From Heterodera schachtii (lineage: Eukaryota > Nematoda > Chromadorea > Rhabditida > Heteroderidae), in the NCBI GenBank assembly GCA_023374025.1, contig SIJG01000029.1:1398228-1462227 (forward strand): a DNA stretch of 64,000 nucleotides, given 5' to 3'. Made by a program: the position numbers and the translations under genes. Below the pieces are notes generated by a model that was given only the letters and a program-made list of their open reading frames with translations, had not been told where the DNA came from and ran no database searches. This document shows, piece by piece, positions 1-64,000 of the stretch. Within the stretch, counting starts at the first letter, position 1. Each line of letters starts with the position of its first letter.

Positions 1-362
1 GTCATAAAATGCAAAAAATTCATAAAACCCAAAAAGTAGAAAAAAGTTAACCCTTTAAAGCAAGCAAAAAAGTCATTTGACTTAAATTCGCAGCCTTAAT
101 CGGTACTCTCATGCTTTAAAAAGTTATTAGAGAAGTAAATAATGGGTTATTTTAGAAATATTCCATGTCAGTTTATCCTATCATAGCCTGTTTGTTTCCG
201 TCCCGAATTCTGATCCCGTACTTTAGTAGAGCCGGATAAAAAAATATGTTCAAAAATAAATTATTAAAACCTAAAAATATGGGCCTTAGAAATTACACAA
301 ACAGGAAAAAAAAGTAGTATTTGGAGAAAAAGTTGGTGTGAGAAGTAAAATAAGAAATGAAG
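1..362. other. AT-rich intergenic stretch
   Basis: No open frame, RNA gene or repeat boundary could be supported here. The stretch is AT-rich and leads into a fold-back repeat. Confidence 0.5.
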
Positions 363-714
363 GGCTCTATTCAAGTTTACGCGTCCAATGAGTGACCACC
401 TTCATTTTTTAGATCGTAACTTTTTTCTTACTTGGTTAATCCAAACATTCTTGGTATCCCGAAAGCTTAAAGTTTAGGGAATTTATAAATACAAGAAAAG
501 AACAAATACTTGTATCAAGAAAAAAATTGCAATGAGAATCATAATTTTCGCGTATATTCAAGAATAATTTTTGTCTATTGCATTGATCCGAGAATTTTGC
601 CATACAAAACTTCGCTAAACTTTAAGCTTTCGAATAATACCAAGAATGCATGGATTGACGAATTAAGAAAGAGGGTGGTCGTCACTCATTGGACGCGTAA
701 GCTGCAATAGAGCC
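363..714. repeat. Fold-back (inverted-repeat) element
   Basis: The left end (GGCTCTATT...TTACGCGTCCAATGAG) is mirrored by the right end (CTCATTGGACGCGTAA...AATAGAGCC). Further inward, TTCTTGGTAT near 448 is mirrored by ATACCAAGAA near 640. The arms are about 110 bases and imperfect, with a short AT-rich centre. The short reading frame at 510-710 lies inside the repeat and is not a gene. This is probably a miniature inverted-repeat DNA transposon; no clear target duplication was found. Confidence 0.65.
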
Positions 715-730
715 AAATGAAGTGAAGAAT

Positions 731-920
731 AAGGGGGTGGAGGACTCAGCGGCAGATGGGGAGAAGCGATGCCAAATTGTGTGCTGTGAGGGTAATAATG
801 CCAATGGTTGGGATAGGTGCGCGTCGTTTTGTGCGTCGTTTTGCTAACAAAAAAATCGGTTTACCTCAGTTGGGCGCGCACGGTTGGGCGCGCACGGTTG
901 GGTGCGCACGGTTGGGCGCC
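731..920. repeat. Dispersed GC-richer repeat ending in a 14-bp tandem
   Basis: Positions 731-850 resemble 11617-11750 (both contain ATGCCAATGGTT and TGCGCGTCGTTTTGTG). From 870 to 920 a 14-base unit, TTGGGCGCGCACGG, is repeated three times plus a partial copy. Two short open frames cross it in different phases and have no recognisable product. Confidence 0.6.
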
Positions 921-2208
921 AGCATGTTTTTCCACTATAACTTTCTGTAACTTTTTTCTTTGTCATCCAAATCCCACAATCTTGGTATCGTTCGAAATCT
1001 TAACATGTTTAGAAGCTTTTCTAAGCTATTGCTTAGCGATTAGACAATTACTAAAAAAGTTATAACATGAAATCTCAAAAAATGCAAAATTTTTGTAGTT
1101 TTTTATAAATAAAATTTTTTCCAGGCCTAAAAATCTCTTCTTTTTTTGTTAGGCTAATAGAGCGTGTTTAGAGCTTTCGAATGATACCATTTATGAAGGT
1201 AGGAAATTAAAAAAAAAATTTCATTTATTGACAAATTTAATTTGAATTAATTTGTTGCTTATTATTTTTTAAATTATCATAAAAACATTTTTAGTTCCTT
1301 CTAAGTTTTTAATTCGATTCAAAAATAGGAATTAAATTTTTATCAAATTAAGAATAGGAATTAAATTTTATCAAATTAAGAATAAAAATTAATGAGTTTT
1401 TCTCATCAAAAATCATCATTCGAACGAATAATGTATATTATTTTTCGTTTTAGCCTTACTGTATTTTTTCGCAATATTATTTATTTTTATTAATTAATAT
1501 ATATCATTAACTCTTGTCATTGTACTGATGAACTATACCGATTCTGATTTCAAAGTAATTATAGTGAAGTTTTAATGAGGTTATATATTTATTGAATTTT
1601 TTTAAATTTAATTTTGTTTTACTAATTATTTGTTTTCAATTTTTTTTTGTATTTGATTTTTTTCTGCCGATTTTCCTCTGAGGTTAGGTAGAAACAAAAA
1701 TAATATAATGCAATTTTATTGTTTTAACTTCATAACCTATTTTTTAATGTTTTGTTTTTACATTCTTAATTTTTTAAATTAAAATTTTTATTATTTTTTT
1801 ATAAGAAATAAAAATTAAAACTTTATTTTAAATTATTTAGAACCAGTGCTAATTTTTAGGGAGAGATTCTTAACGTTTATAAACATTTTTACATAAATGA
1901 TTTGGCATTTTTATTTAAAATATTTTTTGTAAAATAATTAAAAAGTGACGGTACTTAAATAGCTATAATATCAAATATATATTATAAATTTTTAAATTTT
2001 TGATATACATATATTATATTTTTCTTTCATTTGCTCCTTCACTGAATTATGCCTTTTTTCCTTATTTTATTAATTATTTTTGGTTTATTTATTTAAAAAT
2101 TTATTTTTATTGCTATGATTTTGTCATAACTTTTATCCTTAATTATGCGATTTTTGGCATTTTGTAAAGAATTAAAAATTTTAATGCTTGTTATTTAATT
2201 GAAAGCCA
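921..2208. other. AT-rich non-coding stretch
   Basis: No credible gene. Around 975-1200 there are short inverted matches (CTTGGTATCGTTCGAAATC and GAGCTTTCGAATGATACCA), so a degenerate fold-back element is likely. The remainder is A/T-rich. Confidence 0.4.
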
Positions 2209-2448
2209 TTAGTTCAAGTTGTCGAATGTGTGTATTCTCGTCAATTTCAACCACTTTGTTTGTCCGCCGATTTTTGCCTGTTTTGAACATTGTAGACGAC
2301 AATAGTAGAAAAAATTGACAATAGTATCTGCTGCCACGCCCAATTCCTTGACAGCGTTTTTGTTTCGAAAGTCTTCAATACACATGTAGATGATGGTGAA
2401 CATACGCGTGAGACTCAAATCACTATTGTGAAAAAAACTTAGCGCCAA
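2209..2448 (-). pseudogene. Relic of Merlin/IS1016-type (ISXO2-like) transposase
   Basis: On the - strand an open stretch of 79 codons contains FRNKNAVKELGVAADTIVNF, then YYCRLQCSKQAKIGGQ. This matches the layout of IS1016/Merlin transposases: a region resembling a helix-turn-helix, then W/F-x-x-x-CR-x-x-C, then IGG just before the first catalytic acid. Directly after IGGQT the frame shifts by one base; in the shifted frame the DNA reads VVEIDENTH, which carries the expected VEIDE catalytic motif. The rest of the DDE domain is not found downstream, so this is a truncated, frameshifted remnant. Family assignment rests on motif order only. No terminal repeats or target duplication could be linked to it. 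Confidence 0.6.
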
Positions 2449-5400
2449 AATTAATTATAAAAATTTTTTATTTGAGTTTTTTTTTCTTATTTTTGACATT
2501 TAACTTTGGATTATTGCGATTAGGCTTATCAGAAAACAAAAGAATTTTCATATAACTCATATATAATAAATTTCTTATTGATTAAAATATTGCTTGCATA
2601 TTTTAGCATTTCGGCTTGTAAGTTTATTTAATTAATTCAGATTAGTTTATTTCGTTTGCACCGGTCCCTAAATTTTTTTAGTTATCTCGCAACTTTTGGG
2701 TACTATTGCTTTGCATGATTTGTCGATCATCGGTTTTTTTTTTCGCGATACGATATTTGTTGGTTGTGTATTTTCATCATTTAATTTTTGTACACCATTT
2801 CAAATAATTTCCATTTATTATTTTCATTTATAATGTTTGTATCCTTTCTTTCTTGTGTTCAAGTATTTGGAAAAAAGAAAAGTAGAGTCAAAATAAGAAG
2901 AACAAAATTATTTTAATGTTTTTTTTATCATTATTTTCATTTATCTTAAAATAAATTTTTATTAATTCTCATTTTTAAAGGTCTATATTAATTTACTAGC
3001 AAAACTAATAATGATTATTTTTTCTCATGTATAATTAATTGTTTGAGATAAAATTTACAATTTTTATTTTCATATATATGTAAGTTGTAAATTTTTGTTC
3101 AAATTTGCATTTTAGTATAGATTTGGAATTTTGGACTTTTATACATAGGAAATTTTATTTCTGGGAATCAATATTATATAATTTTAAATTCTTTATTTGA
3201 GAATTGATCACTTTTGATATTCTGTTTTTAAAGGCTCCATAGTCAAAATTAATTTGCGATATGTATGAATATTATACAAAATTTTAATTTAATTATATTT
3301 ATTAAAAATAAATTTATTGGACAATTTTTAATTAAATTTATTGTTTGGTTTTAATTAAATATTTCATTTATATAAAAGGAAATAAAAAATAATTGGAAAA
3401 TCAATATATATTGCCGAAAAACTATATTCTAACAAGATACTTTAACAAAATTTTATAAACTCCTTACAGGTACAATTACAAAATTTGTTTTTGAATCTTT
3501 CTTTTTAATTACTTTTGTCCAAAATAACACTAAACTAATTTTGCTTTCAATTATATTTGTTCTTAGATATACAAATTGAAAAATAAAATATTCATAACTC
3601 AGTAGTGTTAACTCAAATGGTGAAGCGATTTTTTTTTAAGTGTGTTTTGTAATTATTTATTTTCGTAATTTATTATTTAAACCTTGTCAACATTTTAACG
3701 TTGAACACAATTAAGAAGTTGTTTTTATTATTAATTAAATATTCAAAAATCTTTTGTAAATTTATAAGATTTTAAATTGATTAATAATTTATCTTTTATT
3801 ATTATATTAGATTAAAGAAATTGTAATTTTTCCTTTGTTTTTAATTTTACGAATTTATTGGTCATAATGCAATGTGAACAATTGCTTTTAGATTTTTCTT
3901 TCATGTACCTTTTAATTTCTTTACATTTCTCGCAGCATAATGAAATAAATTTTTCACAAAAATTTTGTTAGCATTACATTACATATATTAAATATAATTT
4001 AATTTTATCTCAAGATTGAGGAGAAATCTCGCCGTTAGACCATTCCTATCAAGAATCTATGAAGTACTAGTAAGTGTGAAAGCAATTTTTAGCTAATTAT
4101 TTAAAAATTGATTGTGTTTATTTTTGGCATATATAAAAGTATAATTTCGATTTAATAAGTTTTATTTCCTTAAGGAATATATTCATCTTAAAAATCAAAT
4201 TCATGTAGCAATTCAATTATAAAATTATACGCCTTTTACGAATAAGCAAGGTTAATTTAATGCTACCATAAATTTTACGAAAAATATTTGTATAATATCA
4301 TATAAAATAAAAGTTATATTCCTTTCTTCAATAATTTTATATTAGTTTTTTACATCATTATTTGATTTTTCATTTTTAAATTTTAAAACAAGTTTCTAAT
4401 TTTTTAATGTGTAATAAATGTTATACTCGAACTCATTTTTCTAATTTAAAATTGCTTCTGTCACTATCAAATGTTGCGAGAATGTAAGCGAATAAGTAAT
4501 TGTTTTCAAAGTCCCAGATTTAGTGTATTAGTATATAAATTTTAATTTACTTTCAATATATATTTATCTTTAATTTTTTAATTAAATATGTTTTTGGGTC
4601 CATTTCTTTAATTTATTCATTTCTTTTTGCATTTTTAACCCTAATAACGCCTTAATTCACAAACTAAAAATCTACATAAAAGGCCTAATAAGTTTCTTTG
4701 CCATTTTTAAAAAATTCGATTTTTTGAGATAAGAGGACTTTATGATGAATTCATTTTTTAAATTTTTTTATATTAATTATGCTTCGTGTAATCCATTGAA
4801 ATTAGCTATTTTTAAAATATGTTGATATTGCATTTATATTAAAAATAATAGTTTTTTAATGTATATTATTCTTAATTTTATTTAATTCTCAGGAATTGTT
4901 CTTTTAAATCACTTTTAAAATATAAAACTATAGAATAAACTTTCTTCCCAATTGTATTATTCATTTTTTTGTGAATTTAATTAAATTTAAATATTCTATT
5001 GTGAAATTTTGATCGAATATTTTAAACTTTATGTCTTAGCTCGACGATACGTGTAATTAGCGAAGAATTGTAGGCAAGGCAAATCATCAAATACATTAGC
5101 GATATCCAGAATTTAGGTTTTTAAATTCCTTTTTGAATTATCTATATATAAAAATATTTAATTATTATGTTATTTTTGGATGTATGTTAAAAGTTACATT
5201 TTTTAATCAATGAAAGTTACTATTTCTTTTTATATGCTATAATTACTGGTTTTTTATATAAATCATTTATTGTAATCACTTATATTTATTTATTTTCTAA
5301 AATATTTTATCAATCTTTCATTTTTTAGAGAAATTATTAATTAAGGTTAATGAATAAATAAAAAATTCGTTGTCGTCTCATTAGAATATTAATTAAAAAA

Positions 5401-8400
5401 GTGTAAAATAAATTTTTAAAAATTAGAATTGTCCAATGGAAGAAATCTCATTTTTTTTTCTCGACATTATTTTCTTTTGGTTGCGTTTTCTTCATTTTAA
5501 ATTTATTAAAAATAAATTTGTCAGTTGTTTTTAAATCCTTTTTTTCTTAAATTTTTTATTTAAAAAATGTATGTTTCTTGGACTTTAAATTATTAACAAA
5601 TAATTTTATGCATTTTATTATGCCAATTCCCGGGCATAAATTTATTCATCCGGGTTCTGTTAAAGATCTAAATCTTTTGTAAATTTATATGAGTTTTTAA
5701 ATTGATATAATTTTACTTTTTATTATTGGTATAAACAAAAACTTGGTACGTATTTATTAGTCATCATGTCGTGTGGATTCACTTGCTTTAGGTCTTTCTA
5801 ATCCTGAGCGTTTTAATTTGGTTTAAATTTCTTAAAACATATTCAAATATATTTGATTGTGATAATTTTTGTATATTATAAAATAAATGCTATCATCATA
5901 AATTTAATCAAAAAAATAATATATACAATGCATTTAATTATTAATATTTTTCTTTATTTCAATTATATTTAAGGCAAGATTTTTTGATTAGGTTTTATTC
6001 TTGTCCTAAATCAGCTCCCAATTCAACCTTATTCCGTAGAGCAAATATTTTAAATGGTTTGAATATTGTTTGTATTCATCAGGGGATTAATATTAGGTAT
6101 TTCATTTAAATTTTTGAATTTTGTTTTACATTCGTTTATATCTTGTGCAAGACATTGGCTGTTTTATTTACGATTGCTGTGATACCACAGAATCCAAGCT
6201 AAAAATAGTAGGTTAATTTCAATTTTTCTAGCAAAAAAAAATATATTCAAACTTTATATATTATTCTATTTACTTTATTTCTATAATTTTTTTTTTTACT
6301 ATTTATTATACTTTTTATTTTTTTTATAATTTGATTTTTTATATTACTAAATATAAATATATAAACTTAATTATAAATATATATTTTTTTATAAAAGGCC
6401 CCGTTGCCAGCTTAAACTACATTTAAAATGCACCGTTTTTGGTATTTTTTTATGAATCGAATTTGGTTGGCTGTAAATTGATTATAAAATAAATTTTTTT
6501 TTTTTTTAATTTAGCAAAATGTTAATTTTTATAATTTTTAGTTGTTTTTTATAAAATTTATAAATTTTAAATAAAATTTTAGAACTTTTTTTGATTTGAT
6601 AAATTAAATTAAATTGATTGTAATTTAAATTTCAGTTGAATGAAAACTTTAGTATTATTTATTCATTTTTTAAAATCAATTGTCTTAATTATCCTATTAA
6701 ATTCAAGTTTGATTATTTAAAAATTTTTAAATCTAATGGGATCTCGTCACATTATAAACCTTTTGAACGAATCGATATTTATTTATTCATTTTTTCGAAA
6801 TAAAATATTTTTATTTATTCGATTAAACAAACATTTGATTATTTTATTTTAAAAAAATTTTATCCTGAGTTCTGGCTTCTTTTTATATGAAGATGTAATA
6901 TAATGCTTTTTTACCGATGATTTCTTAAGAAAATTATTTCTAGATATTAATAATTAAAAAATTAATAAAATAATATAAATTTCTATGTTCTGTGAAAGCT
7001 ACATCCCAATTTATTTTTTTTACAATATTATATTTTCACTTTTTACATCATAACTCATTATAAAATACATTATGAAAATTAACGGTATTCGTTTAACAAA
7101 GAAGATTAATTAGAAATATTGAATTCTCGTGTCATTTCTCTCTTCCATGGACATCCACAATTCTTTCATGTATAAATTTTGTTATTTGCTTTCATACCAA
7201 ATATTTATTTTAGTATTTGCAATATACATAAGGCATATATTTGTGGCTTTATTTTTTATTTTTTACAAAATGTTTATTAAATTAATTTTTATTTAATTAT
7301 TTTTGTTTTTTTGATTAAAAAGTTAATTTTATACAATTATTCAACATTTTAAGATTTATTTTACATAATAGTAAGATGTTTATCCTCGTTTGATATTCAG
7401 TTTACTCAATTTTTGTATAATGTTTGGAAGAATAATTTATAATCATTTTAAATGAAGTCATTTTAAAAAAAGGTTTATTTTTGTAATTTTTCTTAAACTT
7501 AACAATTGCTTTAATCTTTTTTGAAAAATAATAATTTTTGGTTGAGTAAATTATGATTCGCTTTTCAAACTATTGGAGCCTAATTATTAATTGCAATCTT
7601 ACTCGAATAACACTCTTTTTCGTAACGGAACAGTAACTTGGTTCAGGATCAGTAATCATTTCTAATACTCTCTGCTGAATTTTAATTTATTTAATTTAAC
7701 AATTAACAATTTCTTTATTTATTCACAATGCCTTTAATTTAATTGATTTGAAGAATATTGATTTTAAAACATATAATCATTAGAAAAGCTTTCACGTAAA
7801 ATCGGTTTGCACAGAAACTTTTGTTGTTGATAAAAGCATATAAAAATTTTATTAAATATTTTTCTTTATTTATTTGATAACAAAAAGATTTGATATTAAT
7901 CAATTTATTAAAATTGTTAATGAATATCATATATTAAATAATAAATATATTTTAAACGAAAATAGTCTTTAAATTTTTGTTGAAATTTCTTTTTTTTTCA
8001 TGAAATAGTTTCGATAAGTTCTAATAAGTAATTCTTATTGTCAATTTTTACTGCATAATCATTTATATTAATTTTATCCACTATTTTCAAATTAACAATT
8101 TATTTTCATAAGCTATTTTATCCACTCATGATTTCAAACGCGTTTTATTATTGAATGGGTTGCCATTTTATCTTCCCTTAAAATTCAAAATTTTTTATTA
8201 TTTTTTATTCACTTGCGGTTATGTTTAAATTGTATTTTTATATCCGTGATTATTTTTGTAATTATTAAATCTGTTTAAATGAATTTAAAATATTAATTAC
8301 TACTAGAGACTGGAATTTTGCCCGATATCGAGCTTAAAAAATTGGCTGGCCCGGGCCGCCCGTTCAAAAAACCCGTTTTACCGGGCGTCCCTTCCTGATA

Positions 8401-11150
8401 AAATTTTTGTAAATTTTACATCCATTTTAAGAGGTTTTCTATAAATAATTGTAAATTTTTTATTTTAATAGATTTTGAGGTCTTTTTAACAGTTGAAATT
8501 ATATAAATTTCCAGAAATTCCTTAAGTTATACTTCAAATTTTGAATTTAAGACATTTTGCCAAAATATTAAATTTTTCAAATTTGAGGCAGTTTCGCTGG
8601 CAAAATTTAAGCCTATTTTATCCCGGTCAATATAACCGGGCCCGGACCGGGACCGGGTTTAGCATTTTACCGTTTTATGTTTTTGATGATAAGCAGGGAC
8701 CGGATTATTAGCTTTTATCTATTTACTCATTATTTTATTTGCAATAAAGAATTTAAAAATTTTCCACAACGGCTCCTATTGCAACGCTAAATATTTTGTT
8801 ATATAATTTATATTAAAAATTTTCATCAGGCCGGCTATCTGCGCCTCAATTTCTAATCTCATTCTCTAAATAATCATTCGGCGTACACCTTTTAAATTAA
8901 ATTAATAATTTTTTCAATTTAATTAAGATACATTAAATTAATTTTACTTTATTTAAACTGTCATAATTACATAAATTTATTAAGAAATGATGTAATAGTT
9001 TTATAATAACCTGATTGGTATAGTTCGTCATTTAAATATAATTTTATGTATAAGTATATTAAAAAATTTTCATTTAATTAGCGTCATGTCCCCAAATAAA
9101 TCAACAGTTATCTCTAAAGCGTACAAATCGAGTGATTGGCAATTCGCATGAATTAAATCAATTGATTTAACAATTCCTTTTCTATCATTTTTATTTTATT
9201 AATTTTCATTTTATAAGACAAAATTTTTTTGTAATTAAATAAATTTAAATTTAATTCACTTTTGAGTTTTTATCTTTTGCCTTTTCTGTAAAGTAGAAAC
9301 ATAATAAATTTATATATATCGATATCATAATTTATTTAACCTATTTATCCGGTAATTTTTATAACATTCCATAAATTTTTATTTAACTGCTAATATTTTA
9401 TATTTTACAAGAAAGTATTAATGTAAGTCTCCCAGTTAAGATAAATTGTGATCAAATAGCTTAGCGAGCAAAAACGTAGACGAGTTAATGCCGAATGCGA
9501 TTCGCTTATTATAAGAATGTTTAGGTTTTTTTATAATCTGGTAAAACTATTTATTTTTTATTGAGATGTAATTTTATTTTGTCTTAAAATTTTTTCTTTT
9601 TATATTTATTTTTAAAGATTAAAAAGATTTTAGAAAATTTGTAATTTTGGCTTCCAATTATTACAGTTTTATTTGAAGAATAACTAATATTTTTTTAAAA
9701 TATATTTTCTTCGAAATTTTTGCTTTGACAGAATTTATCATACACTTTATTGAATAATTTAGTTTCCATTCCAATCACATTATATATGAATATAATTAAT
9801 TTAAAATTTCTTAATGATTTTTCAATACGAGTTAGTATATATTTTTAATATAAATTTTAATAGTTTTAGTTTGATTATTGTCCTTACAACATTTGTTTTT
9901 ATATTATTATTTATATATTCAACATATACATAAGATTTATAATAGTAATGCTTTTATCCTCATTTAATATTGTTTATTTTTTTTTATAATTTGGGAAAAA
10001 TAATTAATTATAATTTGTTAAATTCTCACTTTTAATAAATCTTCGAATTAGACATTTTAATTTTAATTTATTTTTATCTTTACATATTTAAACTAATCTA
10101 CTGGACGAATACGTAATTCGAAATTGGCAATGTTTGTGATAAAATTAAAATTATTTTAAAAATTTAAATGATAATTATATTCATTCCAATATGGTCATTT
10201 AAAAGGTGAGTTTAAGTTTAATACAATAATAAATTATTTTTTCGTTATCAAATCTTTAATAAATCATTTATGTTTCCATTTGGCATGGTTTTTATGGATT
10301 AAATAATTATAAATAATAAAAATAAATTTATCTTTATATTTAAAATCCTTTAATTCATAAATTATTTTATTTAACATCATGTTATTTGGTGATTGTATCT
10401 CTTGTCATCTCATCTCAATTTTTGTGTTGATCTGGTCTAAGAATAATTTTAATTTATTTTATTAAAAAATGTTCTTTTTTATTATCTTGTATTGGCAATT
10501 TTGTACAATTCTGTTAACAATTTTCCACTAAAATTTTCAAAGTTTTTCACCGACGGAATTGAATGATTTATGATATTTATGTGGTAATATATTGATACCA
10601 ACAATCTTACTTAGTTTTTTTAAATAAAAATTATAATCTAAATTTTTCGGATTTAGCAAATTAACAAATAAATTTATATTTATATAATGCTTCCCATTAA
10701 TTCTTTTTTTTTTGTTTTGAAATATTTAACCATAAATTTTTAAATTTGCACATTTATTGCTGAAGTTTTAGTCTAATTTTTCGGATTTATTAAAAGTTTG
10801 TCCACGATAGTTCCTTCCTGTAATAAATTTATTAATATTTATTATTTTTATTAGAAATTTAATTCATTTATTATTAACTTCTCATTATGATGAATGCTTA
10901 ATTTTTTTTATTATATTTTTATCTTATTAGATTTTTTTTAAATATAAATTCAGCAATCAGCTTTTTTTGCTTTTGATAACTTTTGATATTTATATTTTTA
11001 AAATTTTAGTTAATCAACAAGGTGATAAAGCTATTGTTTATTTATGATATATAAAACTTTTGAAGATGGCTTATATTTATATTGATTAATTTAAATAATT
11101 ACATTCGATTATTTATTAAATATCTCAGATATAGAATTATGTTCTTCGGC
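2449..11150. other. Gene-poor AT-rich block (about 8.7 kb)
   Basis: No convincing coding exon on either strand; the only longer frame (7739-7930, -) is A/T-biased and unlike a protein. Small islands of higher GC recur (near 2660-2760, 4010-4080, 5040-5110, 6000-6090, 7580-7680, 9070-9150 and 9420-9510). Parts around 3740-3910 and 5670-5820 resemble each other (AATCTTTTGTAAATTTAT, then TATTGGTCAT or TATTAGTCAT), suggesting old dispersed repeats. The GC-rich repeat at 8311-8710 is listed separately. Confidence 0.5.
8311..8710. repeat. CCGGG-iterated GC-rich repeat
   Basis: GC-rich patches (GGCTGGCCCGGGCCGCCCG at 8342, CCGGGCCCGGACCGGGACCG at about 8634) lie in an otherwise very AT-rich block. 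The left side begins TAGAGACTGG, like the TAGAG ends of the short inverted-repeat elements at 54.7 and 60.5 kb. A matching right end and target duplication were not found, so the limits are approximate. Confidence 0.4.
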
Positions 11151-11599
11151 CAAAGTGACCCGAAAAAAATTTCATGCCTATTTTTCTTATGGCGAGACCG
11201 CGATGCCTCAAAAACTTTTTTTTTCTTATAAAAATTGACAAATCGACCAAAAATAGGGCATTTTTGGTGAAAATCTTTAACTAAGTACTCAAATTCACCG
11301 CATAAAAATGTCTTATGGGATTTTCATAGTCGGTGGATAAACTTATTCTGACATACATTTCAGCCCTTTCAAACCCCAGAATAGGATTTAAACCAAAAAT
11401 TGAAAATTAAATTTTAATAAAATTCAAATTTAGACAGAAATGCTATCTAAATCTAAAAATAATTAACACTGCCGGATAAATATAGAAAATTTAAGGTAAA
11501 ATTTGTCAAGAAAATTGAGTAAACTACAATTTGCACATTCACTTACAGAGATAGAAAAAATATATTAACTGGAGAAAAAAAATTGATGCAAACTAGGTA

Positions 11600-11756
11600 T
11601 GTAAGTGATGTGGAGAATAAGGGGGCGGGGGGGGGGGAAGACTCAGCGGATGGGGGGGGGGGGAAATGCCAAATGGTCTGCTCTGCTGAGGGAAATGATG
11701 CCAATGGTTCGATGGATGCGCGTCGTTTTGTGTGGACTTGCTAACAAAGAATGCAG
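11600..11756. repeat. Dispersed repeat related to 731-850, with G runs
   Basis: Shares ATGCCAATGGTT and TGCGCGTCGTTTTGTG with 731-850, but carries runs of up to about a dozen G. It leads straight into the GA microsatellite. Confidence 0.5.
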
Positions 11757-11827
11757 TGAGAGAGAGTAATAGAGAGAGTCAGAGAGACTGACGACGAGCA
11801 AATTTAAAGAGATGGGGAGAGAGGGTT

Positions 11828-11865
<38 letters not shown>

Positions 11866-11887
11866 ATTGGAGAAAGAGAGAGAGGGT

Positions 11888-11924
<37 letters not shown>

Positions 11925-11961
11925 TAATTGGAGAGAGAGAGGGTGAGAGAGTGAGAGAGAG

Positions 11962-12000
<39 letters not shown>

Positions 12001-12056
12001 GGAGAGAGATAGTTGGGGAGAGAGCAGAGTAAGTAAGAGAAAAAGAAAAGAGAGTG
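11757..12056. repeat. (GA)n microsatellite
   Basis: About 300 bases of GAGA repeats with scattered interruptions (GGTGAGAGA, GATAATTGGAG). Long frames on both strands (Glu/Arg-rich on +, Ser/Leu-rich on -) are artefacts of the simple repeat. Confidence 0.95.
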
Positions 12057-12770
12057 ATTGAATATTGAGAAATTTTAAAATTTCCCGTCAAAATCGTTTA
12101 AGTACGTAATAATTTGAATAAATGATACAGTTTTCATTTTAATGACTTTTCTCTTTGTGTTAATTATTAGTAATTTTTAGTCCCGATATCTTTCATCACT
12201 TGAATATTGAAAACAAAGACCGAAAATCTTGTGCATATTATGAAACAAAATCCGTATTAGGTATTTTAATTGCTTTAATTTTTCGGTTAAATTTTTTATT
12301 TAGTCCAATTTTATATTTTGTTTCATTCAAATTTAATCAGATTGTCAGTAATTGGCTATTTAAGGTCCAAATTGAGCATTTATAGTTGTTAGTCAGCATC
12401 GCCGGACCAAATTTTCAATTTGAAAAATAGTCATAAAAATTATTTTTCTGAAGACCGAAAAAACCCCGAGGTCTAAAACACTCGAGAAATTTTCAAAATT
12501 TTTCCTTCTACAGTATATTAAAAACCAATTATAATTTACTATATTTTACAAATCAATTTTTGTTTGGGGAAGGCTACCAAAAATTGGGCGTTTGTTTTCT
12601 GTTCGGATTTTTTTTCATACATATTATGCCAGTTTATCATCATTTTTAATGAGAAATCTTCAAGGGGAAAATGTTTGTTTTACAATTTTTCAAAAAGACA
12701 ATAGACATTAATTAAATTTCATTGACTATGAAAATTCTAATGACCCTTTTTAAGAATACATAATTATCCA
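12057..12770. other. AT-rich intergenic stretch
   Basis: No supported gene. A 61-codon frame at 12200-12385 is hydrophobic and AT-driven, with no recognisable domain. Confidence 0.4.
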
Positions 12771-13440
12771 TCATCCCAAATTGTTTCTCCATTTGTAAAT
12801 GGTCGATCGATCAATTTTCAAAGTTATTGCAATTTTCTGATCACTAATTTTTGGATTCTTCAGTTTGAATTCCCAATAAATTTTCATTTTTTCTATTTTT
12901 TCTTCATCCTTTAATTTTTTAGTGAGAACGCCAAATTGTTTCTTACATTTTATAATTGTTCCACGGCTTATTCCAATTTTCTTACAAATTTCGGCATAAT
13001 TTTGTTCCCATTCATTGTGCGAATATTTTCTTTTTTGTTTAAATTCATTTCTCATTTGAATAAATTTTTGAACAATTTCAAATTTTTCTTCATCAGTTTT
13101 TGATTTGTGACATTTATTTTTTTGAAGACCAAATTCTTTGATCCATTTTTGAATATATGTGCGATTTGTCCCCAACTTTTTTGCTATTTTCTGTTTAATT
13201 TTCCCCCATTCTTTTGCTGTATATTTTATCCCTTTTTGCTTAATTTTTTCTTTTATTTTATAATTTTTCCAATTACTTCTCTTTTTTTCTTTTCATTTCT
13301 TTCTTTTTCTTCTTTTCCTCCCATTTTTCTCCAAATATTTCATCAAATGTTTTTTGCTGTATTTTTTTATTTTCCATTTTAATTTGATTGATTTCAATTA
13401 TGAAAAATAAAATTGGAATGAATATTAGACGGAATTTCAT
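12771..13440 (-). pseudogene. Secreted HTH-family gene, frameshifted copy
   Basis: Read on the - strand from 13440, it begins MKFRLIFIPILFFIIEINQI, a basic start and a hydrophobic core like a signal peptide, then the family signature FDEIFGEKW near 13330. The frame is then lost: one shift in the Lys/Glu-rich stretch and at least one stop near 13240-13260. A third frame carries the second and third HTH units (IQKWIKEFGLQK; ICKKIGISRGTIIKCKKQFG; ITLKIDRSTIYKWRNNLG) to a stop at 12771. In the intact members each unit ends in RW-K-QFG; here unit 2 has CKKQFG and unit 3 ends NNLG. The shared upstream block is present at 13521-13560. I read it as a recently degraded member of the family whose intact copies lie at 37627-38313 and 57328-58008. 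Confidence 0.75.
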
Positions 13441-13520
13441 TTTGTTCAAAAATTTTTTAAAATGAATTAAATATTTATTTTTCTGTAAAAATGTAATTTT
13501 ATTATTATTTTCGTTTTTAT

Positions 13521-13560
13521 TGGTGTAAAAATCGCCTTTCTACTGATTTCCTGTAAAATA
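13521..13560 (-). promoter_or_regulatory. Shared 5' block of the HTH family
   Basis: On the - strand it reads TATTTTACAGGAAATCAGTA, then GAAAGGCGATTTTTACACC. The same block precedes most members of the family 50-150 bases before the start codon. TTTTACAG is a good nematode 3' splice acceptor, so the block could be a 5' exon boundary, a spliced-leader acceptor or a promoter element. Confidence 0.6.
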
Positions 13561-13819
13561 AAGAATCTTCTTAATTAAAAAATAATGATTTTAATGATTT
13601 ATAATTTATTCTAATGATCATGGAAAAATTAAATTGTAAATAATTTATTCATTTAATTTTTGAGAATATGAATAGGTTTTCACCTTTTGATAGAAACAAT
13701 TTTGATTTTTCTTTACATTCACTATTTTAATTATAATATATTCAAATAACATGGTAAATATTGATCATATGGCCCTGAGCAGAAAACGGTCGAAATATAT
13801 ACCAATCGATAGCCCTAGG

Positions 13820-14065
13820 TCTGTAATAGAAGATCCAAAAGAATTTTTTTGCGGCAACCAATACCTGAAGAGTTACAGACCCAGGAGTGAAATGGCCAAG
13901 TGCCTTTGGGGCTGAACCGTCCAACAGATAAAAACGCATAAAAAGTCGGCGAAATATATACCAATCAATTCCTCATGGGCCAAAAAAGCCATTTCAGTCC
14001 CGGGTCTGTAACTCTTCAGGGATTGGTTTCCGCAAAAAAATTCTTTCGGATTCTTCCATTACAGA
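13820..14065. repeat. Fold-back element
   Basis: Left arm 13820-13902 (TCTGTAATAGAAGATCC ... AGAGTTACAGACCC) is mirrored by right arm 13985-14065 (GGGTCTGTAACTCT ... CTTCCATTACAGA), with a spacer of about 80 bases. The phrase GAAATATATACCAATC also occurs twice in direct orientation (13794 and 13952). The frame at 13742-13939 (-) lies inside the repeat. Confidence 0.7.
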
Positions 14066-14321
14066 TTTGATTATAATAATTTAAAATTTTAATAAGGCCT
14101 TTGAGGGGGTAGAAAGAAAGATAATTGAAAATTTTCATCAAAAATTTATTTTGCCTGTCGCAAATTGTTAACAGATTTGCACTTACATTAATAATAAAAT
14201 AAAAAGAAACAATTGTTTTAAAAATTGGCGAAATCTTTTTGGGATTTTGAAAATATTCATTTCCATTTTCCTATATTTTCATGAATAATTTTTATGGTTG
14301 GATTTGTTTTTTCCCGTTTAG

Positions 14322-14528
14322 ACCAATTACGGTCCCGCAGCGGGGGCCCTACGGTACGTGGAACTTATGGGACTGACCGAATGCCTTTTCAACACGGGCG
14401 CCAAATATCGCCAAATGCTCACTTACATTTCAAATGTAGGACCCGAATTCCGACAAAGTTTTTCCTCCCGTGCTGGCCAAAATATGCACAAAAGGGCCCG
14501 TGGAGTCACATCAATTGTCCCATATTAA
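14322..14528 (+). pseudogene. Solo last exon of the nuclear receptor (copy D)
   Basis: After the acceptor CCCGTTTAG it reads NYGPAAGALRYVELMGLTEC and then FNTGAKYRQMLTYISNV, the C-terminal exon found in full in the receptor copies at 16064-19730, 24107-26602 and 28507-31422. One base is lost after ISNV and another near the end, so the frame breaks. No other receptor exon is near by. It is closest to copy C (both have FNTGAKYRQM). It is a fragment left by duplication or rearrangement, not a gene. Confidence 0.8.
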
Positions 14529-14704
14529 CGAAAATATTTCAGAAATGCATTATTTTATCCAGACAAATTTACAATTTTATGAAAATTTTGAATATACAAT
14601 TTTCACGGCAAAAGTTTCGCAAAAATGTAGGAGGAAGTGTATTAAAGGATCTGTAAAAATTCTTTACTGTGTCTACACATAAACATACGCACTAAATAAC
14701 AAAT

Positions 14705-15211
14705 ATGCAAAGTAAACGCACCGCTACCGATAAAAAAAGCGCGCGGGAGAAGCACGAGTCATTAACCTGGGGCCCAGTTCAGTTTAAAATATCCGTAAAT
14801 TGGAATGCGGTCTATTTTTCTTGGCACAGGCCGGACCCAGCTGGCACACAACTTTTGTTCACTTCAACGCTGCATCGCCGTTTAATTTGCACTTTCGTTT
14901 CAACCGATGCATGTTCTGGTAACCGAAAACTGACGCCCTATAAGTTTGAGCAACCAATGCATGTTCAATTAGTGTTGAGGCGAACGGTCAGACCTTTCCC
15001 AGCACCTTGTATTTGCTGTCCTTTGATGTTGCAAAACCCCGTTTTGATAATGCCTTTGTAGACATGTGTGCAAGTCTTGGTTTTGACTACTCCGATACAA
15101 AAACGGTCCCTGCTGGGATGCAGCGTTTTCTTAATTGTTGGGCCTTTTTCGTCATTCCGTTGACCTACACTCTGCTGGAGGACACACCTGGGTTTCAGCT
15201 GATCAGGTAAG
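14705..15211 (+). other. Unrecognised GC-richer coding-like stretch
   Basis: GC content is clearly above the surroundings. Two overlapping + frames look coding-like in sequence: first 14780-15000 (ISVNWNAVYFSWHRPDPAGT, then LICTFVSTDACSGN), then a second phase at about 14950-15207 (QTFPSTLYLLSFDVAKPRFD, then MCASLGFDYSDTKTVPAGMQ and TYTLLEDTPGFQLI) ending at a good donor (CAG/GTAAGG at about 15208). A direct repeat ACC(G/A)ATGCATGTTC occurs at about 14903 and 14954. I do not recognise the protein. It may be one or two exons of a gene broken by a frameshift, or an exon captured in a mobile element. No start codon or upstream exon is evident. Confidence 0.4.
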
Positions 15212-15624
15212 GGGGTGTCTAACCGTAAAATTTGAAGCCGTATTTCCTGGACCTGGTGTGTTTGAAGAGCACAATGTAAAAATCTGCCATTATTAGCCTT
15301 ATTCAAATGCTCGATTGTTTCATTATAACGATTTAAAAAAATAAATTTGACAAATCTTAATTCCCATAAATCTTTATTTTATTCCAAAATTTAATACATT
15401 TTAATTTTATTTCTTTTTAAGCATTGTAATAGAACATAATTCATTTAAATGAATTTTCGATTCAATCTTCACATTCTTTCTAAATATAATTTTTTAAGTT
15501 TTTGAAACTTGGAAATTATTTTGATCGAAATATTTTTACAAATTCGGTTATTTTTATTTTCATCATTTTGCATAAATCATTTTCTACCAAAATCAAGTTT
15601 GGTTTTGAGAAAGTGAATCAAATA
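15212..15624. other. AT-rich stretch
   Basis: No supported feature; A/T-rich with a hydrophobic short frame near 15502 that is unlikely to be a gene. Confidence 0.4.
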
Positions 15625-15792
15625 TTATCGCGCATCGCGGATTCAATTTGCCGCGGTCGCGGATTGCGTATCGCGCAAAAAATTGCCGCGAATCGCGGTC
15701 GCGCATTTAAAACACCAATTTTTTCTGCTTTTAAACCGTTTTTGGCGCGCTCTTTCGTCAAATTGCCGCGGTCGCGGATCGCGCATCCCATA
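15625..15792. repeat. CGCG-word repeat (GCGGTCGCGGAT iterations)
   Basis: The word CGCGGTCGCGGAT/ATCGCGCATCGCGG recurs in both orientations (ATCGCGCATCGCGGATTC at 15628, TTGCCGCGGTCGCGGATCGC at the right). It sits in AT-rich flanks. The architecture is the same as the word-iterated inverted-repeat elements elsewhere in the window, but no exact target duplication was found. Confidence 0.55.
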
Positions 15793-16063
15793 ATATAATA
15801 AAAATTGAAAAGTAAAAATATGTTAATGTAATAAGAAAAAGAAATCCAAGCAGTAGAAGAAATTTGTAATTTCTTTTTTCATTTACCTCTTTCTTGACAA
15901 AATCAATTTTATCGAATATTCCATTTCCAATTTCACTCACAAAATAAAAATTTTTTTTAATATGATATGAATTCATTTTGCCCCTAATTTTTTATTCATA
16001 AACCATATTTTATTTTATATATTACTTTTTATTTTAATTATTATTTAATATGTATTTTAAAAG

Positions 16064-19000
16064 ATGAAGATTATCTCTGGCAAAAAGTCACTTTATTTCT
16101 CAAACTGTGTGGTATGCAATTGTCCGTGTCAATACTTTTATTATGGGATCAAATGTTGTGAAAGTAATCAAATTTTTCAAATTTCGCTGCAATAAAAAAT
16201 GATAAGTCAAAACAGTCACTCAAATTTTTTGTTTTTATGTTCAAATCTAAAAATAAGCAAAGCACAAAATAAGCACGTAATGCTGAAATAAGCACAAATC
16301 TTAGAAATAGGCACATTTTAGGTTTCTAAGACCCGGCCCCTCAAAATAAGCACAAATCTTAGAAATAAACACACTTGAGAGCCCTGGATTAAACCAATTT
16401 AATTTCAAAAATTCCAAACACACGAATTGGATGCTTTAAAAATTACAGGCTGCAGACATTTTTTTCGTCGCACAATTTCGTTAGTGAAAGAATACATCTG
16501 CAAAAATGGCGGAGAGTGTGAAGCTGAAAAAGGTTGGAAAATGCATAAAGATTAAAAAATACCTTTTTAATGATATTTTGTAAAACTGATTTAAGGGTAA
16601 ACATTTTTAAAGCTAAATTTGAAAGAATTTGTTTTTTTGAAGACCTTGAAAAATATTTATTTTTTTATTAAAAGTTTGTTATAAGATTTTGCATCATGCA
16701 AACGATGCCGACTGTACAAATGCTTAACGGTCGGAATGAACCCGCGAAGGATTTCAACAAAATTGAATAACGAACAAATAATGGCATTTGCAGAACGAAT
16801 GAAAGAGCACCCAGGAAAAAGTGCCGTCCTCAACTCGGTTGTCAGTGGAGACGGAGAAGAGCAAAATCCAAATTCCAAACTCTATTTTAAGGTGATTTAT
16901 TAAAATGTCTTGTTATTTCAGTTTTTTCGGAAAATCAGCCTTGGGTAAAAAATATTTATACACATTTACCAAATTTCAACTTCACCACAAAAAACACAGA
17001 TAAAACAACAACAAATTATGCATTTTAGGCACCAGAACTAAAGCAGTTGATCAATGTTATTATGGTGAAAAATTTGCTGCAAATTGAGGAAAAAGTGCGC
17101 CGAATTCGCTACTCACAGACGCCAGTTCCAGAATTATTTTACACACACTGTGATACCTTTGAGTCAATTTTTTCACGAAAAAAGAATTTGATCGAATTAG
17201 TAAACAAGTTTTCGGTAAGAGAGAATTAATAAAAATGGAAGAATCTTGGAATTAAGACTAAACCGAAACAAGCAGTTCCAGCAATATTTCTTGAAAAAGC
17301 ACGGCAGTTTGGGCCCTTCTGTATGAGGCCGGAGCCCGTGGTCCTGGATTTGTTATGTGTTTTTGAAATTGGCAAAACTTTTCCATTCTTTGATCAGCTT
17401 GGCAACAATGACAAGGTACAGCAAAATTCTAAAAATTTAGAGTTCCGTATTTCTTGAATATAGCCTCCCGAATGGTTTTATTCTTCAACCCCCCTCAACG
17501 GAGAGTTTTTCTCCATTTCCCCGCTTTATAATTATTGTGTCTGCTTCTCATTAATGTAAGACACCAATAGATTAGTTTTTGTGCTGTTGGGACCAATCAA
17601 TAAGTTGAGTGAACTTTGTTCACTCATTTCCCTTAGGCATATTTCCTCCCCACATATAAGCGATGGTTTCCCTCCCTCTCTGTTCATTCCGTCATTATTT
17701 ATATTTCAATTGCATTCCGCCTTGACAACGGCGAACTGAAGAGAAGTTGAGCCGAAGAAAGCAGAAAATTGGGTTTCTAATTTCGGGACAGAATTACAAT
17801 TTCGATCGCCGAAACGAGAGAAAGCTTAATCCGAATTGGAATAACTGCGCACCCAAGACTCGGAACAGCATTGACATGTGTCTTTTCTCCTGAAAGGCAA
17901 AGATGAAAGTGACGCACAAGGAAGAACGATTGAGTCCAAGATTCATGTCATTAGTGATAAGCACAAAATTTTTGCGCAGTGATTTATCGTGGGACTGAAA
18001 ATTGATCTGAACCGAGCTTTCGGAATTTCGACAATTCGTGCCGTGCAAACCAAAGAATTGGACGTACGTTTGGCCCAATATCCGGAAGTCTTCCACCACG
18101 GTGTTGGACGAAGAAAAAAGATGGCGTCGCCGAAATTTTATGTCGGCTGTCAACCAAAGAGATGCAAGCCGAGACACATTTTCACTTTGGAATGAAATTG
18201 CAAAGGTTTTGGATAAAATGGCAGAGGAAAAATCATTGAGCCAGTGTCAACCAGTGAATGGGCCACTCCTCTATTCATTGTGCCAAAAGCAAATGGCAAA
18301 CTGAGGCTATGCCTTTATCTCTTCCCCTCCTTTTCCCCCAGTCTTGTCCTATTGGTTAAATCTCTGTTAGCATTTGTTTTTTTCTCTTCCCCTAGTCTAA
18401 TCCCAATAATTAGTTTGTCCATTGCATGTCCATTCCTCCTATTCATTCTGTTGTTAATTCTTGTGCACTCGTTCTATGGCTTAAAGAAATGTGCTCTCCT
18501 TCAAAATTCATCGAGCATTGAATTCTTACGTTTATTTGTTATTTATTTGTTCCTCCAAATTAACATTTTTTTCTCGGCTTCAGACCGAAAAGTTTAATTG
18601 TTTATATATATTGATTTCCATTGCAAAGATTGCCCTGTGCAGCAATATTGCGATGCCATTGTATGTGTTGTGCAGCAGCTTCTACTCGGTGCAACAAAAT
18701 TGTGACGTTTGGTGCTCACCAGATGGTGCGATCCTAATTGAGATCTTCGCAAATTCATTTTATAAGCATGATACTATGTGTGTGAATATTAAATTATATC
18801 TATTAATATTTTTCAATTAAGTGTCATGGGAATGGTTGACAAATTGCTGCGTAATGCCGTGCAAACATTCGTCCGTTTAAAACTGGTCAATGAAGAATTT
18901 GTAATTATTCGGGCTATCATTTACTCGCATATGGGTAAACTTTAATTTAATCTGGCTATAAACAATATTTTATACCTTTTATTAGAAATAAGCAAATCAA

Positions 19001-19730
19001 CAATTTTGATATATACCCAATTAGCATGAAAAATTTCCTTTCAGTTTTTTTAAAATTAAACAAGAAATTGTAAATTAAATAAACAATTAAATTAAATGAG
19101 TTCATTTAACCTGGCTTTAAATGCGAACAGGGTCACTTGAGTTTAACCTCGTACTTTTTCTTACAAACATAAATGTTTTAATATTTAAGTGTCGCCTGGG
19201 CTTAGTGATCAGGCACAAAAATTGTTGCGCAGCGAAGCGGAGAAATACGCTGCATTATTAATGAGTGTTGTACAGGTGCAAATTGAAAAGATTTTTTAGT
19301 TTTTTTTAAATTTATGAACATAATAATTATAAAAATAAATAATTGTTATGAAATTGGATAAGTATAATATGTTTTTGAAAATATTCCTGTTTATTTTCCT
19401 CAATTCCTTGGATACTTTCATTAATTTTTACTTTACCGGTTAGTACCGGTATCGCCAGTACTAGAAAAAAGCCCATCTGGCAGAATTTACGAAACGACAA
19501 GTGTTTTTTTTCTCGTTTAGACCAATTACGGTCCCGCAGCGGGGGCCCTACGGTACGTGGAACTTATGGGACTGATCGAATGCCTTTTCAACGCGGGTGC
19601 CAAACATCGCCAATTGCTCACTTATATTTCTAATGTTTTGGACCCAAATTTCGACAAAGTATTTCCTCCGGTGCTGGCCAAAATTTGCACAAAAGGGCCC
19701 GTTGAATCACACCAATTGTTCCCATATTAA
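16064..19730 (+). CDS. Nuclear hormone receptor, copy A (nine exons)
   Basis: Ligand-type nuclear receptor of the nematode supplementary group. Proposed exons: 16064-16163, 16449-16532, 16686-16891, 17029-17214, 17242-17415, 18629-18777, 18822-18934, 19190-19275, 19521-19730; they join into 435 codons without a stop. Zinc finger 1 uses Cys15, 18, 32 and 35 (CVVC...CCESCRHFFRR); finger 2 uses Cys51, 57, 66 and 69 (CKNGGEC...CKRCRLYKCLTVG), with one residue fewer than usual between its middle cysteines. The ligand-domain signature FEIGKTFPFFDQLGNNDK ends exon 5, and the last exon carries LRYVELMGLIECL. Such proteins bind DNA in the nucleus; the target and ligand are unknown. Oddities: the fourth intron would be only 27 bases, and intron 5 carries retrotransposon debris absent from copies B and C. 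Start chosen as the ATG 14 codons before the first zinc cysteine, conserved in all three copies. Confidence 0.85.
16213..16386. repeat. AATAAGCAC-iterated insertion in intron 1 of receptor A
   Basis: The word AAATAAGCAC recurs about five times. The right end reads ACACTTGAGAGCCCTG (reverse CAGGGCTCTCAAGTGT), a hAT-like end. An equivalent insertion is present in intron 1 of copy B (26335-26453) but not of copy C. Confidence 0.55.
17440..18600 (+). mobile_element. Degenerate LTR-retrotransposon (Ty3/gypsy-like) debris in intron 5 of receptor A
   Basis: At 18045-18110 a frame gives LDVRLAQYPEVFHHGVG and, after a frame change, 18225-18307 gives EPVSTSEWATPLFIVPKANG followed by KLRLC. These are the peptide just before, and the N-terminal motif of, reverse transcriptase in gypsy-like elements. 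The catalytic core is missing and frames are broken. T/C-rich flanks (17455-17720 and 18310-18600) may be remains of long terminal repeats, but I could not match them. The intron is about 1.2 kb here against about 0.2 kb in copies B and C, so the insertion followed the duplication. Confidence 0.65.
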
Positions 19731-20340
19731 CGAAAATTATTTCAGAGCTGTATTATTTTGTTGATAAAAATTTACAAATTCTTGAACATCTTGGATCTTA
19801 AGTTAATTTAACATGACTTACATAAATATATGTACTAAATGCTGTAATGAATTATCCGGTTGGCAATTGTAGAGAATAAAGAGATTAATGCACATAGATT
19901 TGGGGATTTCACCATCCGATCCGTGGACCCTGGATCCCTCCCCAAATTGCTCATCAAATCTCGTATTCTTTAAACGGTTGGAAACATCGACACGATGGAA
20001 ATACGAGGACAATAGCTGCAGTGTTTGCGGGCAAAATGAATGGCGCCGGAAATTAGAAAATTTATCAAAGAATTATATGAGTAAAAAATAGAATTTAAAA
20101 TTATAAATGTTTCTACTCAATTTTCTTTTTAAGCATCCTTTTTCAATTCATTTTCACACTTTGAATTTTAATTTTTTTTTTTAATTTCCATTTGAAAGTT
20201 GTTTTTATTTATTTTCATCATTCGTTTTTGATCAATTTTGGTTTAGAGAAAAAATTTAATTAATATATTAAGCCGAATGACTAATCCCAATTTCATAAAT
20301 TCTGTTGAGATAAAAATTAAAAAAATTCTGTTGAGATAAA
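19731..20340. repeat. Downstream part of the receptor duplication unit
   Basis: The stretch after the receptor stop is shared with the sequence downstream of copy B (about 23520-24106) and copy C (about 27740-28506), including CAATAGCTGCAGTGTTTGCG near 20010 and AAGCCGAATGACTAATCCCA at 20271. A shortened copy also lies at 21076-21160. The open frame at 19888-20091 is part of this unit and is interrupted in the other copies, so I do not call it a gene. Confidence 0.65.
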
Positions 20341-20399
20341 AATTAAAAAAAAAAAATCAAAAATTGATTTTTTTTACGAATTCAATTATTGTTTATTCT

Positions 20400-20725
20400 T
20401 AAAAATAAAAAAGTCATCAGAAGGGCGAAAACGCTTACTCTGACGACTGTTCAGGTAAATGTGTCGTAGAGTAATTGACAAATATATAGATGATCACATG
20501 AATTAAAAAAGACAAAAATATGTGAAAATAAATAAATAAATTGAGGTCAAAGTCAAATGAGAACGAAGCATAAAAATACCAATCACAGGAATTTGTTATA
20601 TTCTAGCTTTTCCGGTCTTATTACCCTAGTGAATTTTTAAGTTTGGTTTTAAATTGATTTAAAGAATGTTATCGAGTTGATTCCACAATTTTGTTACCCT
20701 CCCAGCAAAGGGAATGATTTTTTTT
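20400..20725. repeat. Dispersed repeat, inverted copy at 36750-36960
   Basis: TCATCAGAAGGGCGAAAACG ... TACTCTGACGACTGTTCAGG at 20415-20456 is mirrored at 36899-36945, and CTAGCTTTTCCGGTCTTATT near 20604 is mirrored near 36762. The two copies are in opposite orientation and diverged. Confidence 0.6.
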
Positions 20726-21360
20726 GCCCAGTTTATTTTGTGTTATAAAAGGGGGTGTTAAAGCGTGTTGATGGATTAAAAATAGAAAAAAATAGTTTCA
20801 GACCTTTTCGGCCATAATCAATTTTATGCGCCATGAACAGATCAAATAGCTTTCGCCTATTCTCAAGTGTTGGCAGTTGCAGGTATTCTAATCGATTTTG
20901 GTATGGAATTGGTGGAAGTTTGCATTTAAAAAACACCCTTTTGGTGAAATATTTTTGAAACTTTTCGATTTTTAAATATTTTTTGAAGAGACGGGCTCCA
21001 AACCTCCGGCGGAGCGTATTCCAATAAAGGCCTATATAGCGTTATCCAAATTTTAGATGATTTTAATTTAATTACGGAGACAATAGCTGCAGTGCTTGCG
21101 GGCAAAATGAATGACGCCAGAAATGAGAAAATTTATCAAAGAATTATATAAATAAAAAAAATTTCATTTAAAAATTGTTTTTTATTCATTATTTGCTTTT
21201 GCAGCATATTCCCTTTTGTTTTTCAATCTCATAAGTGTTCATTCATTGTTTATTTACTCCGGTTTTATTGGATATTTTAGCATAAGTTTAAATTTACACA
21301 TATATTTACAATTTTATTATTTCAATAATCAGAATAATTTTTAATTTTTAATTGCTTATG
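20726..21360. other. Mostly non-coding; short receptor-unit fragment
   Basis: Nothing firm apart from a fragment of the receptor duplication unit at 21076-21160. A short - frame (20733-20936) has no recognisable domain. Confidence 0.35.
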
Positions 21361-22053
21361 ATTTTTATTTTACAGGAAATCAGTAGAAAGACGGGTTTTT
21401 ACATCAATAAAAATGCAAACTAATGAACAAAATTGCATTTTACGAGAAAAATAAATATTAAATTTATGTGAAGATGAAATTACGCCTAATATTCATTCCA
21501 ATTATATTTTTGATAATGGAAATTCATCAAATTAAAATGGAAAACATAAAATTAATATTTGGTGAAAAATGGGAAGAAGAAGAACAAAAAGAACGAAATG
21601 AGCGGAAAAAAGAGAAATAATTGGAAAGAAAAAATCAAAGAAAAAGGAAGAAAATATTCAACAAAAAAATGGAGTAAAATTGAAAAAAATAGCGAAAAAA
21701 TTTGGAAATAAATCGACTGAAAATTTATGAATGGATTAAAGAATTGGGGCTTAATCAAAAAATACAAAAAAAAGTTACAAATCAAAAAATGATGAAGAAA
21801 AATTAGAAATAGTTCATAAATTCATTGGAATGAAAAATGAAATAAGCAAAAAATAAAATATTCGCACAATGAATTGTAAGAAAATTTGGATTAAGCAGTA
21901 AAAGAATAACGAAGGAAGAAAAAATGGAAAAAATGAATATTTATTGGCAAACAAAAATAGAAAATCCAACAATGAGTGACAAAGAAATTGCAAAAACATT
22001 GAAAATTCATCGAGGTAGCATTTTAGGTGGAAGAAAAAACTTGGAATGATGAG
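21361..22053 (+). pseudogene. Secreted HTH-family copy, degenerate
   Basis: Begins with the shared 5' block (TTTTACAGGAAATCAGTAG at 21369), then a start codon at 21474 giving MKLRLIFIPIIFLIMEIHQI. A deletion removes the QKSFDEIF stretch, so IKL is followed directly by IFGEKWEEE, and a stop follows at about 21619. Later pieces in other frames recall HTH units (IYEWIKELGLNQK near 21725-21765 and MSDKEIAKTLKIHRGSIL near 21972-22025). The second unit is largely lost around 21850-21890. It is clearly non-functional. Confidence 0.75.
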
Positions 22054-22184
22054 CTAATTAAATAAACTTAGATATCATTAATATTTGATTTGTAGTCTAG
22101 GAAATTTCTCTTCTTCTAACAATGTTTAAAATTATATTAAAAAATCCCCAAGTGTCGCATTCGGTGCAACTTCTTGTCTTTTTG

Positions 22185-22312
22185 TGTATTTTAATGTCGG
22201 ATTGTCCACTGTCCAATCGTCCACTTCTGTCGAATTGTCCTCACTGTCAAATTGTCCACTGTCGGAATGTCCAGTGTCCTATTGTCCGATTGTCCGGGAG
22301 CCTTTAAAGACT
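22185..22312. repeat. GTCC/TTGTCC word-iterated patch
   Basis: The word (A/T)TTGTCCACTGTCC and close variants recur about eight times across some 120 bases (for example ATTGTCCACTGTCCAATCGT at 22200). No inverted ends were identified. The style matches the word-iterated elements elsewhere in the window. Confidence 0.6.
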
Positions 22313-22392
22313 GAGTTTTTTGTGCATATTTTCCAAAACAAACCCACAGAAAAATAGTGAAATAATTAAAAATCGCCAGTCGTAATCATTAT

Positions 22393-22801
22393 TAGAGCAC
22401 GACTAAAAAGGCACCAAAAATCGCGAAAAAGGCACTAATAGGCGCCAAACAATTGAAAAAAAGGCATGAAAGGCACGAAAATCCCGAAAAAGGCATGAAA
22501 AAAGGCATTTAATAATTTTTATGCATTTTTAGGGATCAAAAACACGTAAACCTTATAATTTTGTTGAATAAGGAAAATTTTTCAATTCTTAGGTATATAT
22601 TTTCCCAAAATTATTGCATTTTTAATGAAATTTTTCGGAACAACGTCCCAAAAAAGGCATGAAAACACAAAAAGGTCAAAAAAGGCATAAGAAAAGTTAG
22701 CGTAGAAGCCTCAAATCAAGTGGAAAATGCGTTTTTTTATGCTTAATATATCGGAACTTGTGCGCAGAAAAAAAGGCATATGCCTCAAAAGTCGAGCTCT
22801 A
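22393..22801. mobile_element. Short inverted-repeat element, AAAAAGGCA words, 8-bp duplication
   Basis: Ends are TAGAGCACGACT and AGTCGAGCTCTA. The flanking octamer ATCATTAT occurs exactly on both sides (22385-22392 and 22802-22809), a perfect target duplication. The body repeats AAAAAGGCA(C/T) many times with no coding capacity. TAG-starting ends plus an 8-bp duplication fit a non-autonomous hAT-type element; that superfamily is inference. Confidence 0.85.
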
Positions 22802-23520
22802 ATCATTATAAATGATTTAAAGGTAGCAACAATAATTTTCATCAATGTTTTGAAGTTAAAAATTTAAATAAATATTTCCCTAATTCAAAATTAAATTTTA
22901 GTTGAATCGTCTAAAGAAGACTTTGAGTCGAATGCAATTAAAATAAAAAAGAAGGACTAATTTTGAAGACATAAAAAACAAAAACAGTTTAAATATGAAA
23001 AATTCCAATAAATTATTCTTCTTCATCTTCCGCTGTCTGGTCTTAATTATTCCATTGCAAATTACAATTTTTTTTTTTTTTTTTACAAATTTCGTCATAA
23101 TTTTGTTGTCAATCTTTTCATTTAATTTTTTTGCTCATATTAATTTTGACAATCCAATAATTTTTAAAATATTGAAGAAATGAATGGAAACAAATAAATA
23201 AAATTATGCCTAAAATAAACAATTTGAAATTAGCAAGAAAAAAAATAACGGAGAAAGAAAAAATGAAAAAGTATTGTCAAATAAAAAAGTAAATGCCAAA
23301 AATGAGTGAAAGCAAAATTAAAAAAGGTTGAAAATGGACCGAAATAGCATTTTAAAATAGAAGAAACAACATGAAATGCTGAAATAATTGAAATTTCGGA
23401 AAAAATAAACTTTTTAAAAGGCAATGGATAAGTATTTTATTATCCAATAAATTAATAATTTTTTCTTTTTTTAGTGCAAACATTCCATGTTCACATTTTC
23501 TTATCCATCGAATAAAATTA
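22802..23520. other. AT-rich stretch with HTH-family remnants
   Basis: Near 23225-23370 broken + frames recall the end of the HTH family (KKITEKEKMKKYCQIKK, then MPKMSESKI). Near 23089-23112 the phrase ACAAATTTCGTCATAATTTTG resembles the opposite strand of the second HTH unit. No intact gene. Confidence 0.4.
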
Positions 23521-24106
23521 TATCAATTTTCGAGTTTTTTAAATTTTTATCTTAACAGAATTTATGAAATTGGGATTAGCCATTCGGCTTAATATTTAAT
23601 GATGCAAAATGATGAAAATAAATAAAAACAACCTTCAAATGGAAATTTAGACGAAATAATTCTAAATTACAAAGTGTGAAATAAATTAAAAAAAAGGATG
23701 CATAGAAAAGAAAATGGAGTAGAAAATTTTAATTATTTTTAATTCTTTTTTTTAATCATTTAATTCTTTAATTTATTTTCTCATTTCCGGCGCCATTCAT
23801 TTTGCCCGCAAACACTGCAGCTATTGTCCTCGTATTTCCATCGTGTCGATGTTTCCACCCGTTTAAAGAATACGAGATTTGGTGAGCAATTTGGGGAGGG
23901 ATCCAGGGCTCACGGATCAGATGGTGAAATCCCCAAATCTATGTGCATTAAATCTCTTTATTCTCTACAATTTCAAACCGGATAATTAATTACAGCATTT
24001 AGTACATATATTTATGTAAATTTCATGCTAAATTAACTTAAAATTCAAGATTCCAAACATTTACAAATTTATCTCAACAGAATAATACAACTCTGAAATA
24101 ATTTCG

Positions 24107-26602
24107 TTAATATGGGAACAATTGATGTGATTCGACAGGCCCTTTTGTGCCTATTTTGGCTAGCACGGGAGGAAATACTTTGTCGAAATTCGGGTCCAAC
24201 ACATTTGAAATATAACTGAGCAATCGCCGATATTTGGCGCCCGCGTTGAAAAGGCATTCGATCAGTCCCATAAGTTCCACGTACCGTAGGGCCCCCGCTG
24301 CGGGACCGTAATTGGTCTAAACGAGAAAAAAACATTTGTCGTTTCGTAAATTCTGCCAGATGGGACTTTTTTCTAGTACTGGCGATACCGGTACTAACCG
24401 GTAAAGTAAAAATTAATGAAATTATCCAAGGAATTGAGGAAAATAGACAGGAATATTTTCAAAAACATATTATACTTATCCAATTTCATAACAATTATTT
24501 ATTTTTATAATTATTATGTTCATAAATTTAAAAAAAACTAAAAAATCTTTTCAATTTGCACCTGTACAACACTCATTAATAATGCAGCGTATTTCTCCGC
24601 TTCGCTGCGCAACAATTTTTGTGCCTGATCACTAAGCCCAGGCGACACTTAAATATTAAAACATTTAAACAGTGCGAGGTCATTTGAATGCGCACAGTTT
24701 ATTAATCTTTTAAGAAAACAATCTAATTAAATATTTTTCAATTATAGCCAAATTAAATTAAATTTTTATTTTACGCTCTTGCTAACCCATATGTGAGTAA
24801 ATTATTGCCCTAATTAGTACAAATTCTTCATTGCTCAATTTTAAACGGGCGAATGGCTGCACGGATTTGCAAAACAATTTGTCACCCATTCCCATGGCAC
24901 TAAAATTTCAAAAATATTCAATTAAATCAAATAAATTTAAATATTCATTCACACACATAGTATCTTGCTTATAAAATGAATTTGCGAAGATCTTAATTGG
25001 CATTACACCATCTGGTGAGCACCAAACGTCACAATTTTGTTGCACCGAATAGAAACTGTTGCACAACACAAACAATGGCACCGCAATATTGCTGCACAGG
25101 GCAACCTTTGCAATGGTAATTTTTATGTAAAAAATAGAATTAAATAAATAAATATCGTATTTCCTATAATATAACTCCCCCTGGAATAAAGACTCCCACC
25201 CCTTTTTTTTGGGGGGGGGGGGGAATAAAACCCCCGGAGGGCTATATTTCAATAAATATGGTATTCTAAATTTTTAAATTTTGCTCTACCTTGTCATTGT
25301 TGCCAAGCTGCTCAAAGAATGGAAAAGTTTTGCCAACTTCGAATACAAATAACAATTCCATGACCACGGGTGCTGGCCTTATAAAGAAGGGCCCAAACTG
25401 CCGTGCTTTTTCAAGAAATATTGCTGGAACTGCTTGTTTCGGTTTAGTCTTAATTCCAAGATTCTTCCATTTTTATGAATTCTCTCTTACCGAAAACTTG
25501 TTTACTAATTCGATCAAATTCTTTTTTCGTGAAAAAATTGACTCAAAGGTATCACATTGTGTGTAAAATAATTCTGGAATTGGTGTCTCTGAGTAGCGAA
25601 TTCGGCGCACTTTCTCCTCAATTTGCAGCAAATTTTTCATCACAATAACATTGATCAACTGCTTTAGTTCTGGTGCCTAAAATGCATAATTTGTTGTTGT
25701 TTTATCTGTGTTTTTTGTGGCGAAGTTGAAATTTGGTAAATGTGTGTAAATATTTTTTACCCAAAGGCTGTTTTTCCGAAAAAATTTGAACTAACAAGAC
25801 TTTTTTATAAAACATACACCTTAAAATAGAGTTTGGAATTTGGATTTTGCTCTTCTCCGTCTCCACTGACAACCGAGTTGAGGACGGCACTTTTTCCTGG
25901 GTGCTCTTTCATTCGTTCCACAAATGCCATTATTAGTTCGTTATTCAATTTTGTTGAAATCCTTAGCGGGTTCATTCCGACCGTTAAGCATTTGTACAGT
26001 CGGCATCGTTTGCATGATGCAAAATCTTATAAAACTTTTAATAAAAAAAATAAATATTTTCCAAAGGTCTTAAAAATGAGCAAATCTTTTAAATTTAGCT
26101 TTAAAAACGTTTACCCATAATTCAGTTTTTCAAAATATCATTAAAAAAGCATTTTTTTATTATTTTTTCATAATTATGATTTTTTAACCTTTTTCAGTTT
26201 CGCACTCTACGCCATTTTTGCATATGTATTCCTTCATCAACGAAATTGTGCGACGAAAAAAATGTCTGCAACCTGTAATTTTTAAAGAATCCAATTCGTG
26301 TGTTTGGATTTTTTAAAATTAAATTGATTTAACCCAGAGGACTCCCAAGTGTGTTTATTTCTAAGATTTGTGCTTATTTCAGCATTACGTGCTTATTTTG
26401 TGCTTTGCTTATTTTTAGATTTGAACATAAAAACAAAAAAATTTGAGTGACTGTTGTGACTTATCAATTTTTATTGAAGCGAATATTTGAAAAATTGGTT
26501 ACTTTCACAACATTTGATCCCATAATAAAAGTATTGACATGGACAATTGCACACCGCACATTTTGAGAAATAAAGTGACTTTTTGCCAGAGATAATCTTC
26601 AT
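24107..26602 (-). CDS. Nuclear hormone receptor, copy B (nine exons)
   Basis: Same nine-exon structure as copy A on the opposite strand. Exons in reading order: 26503-26602, 26189-26272, 25820-26025, 25491-25676, 25290-25463, 24957-25105, 24787-24899, 24562-24647, 24107-24316, joining to 435 codons without a stop. Finger 1 reads CAVCNCPCQYFYYGIKCCES and finger 2 CKNGVEC...CKRCRLYKC. The ligand-domain signature is FEVGKTFPFFEQLGNNDK and the last exon ends KGPVESHQLFPY. All splice junctions are GT/AG by eye, including the suspicious fourth intron of about 27 bases seen in copy A. Together with copy A it forms a head-on inverted duplication, so cross-mapping of reads or transcripts between them is likely. 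Exon 8 is the same sequence as in copy A. Confidence 0.85.
25150..25260. repeat. Homopolymer-rich insertion in intron 5 of receptor B
   Basis: TATAACTCCCCCTGG ... a run of about 13 G ... CCGGAGGGCTATATTTC. The same kind of element, expanded, is in intron 5 of copy C (about 29735-29905), and its left end (ATATAGCCTCCCGAATGG) remains in copy A at 17459. Confidence 0.6.
26335..26453. repeat. AATAAGCAC-type insertion in intron 1 of receptor B
   Basis: Inverted counterpart of the insertion in copy A (AGTGTGTTTATTTCTAAGAT, then GTGCTTATTTCAGC). It is shorter than in copy A and absent from copy C. Confidence 0.55.
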
Positions 26603-26894
26603 CTTTTAAAATTCATAAAACATATAAAATTATGCAAACATAATAAAAAATATTAAAATAAAATGAATATATAAAATAAATATGCTTTATGAATAAAAAT
26701 AAGGCAAAATGAATCCATATCCTATTAAAAAATTATTTTGTGAGTGAAATTGGAAATAGAATATGTCAGTCACTAAAATAGCCCTGTGAATATCAAATTG
26801 ATTTTATCGCGAAAGAGAGAAATGAAAAAAAGAAATTACTAATTTCTAATCATGGGATTTCTTTTTTTAAAATTACCCATATTTATACTGTTTA

Positions 26895-27465
26895 ATTCAT
26901 ATATATTAATGGGGCCAAGGCGTGTTTCTGCTCTATCACTGAGCGCGAAATGTTACGGGAGAGGGCGAGGAAACGCCTTGACCCAGAGAATTGGGTCATC
27001 CTAATGCCCCATGGTAATTCAACGGCACAGGGTGCTGTGGAGAAATATCACATCGGTGTTGGTTGACGAGATCACGTTTTCAGGCGCGCTTGTATTACGA
27101 ATCTATGCCAGTGCATTTGCTCTCTTCCATCTTTTCTGTTGCACTTGCCGATGGCCGATCGCCTTTGCTTGCCCGCATAACCGAGCACCAAATGGTAATG
27201 ACGGAAAAAAGTCATGGAAGGAAATCTTGAAGGACGAGAATGACGCATCTACCGGAGCTGATTAAACGGACAATTTGTCAAAGAGATGGGCAAAAATAAT
27301 GCTGACGAATTTTCCGTGATCCCTAAGAGCGGGGATATTGAACCTTGAACCTTTCAACAACCTGAATTATGAAGCTCATTAAGAAGTATAAATGTGCTTT
27401 AATAATTGAAAAACCAAAGGGGGTTATACCCGTGTGGTTCCAAAAGTGCAAAATTTATTTGTGAA
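26895..27465. other. GC-richer island between receptors B and C
   Basis: Contains an inverted pair GGCCAAGGCGTGTTTC (26918) / GGAAACGCCTTGACCC (26971), a possible hairpin. An 84-codon + frame at 27011-27265 ends KKSWKEILKDENDASTGAD. The last third (TCATGGAAGGAAATCTTGAA, then GGACGAGAATGACGCAT) reappears on the opposite strand at about 31756-31800. I recognise no protein family. It could be a remnant of a gene or repeat carried by the duplication. Confidence 0.35.
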
Positions 27466-27654
27466 TCAAACTTTCTGCCATCGACACTGTGGTGAAGACA
27501 ATCCGCAAATTCTGAGTACAAATTCGCTACTTTGTTCTTTCGTTAAGCGTGGTCGAACTTCGAAATTCTTACAATAAGTCTCAATTTCCTTCACATCGTC
27601 TTGTGTCTCAAACTTGCTTATTATTTCTTCGTTCGAAATTTTGGAAATAAACAA
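27466..27654 (-). other. Short unassigned open frame
   Basis: 62 codons: MFISKISNEEIISKFETQDD, then VKEIETYCKNFEVRPRL and a Cys-containing end. Codon use looks more coding-like than most short frames here, but there is no splice partner or family I can name. It may be an exon of a lost gene next to the receptor units. Confidence 0.3.
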
Positions 27655-28147
27655 ATGTTTAATAGGTTTTTATTTCGCTTTTAGAGCAAAAATTCCATGT
27701 CCAAGATTTTCTTATCCGCCGAATAAATATTATATAAATTTTCGATTTTTTATATCTCAATAGGATGGAATGAAAATTGGGATTAGCCATTCGGCTTAAT
27801 ATTTTAATTAAATCCTTTCTCTAAACATAAATGATCAAAAATAAATGATGCAAAATGATGAAAACAAATAAAAATAACTTTGAAATGGAAATTTAGAAGA
27901 AAATTCTAAATTTCGAAGTGTGAAAATAAATTGAAAAAAAAGATGCATAGAAAGAAAATGGAAAGAAATTTTAAATTATTTTATTTGTTTAAGCATATAG
28001 GATTATTCGATAAATATTCTCATTTCCCGCGCCATTCATTTTGCCCGCAAACACTTCAGTTATTATTGTCTCCCTGTGTTTCCATCGTGTCGATGATTTC
28101 ACCGTTTAAAGAATACGAGATTTGGTGATGTAGAACATAAAAGGTAA

Positions 28148-28218
28148 CTGGACCGGTGGGACTCGAACCCACGACCCGAGCAATCCGTGCCGTGCTCTAA
28201 CCGACTGAGCTACGGGCG
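28148..28218 (-). tRNA. tRNA-like sequence, probably a pseudogene
   Basis: On the - strand the D arm reads TAGCTCAGTCGGTTAGAGC and the T arm GTGGGTTCGAGTCCCAC with a perfect five-pair stem; both internal Pol III boxes (A and B) look intact. The acceptor stem (GCGCCCG against CGGTCCA) pairs only partly and the anticodon stem (CGGCA against CTCGG) does not pair well, so no reliable anticodon can be given. It sits inside the downstream part of the receptor C duplication unit and is absent from the equivalent positions of units A and B. It is most likely a tRNA pseudogene or the head of a tRNA-derived short element. Confidence 0.55.
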
Positions 28219-28506
28219 CTCACTATGTTCTCCCATTACTTTATCCCACTTTCTCCCACACTCCGTTTCATTCTTGCATCACAGTGAGCAATATGGGAAG
28301 GATACATGGCCCAGGAATCCGATGGTGAAATCCCCAATTCATGTGAATTAATCTCTTTATTCTCTACGACTTCCAACCAGATAATTAATTACAGTATTAA
28401 GTACATATATTTATGTAAATGTCATCTGAAACTAATTTAAAATTCAAGATTTTCAGGAATTTGTAAATTTTTATCAACAAAATAATACAACACTGAAATA
28501 ATTTCG

Positions 28507-31422
28507 TTAATATGGGAACAATTGATGTGTCTCGACAGGACCTTTTGTGTATATTTTGGCCAGCACGGGAGGAAATACTTTGTCGAAATTCGGGTCCAAT
28601 ACATTTGAAATGTAAGTGTGCATTTGGCGATATTTGGCGCCCGTGTTGAAAAGGCATTCGATCAGTCCCATAAGTTCCACGTACCGTAGGGCCCCCGCTG
28701 CGGGACCGTAATTGGTCTAAATGGGAAGAATGATGATTGGTCGTTTCGTAAATTCTGCCAGCATGGGACTGTTTCTAGTAACGGCGATACCGGTACTAAC
28801 CGGTAATTATTCGCGCTTGTAAAAATGGGAATTTCAGAGAATGAAAATATCCAGGAAAATAGAATGGAATATTTTCAAAAACATATTATACTTCTCCAAT
28901 TTCATAAATAATTATTTCTTTTTATTATTATTAATTTTTGTAGATTTGGAGGAAAAGCCCCATTTTAGAGTACATCTATAAAAAAATAAATTTACACTAT
29001 TTTTAATAAATGCCAAAAAATCCTTAAATATTTTTAAAACCCAAAAATTGTTTCAAAAAGAACCATTTACCTGCAAAAAACTCATTAACAACGCAGAATA
29101 TTTCTCCGCTTCGAAGTACAACAATTTTTGTGCCTGATCACTGAGCCCTGGCGAAACTTAAAATGTAAAACATTTAAACAGCGGGAGGTCATTTGAATGC
29201 GCACAGTTTAGTAATCTTTTATTAAAACAATCAAATTAAAATTATTTTTTATTACATTCAATAGACCAATTCATTCTTTTTTACAATCGCTTCGACTCGA
29301 ATTAAATTCAAATTAAATTTAACTCATAAAATATATTGTTTTTTAGGCTTTTGCTGACCCATATGTGAGTAAATGATCGCCCGAATTAGTACAAATTCTT
29401 CATTGCTCAGTTTTAAACGGACGAATGGCTGGACGGCATTACAAAACAATTTTTCACCCATTCCCATGGCACTAAAATTTCAAATATATTTAATTAAATG
29501 AAAATAAATTTTAAATAATGATTCACAAACATTGAATCTTGCTTAAAAAATGAATCCTCGAAGATCTTAATTGGCATTACACCATCTGGTGTGCACAGAA
29601 CGTCACATTTTTGTTGCACCGAATAGAAACTGCTGCACAACACATACAATGGCATCGCAATATTACTACACAAGGCAATCTTTGCAATGGGAATTTTATA
29701 TAAAAAATTAAATAAATAATACAATATTTTCTAAAATATAGCCCCCCCCCCCCTGAAAGAAAGACCCACCCCCCCCCCCCTTTTTTTTGGGGGGGGGAGG
29801 GTTTCGAAGTAAAGCCCCCTAGAATTAGAGCCCCCTCAGAAATAAAGCCACCCTTTTGATGGCGGTTGAAAGATAAAGCCCTCGGGGGTTCTATTTCAAG
29901 GAACAAGGAAATTTTTGTTATTTTTTTTAATTTGCTTGTACCTTGTCATTATTGTCAAGCTGTTCAAAGAATGGAAAAGTTTTGCCAATTTCGAACACAC
30001 ATAACAAATCCATGACCACGGGTGCTGGCCTTACACAGAATGGTCCAAACTGACGTACTTTTTCAAGATATGTTGCTGGAACTGCTTGGACCGGTTTTGT
30101 CTTAATTCCAAGGATTCGTTCATTTTTTATGAATTCGCATTTACCGAAAATTTATTGGCCAATTCAAGTAAATTCAATTTTCGTGAAAGAATTGGCTCAA
30201 GTGTGTCACATTGTGTGTAAAATGATGCTGGGATTGGGGTCTTTGAGTAGCGAATTCGGCGAACTTTTTGCTCAATTTGCAGCAGATTTTTGATCACAAT
30301 CAAATTGATTCAACTCTTTTTGTTCCGGTGCCTAAAATGCATAATATTTTTCTTTTTTTTCTAGTGACATTGAATATTGGAATTCCAATTTTAACATTTG
30401 ATCGAAAAAAACCCTTTTTGGGAGTTTGGTATCTATTTTTTCAATTTAATGAAATCCCGCAGGTCGCCCGGGAAAATTAAGATATTTTTAACGAAACTTT
30501 TTGGTCAATTTGAAGCAAATTTTTCATGATCAACTTCTTTTGTTCCAGTGCCTAAAATGCAGAATTGTTGTTGTTTTATCTGTATTTTTTTTTGTAGTGA
30601 AGTTCCAAGTTAGTAAATGTGTACAAATTTTTTGTGCTGATTTTCCGGAAAAAAAATATTTTGAAAATTTTCAATAAAGCTCCTTAAAACAGAGTTTGAA
30701 ATTTGAAATTTGCCCTTCTCCGTCTCTTGTGACAACCGATTTGAGGACGGCACTTTTTTCTGGATGCTCTTTCATTAGTTCCACAAAGGCCATTATTTGT
30801 TCGCTACTGAATTTCGTTGAGCAAATTCCTTGCGGGTTTATTCCGACCATTAAGCATTTGTACAGTCGGCATCGCTTACATGATGCCAAATCTTACAATA
30901 AAAGTTTAATGAAAAATATTAGGTCTCTCGAGAATATTTTTTTTTAATATAATTCAAATATTTGATAATTTCTTTGAAAATTAGTTTTAGAAAATGCTTA
31001 CTCGTTTTATTTTAATAAAAGATCGTTAAAAATAAGGCAAATTTTTTTATTATTTCATTATTAAATTTAGGTATATTACGCTTTTTAACTTTTTTCATCT
31101 TCGCACTCTCCGCCATTTTTGCATTTGTATTCCTTCATAATCGAAATTGTGCGACGAAAAAAATGTCTGCAACCTGTAATTTTTAAGGCATATTATTTCC
31201 GTGGGGTTTTTCAATTAAATTTTAAAATTTAAATTAAATTGAAATTTTGCTTAAATAATTTTATTTTTTTTTCTAAATTTTTGTTCGTTTTTTCCTTTAT
31301 ATCATTCATTTAAATTTTATACTTGCGCAACACTTGACCCCATAATATTGATATTGACACTGACAATTGCACACCGCACATTTTGAGAGATAAAGGGACT
31401 TTTTGTCAGAGTTAGGCTTCAT
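28507..31422 (-). pseudogene. Nuclear hormone receptor, copy C (decaying)
   Basis: Nine exons equivalent to copies A and B are recognisable (start at 31422, zinc fingers CAVCNCQCQYQYYGVKCCAS and CKNGGEC...CKRCRLYKC, ligand-domain signature FEIGKTFPFFEQLDNNDK, end KGPVETHQLFPY at 28507). Two lesions break it. The donor after exon 3 reads AAG/GAGC instead of AAG/GTG, so the frame runs into TGA at once. Exon 4 (about 30145-30330) has one extra A (GTTGAATC against GTTGATC in copy A), which shifts the frame. Exon 4 is also partly duplicated (30500-30556). Other exons still look conserved, so the decay is recent, or the lesions are assembly errors. Confidence 0.8.
29735..29905. repeat. AATAAAGCCCCC-iterated element in intron 5 of receptor C
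   Basis: Begins TATAGCC followed by a long C run, repeats variants of GAAATAAAGCCCCC, and ends GGGGGTTCTATTTCAA. It contains C and G homopolymers of 9-14. A related element is at the same place in copy B and, as a stub, in copy A, so it predates the three-way duplication. Confidence 0.65.
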
Positions 31423-31962
31423 CTTTTAAAATTCTTAAAGCACATAAAATTACGCAACCTATTAAAAATAATTAAATAAAATAGTAAAAAAAGAGAATAT
31501 GTAAAATAAAATTTGCTTTATGAAATAAAAAGGCAAAAATAATCCATATCACTAAAAAATTATTATTATTTTATGAGTTAGAAATGGTAAATGGAAATAT
31601 TTGTTAAAGTAAGCCCATGTCGATGTGAATGTCAAATTGATTTTATCGCGAAAGATGTAAATGGAAAAAAAGAAATTACAAATTTTACTGATGGGATTTC
31701 TTTTTTCTCTTAATTAACATATTTATACCTATTTTGTCTATTTAATCAGCCCCCGGCAAATGAGTCATTCTCGTCCTTCCAGACTTCCTTCCATCATTTT
31801 TTTTCCTTCATTCATGTTTCGCCGCTCAGGGAAGCTCATCCCTTGCTCGACATTTATCCGATTTTAACAGTTTCATGGCACAGCGAGAAGTGCGCAGGCA
31901 TAGAAGGCAAAAAATAGTTTTGTAATAAAAGAATAATAGAAAGCCAAATTTTCAACAAAAAA
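31423..31962. other. Upstream flank of receptor C and shared GC island
   Basis: 31423-31700 matches the upstream flank of copies A and B. 31745-31925 is GC-richer and shares an inverted match with 27190-27250 (CATTCTCGTCCTTCCAGACT). No gene is supported. Confidence 0.45.
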
Positions 31963-32040
31963 AAAGAGAAAATCAAAAAATGGCATTAAAATTCATAATT
32001 CAAATTACATAAAAACATTTTAATTTAATCACTCAACAAA

Positions 32041-32728
32041 TCACTGTTCTTCTTCTGATATTTCTTCTCCGAATTGTTTCTCCCATCTGAAAATGGTTGA
32101 TCGATCAATTTTCAATGTTTTTGAAATTTCCTTGTCACTAATTGCCGGATTTTCTCTTTTTATTTCCCAATATTTTTTCATTTTTTCCATTTTTTCTTTC
32201 TCCGTTATTCTTTTATTGCAAATGCCAAATTGTTTAATCCATCTCGCAATTGTTCTATAACTTATTCCAATTTTCTTACAAATTTCGACATAATTTTGTT
32301 TCCATTCTTTTGTTGAATACTTTCTTCCTTTTTGTTTTAATTCATTTTTCATTTCCATGAATTTTTGAACAATTTCAATTTTTTCTTCATCAGTTTTTGG
32401 TTTGTTTTTATAGAGGCCAAATTCTTTAATCCATTTTTGAATATAACTTCGGTTTGACCCCAACTTTTTCGCTATTTTCTGTTCGATTTTATGTCTTTCT
32501 TTTTTTGAATATTTTCTTCCTTTTTGTTTAATTTTCTCTTTTATTTTATTATATTTAGCAATTATTTCTCTTTTTTTCTGCTCATTCCGTTCTTTTTTCT
32601 TCCCATTTTTCTCCAAATATTTCATCAAATGATTTTTGCGGTAATTTTTTATTTTCAATTTTTATTTGATGAATTTCGGCGATCAAAAATATAATTGGAA
32701 TTAATAATAGGCAGAATTTCATTTTCAT
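32041..32728 (-). pseudogene. Secreted HTH-family gene with single-base frameshift
   Basis: Read from the ATG at 32728 it matches the intact gene at 37627-38313 nearly identically (MKMKFCLLLIPIIFLIAEIH at the start; RSTIFRWEKQFGEEISEEEQ at the end) but is 688 instead of 687 bases. The extra base is an A in the A run after GGGAAG (near 32601), in the stretch for KWEEKERNEQ. It throws the signal peptide out of frame with the three HTH units. With so little other divergence this is either a very recent inactivation or a homopolymer sequencing error. If the extra base is not real, both arms encode functional twins. Confidence 0.8.
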
Positions 32729-32783
32729 TACAAATATTCAAAAATGTTAATAATTGCAATTTTGATTTATTATTTTTCATTTT

Positions 32784-32826
32784 TGTTGGTGTCAAAATCG
32801 TCTTTCTACTGATTTCCTGTAAAATA
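32784..32826 (-). promoter_or_regulatory. Shared 5' block of the HTH family
   Basis: Same as the block at 37531-37571, in mirror orientation: TTTTACAGGAAATCAGTAG, then AAAGACGATTTTGACACC. Confidence 0.6.
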
Positions 32827-32915
32827 AAAATCCTACTTGTAAATTAATAATAATTTTGATTATGAGTAATTTTTCTACTGATTATGAAAAAATAAAATTA
32901 TTAAAATTCATAAAT

Positions 32916-33269
32916 TTAATTACAGAAAAACACTTTAAATTGATTTAAAATGCTATTTCGACTAATTATAAGGGTTTTTGCAATTTCCTTGTCACTAATT
33001 GCCGGATTTTCTCTTTTTATTTCCCAATATTTTTTCATTTTTTCTATTTTTTCTTTTCCATTATTTTCCTCCGTTATTCTACAGCGAATTCCAAATTGTT
33101 TCTTCCATTTATGAATTGTAATTTGGCTTCCTCCGATTTTCTTGCAAACTTCTACATAATTTTGTTGCCATTCTTTTCTTGAATATTTTCTTTTATGCTT
33201 ATATTCATTTTTAATTTCCATGAATTTTTGAACAATTCAATTTAAAATGAATAATTGGCACAATTTCAT
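32916..33269 (-). pseudogene. HTH-family copy with internal deletion
   Basis: Starts MKLCQLFILN at 33269, then a stop, then IVQKFMEIKNEYKHK, so the first HTH unit and the FDEIFGEKW region are deleted. Units 2 and 3 follow (VCKKIGGSQITIHKWKKQFG; SDKEIAKTLIISRNSIL), after which the end is replaced by NQFKVFFCN. It lies directly upstream of the 31963-32893 arm in the same orientation. Not functional. Confidence 0.7.
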
Positions 33270-34526
33270 TTCTTTTAAATGAAATTTGTCTAAAATAAAA
33301 TTTAACTTTAAATCAGAAAGAAAAATAAAAAGATGTTTTTATTTAATCGAAGAGATTCATTAAAATTTAATAAATTGGAAATGTATAAACAAATATTTAA
33401 ATAATATTATAACTAACATTCCTCTTGCCAAATATTTTTTGTAATTAATGAGATGATCGTTTTGGAATTGATTAATATTTTAATGAAAATTTAATTTTAT
33501 AAGCGTCATAATTGATCTTTTTCGTTAATATTTTCGTTATTTTGCATTATTTTGATGGAAAAATAAATAAATATTTATTACAATTATGAAGAAATTAAAA
33601 AATATTTCCTGAAATCAAAATTTTTTATTAAATAAATCAAACTCCCAATTTTTTCCACAGTTTCAATGATTTCGAAATTTCTTAGGCAAAATTTCTAAAC
33701 CAGAATAAAAAAAAAGTTTGAAGAAGTAAAATGGAGTTTTTTGAAAAAGAACTTTAAAATATGCTAATAATTCCATTTTCAATTGAAATATTTAAGTTTT
33801 TACTCTTTTTTTTTTGATACCTAATAAGCGTTAAAATTAGGGAATTAAAAATTTTACACTATTATTTTGCAAATTTTCAAAGCAAAGCACCAAAAGTGCT
33901 CCACAAATATCCGAAAATAACAGTGTCTAAAAAGAGAAATAATTGAAAATTCAATAAAGGAATTAAAAGATTTAAAAGGAATTAAAGGCACTTTTCTCAT
34001 CTTCTTCGCACTGATAATAATATTATTATATTATATTCCTACTTTTTATCATAGATTTTAATGGCTAATTAGATAATCACATTTGGAATTTTTATAAATT
34101 TGAGCGAGACCGGGAACATGACCAGGACGTGAAGCAAAAGCACTTTTTTGTTTTCAAAAAGTTCAAAAACCTGCTACAGGGGCTTTTTGGGGTCGCTGAT
34201 CACTAACATGCCAATCAATAATTTGGCAATTTAACGATCACTTTTTTCGTCTAAATGTTCATAATTATCTTTTATGTATTTGAAAATTTTTGGCTTAGAG
34301 AAAAAATATCTGTTTCAACTAGTAAACACTATTTGTACTCTCTACTAGTATTCTGTTTTTTTTTTTTTTGGGATGTGATAATTAAATTTTATTTGCCTTT
34401 TTCGGTAAAGAAATTTTGGCATTTTCTTTCCTTTCAATTTAATTTTGATTTTCAATCAGACACCCGTGTCTTCTAACCATGGCTCTTCTCTATCATGATT
34501 TGGAACGGTGCTATGTCGTTACTTAA
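33270..34526. other. AT-rich non-coding stretch
   Basis: No gene supported. A 73-codon hydrophobic frame at 34255-34476 has no start context or recognisable domain. Confidence 0.4.
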
Positions 34527-34883
34527 AAAACCATCATTATGATTTTATGAAAAATTATTTATAACTTAGCTTAAAAGCAATAAAATTTTTATTTTATCAT
34601 ATCATTCGATAGCTCTAAGTATGCTCTACCAGTCTACAAAATTTCAGAAAATTTCGTCAAGTTTCAAAAATAGTTAGGACCAAATATGCATAAAACATAC
34701 TCAAAAAACAAGGTTTTTTGAGTTCATCTAGCCATAAGCTTTTTGAAACTTGACGAAATTTTCTGAAATTTTGTAGACTGGTAGAGCATATTTAGAGCTA
34801 TCGAATGATGTGAACAAATAAAAATTTGTTTGCTGTTAAGCTAAGTTATAAATAATTTTTCATAAAATCATTATGATGGTTTT
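34527..34883. repeat. Long fold-back element (arms about 145 bases)
   Basis: Left arm 34527-34670 (AACCATCATTATGATTTTAT ... GTCTACAAAATTTCAGAAAA) is mirrored by right arm 34739-34883, nearly perfect across CTACCAGTCTACAAAATTTC. The loop is about 68 bases and contains a smaller palindrome. It is typical of a miniature inverted-repeat transposon; it may be related to the degenerate fold-back near 975-1200. Confidence 0.8.
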
Positions 34884-34989
34884 ATGTATACCCAATATTT
34901 ATTGGACGGACTAAAAATTTTCTGACATGGAATTTTTACACTTAAAAAATGAAAAAGCCATTAATTTATTATTAGACAAAACAAATCTA

Positions 34990-35290
34990 TACCTCAGTTT
35001 TTGATTTGTAGCTTTTCTGTATTTTTTGATTAAGCCCCAATTCTTTAATCCATTTTGAATACAAGTTTGTTTGTCCCTAATTTTTTCGCTATTTTTGACA
35101 TTAATTTATGCCCATTTTTTATTTGAGTATTTTCTTCCTTTTTGCTTAATTTTTTCTTTTATTTTATAATATTTTTGAATAATTTCTCTTTTTTTTCTGT
35201 TCAATTCGTAGTTTTTTCTTCTTTTTCCTCCCATTTTTTAGTTTTTTCTTCTTTTTCCTCCCATTTTTCTCCAAATATTTCATCAAAGTT
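34990..35290 (-). pseudogene. HTH-family N-terminal fragment, degenerate
   Basis: On the - strand it carries remains of FDEIFGEKWEE, the Lys-rich stretch and the first HTH unit (KWIKELGL...) in broken frames. The phrase CTTTTTCCTCCCATTTTT occurs twice, about 34 bases apart, a small internal duplication. There is no signal peptide and no C-terminal half. Confidence 0.6.
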
Positions 35291-35407
35291 ATGAATTTTT
35301 ATGGATTACACATTTTATAAAAACATTTAATTAATTGATGCTAATTCCATGCCAATTCGTTAATTAATTTATTAATAAATCGCGTTGAAAAGCATTGTTG
35401 TGCTTGA

Positions 35408-36196
35408 TCATATTATAAATATGAGGAAAAGCATGAACAGAACAATTCCTAGCATTTTCAGTACTGCTCTCAAACTGACCGAGGGCATAAACCCATCGCT
35501 CTGCTCCGCCACATATTGGCCACCACCGTACCCAAAACTGTCACCGTAATAATTTTCGTGGTATGTGTTCCACAAACGGGCTTCCGTAGTCATAATTAGA
35601 GACCGGATTTTAGGCACGAAAAATTTGCAAATAGGCACCTAAAATAGGCACGAAAATGTGAGAAAAGGCACAAAAAATTACAAAAACTCCACTTCGGGCC
35701 AAATTTTTTTTTCTCCTATGTGATAGAAAAAATTGCAGCACAAAGAAGGAATTTTTAGCGGTTTGGACCAAAAAATGACAATTTTTTGTTCAAATTTCAA
35801 AAATTAATAAACTGGAGGTACGGCGGTGCCGATAGGCGCCGCCGGGGCAATTTTTTTTTTTTTGGAATTTGAAATGAAATATTTATTCAAAATTTCTTTA
35901 AATTTCCTATTTTTTTCAAAAAAATACTGAAAAAGGCATTAAAAAAGGCACCAAATGTCAAAAAAGGCAAAAAAAAAAGCACCAAAAAGTTCAAGCTAGA
36001 AGCTTCAAACTAATGTAAAAAGTCGTTTTTCGTGCGTATTAGGCCGTAGCAAGTTACAAAAAAAAAAGACATTTGCCTCAAAATCCGGTGCCTAGTCATA
36101 ATAGTAGCCATAGGAATAGGCAGTCGGTAAATGTGCTACCGTATAATAGTAATAATCGCCGCCACCGTACTTCGATTTTTGAATTTTCCAGTTCAT
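35408..36196 (-). pseudogene. Tyr/Gly-rich protein gene split by a mobile element
   Basis: On the - strand the 5' part (36196 down to about 36095) reads MNWKIQKSKYGGGDYYYYTV, then TAYSYGYYYD. The 498-base element at 35597-36094 follows, then the 3' part (about 35590 down to 35408) reads YHENYYGDSFGYGGGQYVAE and ends in a hydrophobic anchor (LGIVLFMLFLIFII). After removing the element and one copy of the target duplication, the two halves are still one base out of frame, so a second lesion or an unseen intron exists. Composition resembles small Gly/Tyr-rich secreted or membrane proteins of nematodes; the function is unknown. Confidence 0.6.
35597..36094. mobile_element. Short inverted-repeat element in a coding exon, 8-bp duplication
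   Basis: Ends are TAGAGACCGGATTTT and AAAATCCGGTGCCTA. The octamer GTCATAAT flanks both sides exactly (35589-35596 and 36095-36102). The body iterates AAAAAGGCAC/TAGGCACGAAA and includes the GC-rich core GCGGTGCCGATAGGCGCCGC at about 35823. No coding capacity. hAT-type assignment is inference from the ends and the duplication length. Confidence 0.85.
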
Positions 36197-36296
36197 GCTC
36201 TTCCCTTCTTCAGTGTTAAAAAGAATAAATTTGTTTATAAATTCTACTAACTAAAATTTGAAGCAAATGATGTCCTTTTATTTATTATAATACACT

Positions 36297-36755
36297 GGTG
36301 GAAAAAAGTCTTGGTACAAAGTGTTTTTTGTCGTAACTTTGTCAAATGATGGTCAATCTCAACGATTTTGATACCAAAAAATTATTTAATCGAAATTCAG
36401 TTGACCTATTCCGGCATTTTTTGGAAAAATAAAAGTTAAACCGGTTTTTAAACCGATTTAAAAAGTATGTCATTTTGGATATCAAAAAAAAAATTTTTTG
36501 GGAAAATGGGAAAAATATATGTGATTCTAGTCGAAATTCTCTACAATAACCGCGTCCAAACCGGTTCAGTAGGAGCCGAGATTTAAATTTTGAAAATCGA
36601 AAAATGGTTCAAAACGGTATAAAAGCGCAAGGGCCATTTTTCGATTTTCAAAAATATTTTATCTCGGCTCAACCAATTAGGACGTAGTTATCGGCATTAT
36701 TTTTTTGAATCAAAATCGTTGAGATTGACACAAAACTCAAAAGTTCACTAGGGTA
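36297..36755. repeat. Fold-back element
   Basis: TCTCAACGATTTTGATACCA near 36357 is mirrored by AATCAAAATCGTTGAGATTG near 36708, and CGATTTTCAAAAT/ATTTTGAAAATCGA pair inside. The left end TACACTGGTGGAAAAAAGT looks like a Tc1/mariner-type end at a TA; the right end is less clear. Confidence 0.6.
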
Positions 36756-36965
36756 AAAAAGACCGGAAAAGCTAAAACAACAAGTGAACTCATAAGTGAT
36801 TTGCCAATAATGCTTTTGAAATCATTTTATTCATATATTTTCTCTTTTTAATTCCTGTGATCATCCATATATTTTGTCACTTATACTCTACGAAACATTT
36901 ATCTGAACAGTCGTCAGAGTAAGTATTTTTACCCTTCTGATGACTTTTTTATTCACGAATAAATA
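36756..36965. repeat. Dispersed repeat, inverted copy of 20400-20620
   Basis: See the entry at 20400. Shared words include ACAGTCGTCAGAGTAAG and AGACCGGAAAAGCTA. Confidence 0.6.
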
Positions 36966-37038
36966 AAATAACTTATAATTTTATTATTCCAAGGTCATAC
37001 AAATTATACACAGTCAAAATTATTTATTTTCAATAAGT

Positions 37039-37285
37039 AGGATTTTTTAGAGGAAATCAGTAGATATGCGATTTTTACACCAATCAAATGAAAATCATCA
37101 AAAAATACATTTGCTTAAATTTATTTGGAAAACTTATGAAGAAAATGAAATTACGCTTATTATTAATTCCAATTGTTTTCATGGTAATGGAAATTCATCA
37201 AATTAAAACGGAAAATAAAAAATTATCTCAAAAATTAATTGATGAAATATTTGAAGAAAAATGGGAAGAAAAAGAAGAAAAATAA
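37039..37285 (+). pseudogene. Secreted HTH-family copy truncated after the signal peptide
   Basis: The upstream block is present but altered (AGAGGAAATCAGTAGATATG at 37050). From the ATG at 37136: MKKMKLRLLLIPIVFMVMEI, then LSQKLIDEIFEEKWEEKEEK and a stop at 37285. No HTH units follow in any frame over the next 150 bases. A 49-residue secreted acidic/basic peptide is possible, but it is most simply a truncated copy. Confidence 0.65.
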
Positions 37286-37519
37286 AATGAGAAGAAAAAA
37301 AAAGTTAAATTATTGAAAAATATATTAAAATAAAAGAGAAAGTAAAGGAAAAGGGAAAGACACAAAATCATTTTTTCCAAAATTGAGTAATTTATTCATA
37401 TCCCTCAAAAAATAAATGAAAACATTAGAATTTTTAAATTTACACATTTATTTATAATTTTATTATTCCATAATCAGTAGAAAAATTACTCATAATCAAA
37501 ATTATTATTAATTTACAAG

Positions 37520-37577
37520 TAGGATTTTTATTTTACAGGAAATCAGTAGAAAGACGATTTTGACACCAACAAAAATG
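37520..37577 (+). promoter_or_regulatory. Shared 5' block of the HTH family (best example)
   Basis: TAGGATTTTTATTTTACAGG, then AAATCAGTAGAAAGACG and ATTTTGACACC. A second shared patch, CCATAATCAGTAGAAAAA, lies 70 bases upstream at about 37463. Both occur, in the same order, before the copies at 13440(-), 32728(-), 58008(-) and 60991(+). The ATCAGTAGAAA word is thus present twice per promoter. Confidence 0.65.
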
Positions 37578-37626
37578 AAAAATAATAAATCAAAATTAAA
37601 ATTATTAACATTTTTGAATATTTGTA

Positions 37627-38313
37627 ATGAAAATGAAATTCTGCCTATTATTAATTCCAATTATATTTTTGATCGCCGAAATTCATCAAATTAAAACGGA
37701 AAATAAAAAATTACCGCAAAAATCATTTGATGAAATATTTGGAGAAAAATGGGAAGAAAAAGAACGGAATGAGCAGAAAAAAAGAGAAATAATTGCTAAA
37801 TATAATAAAATAAAAGAGAAAATTAAACAAAAAGGAAGAAAATATTCAAAAAAAGAAAGACATAAAATCGAACAGAAAATAGCGAAAAAGTTGGGGTCAA
37901 ACCGAAGTTATATTCAAAAATGGATTAAAGAATTTGGCCTCTATAAAAACAAACCAAAAACTGATGAAGAAAAAATTGAAATTGTTCAAAAATTCATGGA
38001 AATGAAAAATGAATTAAAACAAAAAGGAAGAAAGTATTCAACAAAAGAATGGAAGCAAAATTATGTCGAAATTTGTAAGAAAATTGGAATAAGTTATAGA
38101 ACAATTGCGAGATGGATTAAACAATTTGGCATTTGCAATAAAAGAATAACGGAGAAAGAAAAAATGGAAAAAATGAAAAAATATTGGGAAATAAAAAGAG
38201 AAAATCCGGCAATTAGTGACAAGGAAATTTCAAAAACATTGAAAATTGATCGATCAACCATTTTCAGATGGGAGAAACAATTCGGAGAAGAAATATCAGA
38301 AGAAGAACAGTGA
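37627..38313 (+). CDS. Secreted protein with three helix-turn-helix units (intact)
   Basis: 228 residues in one exon. Residues 1-23 form a signal peptide-like start (basic MKMK, then hydrophobic FCLLLIPIIFLIAEI). A Lys/Glu-rich linker with FDEIFGEKWEE (34-44) follows, then three repeated units: about 52-105 ending KIAKKLGSNRSYIQKWIKEF, 112-168 ending ICKKIGISYRTIARWIKQFG, and 174-220 ending ISKTLKIDRSTIFRWEKQFG. Each looks like the homeodomain-like HTH of transposases (A-x-x-L/I-G/K-x-x-R-x-T/Y-I-x-R/K-W). The units are strongly basic, as expected for nucleic-acid binding. A signal peptide on a DNA-binding-like protein is odd. In a plant-parasitic nematode it would suggest a secreted effector that acts in host nuclei, but that is inference. 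No acid triad of a transposase is present. A second in-frame ATG lies two codons downstream. Confidence 0.75.
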   Translation: MKMKFCLLLIPIIFLIAEIHQIKTENKKLPQKSFDEIFGEKWEEKERNEQKKREIIAKYNKIKEKIKQKGRKYSKKERHKIEQKIAKKLGSNRSYIQKWIKEFGLYKNKPKTDEEKIEIVQKFMEMKNELKQKGRKYSTKEWKQNYVEICKKIGISYRTIARWIKQFGICNKRITEKEKMEKMKKYWEIKRENPAISDKEISKTLKIDRSTIFRWEKQFGEEISEEEQ

Positions 38314-38406
38314 TTTGTTGAGTGATTAAATTAAAATGTTTTTATGTAATTTGAATTATGAATTTTAATGCCATTTTTTGATTTTCTCTTTTTTGTTAAT
38401 TTTTAG

Positions 38407-38645
38407 GCGCTAAAAATCCCAACTTTTTTGTTGCCGATACAAAAGATATCGCTTAGAAAATGACGGTTACTGTAAGGTCGTCGGATTACATGAACTAATT
38501 TGCGTTCTTTTCCGTCCCGGCTCGGGAATTTATTTTTATTTTTTGAATGCCAAAAAGGACGGCACAGTTCTGGCGGCATTTGAATTTTATGCCGAAAGTG
38601 ACAATATTTTTTTAAATTTAATATTAATAAAAATTTTCAAATAAC
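38407..38645 (+). other. Exon-like stretch, unrecognised
   Basis: After an acceptor-like TTTTTAG it reads NPNFFVADTKDIA in one frame and, one base shifted, RYRLENDGYCKVVGLHELIC, then FRPGSGIYFYFLNAKKDGTV and LAAFEFYAESDN. The second part looks like real protein. There is no start codon or partner exon in view. It may be the remains of a gene interrupted by the 37460-38390 duplication, whose breakpoint is 17 bases away. Confidence 0.35.
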
Positions 38646-39146
38646 CTATAAATAATTTCCGTTCAACTTTTCTTCAATATTTTTTCTTCAATACAAAAAA
38701 AGTTTGTAATTTAATTTCAAAATTCATTTTATTTTTAAATATCAAAGGACAGTTTAATCGCCGCAGTTGTTCAAGCAGTTAAACCGTAGTGAAAATATTC
38801 GTCCTGTTGTTGGTTGACCATTTTATAGCCTAATCGTCCACTTTATTGCCGTTTTCTTCGACGAAAAGTGACCCAATTCACTTTACAAAAACGAGTAATT
38901 TGCACGGACAATTTAATAGAAAAATTCAAAATTTCTTAGAATTTTAGTTTGTTTTTTTGATTTAAAAAACATTGGATATAACGAGTAATTTGTAGTGGCA
39001 TTTTAAATAAAAATAATTTAAAATTTTCTTATTTTATTAAATTAGAATTTTTTTTCATTTAAAAGAAATTGTTGTTATAATCATTAATTAATATTTTATT
39101 AACATTTAATTAAATAATTTAAGCAATATTTCAACAAAAAAAAGCA
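38646..39146. other. AT-rich intergenic stretch
   Basis: No feature supported. Confidence 0.4.
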
Positions 39147-39365
39147 ATGGCCAATACCGTATTGCTGCTCATTCCTACCGTATTCCTTATCGTATTGCAG
39201 TTTTTTGCTTCATCTTCTGCTTGTACACCAACTTCAATAAGTGCTATGCCATCAACGGAAATGGTTCAGCAGCAAGAAGAAACAGCAAAAAGTCTGAAAA
39301 CAATGACAGAAATTGTTTTGGAAATGAAAATGTTAAAATTGACTTTTATGGCGCCAATTTTTTAA
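39147..39365 (+). CDS. Small secreted peptide, hypothetical
   Basis: 72 codons. MANTVLLLIPTVFLIVLQFF, then ASSSACTPTS, is a convincing signal peptide; the mature part is short, Glu/Met/Lys-rich (EMVQQQEETAKSLKTMTEIV) with one Cys. The LLLIP-x-x-FLI core recalls the signal peptide of the HTH family. A possible further exon at 39607-39722 (after TTTGTAG: AQQHQPFCCHQLIRVKLKHN, ending NGL) has a good acceptor, but I found no clear donor linking the two. The function is unknown. Confidence 0.45.
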   Translation: MANTVLLLIPTVFLIVLQFFASSSACTPTSISAMPSTEMVQQQEETAKSLKTMTEIVLEMKMLKLTFMAPIF

Positions 39366-39722
39366 ATGTTTTATTAATTTTAAAATTAAAAAAAAATTCA
39401 TTTATATTTTATATTTAAAACAAAAAAAAAATGAACTTGCTCCGTCTCTACATATTAATTTAACAATTTAACAAAACATACAAATTAAACGGAAGGATTT
39501 TTTTTTTTAATTTACATACATTTTTTTGTAATTTATTTTTAAATTTTAATTAATTTTATTAAAAATTAGAAAATTGTTTATTTTAATATTTTCCCTTTCT
39601 TTGTAGATGAAAAAAATGCACAACAACATCAACCATTTTGCTGTCATCAATTGATTCGGGTCAAATTGAAGCACAACAAAGACAGGAAGAAGCATTTTGA
39701 AAACAGTGAAAATGGCTTATAA

Positions 39723-40852
39723 TTATTAAAAAGATGATGAGCAACATTAAAATGATTATTAATTGTATTGAAACAATTTTATCTGCATATATAAATTTAT
39801 AATTTTTTTTTGTAAATTTAAATAAAAAACTCAAAAAATAAATTTTCTATACAAAATTTTCTTGTTGAAATTAAATTTTTTTTTTTTGATAATTTAATTT
39901 TACAAATTGAAAAATTCTTAAAAATAATTTCTTTTCTTATTTATTTTTTTTGATTTGAATTTTATTTGATCGCCTAAATTATTTGTAAAATTTACTATTT
40001 TTTAAAAATTTGTTATTGACTTACTAATTTCCAACAAAAAAAAACTTTTGAATGCGTAATGCACTTGAAATTTTTATGTGGTTATGTGTGCCTCCTCTAA
40101 CGCGAGCCAATTTCTTTTGGCATATCGAGAAAACGAGTTTTGTCTCGACATTGTAAATGTCATTAAAAAAAATTGGCGAAAAACAATTAATTAGGCAATT
40201 AATTAATTAATTATGGGGCGCGAAATGAGGGGGAGACGAGAAAAACGTTTATTACAAAGTGTTAACGCACAAAGTGAATGTTGTATGAACGATGACAGTT
40301 GAGGGAACAAAAATTCGCCATCATTTTGCTGAACAAAATGCTTTGTGAATCATTAGAAAACATTTTGTGGTGGTGTCTTTTGCCCAATTTATATAATGCA
40401 ATAAATATTTTTTACCGCAAAAGAAAATCTTTTTAAAATAAAATTTAAAAAAAAATGAAAACGGATAATTTTAGTGCAGAGCTCCCAAATTTTTCTTAAA
40501 AAAAGGATGTATAAAAAGCTTGAAACCTCTGATTTTGACCCCAAATCGCAGATTTTCATAAAAAAAAAATTCCCTTTTCATTTATTTTTAAAAATTTTTG
40601 TCAATTTTTTTTCTAAATCACCGGTAAGCTTTGATTTCAATACGAGTTTTGACCTTGAAAAAACCATATATTTGTGCCAAAAAACAAATTTGCTGATTTT
40701 GATTGATCACTGATTTTGCAAATAGCCGCCGGGGGAAAAATTTGCAAATGTTGGCCCTGATTTCAAAATTAAATTGGTTTTTAAATTAAATCGAATGGCT
40801 TTTCGAAATACATAGGTAATTAATTTATTTAATATAAATTTGGTCGAACCAA
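39723..40852. other. Intergenic, with a poorly defined repeat
   Basis: 40480-40745 contains GCAGAGCTCCCAAATTTTTC and ends in TAGCCGCCGGGGGAAAAATT, recalling the GC core of the inverted-repeat elements, but terminal repeats could not be matched. The rest is AT-rich and serves as upstream sequence of the next gene. Confidence 0.4.
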
Positions 40853-41955
40853 ATGTGCTCCATCAATTCAAAAATGTTGCTGCTCGTGGCGGCATTTGTT
40901 GTTCTGTTGTGCCTGCTCAATCAGAATGTCGGAGCTGAGGTCGGAAATGTTTTTTATTATTATTATTTATGTGTAAATCATTTTAATTTTTTCATTCTAT
41001 CTGGCTATATGTTTAAAATTACTTAATGATGAAATTTTTTAATCGATTCAAATCATATTTACAAATTTAGTTCAATTCATATAAGTTTTTGAAATTATAA
41101 TAATAAAATTAAAATTATTTTCATTATTTAAATAATTTAATTATTTTTTATTTTTTCATTAATATTCAAATTTAATTGTTAATTCTCTTTTTTCTTAAAT
41201 AGAAAATCATTGTACTGTATAATGGGAAAAAGTACGATCTGACCGAGTTCCACAAAAGCCATCCGGGAGGTGAAGAAGTGTTGAAAAAAGTGAACGGAAA
41301 GGACGTGAAGGAGGTGAAAATAATGATGAAAAACCAAAAAAGTCCATTATAATATTTGATTATATTTTTTTTATATTTTTAGTAAAAAAAAATTTTAAAT
41401 TTTTTTTACCTTTTTTGAATGCTTTATTTATTTTTGAATGAAGTTTTTTGTTGGCATTCCCTCGTGACACGCACAATTTTGGCTAAATTTTCAAATTTAG
41501 TGCTTATTTTTTTGGTGAAAATGTTGAAATATGTTAACAAATAGAGTTTTCCAAGAATTTAAATTTAATTTTTAATTTTTTTTTAGTATTTGGAAGGCAA
41601 AAATGCAGTGAGATTGAATAAGTACCATTTCGTGAAGCACACACACAGCAAACATACAATCAACGAATTCTTGCCAACGTTGGAGATCAAAGTGAGATCA
41701 ACGGGGAGGAGGGGGGGGGGGGGAGAATGGATTTAAACAGAAATGAATTAATAAAGAATTTTAATTCGTAAATAATTAAAATAATTAAAAAGGAATAGCC
41801 AGCAGGAGGTTTGGGAGCGTTGGTTAGCCACGCCACATAATTTTCCAGGGAATGATTTGGTACGTTTTTCAGAAAATTTTTTACTATTCTTAACAAAATT
41901 CATTAAAAAAATCACATTTTTCTCGCGTGGCGCATTCGCACTAGCGCTCAAATAA
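40853..41955 (+). CDS. Cytochrome b5-like protein with signal peptide
   Basis: Exons: 40853-40939 (or to 40972 using the better donor GTAAAT), 41213-10 bases earlier at 41203 to 41313, 41587-41691, and 41803-41955. Exon 1 starts MCSINSKMLLLVAAFVVLLC, a signal peptide or anchor. Exon 2 reads VLYNGKKYDLTEFHKSHPGG, then EEVLKKVNGKD, with the HPGG heme-ligand motif; exon 3 reads YLEGKNAVRLNKYHFVKHTH, then SKHTINEFL, supplying a candidate second histidine. This is the b5 fold as in fatty-acid 2-hydroxylase or membrane b5 proteins, which bind heme and pass electrons. The final exon (EVWERWLATPHNFPGNDL, then VRFSENFLLF) belongs to no family I know and might continue through the GTACGT donor at 41860. 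There is no hydroxylase His-box domain downstream, so it is a stand-alone b5 domain in the secretory pathway. Confidence 0.65.
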
Positions 41956-42995
41956 TGTTTTTCAATTTTTGTGCCTAAGAATTATCAAAATTTGAATTTT
42001 TAAATAAAATCTGCAACAAATCACGCCGAATTTTCAAAAAAAAAAAAATTTTCCGGTCACCCCTCAGTAAATGTAAATTATAAATGGAAAGTTTTTAACC
42101 TTAATTTGGGTGACAAACATAAAAAAAATCTTTATGCTTTATAGGACAAATATATTTGATTTTCAAATTGTTTTAATGATTTAAATAATTATTTTAAATT
42201 TAGCACTAAATTACAACACTTCGCCCAACTGCAGAATGTTAGCTGAATTTAAATGAATGAATATTTAATAAACAGAAATGCTTACATATATTGACGATTG
42301 TGTATTGTTACATAAATGTTAATTGAAATAATTTAGAATAAATATTTGCCTTAATTAAATATTCTTAATAAATAATTAAATTAACTTATTGAAATCTTTT
42401 AATGCTAAATAACTTATAAATAGAATATAATATGTTAAAAAATTTTACCAAAAATTATAAATTTTGTTATAAATTTTAGCGAAAAAAAAATTAAATGCAA
42501 AATTTTGATGCTTTTGGAAAAATTTCTGCAGATTGTTTTTTTTATATATAATCTTTTTTGAATTTAAAATATTTTATAAATCTATTTAATTATTGAATTA
42601 AAAAAAATAACAAATTTATCCAATTTTTCATTCAGATTAAAATTAATTTCTACATAGGTTCATAAAGTTGAATAATTATGGAAAAATAACTAATTTAAAT
42701 AAAATATTCATTTTCCATAAGTTTTGAGCATTTTCTTTACCTAAAAAGTTATTTTCCTTTTTTTCTGATTTTCCATCTCTACTCCAACGAATGAATTGAT
42801 GATGAAATTGATTTTTTGGTTGCCACACAACGCCACAATTTTTTTAAATTTATTTTTTGTCAAAAAATATTCATTCCTTGTCCTCTCTCATCGACGGATT
42901 GGCCCACCTCGGCTTTATCCCCGTCCCCCCCCCCCCCCCGCTACACCTGTTTTTCCGCTTCGCTTGCTCCGACGAACAACGACGACGACCGATGA
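41956..42995. other. Intergenic stretch, AT-rich then GC-richer from about 42880
   Basis: No gene supported. A run of about 14 C lies at 42925. The GC-richer part leads into the collagen upstream region. Confidence 0.4.
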
Positions 42996-42997
42996 AT

Positions 42998-45538
42998 TGA
43001 TCATTTAATCACTTGTCGTATATCGCCTCTGATCACCGCCGACATCAAAAAAGCATGCCCATTTTTTGATCACCGCCTTAGGGATGGGATGGACCTGTTT
43101 CGGGGCGGGATGCTTTCTTTGTTTGATCAGCGGCGGCAAATGGTGTGGCGGTGGAAAATTGCGTAAAAATTTTTATTAATTTCCTTTTTTTGGATCATTG
43201 TTACCATTATTTGGAAAATAATTTGTACATTTTTATGATCGGTTTTACTCCGTCTACCAAGGGACGACGTTGTTCGACGCGGTCGCACAAATTGTTGCAA
43301 AATTAAAAGTGATTGGAAGCACCCCGGCGGAGGGGAACGGATGGATGATTGAGTACCAAATTAAAATTTACTAATTAATTTAATCACGGGATATGCGCAA
43401 CAATCAAGCGGAAAACCTTTTTGTATTAATTTAATCATGGATGCCCAAATTGACCCGGAAACGGGTAATTTGATTTGGTCTGAAATTATCACAATTACCA
43501 ACAATTTGGCAATTAATTTGATCAGAGTAAAGGAAAAATTTGAAATGATTTAATCGCAAAATCAATGAGCCAAATGATTGAATTATTAGAAGAACAATCT
43601 GAGTTTGTTCTGCATGACAAAAATAAAATGAGATTGTCAATATTATGATCAGAATTTAAAGGATAATTAGGGGGGTAATTAGCGTAACCAACTTACGTTA
43701 ATATCGCCTTAAAACATTATCAGCGCGACATAAGGGAAGGTTTAAACCAACAAATTCTGCTGCGGCTGCTGATCCCATTGGCAATCATTTCCATCCTAAT
43801 AGATCAAGATTTGTTTCAAATTCTCCCGATTGATCATTAGTTTTTTCATTTTTCCATTCAACAAAAAATTATTTTTCAGCAAGCTAAGCATCTCGAGCAA
43901 AGATTAATTAACGCCTCTCTTAACTGCACGGTTGGTTGTTTTTTGCTTTTGCAACTAATTAGCACTAATGAAGGCCCCGTCGGGCATGCAAATTAATGTG
44001 TGTGCATGCATGCATTTGCGGGAAAATGTTGCCCTAGGGCAGAAAAAATTATTACTTGCCCACCCTTTTTTTATGAGCATTGTTTGTCATTTCCATTTTC
44101 GCGCAAATCAGCATCACCACCCATCAGCAGCAGCAGGTGGTCACAGTGCGCGAAACAAATATATTTATACGCCCACCATTCGCTGGACACTTTCACTTTC
44201 ATTTTCGTTAAGCAGCAAAAGCAGTTCCAACATGGCGCCTCCTTCTACTTCTTCCCATTGTTCTCTCCCCCCGTTATTTTCCCCAAATTTTGGTCCCTTG
44301 GATAATTCTTTGGGTAAAATGGTGACCAAAATTGGCAACATTGGACTGATCACTGGTTTGATTAGGCAAAAAAATTCAATCATATTGGGATGATAATAAC
44401 TGATCAATACTTCATCGGCAAAATAATTCTTAATTTCCTGCTAGAGATATAAGTGTTCGGTGCCGATCACTGTGATAACAGTTCGGCAGACCAGTGATCA
44501 GGCAAAATTTCATTCTCAGAATAATGGGAAAATCGACTGATCAATAGTGTTCTATTTCAGTTTTAGTCAAGAGATATAATTAAGTGTTATAATGAGAAAG
44601 GAAATTTGCCTGATCACTTGAACAACATATTAATTTTAATTCGACTCAAAAGTGCTCAGAGCGGCAAGTGCACATCATTGATCAGATAAAAATTCAATCT
44701 TTGATTAATAGGAAAATTGCTGGGCTGTCATTGGGAAGATCCTTTTTTCTAATTTAATAAATCCTTATTATATTCCTGATCAGCATGGGATGTCAAATTC
44801 CAATGATCAGAAGGCCGAAAATTTTTCGATTTTTCGAAAAATATATATGCTGATCCATTTGATTTTGGAAATATTTTCTTGTTACCTTTTGTTGTTGTTA
44901 ATTCATATTTTAATAAAAACATTCTAATTTCTAGATAGATAAGTGGATAATAATTAGTACCATAAATGATCATCGATCGACGCTCGTCAAATGGCACCGA
45001 TGTTGACGACACTTCGGCACGTGTGGCCGCTTATTTGGCACTTTGCATCTCCACGGCGATGGTCTGCATCACTGGCATGATGTTGACCTTTTTGCACAAC
45101 GACACGGCACTGTTGTTGGACGAAATATCAACTGGCATGGACGAATTTAATGTAAATTTGGTGGGGAGGGGAGAAAATTGAAATTATTTTTTAAATTGAT
45201 TGAATTAAATTTGAATAAAAATATTTTTAATTAATAAAAATACAAAATATAAAACTAAAAATTTGTGAAGAAGTAAATTAGATTAAAAATCTTAAAAATA
45301 GGATAAATAATTTTCTTTTAAACTTGGGAATTTAAGTAATTAATTTTAATTGAAAATTTTTTTCTAATTTTTATACATATAAAGTCGTCTATTTTAATAT
45401 TATAAAAATCCTAAGGGGGAAGCATTTGGTTTACAAAAAAGAATTGTGATAAAACTAGTAAAAACTTGATCTCGTACTGTTTTGGGGTCCCTGATCACAA
45501 ATCGGACATCTATAATATTTTGACATATTCGTGATCAG
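42998..45538. promoter_or_regulatory. TGATCA cluster around the collagen start
   Basis: The palindrome TGATCA occurs about 18 times, starting at 42998, 43030, 43067, 43124, 43519, 43646, 43831, 44347, 44401, 44495, 44538, 44611, 44679, 44777, 44804, 44967, 45492 and 45533. It covers the 2 kb before the collagen start and its first intron. In DNA this AT-rich roughly one would be expected. Two copies are extended to TGATCACCGCC. The spacing is irregular, unlike a tandem repeat. It may be a binding site for a cuticle or moult regulator. Confidence 0.5.
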
Positions 45539-48500
45539 GGTTCATTAAAATGTCTCTCCAGCGCAATTTTCAAAAAAAAAAAAATTGTTTTGTAAGGGTT
45601 CGCCCGCACCCCACCAGCGGTAGCGACAAAACCGCATGGAAAACTGCAAAGATATAAGAAATTTTGAAAAAATTTTTCAGGGTTTGGCCAACGAGGCATG
45701 GACTTCGATGATGTCCATCCAGCAAAGTGCACTGACCGATTTGGCTAAGCCATCTGCAGCAGTGGCACAAAAAGTTGCGGCACAGGAACATAAAGCATTT
45801 GACAGTGTATTCCGGCCAAAGCGTAACAATTTGCCAGCACAATGTGGTGAGTATGGGAAAACTTTTTGAACAAATTTTAAGCGGAATACAAATAAGAAAG
45901 AATGGATATTTAATTTAAATTGTAAAAAAAAAAAATTATTTTATATTTATTAATTTTTTAAAATTATAATTTTTGGTTTGTTTGTAATTTTGAAATTTTA
46001 ATTATTGTAAATATTAAATTGTCTTAAATTAAATTTATGTTTAGTTTGCAGCAATTTTGATCAATTTAAATATTTATTAATGTAATTAAAATACATTATC
46101 CAAAACAATTTTAAATTTCTCTTATTTTTAAGTATGTTTTATTTAAAAATATGTAAGTTTTCGGTAATTTTAATCATTTTAATAAATTAACATTTCTTTT
46201 TTTTCAGAATGTGCCACTGAACATGCGCAGAATTGCCCGCCAGGCCCCCAGGGACCTACAGGAAAAGAGGGAATGCCAGGCTGTAAGCAAAATTATTATT
46301 TTACAGCAATATTCAAAAAAAAAAGAGTCAAAAATTACATTAAAAATGCCCAATTTTAAATCAAAAATCGGTTGCAATAAATAAGAGAATTTGGCCTGTC
46401 TGCAAAATTTATACGGCATTTGCCATAAAAATTCGTTTTAGGCGTCAAATACTCAAAATTTTCCAGAATCCGGTTATGCCCATGCAGTCACATCAATAGA
46501 TTGAAACTAAAAATATAGAAATTATTTGGTTATTTATCATTAAGTTTGCCAAAAAAATTTTCAGTGAACGGCGAGCCGGGCCTTCCCGGGCCACCCGGCA
46601 TTTCCGGCGTTCAATTTGGCGAGCAGATGTTCAGTCGGCCATGCATTCAATGCCGGCAAGGGCCGCCCGGCAAAATGGGTCGCCGTGGCGACGTCGGACA
46701 GAGCGGACCGCTTGGCCCACCTGGCGTGCCAGGCGCGCCAGGACGCATGGGCAACCCGGGCAAGGAGGGCAAAGGTGGGCGAGCAAGGTAATTTTGCTAA
46801 TTATTATCATCAAATAAATGAAGCACAAAAAAAATTCATTTGAGTAATTAATAGGCTATTAAACAGAGGTTTAATTTAAAAAATGTGTTTATTGGGTAAT
46901 TAAATTACTTTTTTAGTAGAAACGAAAATGTGTTCTTAAAAGTAATGCGATATTTAACTTTCAATAAATGAACAATTAAATGGCTCACGTACCATTTAGC
47001 CGGCTTTAAAATTTTGCAAAATATAACACGATAATTTTGTGAAACTTTTACAAATTAATTATATTATTCTTAAATTACAAATATTTTCTCAGGCAAAAAC
47101 GGGCTCAATGGAGCGCCAGGCATTCCAGGAGCGCAGGGTGAGTCCGGCTCATCCGGTCTGCCTGGACCGCCTGGGACAAAGGGTGAGCCGGGCGAGACCG
47201 GCACGTCGGGTGAGCCTGGGCTGGAAGGTGCCAACGGAGCACCGGGCGGAGATGGCGAGCCGGGCGAGGCTGGGCCAGCCGGGCTGCCCGGCATTCCCGG
47301 GCCCAAAGGACCGCCGGGAACGGTGAGAGCATTTTGCCATGAAATTTAAAAAAAAATTTTAAATTTAAGACTGGCACAAGTGGCGAGCCTGGCGTAGACG
47401 CTGCCTACTGTCCATGCCCACGAAAAACTCAATATGTAGAAGTGCCCGGTGATGAACGCCAGGCTCCTAGCCGTAATGGTGGCGGTGCTAAGCCGGCGGC
47501 TCAACCGCCCAAATTGCCGACCGCTAGGCCAGAAGGCGAGGGTTGCTTTGCTGGAAAATTAATTTCAAAATTTTCATTGTAGCACCGCCTAAAGAGGAGC
47601 CCGAGCAACCAACGACAGCCGAGCAAACATACAGTACACTGGCTGAGGGTACCAATGCTGGCACATCAGCAACACCATCAGCAGCAACTAAAGAAACTTC
47701 CGCGCCAGCTGAAGCAGTAACAGAACAACCTGCAGAAACTCCAAAACCCGCTGAACCAGGGACAGAACAACCTGCAGAAACACCCAAATCATCTGAGGAA
47801 CATACAGCTGAAACATCATCGCCAGAAGCTGAAGCAGGCACAGAACAACCTGCAAAAACACCCAAATCATCTGAGGAACATACATGCTGAAACATCATCG
47901 CCAGAAGCTGAAGCAGGCACAGAACAGCCTGTCGGAACACCCAAATCATCCGAAGAAGTTCCATTCCAAACGCAAAAACCTACGGAGGAAGGCTCCGAGA
48001 CGTACAAGCCGACTGAAGCAAGCACTGCTGAACAACAATCCACTGAAAGTCCAACACCCGCTGCAGCAGGTGCAGGACAACCGGCCCAAAATCCAAAAGC
48101 CGCTGAAGCAGGGACAGAACAACCTGCAGAAACTGAAAAACCCGCTGAAGCAGGGACAGAACAACCTGCAGAAAGTGAAAAACCCGCTGAAGCAGGGACA
48201 GAACAACCTGCAGAAACTGAAAAACCCGCTGAAGCAGGGACAGAACAACCTGCTGAAACTGAAAAACCCGTTGAAGCAGTAACAGAACAACCCGCTGAAG
48301 AATCGCCAACATCAGTGCCAGCGGAGGAATCAACAGCGACAACTGTTGAAGTGAGCAAAGCGGTCAGTGAGGCGGGTCATGAAGTGGCGGAAGCAGGCAA
48401 AGCGATAGGCGAAGCGGCAAAGGCAGTTGGCAACGCGGCGGTTGCAAAGGTTGTGTGTGCCTGCCTAATTATCTCATTAGGCCCTACCAAAATCAATTAA

Positions 48501-49204
48501 TTGGCGGCTGGCAATTATATTTAGTTGAGTTTGCTATGTATTAATTTACCAATTTTCAGGTCGGCGATGCGCTGAGCGAAGGTGTTCAAGCAGTAGGCGA
48601 AGGTGCCAAAGCCGTCGGTGAGGGGGCCAACGCGGTGGCCGAAGGTGCTGCGGAAAAAGTAATAGAGATTTTCTAAACTTGTGATAACAAATTGAGACTT
48701 TAAATATATCAAATTAATTCAATAATTAGCCTAGTAGATGTATGACACACATAATTAGCCTTTGTGACAAGGGTAATTAGCATGACAATCAAGAATTAGC
48801 CGAATAAAAAATTCAATTAACATAATGAGACATTTAAACACAACATCAGGTTGGCCAAGGCGTGCATGCTGTGGGAGAGGCTGGAAAAGCGGCGTCAAAT
48901 GAGGCGGCCGAACGCGTCGCAGCGGTTGCTGAAGGGGCCAAGGCGGTCGGCGAGGGAGCAAAAGCGGTGGCCGAGGGGGCCGTTGCAAAGGTGGGAAAAA
49001 CAGGGACGGTTTTTTGTGAAAAATTATTTTTATTTTTTTAATTTTTAGGTTGGCGAGGCAGGCGAAGCGGTGAAGGAGGGCGCGGCAGGAGCAGTTGCAG
49101 AAGCAGCCAAAGGAGTGGCAGAAAGTGCCAAAAAATTGGCAGAAAATGCAGAAAAAGTTGCGACTGAAACCCAAGAAAATGACGCAAAATTAGTCATCGA
49201 TTAA
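44966..49204 (+). CDS. Cuticle collagen with long repetitive C-terminal extension
   Basis: Exons: 44966-45151, 45681-45846, 46208-46282, 46565-46774, 47093-47322, 47370-47541, 47583-48449, 48560-48658, 48850-48990, 49049-49204. N-terminus: hydrophobic anchor (residues 20-43), then the nematode cuticle-collagen block (NEAWTSMM...[12 protein letters not shown]) with a likely furin-type site at RPKR. Gly-X-Y blocks follow, separated by Cys clusters ([19 protein letters not shown]), closing with [11 protein letters not shown] as in other cuticle collagens. Such proteins are secreted by the hypodermis and cross-linked into cuticle. Unusually, the frame continues: an acidic Pro/Thr/Glu region with 14-residue [14 protein letters not shown] repeats, then four Ala/Gly-rich heptad-like stretches (AVGEGAK...). 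One extra T at about 47885 (CATACATGCTGA against CATACAGCTGA earlier) causes a stop after 448 codons. Without it the frame runs 766 codons to TAA at 49204, and every later intron keeps phase. Confidence 0.8.
48103..48312 (+). repeat. 42-base coding tandem repeat in the collagen tail
   Basis: Five units of 42 bases starting at 48103, 48145, 48187, 48229 and 48271, each GAAGCAGGGACAGAACAACC plus about 22 bases, encoding [14 protein letters not shown] with small changes (last unit [14 protein letters not shown]). Looser units extend back to about 47715. Confidence 0.85.
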
Positions 49205-50009
49205 TTAGCCCCTAATTAGGCCATTTGGTTGCCCATAATCATTAAGAGATTTTTATCATTTAATTTAAAATTGAATAATAAAATATTTATCAAAGTATTT
49301 GTTCGTTGTTTTATTATCTCGTTACTAATTCGATCTTTTTAATAAGAAATAACTTTAATAGCTTCAAAAACTTATGCCTTTTGAAAAGCGATTTTTTTTA
49401 TATTTTACGAAATTTTAGTAAGACGTAGGCGTCTTGTGAAAAATTAAAATTTTTGTTGCTGTTGATTTCATAAAAAATTTCTAAAATCGAGACAATCAGA
49501 AAATAAAAGACCTCTTTTGAAACCCACTGCTGTTAGCGCATCCCTCAGCAATTCTGTTTTCCTGTCCACAGATTTTTGTATAAAAATCGTCATTTTTTAA
49601 CAAAAATATAAATAATTTTTATTTTATAAATTTCATAATATTCCCGACAAGCCTTACAATTATTATTAGTTTTATAAATTTGATCGAAAAGGGACAAAAT
49701 ACTTCTTTGTCTGCAAAATTACAAAAAAAAAAATAAATAAATATTTGTTTCCTTGCAATATAACTCTCATAGAGATACATTCCGAACCGATTTCGAACCA
49801 AAAGTCGGAATTCCGATGAGCAAAAAAATTGAGATCCGATATCAACAAAAATTTAAGAGGTTGGGCTTCTAAACCTAAACGTGTCAGCAGAAGTCGTCTG
49901 ATACCCTTAAAGTAATTCGGAAGCTTAAATTACATGCCTAGAAATTCAAAAACCCAATTTTCCATTGCTCCTCATGGCTTCACAAATATTTATTTATTTT
50001 TTATAGAAA
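49205..50009. other. Intergenic stretch
   Basis: No gene supported. At 49790-49850 the words TTCCGAACCGATTTCGAACC and AAGTCGGAATTCCGATGAG give a small CCGA-word patch. The ATG of the next gene is preceded by TTTTTTATAG/AAA, a possible spliced-leader acceptor. Confidence 0.4.
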
Positions 50010-51709
50010 ATGATTAGTTGCAAAGCTATGAACATTTTGCAACTTTTTTTATTTGTTTCCTTTATATTCAAATATTTTTCTTCTGCTGAAAAATGGACCA
50101 AGGACATTACGGAACAAAATGTCAAAATATTTGCAAAATTTATTGATGAAATCTTCGAAATGAAAAGGGAGGAATTTGAAATTCCCCTCGGTGATTATAA
50201 CGAAGTAAATGATAAAGAATATGAGAAAAATTATTTACAACAACAGCGAATGGTTTTCTACCTAACATTTGTAGAATTTGCGGTGCAAATTGCCCATTTT
50301 CAAATGTTGAATGGTGGTGATGGCATCGATGGATTTTGTGCAAATTTCAAACACAATGCCATAACAACTAGTTATCGGTCGACTTTCAAAATAACAAACA
50401 GCTGGAAAAATATTTGGAAGGAGAATATAAAAAATTGTTTTGCAACGAGGAAAAAGAATTGCTTCTCGTGGTTGACCAAATTTTGTTGTTGACTTTTTCA
50501 TTGGCACTGCGTTTAAAATTTAGTGCGATGTAATTTTTTTTTAATTTTTTTTTTCTAAATTTGGTGTTTTAGTTTTGCTTACTATCATCCTGTGCCTAGC
50601 CTTGACTTCCTTAACCATTCCAACGATGAAGGAAGTGAAAACTGGCAAATTCAAACACTTTTGTCAGCGTATAAACAATTGTCAGACACAAAAGGCATCA
50701 CAAAACTAGGGTATTAATTAAAGCACTGAAAGTTAACAATTAATAATCCTTTTCATTTTAGCATCTTTCCTTTTGAACTATCAAAAATTTCGGAAGATAA
50801 AACTTTTGCTTTTTGGATGGTCAATTTTAGTGACCAGCAGAAGAGACCAATTAAGGATTTTGAACAATACATTGGTATCTAAATTTTGTCAACATGCATT
50901 TTTCCATTATAGTTAATTTTAGAAAATTTCATTTTCATTGTGTACATTTCAAAATTTTCATTGACAAGCTCCGATGCAACCAAAATTATTGAAGCAATTA
51001 TTGACAATGAAGGCAAAGAAAACGGCCAAGAAAATGAAGCAAAATTACCAGAAATATACAGATTAGTAAAATTGCCAGAAGTGTACAGATTTGTGAGAAG
51101 TTATTTTCTCAACAAAATGAACAATGAAAAGCCATCAGAGCATTCCGAAATTCCACCAATTAGCTGTATACTGTACAATTTGGGCTTTCAATTAAATTAT
51201 TTATTGTCGGAGACGACACAGAAATTCGGTGAATTCTTTGCAAAGCACAAAAGTCGGTGTGGAGGAGAGTTGCACAAGGGAATTACTGAAGTAGTTGACG
51301 GCACAAAATTGGATGTTGCAGTATATGGTTTGGGATACAGGTAAATTCATGCAAAGCTCAATTTAAATTTAGCCAATCATTTGATCGGGCTATGTTTGAA
51401 CAAATTTATTTAAAAAAATATAATAATTTTATGATTAATCCGTCGTCATTTGGTCGTCAAAATTCCAAAAGGAGCCGCCGTAGTTAAAATATTTACAATT
51501 TTACGTACTTTTATTTTAGCATTGAACAAATCGATTTGGAATTTTTAAAAGAGCCAATTAAACGGTACGCAAGAGCAATTGGATTTAAAGGCACGGAAAA
51601 AACTGAACAGCAAACTAAAAAGCCAACCGAAAAGCCAACCGAAAAGCCAACCGAAAAGCCAACCGAAAAGCCGACAAAGGGAAAAGGCAAACAAAAAATG
51701 GGCCAATGA
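50010..51709 (+). CDS. Secreted protein of unknown function with KPTE-repeat tail
   Basis: Proposed exons: 50010-50282, 50372-50529, 50573-50710, 50762-50874, 50923-51340, 51520-51709, joining to 429 codons. The signal peptide is MNILQLFLFVSFIFKYFSSA (second in-frame Met; the first is six codons earlier). The body is mostly helical and charged with several Cys (LFCNEEKELLLVVDQIL; SLDFLNHSNDEGSENWQIQT; CILYNLGFQLNYLLSETTQK; KSRCGGELHKGITEVVDGTK). The end has five KPTE units and a basic KGKGKQKMGQ. No membrane anchor, so probably exported. The first intron (50283-50371, donor GTGCAAAT) is inferred because the frame changes there; if it is not an intron, exon 1 carries a one-base indel. The protein resembles the many orphan secreted proteins of plant-parasitic nematodes, but I know no named family. 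Confidence 0.65.
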
Positions 51710-52335
51710 AAAGCGAAAAGATGGTCCAAACCCGAACGAAGTGTTGCGGCACGGAAGAAAGAAAGGATTGGCGGAACAAACCTTTCAAATTGTTGCGTAG
51801 CTTTTTCATTTATTTTCTGTCCTTTTTTACTTTGCTTTCTTTGTATTTTCGGTTAGCTTCAAATTCCTATCTTTCATTTTTTAAACTTCTTTTTCGGGGA
51901 TAAATCTCTTTCAACTTATTTTCGTTATTCCGGTATATCGGTTACGCTTTTTGAACGATGCACCATTACTACCAATTTTGAGTACGGTTCATAGGTCCGG
52001 ATATTTGGGCAAAACCGGTTCCGGGCCCAAATTCTTTAACCGAGTCCGGATATCGATTTCTAACCGGGTCCTAAAAAAATTCATTTTTTTCAAAAAATAA
52101 TTATTTTTGATTTTTTGTTACTTTGCCCACAATATTGGCAGTCGGGTTTATTAGAAAAAATTTCAGGGATAGGAGAAGGGTGCCGGCGGTGCCAAAAGGG
52201 CTCCGCTTGGGGAATTTTTTTTTATAAATTTTGCCCCGATTTCTTAGAAGAATTTGCATAAAGTGACCAAATTTGTGTTTACTTCAGTTGGGCAGCGCAG
52301 CCTGCAAAATTTCAAAAAATTTCCTAAATATTGAA
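51710..52335. other. Intergenic with CCGG- and GC-core patches
   Basis: 51950-52075 has repeated GGTCCGGATAT/AACCGG words. 52175-52215 has GTGCCGGCGGTGCCAAAAGG, the GC core seen in several inverted-repeat elements. No gene. Confidence 0.4.
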
Positions 52336-52337
52336 CA

Positions 52338-52485
52338 AACTAGGGTTGTGACCCCGACCCCGCCCCGACCCCGAACCCTGACATTTTTGACAATTTTTCG
52401 GGGTTAACCCCGACCCCGACGCTTCCAACCCAGACGAACCCCGACCCTTAACCCGACTCGGGGTCGGGGTTAAATATACACCCCC
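52338..52485. repeat. CCCCGAC word-iterated repeat, first block
   Basis: Begins TAGGGTTGTGACCCCGACCC, a TAG-type end, and iterates CCCCGACC in both orientations. The phrase CCCGACGCTTCCAACCC also occurs in the second block at 53318-53392. Confidence 0.65.
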
Positions 52486-53317
52486 TAAGAATGGCATTTT
52501 TGTGGGAGAAAAAGCAAAAAATATATACAAATTTTGAATTTTTTAAATTATCTTGACAAATTTTTATTTGATAAAGTAAATTTACTTTGTGACTTTTGTG
52601 GAGTAATGGTTAGTTCTTTAACATTAACAAACTTTTTGTCATGAGTTCGATACTGGTGGACGTTTTCTTTTTGAATTTATTTATTTTTCTGATAGGATTC
52701 TTAAACAAAAACAACAATAAAAATTGACCTTTCTTGGCATAATTTGCTAACAGATTGGATTCATATTTTCAACATTTTTCCGACGGCGCCTATCGGCACC
52801 CCTGACCAAAAACTATTATTTTTCTTAAAAAAATGGCTCAAAATCGCAAAATTGACCTTTCTTGGCTTCTGCAAAAGACTTTGGAAAAAGTGTGCCGCAA
52901 AAAATCATACGGAAAAAATCAGGGCTGTCAGATAAAAATTTTAAAAACATGTTACCAGCGAAAAATCAACATTTAGAGTCAAAAAATCATTTAAAAATTT
53001 TATTCCAGATCAAAAAAATAAAAAATATTTTTTTTGCGGCGCGCTTTTTCCAAAAAAACTTTTTAGAAACAGTGGTCCAACGGTGCCGGTAGGCGTCATC
53101 GGGAAAATTTTTTGAAAGTTAGAGAATTAGAGTGCAATTTGTTAACAGATTTTCACCAAAAATGACCATTTTTTAAAATGCCTTGTGCGTTTTTATTAAT
53201 TCTATACAAAAATAATTGTGAAATAAAAAAGCACATAAAATTATTAATGAATAATAAATATTTTTAAACAAAAATAATATAAAATTTTTTGACTATATGG
53301 CATAAGGCAAAAATTGA
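52486..53317. other. Intergenic with two GC-core patches
   Basis: GGCGCCTATCGGCACC at 52784 and GGTGCCGGTAGGCGTCATCG at 53082 lie in T/A-rich flanks. 52560-52680 has no match elsewhere in the window that I noticed. No gene supported. Confidence 0.4.
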
Positions 53318-53392
53318 AAAACTCCGACCCCGACCCCGAACGATTTGGTCAACCCCGACCCCGAACCCCGACGCTTCCAACCCCGACTATAA
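53318..53392. repeat. CCCCGAC word-iterated repeat, second block
   Basis: Iterates CCCCGACCCCGAAC and ends CCAACCCCGACTA directly against the broken start of an HTH-family copy (53393-53500). Confidence 0.65.
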
Positions 53393-53500
53393 TTGGAATT
53401 AATAATAGATGGAATTAGGTACATTTTATTCACAAATTAAAAAACAATTTTTATTGATGTCAAAATCGCATTTCTACTGATTTCCTGTAAAATACAATAA
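53393..53500 (-). pseudogene. HTH-family 5' end only, cut by a repeat
   Basis: The - strand shows the shared block (TTTTACAGGAAATCAGTAG, then AAATGCGATTTTGACATC) at about 53448-53494, and the start of a signal peptide-like frame (ATTCCATCTATTATTAATTC) that stops abruptly at the CCCCGAC repeat. The first codons have changed (MYLIPSI in place of MKFRLL-type). Nothing of the HTH units remains beside it. Confidence 0.6.
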
Positions 53501-53835
53501 AAAAATCTTCTTAATTGAAAATTAAAAATATTTTTGCTTATGTATAATTTTTCTATGCTTATGGAATAATAAAATTGTAAAATATGTGAAAATCTAAAAT
53601 TATTATTAAAAGCATTATGGTTTAATATTCTTGTGGTTTTTCCACCAAAATATACTGGTTTAAAAAAAAAAAAAAAAGGATTTTTTCTGCGAAATTATTG
53701 CATTTTATGCGTGTGTTGATTCTCAAAACAGGAAATTTTGAGAATATGAAGGATTTTCTCAGTTTTTGATAGAAAAAAAAAATTATTGTTTACTTTCTTA
53801 AAATTTTTTTAAAAAAATTTTAAGAAAATAACATA
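53501..53835. other. AT-rich stretch
   Basis: Upstream flank of the broken HTH copy, then A/T-rich sequence without a supported feature. Confidence 0.4.
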
Positions 53836-53843
53836 GTAAACAT

Positions 53844-54280
53844 TAGTGCTGCTGTTCGAGACTCTCGGTCTCGAGTCTCGACTCGAGAAAATTTTTGTAA
53901 ATTTAAAATTAATTTACTTTTGGTGTCTCCATATGCTTTATTCCTTTTTCGATGGTATCAATCATAATTTTAACATTTAAAATCATAAAATTTTGTCATT
54001 TTTGAACAATATACTAACAAAGTGCAGTAAAATTTCAAAATTTTCCCCGGCTGCGCCTATCGGCACCGCCGGCACCCAAAGCCCTTTTTTCTTAAAAAAT
54101 TGGCTAAAAACCGCAAAAATTTGAGATTTTTGGACAAAATCTTTTAAAAATTGCACTCAAATTTTTAAATAATTAGTTAATAATAGAATAAAAAAAAAAT
54201 TTTAAACGATTTTTAATCGAATAGAAAAATTTTTGAAAAAAGTCTCGAGTCTCGGGTTTTTTGGGTCTCGAACAGCACTA
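53844..54280. mobile_element. Short inverted-repeat element, CTCGAGT words, 8-bp duplication
   Basis: Ends TAGTGCTGCTGTTCGAGAC and GTCTCGAACAGCACTA. The octamer GTAAACAT flanks both sides exactly (53836-53843 and 54281-54288). The body has TCTCGGTCTCGAGTCTCGAC iterations and the GC core GCGCCTATCGGCACCGCCGG at 54054. No coding capacity. Confidence 0.85.
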
Positions 54281-54288
54281 GTAAACAT

Positions 54289-54702
54289 GCGAAAAAAAAG
54301 AAAGAAAAATAACAAAATTTAAAATTTGATAAAATAAAACTGTTTAATGGACACTATTGTAGTAATTCGAAACATTTTTAATAAAGACAAATGAAAAAAT
54401 AGCTAAAATACATAATTTGATCAAAAAATAAATAAATAAAAAGAAAACAAAAAAAAAATAAAATAATAATTATAATGAACAAAATTTAGGATATTTTATT
54501 GAGAAAAGCATTCAAAAAAGCAGATGCTAATAATGCGTTTTGTAAATCCGCCGAATGGACAGAAAATGAAAAAAAATAACATTAAAAGTTTATTGAAACT
54601 TATTAAATTAAAATCAGAGGATATATAAATAACCCGAATATTAATTATTCTGACTAATACTAACACAAAAACATTTTTACTGTTTTAAATTATTATATTA
54701 TT
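54289..54702. other. AT-rich stretch
   Basis: No feature supported. Confidence 0.4.
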
Positions 54703-54710
54703 GTATTAAC

Positions 54711-54901
54711 TAGAGTGCCACGGGACCGGGAATTTTGGGCAAACCCGGGACCGGGACCTTTTCAGTTTGAAAAACCGGGAATTTTTGGCTAGGAAAACCG
54801 GGAAAAAACCGGGACTAGTCCCGGTCCCGGTCAAAACCGGGACCTTGGTACTCAGTTGTACTCAGTTGTCCGCTACCAGGTCCCGGTCCCGTGGCACTCT
54901 A
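54711..54901. mobile_element. Short inverted-repeat element, GGGACCGGGA words, 8-bp duplication
   Basis: Perfect terminal repeats of 21 bases, starting TAGAGTGCCACGGGACCGGG, flanked exactly by GTATTAAC (54703-54710 and 54902-54909). The 191-base body is iterations of CCGGGA and GGGACC. No coding capacity; the frame at 54767-54964 crosses its edge. Confidence 0.9.
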
Positions 54902-55055
54902 GTATTAACCAACATAGTTGAAAAATTAAGGACCTTTTTAATCCGAAGCCCGATTTTCAATTAATGAATTTAAATGAATTAAATGGCAAATGAAAACTGA
55001 TAGAGACAAAAAACAAATTTACAAAGAATTATTATTAATTTTTCTAGTCACTTTT

Positions 55056-55553
55056 TCAAACAACTTTAATGTGCAGCTGGAGTTGAGAGCGATCGCAACA
55101 CGTCCGCGAAACGCGGCGTTTTTTCCATTTTCTTTTTTGCTTATATTCATTGGATATTTCAATAAAATTCTGTACAATTTCAAATTTTTCTTCATCATTT
55201 TTTGATTTGAAAGATCTATTTATTTTTTGATTCGGCCCTAATTCTTTAATCCATTTGTAAATTTTCTTTCGATTTGTCCCCAATTTTTTTGCTATTTTTA
55301 TTTCAATTTTATTACATTCTTTTTTTGAATATTTTCTTCCTTTTTGCTTTATTTTTTCTTTTATTTTGTTGAATTTTTCAATAATTTCTCTTTTTTTGAG
55401 TTCATTTCGTTTTGCTTCTTCTTTTTCTTCCCATTTTTCTCCAAATATTTCTTCAAATGTTTTTTGTTCTTGCAAATTTTTATCTTCTGATAAAATTTGG
55501 TGAATTTCCATTATCATAAATTTAATTGGAATTATTAATATGCGGAATTTCAT
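55056..55553 (-). pseudogene. Secreted HTH-family copy with replaced C-terminus
   Basis: From the ATG at 55553: MKFRILIIPIKFMIMEIHQI, then FEEIFGEKWEEKEEAKRNEL, then unit 1 (KIAKKLGTNRKKIYKWIKEL) and the start of unit 2 (DEEKFEIVQNFIEISNEYKQ). After KRKW the sequence switches to GC-rich DNA encoding RRVSRTCCDRSQLQLHIKVV and a stop at 55056. The remaining two thirds of unit 2 and all of unit 3 are missing. The 5' block is present, diverged, at about 55630-55672. It could still be translated as a secreted one-HTH protein of 165 residues. Confidence 0.65.
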
Positions 55554-55699
55554 TTTCTTCACAAATTTTCTAAAGTAAAGTTAATATTTTTTCTTGTAAA
55601 ATATAATTTTTGATTATTATTTTGGTTTTTATTGATGTAAAAATTACCTTTCAACCGATTTCCTCTAAAATAAAAAATTCTACTTATTTTAATTAAAAT

Positions 55700-57320
55700 A
55701 ATTTTGCTCATGTATATATTTTTCTAATAATAAATAAATTTTAATATATGTGAAAACTAAAATTATTAATATTTATTTTATTTTTATGGGTCTGAATGGG
55801 GTTCTTTTTTTTTAATTTTTTCATTTATTTATTTGAGAATATAAATGAATTTGTCACTTTTTGAGAGAAAATAAATGATTTTTTGATGTTTTTTTGAATC
55901 GCTAAAATTTTCGAGTAAATTTTGGAAAAAAACTTAATAAATATTTAAAATTAATAAAAAAAAATTAAAACTCAATTTTCAAGTAAATCCATGAATTTTC
56001 TTTTTTCTTTTTTTTTGTTACAGAGTTTGGTTGTCGTTTGCCTAAATTTTTTTAAAAAATGTAGATAAATAAATAAATTGAGTAAAAAAAAAGGAAGGAA
56101 AAGAATAATGATTAGAATATAATTTAGCATATTTAATAGAGAAAAGCATCCATAAATAAACTGGTATTAATGAATTTTAAATTCAGAAGTTTTATTTAAA
56201 AGTGTATGATGATTTAATATTCTTGAGATTTTTCAATCCTAAAGTGTTCTATCAATAGAATATAAAATTAAAAATATTTCATCAAATATAAAGAAACTTT
56301 TAAACTAAATTTTTTATAAGATAACTCTTAATTATTGGGGTGTTCAAAAAGTTTTGTCATAGTGACCAAAAAATTCATACAAAAATTCATAACAAATCAA
56401 TTAATAAAGCAATTTTAATGATACTTTGCAAGCTTATTCTCTTATATTAGCCCCAACATTTGACCAATTCATTAATTTTTTAATTATCAAAAACAAATAT
56501 TTTCCTGAAGAAGCAAAGACAGAAAACAATAATTTAGAGCAAAAAAAAAATTTCATAGGCAAACTCTTTAATTTTTTATAGTAAAATGTTTTTTGAATTG
56601 ACCCCAGAGGGGTTCTTGCGAAAAGGGGCATTTTCATAATTTTCTTATCTATTGCATCGGAAATTTTCAAAATTTCGGTATAGGTGGGGCCTATATATGT
56701 ATATAATAATCAGATTATTTTTTTTTGGGAATTGCTCTCCGATTCAGAAAGTTATTCTAACCTAACACTTTTTGGACCATGCTGAATAAATAATTTATGA
56801 AAACTTAGAATTTTTTTAAACTATTTTGGGTGTGCCTTGAAATAGCCAACAATATGCTCAAACAATATATTATCATTGTACTGTTGCTTAGTTTCGGAAT
56901 TAAAATTTATTCAAAAAATACTAAAAAATTGCATTTTTTTCAAGAAATCGGTAAAAATTTTCATTTTTTTCATTTTTCAAAATAACCAAAAAACGTCTGC
57001 ATAATAAAAACAAAGAATAGTTATTTTTTTCAAGTAATGAAAAATTTGGCGGTTTATTTAAAAAAAAATTATTTTAAATAAAGGAAAGAAAAATTAAACT
57101 TGATTGGACAATTTTCAATTTTTAGTTACAAAAAAAAACAGCTAATTAATTAATTAAAATTAATAAAATTAAACAAAAAAAATTCCCCCGAGAAAATGAA
57201 AAAAAAAACTTTCTTAAAAACATTAAACAATTAAAAAGAGCAAAAATGATCAAAAAAAGATTGAAATATTTCCAATTTATTCCTTCTTCGTCTTTGTTTT
57301 TTCCCATATTCTTCCATTCA
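55700..57320. other. AT-rich stretch, possible old DNA transposon
   Basis: 56335-56790 has GGGGTGTTCAAAAAGTTTTG at the left and CTAACACTTTTTGGACC at the right, weakly mariner-like ends, but they do not match well. No coding gene is supported; the frame at 56434-56670 (-) has no recognisable domain. Confidence 0.35.
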
Positions 57321-57327
57321 TTCTCCG

Positions 57328-58008
57328 TTAATTTTCTGTCCCAAATTTGATTTTCCATCTCCAAACTATCGTCTTAGGAATATTCAATAATTTTGCAATT
57401 TCTTTGTCACTGTTTTTTGGATTTTTATTTTTTATTTCCCAATACAATTTAATTTTCTCCCTTTTTTCTTCCTTAGTAATTCTTTTAATACTAATACCGA
57501 ATTGTTTCTTCCATCTGCAAATTGTTCCACGGTTTACGCAAATTTTCTTGCAAATTTCGGCATAATTTTGGTTCCATTCTTTGGTTGAATATTTTCTGTT
57601 TTGTTTATATTCATTTGTCATTGCAATAAATTTTTGAATAATTTCTAATTTTTCTTCATCAGTTTTGCCTTTGTAATATTTACGTTTTTGAAGACCAAAT
57701 TCTTTAATCCATTTTTGAATATAATTACTATTTGTTCCCAATTTTTTCGCTATTTTTCCATCAATTTTATTCCATTCTTTTGCTGAGTATTTTCTTCCTT
57801 TTTCCTTTATTTTCTCTTTTATTTTTAAATATTTTCCAATTATTTCTCTTTTTTTCTGCTCATTTCGTTGTTTTTCTCCTCTTTCTTCCGATTTTTCTCC
57901 AAATATTTCATCAAATGTTTTTTGTTGTAATTTTTTATTTTCCATTTTAATTTGATGAGTTTTCATCATCAAAAATATAATTGGGATAAATAAGAGGCGG
58001 AATTTCAT
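57328..58008 (-). CDS. Secreted protein with three helix-turn-helix units (intact)
   Basis: 226 residues from the ATG at 58008 to the stop at 57328; an upstream GTG AAG AAA is not needed. Signal peptide-like MKFRLLFIPIIFLMMKTHQI, then FDEIFGEKSEE. Unit 1 ends KIAKKLGTNSNYIQKWIKEF, unit 2 ICKKICVNRGTICRWKKQFG, and unit 3 IAKLLNIPKTIVWRWKIKFG. It shares the layout, the spacing and the GRKYS-x-KEW linker with the gene at 37627-38313 but is clearly diverged in sequence. Two intact but divergent members beside many broken ones suggest retention of function in a fast-duplicating family. Charged residues dominate (Lys, Glu), and Cys occurs only in unit 2. The shared 5' block is at 58095-58133. Confidence 0.75.
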   Translation of the reverse strand: MKFRLLFIPIIFLMMKTHQIKMENKKLQQKTFDEIFGEKSEERGEKQRNEQKKREIIGKYLKIKEKIKEKGRKYSAKEWNKIDGKIAKKLGTNSNYIQKWIKEFGLQKRKYYKGKTDEEKLEIIQKFIAMTNEYKQNRKYSTKEWNQNYAEICKKICVNRGTICRWKKQFGISIKRITKEEKREKIKLYWEIKNKNPKNSDKEIAKLLNIPKTIVWRWKIKFGTEN

Positions 58009-58094
58009 TTTCTTCACAATTAAAAATAATAAATTAATGTTTACTTCTTTTTTTTGTAAAAATGTAATTTTTGTTTATTATTTTGCATTTTTAA

Positions 58095-58133
58095 GGATGA
58101 AAAAATTGCCTTTCTACTGATTTCCTGTAAAAT
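58095..58133 (-). promoter_or_regulatory. Shared 5' block of the HTH family
   Basis: On the - strand: TATTTTACAGGAAATCAGTA, then GAAAGGCAATTTTTTCATCC. The companion CAGTAGAAAAATCAT patch lies near 58190. Confidence 0.6.
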
Positions 58134-58559
58134 AAAAAAATCCTACTTTATTGAAAATTAATAATCATTTTAATTATGTATATGATTTTTCTACTGGTCA
58201 CTGAATAATAAGATTGTAAATATTGATATATGTGTAAATTTATTTTATTTTTAAGGAGATGAATATGTTCTCACAGTATTAAATAGAATCGAAACTTTTA
58301 AATTTTTTGTTTAATTTTTCATGGAATTTTGAAAATAACTTCATAAATGTGCAAAAAAAAAAGAGAATAATAAATGACGAAAAATTAAATTTTGTTAATA
58401 TAAAACTTAAAATAATCAAAGATTATCTTTTAAGGAAAATGCCATGAATTTAGGTTTTTTGGTTCCTGACGCAGTGGGACAATTGAGGACAATTGTATAA
58501 AATTTTTGGAAAAAGTTTATGAATAATGGTTTCTCATTAGTATGGTTCTTACAAATTGA

Positions 58560-59010
58560 AACAAGACTAATTGAAAAAGCGATTAGGCACCCAAATAGCT
58601 GTTTCAAATTATGACATCATTCCTCCGTTAACGCCTTCAAAGTTCAAATCACCTAGATTCTACGAAATGCGCATTGCTGTGAAGCATTTACTTTTATTGA
58701 ACTTCCATTTACTTTGCTTATTGTACCGCCCCTTTCACGACCAATCATTGATCGATCATTTCAATTTTTAAATGTATTTAAAATTTTCATATTCAGTGGA
58801 AAAATGCTGATACCATTTCAGTCTCTCCGGAATAAAGCCAGTTATTCAATTGAGTGTGTCCATCGGGGTGAGACTGGATCACTGGGTCTGATCACCCTAT
58901 TGGGCCTAATCCTATGTGAGTATCCTCTCCCCAAATGCTCTCTCCAAATTGGAAGCCCAAAATTCAACGTCGGCACGTCCATCGCGCACGGAAGCTTTAC
59001 TCGATGATTT
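58560..59010 (+). other. Coding-like fragments, unrecognised
   Basis: GC-richer than the flanks. Short frames read AVSNYDIIPPLTPSKFKSPR, then FYEMRIAVKHLLLLNF, and further on SLRNKASYSIECVHRGETGS, then LGLITLLGLILCEYPLP. No common frame, start or family could be recognised; it may be a decayed gene or mobile element. Confidence 0.3.
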
Positions 59011-59264
59011 AATGAGTTATAGAGAAAAACTATAGATTTGTAAAATGTTTGAATGCTTGCCAAACGATTCATTTAGCAGACCCAGAATGAATCTGGGATA
59101 TTGAGACGAGATATAGCCGAAAACAATAAAACAAACAATTTAAAATACAGAAAACTTGAATAAGTTAATGGATCCCTAAACAATACCAAAACACGCAAAT
59201 TCTTGGGTGTATCGTAGAACTTACGCAAAAACAAAATCAACCCATAAATCCAAATTGAATTTGC

Positions 59265-59606
59265 TTAAATCGTGAAATTGAACAGAAAAAACCCTAATTC
59301 TTTAATCCATTTATAAATTTTAAGACGATTTGTTCCAAACTTTTTCCATATTTTCGCATTAATTTTATCCCATTCTTTTCTTTGGTATTTTATTCCTTTT
59401 TCCTTTATTTTTTCTTTTATTTTATAATATTTGCCAATTATAATTCTTTTTTTCTGCTCATTTTGTTGTTTTTCATCTTTTTCTTCCCATTTTTCTCCAA
59501 ATATTTCATCAAATGATTTTTGAGATAATTTTTTATTTTCCATTTTAATTTGATTGATTTCAATTATGAAAAATAAAATTGAAATGAATATTAGGCGGAA
59601 TTTCAT
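59265..59606 (-). pseudogene. Secreted HTH-family copy truncated after unit 1
   Basis: From the ATG at 59606: MKFRLIFISILFFIIEINQI, then FDEIFGEKWEEKDEKQQNEQ, then unit 1 (KIWKKFGTNRLKIYKWIKEL) followed by GFFLFNFTI and a stop at 59265. Units 2 and 3 are lost. Its 5' region is also broken: the usual flank is found only to about 59690 and resumes at about 60000, with about 300 unrelated bases between, and the ATCAGTAGAAA core is missing. Confidence 0.65.
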
Positions 59607-59689
59607 TTTCTTCACAAATTAAAAAGTAAATTTAATATTTAGATTTTATTGTAAAAATACTAATTATAATTTTTATTTATTATTTTGCA

Positions 59690-60000
59690 TATGCAAAAAA
59701 AAAAAGATTTATAAGTGATGAAAAAGCAAATCCGTTTATTTTTAGATTTTATTTGTTCCCGAAGTTTTATGTCTTAGCTGAAAATTTTTTTGAAAACAGT
59801 TATATAAATAAATAAACAAAAGGATAAAAAATAATGATTTACGAATATAAAAATTAGCATAATAGAATATAAATTTTAAAAAATTTCACCAGATTTAACG
59901 AACTTCTTAAATTATTAGTTTGCAATTGACAACACCGGCGGAGGTTTTTCGAGCAAATTTTCCGCCACACAAAACTCTAAACTGTTCAATTTTTGAAATT
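59690..60000. other. Insertion inside an HTH-family upstream region
   Basis: Sequence unrelated to the family flank, containing CAACACCGGCGGAGG at 59931. It separates the truncated copy at 59265-59606 from its expected upstream sequence (about 60000-60110). Confidence 0.4.
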
Positions 60001-60487
60001 TAAAATAAAAATCCTACTTAATTGAGAATAAATAATGATTTTAATTATTTAACATTTTTCTACTGAAATTTAATAATAAAATTTTAAATATTTGTGAAAA
60101 TTTAAAATTACAATTTTATTTTGTTTTTTGTTTAATTTTTATGTAATTTGCAAAAAAACAACCTAATAAATAAGGCAAAAAGAAGAAGAAAAATAACAAC
60201 AAATTTTAAATTTTGATATTATTAAACACAAAATAATGAGTTTATTAGACACCGTATGTTTAGTAACACCAAAAAATTCTTTAAAAAAGACAAATTGAAT
60301 AAAAATGAATTTTAAAGTTATTCAAAAAGAAAATTAAATAAAATTATTATTAGAAGCAAAAAATTAAACATAATCTACAATTTTTTATGAGAATTCTTCA
60401 AAGCGGAAGTGTTTTTTGCACTTTTTGATGATGCCAAAGAAAATTTAATTTCATATAATCTTATAAGTTTAGATAATTAGTTAATTG

Positions 60488-60624
60488 TAGAGCTGCACGG
60501 GACCGGGACTGGTACTGAAAAAAACGGGTACAACTGTTCCCGGTTTTCCCAGCCAAAAAGTCCCGGTAACCTGAAAAATCCCGGTCCCGGTTTTTGTCAA
60601 AATTCCCGGTCCCGTGCAGCTCTA
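60488..60624. mobile_element. Short inverted-repeat element, GGGACCGGG words, 8-bp duplication
   Basis: 137 bases. Terminal repeats start TAGAGCTGCACGGGACCGGG on both sides and are perfect over 21 bases. The flanking octamer GTTAATTG is exact (60480-60487 and 60625-60632). A close relative of the element at 54711-54901, differing mainly in GCTGCA against GTGCCA within the ends. Confidence 0.9.
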
Positions 60625-60860
60625 GTTAATTGCCCCAAATTGTTTTTTCCTTTTGAAATTGCTCATTCGATCTATTTCCCGAGCTTCAATGTGGCTTTTG
60701 AACTTGAACGAATGAATGATCGTAATCGAACTGCGTCGGGAACAAAAAAAAATCTAAAAAGTATGAAAATAATTAAAAATGCAAAAATTTTAAATTGACT
60801 TTAAATTTTATTATTCCATGATCAGTAGAAAAAATTATAAAATTATTATTTTTAATTGAA

Positions 60861-60917
60861 TAGGATTTTTTATTTTACAGGAAATCAGTAGGAAAACGAT
60901 TTTACATCCTTAAAAAT
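60861..60917 (+). promoter_or_regulatory. Shared 5' block of the HTH family
   Basis: TAGGATTTTTTATTTTACAG, then GAAATCAGTAGGAAAACG and ATTTTACATCC. The companion patch CCATGATCAGTAGAAAAA lies at about 60816. Confidence 0.6.
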
Positions 60918-60990
60918 GCAAAATAATAAACAAAAATTACATTTATACAAAAAAAGTAAATATTAATTATTATTTTTAATTGTGAAGAAA

Positions 60991-61678
60991 ATGAAATTCC
61001 GCCTCTTATTTTTCCCAATTATATTTTGATGATGAAAATTCGTCAAATTCAAATGGAAAATAAAAAATTATCGCAAAAAACATTTGATGAAATATTTGGA
61101 GAAAAATGGGAGGAAAGAGAAGAAAAAAAACGAAATGAGCAGAAAAAAAGAGAAATAATTGGAAAATATTTAAAAATAAAAGAGAAAATAAAGGAAAAAG
61201 GAAGAAAATATTCCGCAAAAGAATGGAATAAAATTAATTCGATGCGAAAAAATTGGGGACTAACAGTAATTATATTAAAAAATGGATTAAACAATTTGGG
61301 CTTCAAAAACGCAAATCTTACAAATCAAAAACTGATGAAGAAAAAATTGAAATTGTTCAAAAATTTAGTGAAATGGCAAATGAATATAAGCAAAAAGGAA
61401 AAATATATAGAACCAAAGAATGTAAACGAAATTATGAAGAAATTTGCAAGAAAATTGGCGTTAGTCATGCAATAATTGAGAGATGGATGAAGCAGTTTGG
61501 TATAAGCATTAAAAGAATAACGGAGAAAGAAAAAATGGACAAAATGAAAATTTATTTGGAAATTAAACTGAAGAAGCCAAAAATGAGTGATCAGAAAATT
61601 GCAAAAACATTGAAAATTGATCGATCGAGCATTTTCAAATGGAAGAAACAATTTGAAGAAGAAGCAAATGAGTTCTGA
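60991..61678 (+). pseudogene. Secreted HTH-family copy with two frameshifts
   Basis: The start MKFRLLFFPIIF runs into TGA because one T is missing (ATATTTTGATG; ATATTTTTGATG-like in the intact - strand member). The next frame gives the usual FDEIFGEKWEEREEKKRNEQ and the front of unit 1 to KEWNKIN. A second shift near 61240 then moves to the frame of LGTNSNYIKKWIKQFGLQKR, followed by full unit 2 (ICKKIGVSHAIIERWMKQFG) and unit 3 (IAKTLKIDRSSIFKWKKQFE) to the stop at 61678. All three units are conserved in sequence apart from the shifts. It is therefore a very recent pseudogene, or intact if the indels are assembly errors. Confidence 0.75.
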
Positions 61679-62060
61679 TACACAAAAAATTGCAGCAGTA
61701 TCTTAAGAAAACGAAGAATGATTGTATTTACATATTTGTCCTTATCAATTAAAAATATTTATGAACGCTTTTTTCTCTAAGGGAATTTTAGGCAAAATGC
61801 CTAAAATTTTTGCGTGCATTTAACGTTTAGTTAAGCACAAAAAACTTTTTAGCTTGGTTTGAGACTTCTAGGACCAATTTATAATGCCTTTTTTGCCTAT
61901 TTTCTTAGATTTGTTTTTTTTATTTTAATTTTAAAATTATCTCTGTTTGCTCGACTTATGATTGAATGCGGAGTGGCAATAGATTAATTGATGTATTAAT
62001 ATTAAATTTTCATTGTTTTTGTTGCGAATTTTTTGTTTTCTGTTCAAATTTTATTGCAAA
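61679..62060. other. AT-rich stretch
   Basis: No gene. Around 61785-61900 the words TTAGGCAAAATGCCTAAAAT and TTTTTGCCTATTTTC recall the GCC-word elements. Confidence 0.4.
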
Positions 62061-62064
62061 ATAA

Positions 62065-62115
62065 AAAGTGAAAATCCAAAAATGAGTGACAAGGAAATTG
62101 AAAAAAGACATTGAA
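62065..62115 (+). pseudogene. HTH-family third-unit scrap
   Basis: ENPKMSDKEIEKRH and then a stop: about 14 residues matching the front of the third HTH unit, ended by a frameshift. It lies next to the element at 62139-62610. Confidence 0.5.
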
Positions 62116-62138
62116 AGTAATAAATAATTATTGATCAT

Positions 62139-62610
62139 TAGGGCTCCAATTTTTAGGTTTTTGCCTATTTTTCCTGAGCTCCCCGTGGCCTGAAATGCAC
62201 GAAAAACATATTTTTTTGGTGGTTGTAAAGCTTCTTTTCGAGTTATTAGGGCCTATTTCCTAGTTTTTTATTTTTAGAGCCTAAAAACCTTAAAAAATTT
62301 TGAAAAAAAGCTATTTGGACCTATTTTGGCGTTTTGCCAAAAGTTATTAACAAAAATGCAATAAAAACAAAAAATACACCCCTAAGAAATGAAAAATTTC
62401 TCAAAATTCATATCCAAAAATAATTAATTTGTTTTCTTGACAACAATTTTTGATTTTAAAATTATTTATCATAAAATGGATTTGGCTAATTTTGTTGCTT
62501 TCGAATAAAATTTTGTTATTTACACTCCTAATTTTGAGGCTTTTTAGTACCTATTTTCCATTTTAGTGCCTATTTTTGGGGTTTTCTAGAGCCTAAAAAT
62601 TGGAGCCCTA
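62139..62610. mobile_element. Short inverted-repeat element, GCCTATTTT words, 8-bp duplication (7/8)
   Basis: Terminal repeats TAGGGCTCCAATTTTTAGG are perfect. The flanking octamers TTGATCAT and TTCATCAT differ at one base. The body iterates TTTTTGCCTATTTT/AGGGCCTATTT. No coding capacity. Confidence 0.8.
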
Positions 62611-63031
62611 TTCATCATGTACCATTGCATTTCTGTGAGAAATTTTTTTTATTATAATGAAAATTTATAAAATAAAAAAAAATTTCCTTTATTCGAAAAG
62701 TGACACATTTTTTCATAAAATTAAAAAATCCAATATACTTAAACTTAATGTCGCTATGAATGTTAAAATAAATTGCTTCTGTGACTAATAAATATTCAAA
62801 AAATCTTAAGATTTAAAAATAAAAGTTTTTACTTCAAATTCTTTTTGAAAAATTTGGTGGATTTTGCCCAAGGCGAAGCCAATGTTTTTGCGAAGGCAAA
62901 TTTCGAAGCTCGAAGTCCAAAAACGCGAAATTCTCGTGCCGAAGGCGAAGTTTTCCAAAAAAAAATTCTGTTTTAAAAAATATTCACAAATTGAATACAA
63001 AGTATATCAGAATTTTGTATTTTTTGAGTTT
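62611..63031. other. AT-rich stretch with a small GCGAAG patch
   Basis: 62870-62950 repeats GGCGAAG and CGAAG words (CCAAGGCGAAGCCAATG; GCCGAAGGCGAAG), another short word-iterated patch. No gene. Confidence 0.35.
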
Positions 63032-63273
63032 TTATAATTTCAAACGGTATTTCATTAGAAATGACAACGCTTTTTTATTCTTTCTATCTTTTCTTATTAA
63101 AGAGAAAGGAAAATTTTCTAAAATTTGCGAGTCGCTTATTTTATTATTCAACCAACTTTCGGTTATCGCGATAATTTTATACCTATTTTCTAAAAGTAAA
63201 AGCTTAAATTCATTCATTTTGTTCACTAAACTTCTTGAGTTAAAATAAACACAATTGAGAAAATTTTGTGACC
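63032..63273 (-). pseudogene. LINE ORF2, N-terminal endonuclease fragment
   Basis: Reads VYFNSRSLVNKMNEFKLLLL, then ENRYKIIAITESWLNNKIS and SLIRKDR. This is the start of the APE-type endonuclease of CR1/Jockey-like LINEs (N-x-RSL-x-NK, then ITE-W, where the Glu is catalytic). The frame ends after about 80 codons at YRLKL and the reverse transcriptase is absent. Confidence 0.75.
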
Positions 63274-63888
63274 TCAAAAATTTTTTCCCATGTTGCCTCC
63301 ACGCCGCGTCGTCACCATTTCCGTCTTTTTGCTTTCTTCGTAATTCATCCGCCTTTGTTCACGTGTCTCCCGTTCAGCCGCCAATTCTTCTTTCGTCATG
63401 GAGGGCCTGACCAGCAGTCGCTGCCATCCAACACGCTGTTTCAGTTCCGTCCGGTTGCGTCCCCATTGTGCAAGTGCAAAACTTTGGAACGTCGTCGCTG
63501 GCAGGACAACTTTGACCAAACGCGGACCCTTTCGCTTCTCATCAATCCGCCGCCCCATTCTATACACCATTTGGGGGCAAACCTCCACATCCAAAGCGTC
63601 CAACACTCCCGAAACTGTTTCCGCATCCTCTTTGGCGCGTTCTGATGGCTTTCCAGCCACAGCCTCCGGCAGTCCAATCAAGACGAGGCTCCGTTTTCGT
63701 TCTTTCTCCTCCGCACTGTCATTGGCGTTGTTGTTGCTGTTGATTTTGCGCTCAATTTCGTTGAGGCGTTCAGCGATGGCGTTGAATTGTTCAGCCATTT
63801 GTGATGCCAAAGTGTTGTTGTTGTTGTTGCTTGATAATAAGGTTTCAATTGAAGACAGTCGATTTAAGATCGTTTTAATATCGGTCAT
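63274..63888 (-). CDS. LINE ORF1-like RNA-binding protein
   Basis: 204 residues from the ATG at 63888 to the TGA at 63274. An N-terminal coiled coil with an Asn run (TILNRLSSIETLLSSNNNNN, then MAEQFNAIAERLNEIERKIN) precedes a basic RNA-binding part (RKRSLVLIGLPEAVAGKPSE; MVYRMGRRIDEKRKGPRLVK; ALAQWGRNRTELKQRV; VRPSMTKEELAAERETREQR). This is the usual layout of LINE ORF1 in CR1-like nematode elements, where the protein packages the element RNA. It directly precedes the ORF2 fragment, with the stop of ORF1 overlapping the start of that frame. GC content is well above the surroundings, which fits a recent arrival. Confidence 0.75.
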   Translation of the reverse strand: MTDIKTILNRLSSIETLLSSNNNNNTLASQMAEQFNAIAERLNEIERKINSNNNANDSAEEKERKRSLVLIGLPEAVAGKPSERAKEDAETVSGVLDALDVEVCPQMVYRMGRRIDEKRKGPRLVKVVLPATTFQSFALAQWGRNRTELKQRVGWQRLLVRPSMTKEELAAERETREQRRMNYEESKKTEMVTTRRGGNMGKNF

Positions 63889-64000
63889 TGTTTTTCTCAA
63901 ACTTGGGTAATTAAACCTAAATTTTTTGCTAAATTTGAGCAGCGCGCAGCACAAGAGGTCGCCTTAAATATCTCAGAGTATTTTCAGACCCAAAAAAGAA
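63889..64000 (-). mobile_element. Probable 5' leader of the LINE
   Basis: Sequence upstream of ORF1 with GC-rich AGCAGCGCGCAGCACAAGAG. The true 5' end of the element may lie beyond the window. Confidence 0.4.

Follow-up and report, generated by a model that had tools for sequence, protein, structure and literature searches.

In KRAB zinc-finger proteins and in TAL effectors (TALEs), the latter being exported proteins, DNA is recognised by tandem units that share a constant scaffold and differ in their contact residues. Among nematodes, the F-box A2 genes of Caenorhabditis form a multicopy family with a captured Tc1/mariner helix-turn-helix (HTH) domain, in which an F-box is joined to the HTH; purifying selection on this family is stated in a section title of the article describing it, and its available text makes no mention of a signal peptide (PMC12062965). 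The SPRYSEC and GLAND effectors of cyst nematodes are presented, in the available text of another article, as large secreted families with lineage-specific expansion, 20 SPRYSEC variants being counted in Heterodera schachtii (PMC10946958). A further set of 3,094 H. schachtii genes is similar to ADI82807.1 and, as given in the main text of Siddique et al. (PMC9582021), 2,235 (72%) of these genes lie in segmental duplications, which are enriched in the terms 'DNA integration' and 'viral DNA genome packing', and 860 of them are among 2,881 male-specific genes. The main text of Cotton et al. (PMC4054857) gives 474 ADI82807.1-like genes for Globodera pallida, some of them highly expressed only in males, and reports for the few of them that were assayed, picked by their expression in early parasitism, a digestive-system signal and no gland signal by in situ hybridisation. 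We found no description of HTH units, a leader or recognition residues for the ADI82807.1-like family in open-licence main texts.

Here, we analysed a stretch of 64,000 nucleotides of H. schachtii (assembly GCA_023374025.1, contig SIJG01000029.1, positions 1,398,228 to 1,462,227), hereafter called the window, to which all coordinates below refer unless a contig is named. A single open frame on the plus strand (37627–38313) encodes an intact protein of 228 aa, with a leader, an EIFGEKW linker and three HTH units recognised by tblastn, Pfam and AlphaFold2. The signal-peptide-like leader, marked by a hydrophobic peak, takes up residues 1–21 (37627–37689) and the linker lies at 37732–37752; the limits of the units, set by us on the basis of Pfam and AlphaFold2 and, for unit 3, also of the structural search, are residues 47–106 (37765–37944), 107–171 (37945–38139) and 172–222 (38140–38292). 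For comparison between copies, 42 open copies were used, namely the two intact window genes and 40 that were fetched from about 150 listed genomic rows and chosen to have no internal stops and to be spread over contigs. The EIFGE of the acidic-aromatic linker (E36 I37 F38 G39 E40) was invariant in all 42.

A signal peptide-like start, HTH units and the absence of a catalytic domain had been claimed for these proteins by a sequence-only reading of the window, and all three are upheld by the present analysis. A hydrophobic N-terminus was found in 42/42 open copies genome-wide, which had been retrieved by similarity to a query containing that N-terminus, and by simple rules 36/42 have a (-3,-1) site after the leader. 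Pfam HTH_23 matched three stretches in each of the two intact window proteins above the gathering score, and AlphaFold2 placed three three-helix units in the model (pLDDT 83, pTM 0.43), so that a tri-helical HTH fold is predicted for the units by both methods. No catalytic transposase domain was listed by Pfam at E ≤ 1 in the two intact window proteins; across the 42 members at E ≤ 5e-4, Pfam returned only HTH-type and HTH-resembling families, HTH_Tnp_1 in 32 and Terminase_5 in 9, and no catalytic RNase H-like domain. The body of the protein is strongly basic, with a net charge of +24 to +40. A sequence search of the PDB gave nothing convincing (best E 0.21), and a structural search against the PDB gave no match at E ≤ 0.001 among the families listed. 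The weak structural matches were mostly HTH domains, with SETMAR, Mos1, CENP-B and Pax6 among the better ones, and it is to the Tc1/mariner, CENP-B and Pax domains that the tandem tri-helical arrangement can be likened. Because HTH_Tnp_1 is matched by 32/42 members, and SETMAR and Mos1 are among the weak structural matches, the units may possibly have arisen from a transposase domain that was captured. Like the Caenorhabditis F-box A2 genes, the family is present in many copies in nematodes and carries an HTH of transposase type; it differs from them in its three HTH units, its leader and the lack of an F-box match.

The window proved to be crowded with relatives of this gene. When the two intact proteins were compared with it by tblastn, 12 family loci were found between 12,774 and 61,672, that is, in 49 kb, where at least ten loci of the same layout had been claimed in 50 kb; the exact EIFGEKW-coding pattern occurred seven times in the window and never in 100 dinucleotide shuffles. 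As the sequence-only reading had it, two of the 12 loci are open throughout, the second being a minus-strand member at 57328–58008 (tblastn span to 58017) that has 226 aa counted from its ATG, the list of open reading frames starting it 9 bases earlier at a GTG, and is 70% identical to the 37627–38313 protein. From the frames in which their tblastn segments align, the members at 12774–13443 (minus strand) and 32044–32731 (minus strand) each change frame once, and the broken member at 60982–61672 (plus strand) does so more than once. The second of these lies inside an inverted duplicate (31957–32919, minus strand) of 37434–38397, the two being 98.3% identical over 965 aligned bases. The remaining loci are, by their tblastn frames, truncated or more broken: a broken member at 21468–22045 (plus strand), a fragment at 23167–23325 (plus strand), a C-terminal fragment with units 2–3 at 32919–33236 (minus strand), a broken member with the linker and unit 1 region at 34962–35290 (minus strand), a truncated member with leader and linker at 37136–37369 (plus strand), and truncated members in which unit 1 is still open at 55110–55562 and 59286–59615 (both minus strand). 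Misassembly of AT-rich runs may account for some of the frame shifts. Solo copies of the 5' region of the family, with no open reading frame, were seen at 53447–53599 and 60001–60130.

Other features of the window were also recorded. An Ala/Glu/Pro-rich repetitive open reading frame with TEQPAE-type repeats (47721–48500, plus strand) had no Pfam match at E ≤ 0.01 and is overlapped by minus-strand open frames at 47524–47979 and 47867–48376, and a 229-aa frame at 63274–63963 (minus strand), with no Pfam match over the cut-off, gives the impression that it may be part of a retroelement. A repeat at 30001–31728 has partial copies at 15812–17356 and 25349–26888 (70–84% identity). An Rfam tRNA match at 28153–28215 (minus strand; 33.7 bits, gathering score 29) was not reported by ARAGORN, and a perfect 20-nt inverted repeat (36588–36607 and 36634–36653), flanked by a second pair within 36573–36670, is possibly a small foldback element.

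The scale of the family is far larger genome-wide. In the H. schachtii genome, EIFGEKW is encoded exactly at 699 sites and F[DE]EIFG at 1009, neither pattern occurring in reversed form, and a protein search of the genome gave 3910 first-look candidates, 150 of which were scored; the listed copies cluster in islands. Further H. schachtii subfamilies have the linker FDEIFGQRW or FDEIFGNEW and longer spacers rich in acidic residues and glutamine, and four of their loci (L055, L056, L058 and L060) carry an insert of 51–63 nt with intron-like ends at the joint of units 2 and 3; one alignment of the family contains probable intron translation in L058 and L060. Searches for proteins elsewhere, which extended the family beyond H. 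schachtii, gave 314 matches, of which the 120 listed were all from Globodera; further searches gave 3 and 1 Globodera proteins, and there was also one 146-aa protein on a 1251-base contig with the source label lgn. Among these best 120 of 314, the hydrophobic N-terminus was present in 102, the linker in 103 and both in 93, so that the Globodera proteins share the layout; leader and linker are conserved between the two genera, with EIFGE in the H. schachtii subfamily to which the 42 copies belong (subfamily A) and FDEIFGEGWW in Globodera. Many of the 120 (P0001–P0120) are automatically named 'Transposase' in UniRef, although 102/120 have the hydrophobic leader and the domains listed for them by Pfam are of HTH type. 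A tree was built from 34 rows (15/42 subfamily-A copies, 9/10 other H. schachtii loci and 10/120 Globodera proteins); in it, each of the three subfamilies of H. schachtii, and likewise Globodera, was set apart by a well-supported branch, and 17/31 inner branches were unresolved, as were most relations within groups. This tree fits separate expansions of one layout.

A family with so many copies, on both strands and mostly broken, could be a transposable repeat, either dead or non-autonomous, with a transposase remnant as its open reading frame. The HTH_Tnp_1 matches and the copy-sized inverted duplicate of 965 bases speak for this, as does the state of 21 EIFGEKW sites that had not been selected for openness (one edge-cut site dropped and 37 sites inside chosen open reading frames set aside): 3/21 were fully open and 11/21 had an open N-terminus, leaving 18/21 not fully open. 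However, the median NG86 dN/dS among the 42 open copies was 0.39 (861 pairs), against 0.88–0.90 in neutral simulations with AT-biased mutation, which is incompatible with the dead repeat family that had been held out as the alternative should dN/dS among intact copies be neutral. By region, dN/dS was 0.63 in the leader, 0.29 in the linker and 0.29, 0.39 and 0.46 in units 1–3 (42 open copies), and in a further calculation the acidic-aromatic linker was the lowest region, at 0.24–0.34. Homology between copies decays at the ends of the gene, blast alignments reaching, at the median, to 3 bases upstream of the ATG at one end and to 15 bases short of the last base of the stop codon at the other; they run further between the closest copies (95th percentiles, 192 bases upstream and 20 downstream). 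Mean identity was 0.79 in the open reading frame, 0.62 upstream and 0.52 downstream, with 0.57 for upstream against shuffled sequence (250/861 pairs). The AT-rich flanks showed no recognisable terminal inverted repeats and no recognisable target-site duplication, and neither the lack of a listed catalytic domain nor the preservation of leader and linker between genera suits a transposable repeat. Selection, flank decay and the layout common to both genera lead us to reject a dead repeat, and we regard the transposable-element reading as a whole as very improbable. The copies belong to a genuine gene family of cyst nematodes that is hyper-expanded and whose scaffold and linker are under purifying selection, and the overall picture is one of birth and death with many broken copies.

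Sequence upstream of the genes carries a further shared feature. TCAGTAG occurs 84–249 bases before the ATG in 19/42 copies and downstream in 1/42, with an expectation of 0.12, and the looser AGTAGRA was found upstream in 21/42, further upstream in 3 and downstream in 2. The 37627–38313 member has three AGTAGRA elements (37476–37551, plus strand), 151, 109 and 82 bases before its ATG, and AGTAGRA is also present upstream of several broken window copies. Part of this signal is shared descent of close relatives. Genome-wide, ATCAGTAGAAW has 486 occurrences against 90 for the reversed pattern, some of them in unrelated tandem arrays; arrays with ATCAGTAGAAT every 72–89 or 78–85 bases, at C12:563323-564174 and C4:3916195-3916602, share the core of the family's upstream motif. 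A retrocopy origin of the copies, also considered, is disfavoured because the upstream motif and the upstream alignment are common to the copies.

Within the conserved body, variation was concentrated at the predicted recognition helices, the codons of which lie at 37903–37920 (unit 1, residues 93–98), 38095–38112 (unit 2, residues 157–162) and 38251–38268 (unit 3, residues 209–214) on the plus strand of the intact member. Their exposed residues, which we presume from comparison with Hin- and homeodomain-type HTHs, were taken per unit as positions -6, -5, -4, -2 and -1 from the invariant tryptophan (residues 99, 163 and 215); a 12-codon set without position -1 was fixed after the variability had been seen, and the 15-codon set after the consensus line had been seen. 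Mean entropy in the 42 copies was 2.19 bits at recognition positions compared to 0.95 in the body (printed P of 0.0000 from 20,000 random draws), and the recognition positions were hypervariable in all three units, including the exposed positions of unit 1. Every one of the 42 copies had a distinct 15-residue recognition set, and pairs differed at a median of 11/15 recognition positions, relative to a mean of 4.4 and a maximum of 7 for random sets of 15 other body columns. The Globodera proteins showed the same pattern, with offset -5 the most variable in units 1, 2 and 3 and entropies of 1.14, 1.54 and 2.05 bits at recognition positions compared to 0.47, 0.64 and 0.59 elsewhere (20, 106 and 91 units, respectively).

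The rates of change in these codons were high. Against whole-gene dS, pairwise dN/dS in the 12 recognition codons was 1.50 over the full set of pairs and 1.84 in the 91 closest ones, compared to 0.31–0.43 in the remaining body. Local rates in the same codons were nearly equal (mean pN 0.485, pS 0.489; ratio about 1), and the tree-based estimate for 15 codons was 1.20 (P = 0.076), which is not clearly above 1, with 0.43 for the rest of the body. Per unit, the tree-based values were 0.83, 1.87 (P = 0.005) and 1.13, unit 2 being the highest. When the comb of recognition positions was shifted over 52 placements, one scored higher (1.30, shift -23) and one tied (1.20, shift -18), and thus surface exposure may explain part of the recognition-codon dN/dS; among the eight leading placements, shift 0 had the most amino-acid changes (391, followed by 335 at shift -1, which overlaps with it). 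It is therefore clear that the recognition positions are strongly relaxed or diversified; the tests for positive selection are equivocal, its case being weakened by the high local pS in the same codons.

The composition of the variable positions bears on whether the helices still recognise DNA. Acidic residues made up 20/630 (3.2%) of recognition residues compared to 203/1370 (14.8%) at other variable body positions (P = 5e-17, kinship ignored) and 5.3% in random translation of flanks (P = 0.015, related copies treated as independent), whereas K/R reached 34%, relative to 17% and 15.5%, respectively. In an alternative reading, the proteins would be exported basic HTH-fold proteins in which specific recognition has lapsed, serving as scaffold, antimicrobial or general nucleic-acid binders with a surface that drifts unconstrained. 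Such drift would agree with a tree-based dN/dS near 1, with local pN equal to local pS and with the high positive charge of the body, but not with the depletion of D/E, which goes slightly below even the flank translation, or with the excess of K/R, and we consider it rather unlikely. The composition is compatible with retained DNA binding, and the aligned copies suggest a constant scaffold with a predicted contact face that is variable yet DNA-friendly.

We infer secretion, DNA binding and site of action, and our preferred reading, to which we give a probability of about 0.5, is that the family forms a repertoire of secreted proteins that bind DNA with differing specificities. The protein would enter the secretory pathway and lose its leader, it would bind DNA through three recognition helices in tandem, and copies would differ in the DNA that they bind, since change in the contact residues is free or favoured and the scaffold stays fixed. 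The acidic-aromatic linker could be a putative processing, partner-binding or activation motif. Compared to KRAB zinc-finger proteins and TALEs, the family has a different fold and belongs to different organisms, and it has no known code, its DNA binding being a prediction. Rival readings overlap with this one, and the probabilities attached to them need not add to one.

One rival keeps the DNA-binding part of the preferred reading but places the action elsewhere. Here, the proteins would be plant-directed nuclear effectors, injected through the stylet to regulate host genes in plant nuclei as TALEs do, with the linker, which would resemble an activation domain, in that role. An export-type leader, a basic HTH body and diversified recognition positions are in keeping with this, and so is a linker that is the region most constrained by dN/dS (0.24–0.34) and is conserved into Globodera. 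On the other hand, the DOG box ATGCCA was not enriched near the genes, being found upstream of 9/42 copies and downstream of 10/42 (500 bp, either strand). In the available texts, this box is reported for 77% of 101 dorsal-gland effectors of G. rostochiensis (PMC4901422) and, in H. schachtii, for 82% of GLAND5 genes, rarely for SPRYSECs and never for CLEs (PMC10946958); gland expression would be compatible with its absence, since some effector families lack it. In addition, the words HTH, helix-turn-helix and transposase are absent from the main text of the article on the H. schachtii effectorome (PMC11309470). Relative to the SPRYSEC and GLAND effectors, the triple-HTH family has other domains, no DOG-box enrichment and a larger copy number.

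The published family of ADI82807.1-like genes offers a second line of evidence on the site of action. To judge from the available texts (PMC9582021, PMC4054857), that family, like the present one, has thousands of genes in H. schachtii and hundreds in Globodera, clustered in segmental duplications, and is highly divergent with a suspected link to transposition. The order of copy number, though only the order, agrees (1009 F[DE]EIFG sites, 3910 candidates, 314 protein hits). The two were compared by size, clustering and taxonomic range, and no H. avenae protein was among the listed matches of the protein searches, including the best 120 of 314. Because size, clustering and taxonomic range fit and no other such family was seen, the triple-HTH family is probably the ADI82807.1-like family. 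A second large family might instead correspond to the published 3,094 genes; among uninterrupted genes, the one further secreted-looking open reading frame of the window that was tested for this (50007–50492, plus strand, searched as 50010–50489; 161 aa, no Pfam match at E ≤ 0.01) was rejected, having 7 genome matches including itself and 31 first-look candidates compared to 3910 for the triple-HTH family.

Given this probable identity, a male or non-gland site is likelier than injection into the plant. Male-biased secretion outside the glands, for example seminal or in the gut, is tentatively the likeliest site, at somewhat less than an even chance, and action after injection into the plant is the second likeliest and unlikely. 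The partial male specificity of what is probably the same family (PMC9582021, available text) also weighs against the plant-nuclear effectors described above, which we likewise hold to be unlikely. Of the secreted-effector interpretation put forward by the sequence-only reading, the secretion-type N-terminus, the three-HTH body and the existence of a real gene family stand, and delivery through the oesophageal glands is not supported, in view of the DOG-box counts, of this partial male specificity and of the negative gland result for the few G. pallida genes assayed. Male expression could also be seen as the mark of a selfish family of gamete killers or drivers, kept by action in the male germline, which would explain the islands, the turnover and the broken copies; clustering, the high broken fraction and the male-specific share of the probable same family are in its favour. 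An export leader combined with diversified DNA-contact residues is not predicted by such a reading, nor is there evidence of drive or toxicity, and we consider it extremely improbable.

In its boldest form, the preferred reading of a secreted DNA-binding repertoire would amount to a combinatorial set of hundreds of secreted proteins resembling transcription factors, each reading DNA of its own through three recognition helices and diversified by selection on contact residues, as an animal counterpart to TAL effectors or, if male-borne, as a seminal cocktail; we regard this form as a long shot. That the terms 'DNA integration' and 'viral DNA genome packing' are enriched in segmental duplications (PMC9582021, available text) may partly reflect the family's own HTH units, as inferred from automatic labels, because many of its listed Globodera members carry 'Transposase' labels in UniRef and H. 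schachtii members match HTH_Tnp_1 (32/42) and Terminase_5 (9/42). If the family is the ADI82807.1-like family, 3,094 H. schachtii genes by the published count would be explained as secretion-type triple-HTH proteins, and the prediction would be that paralogues differ in DNA specificity.
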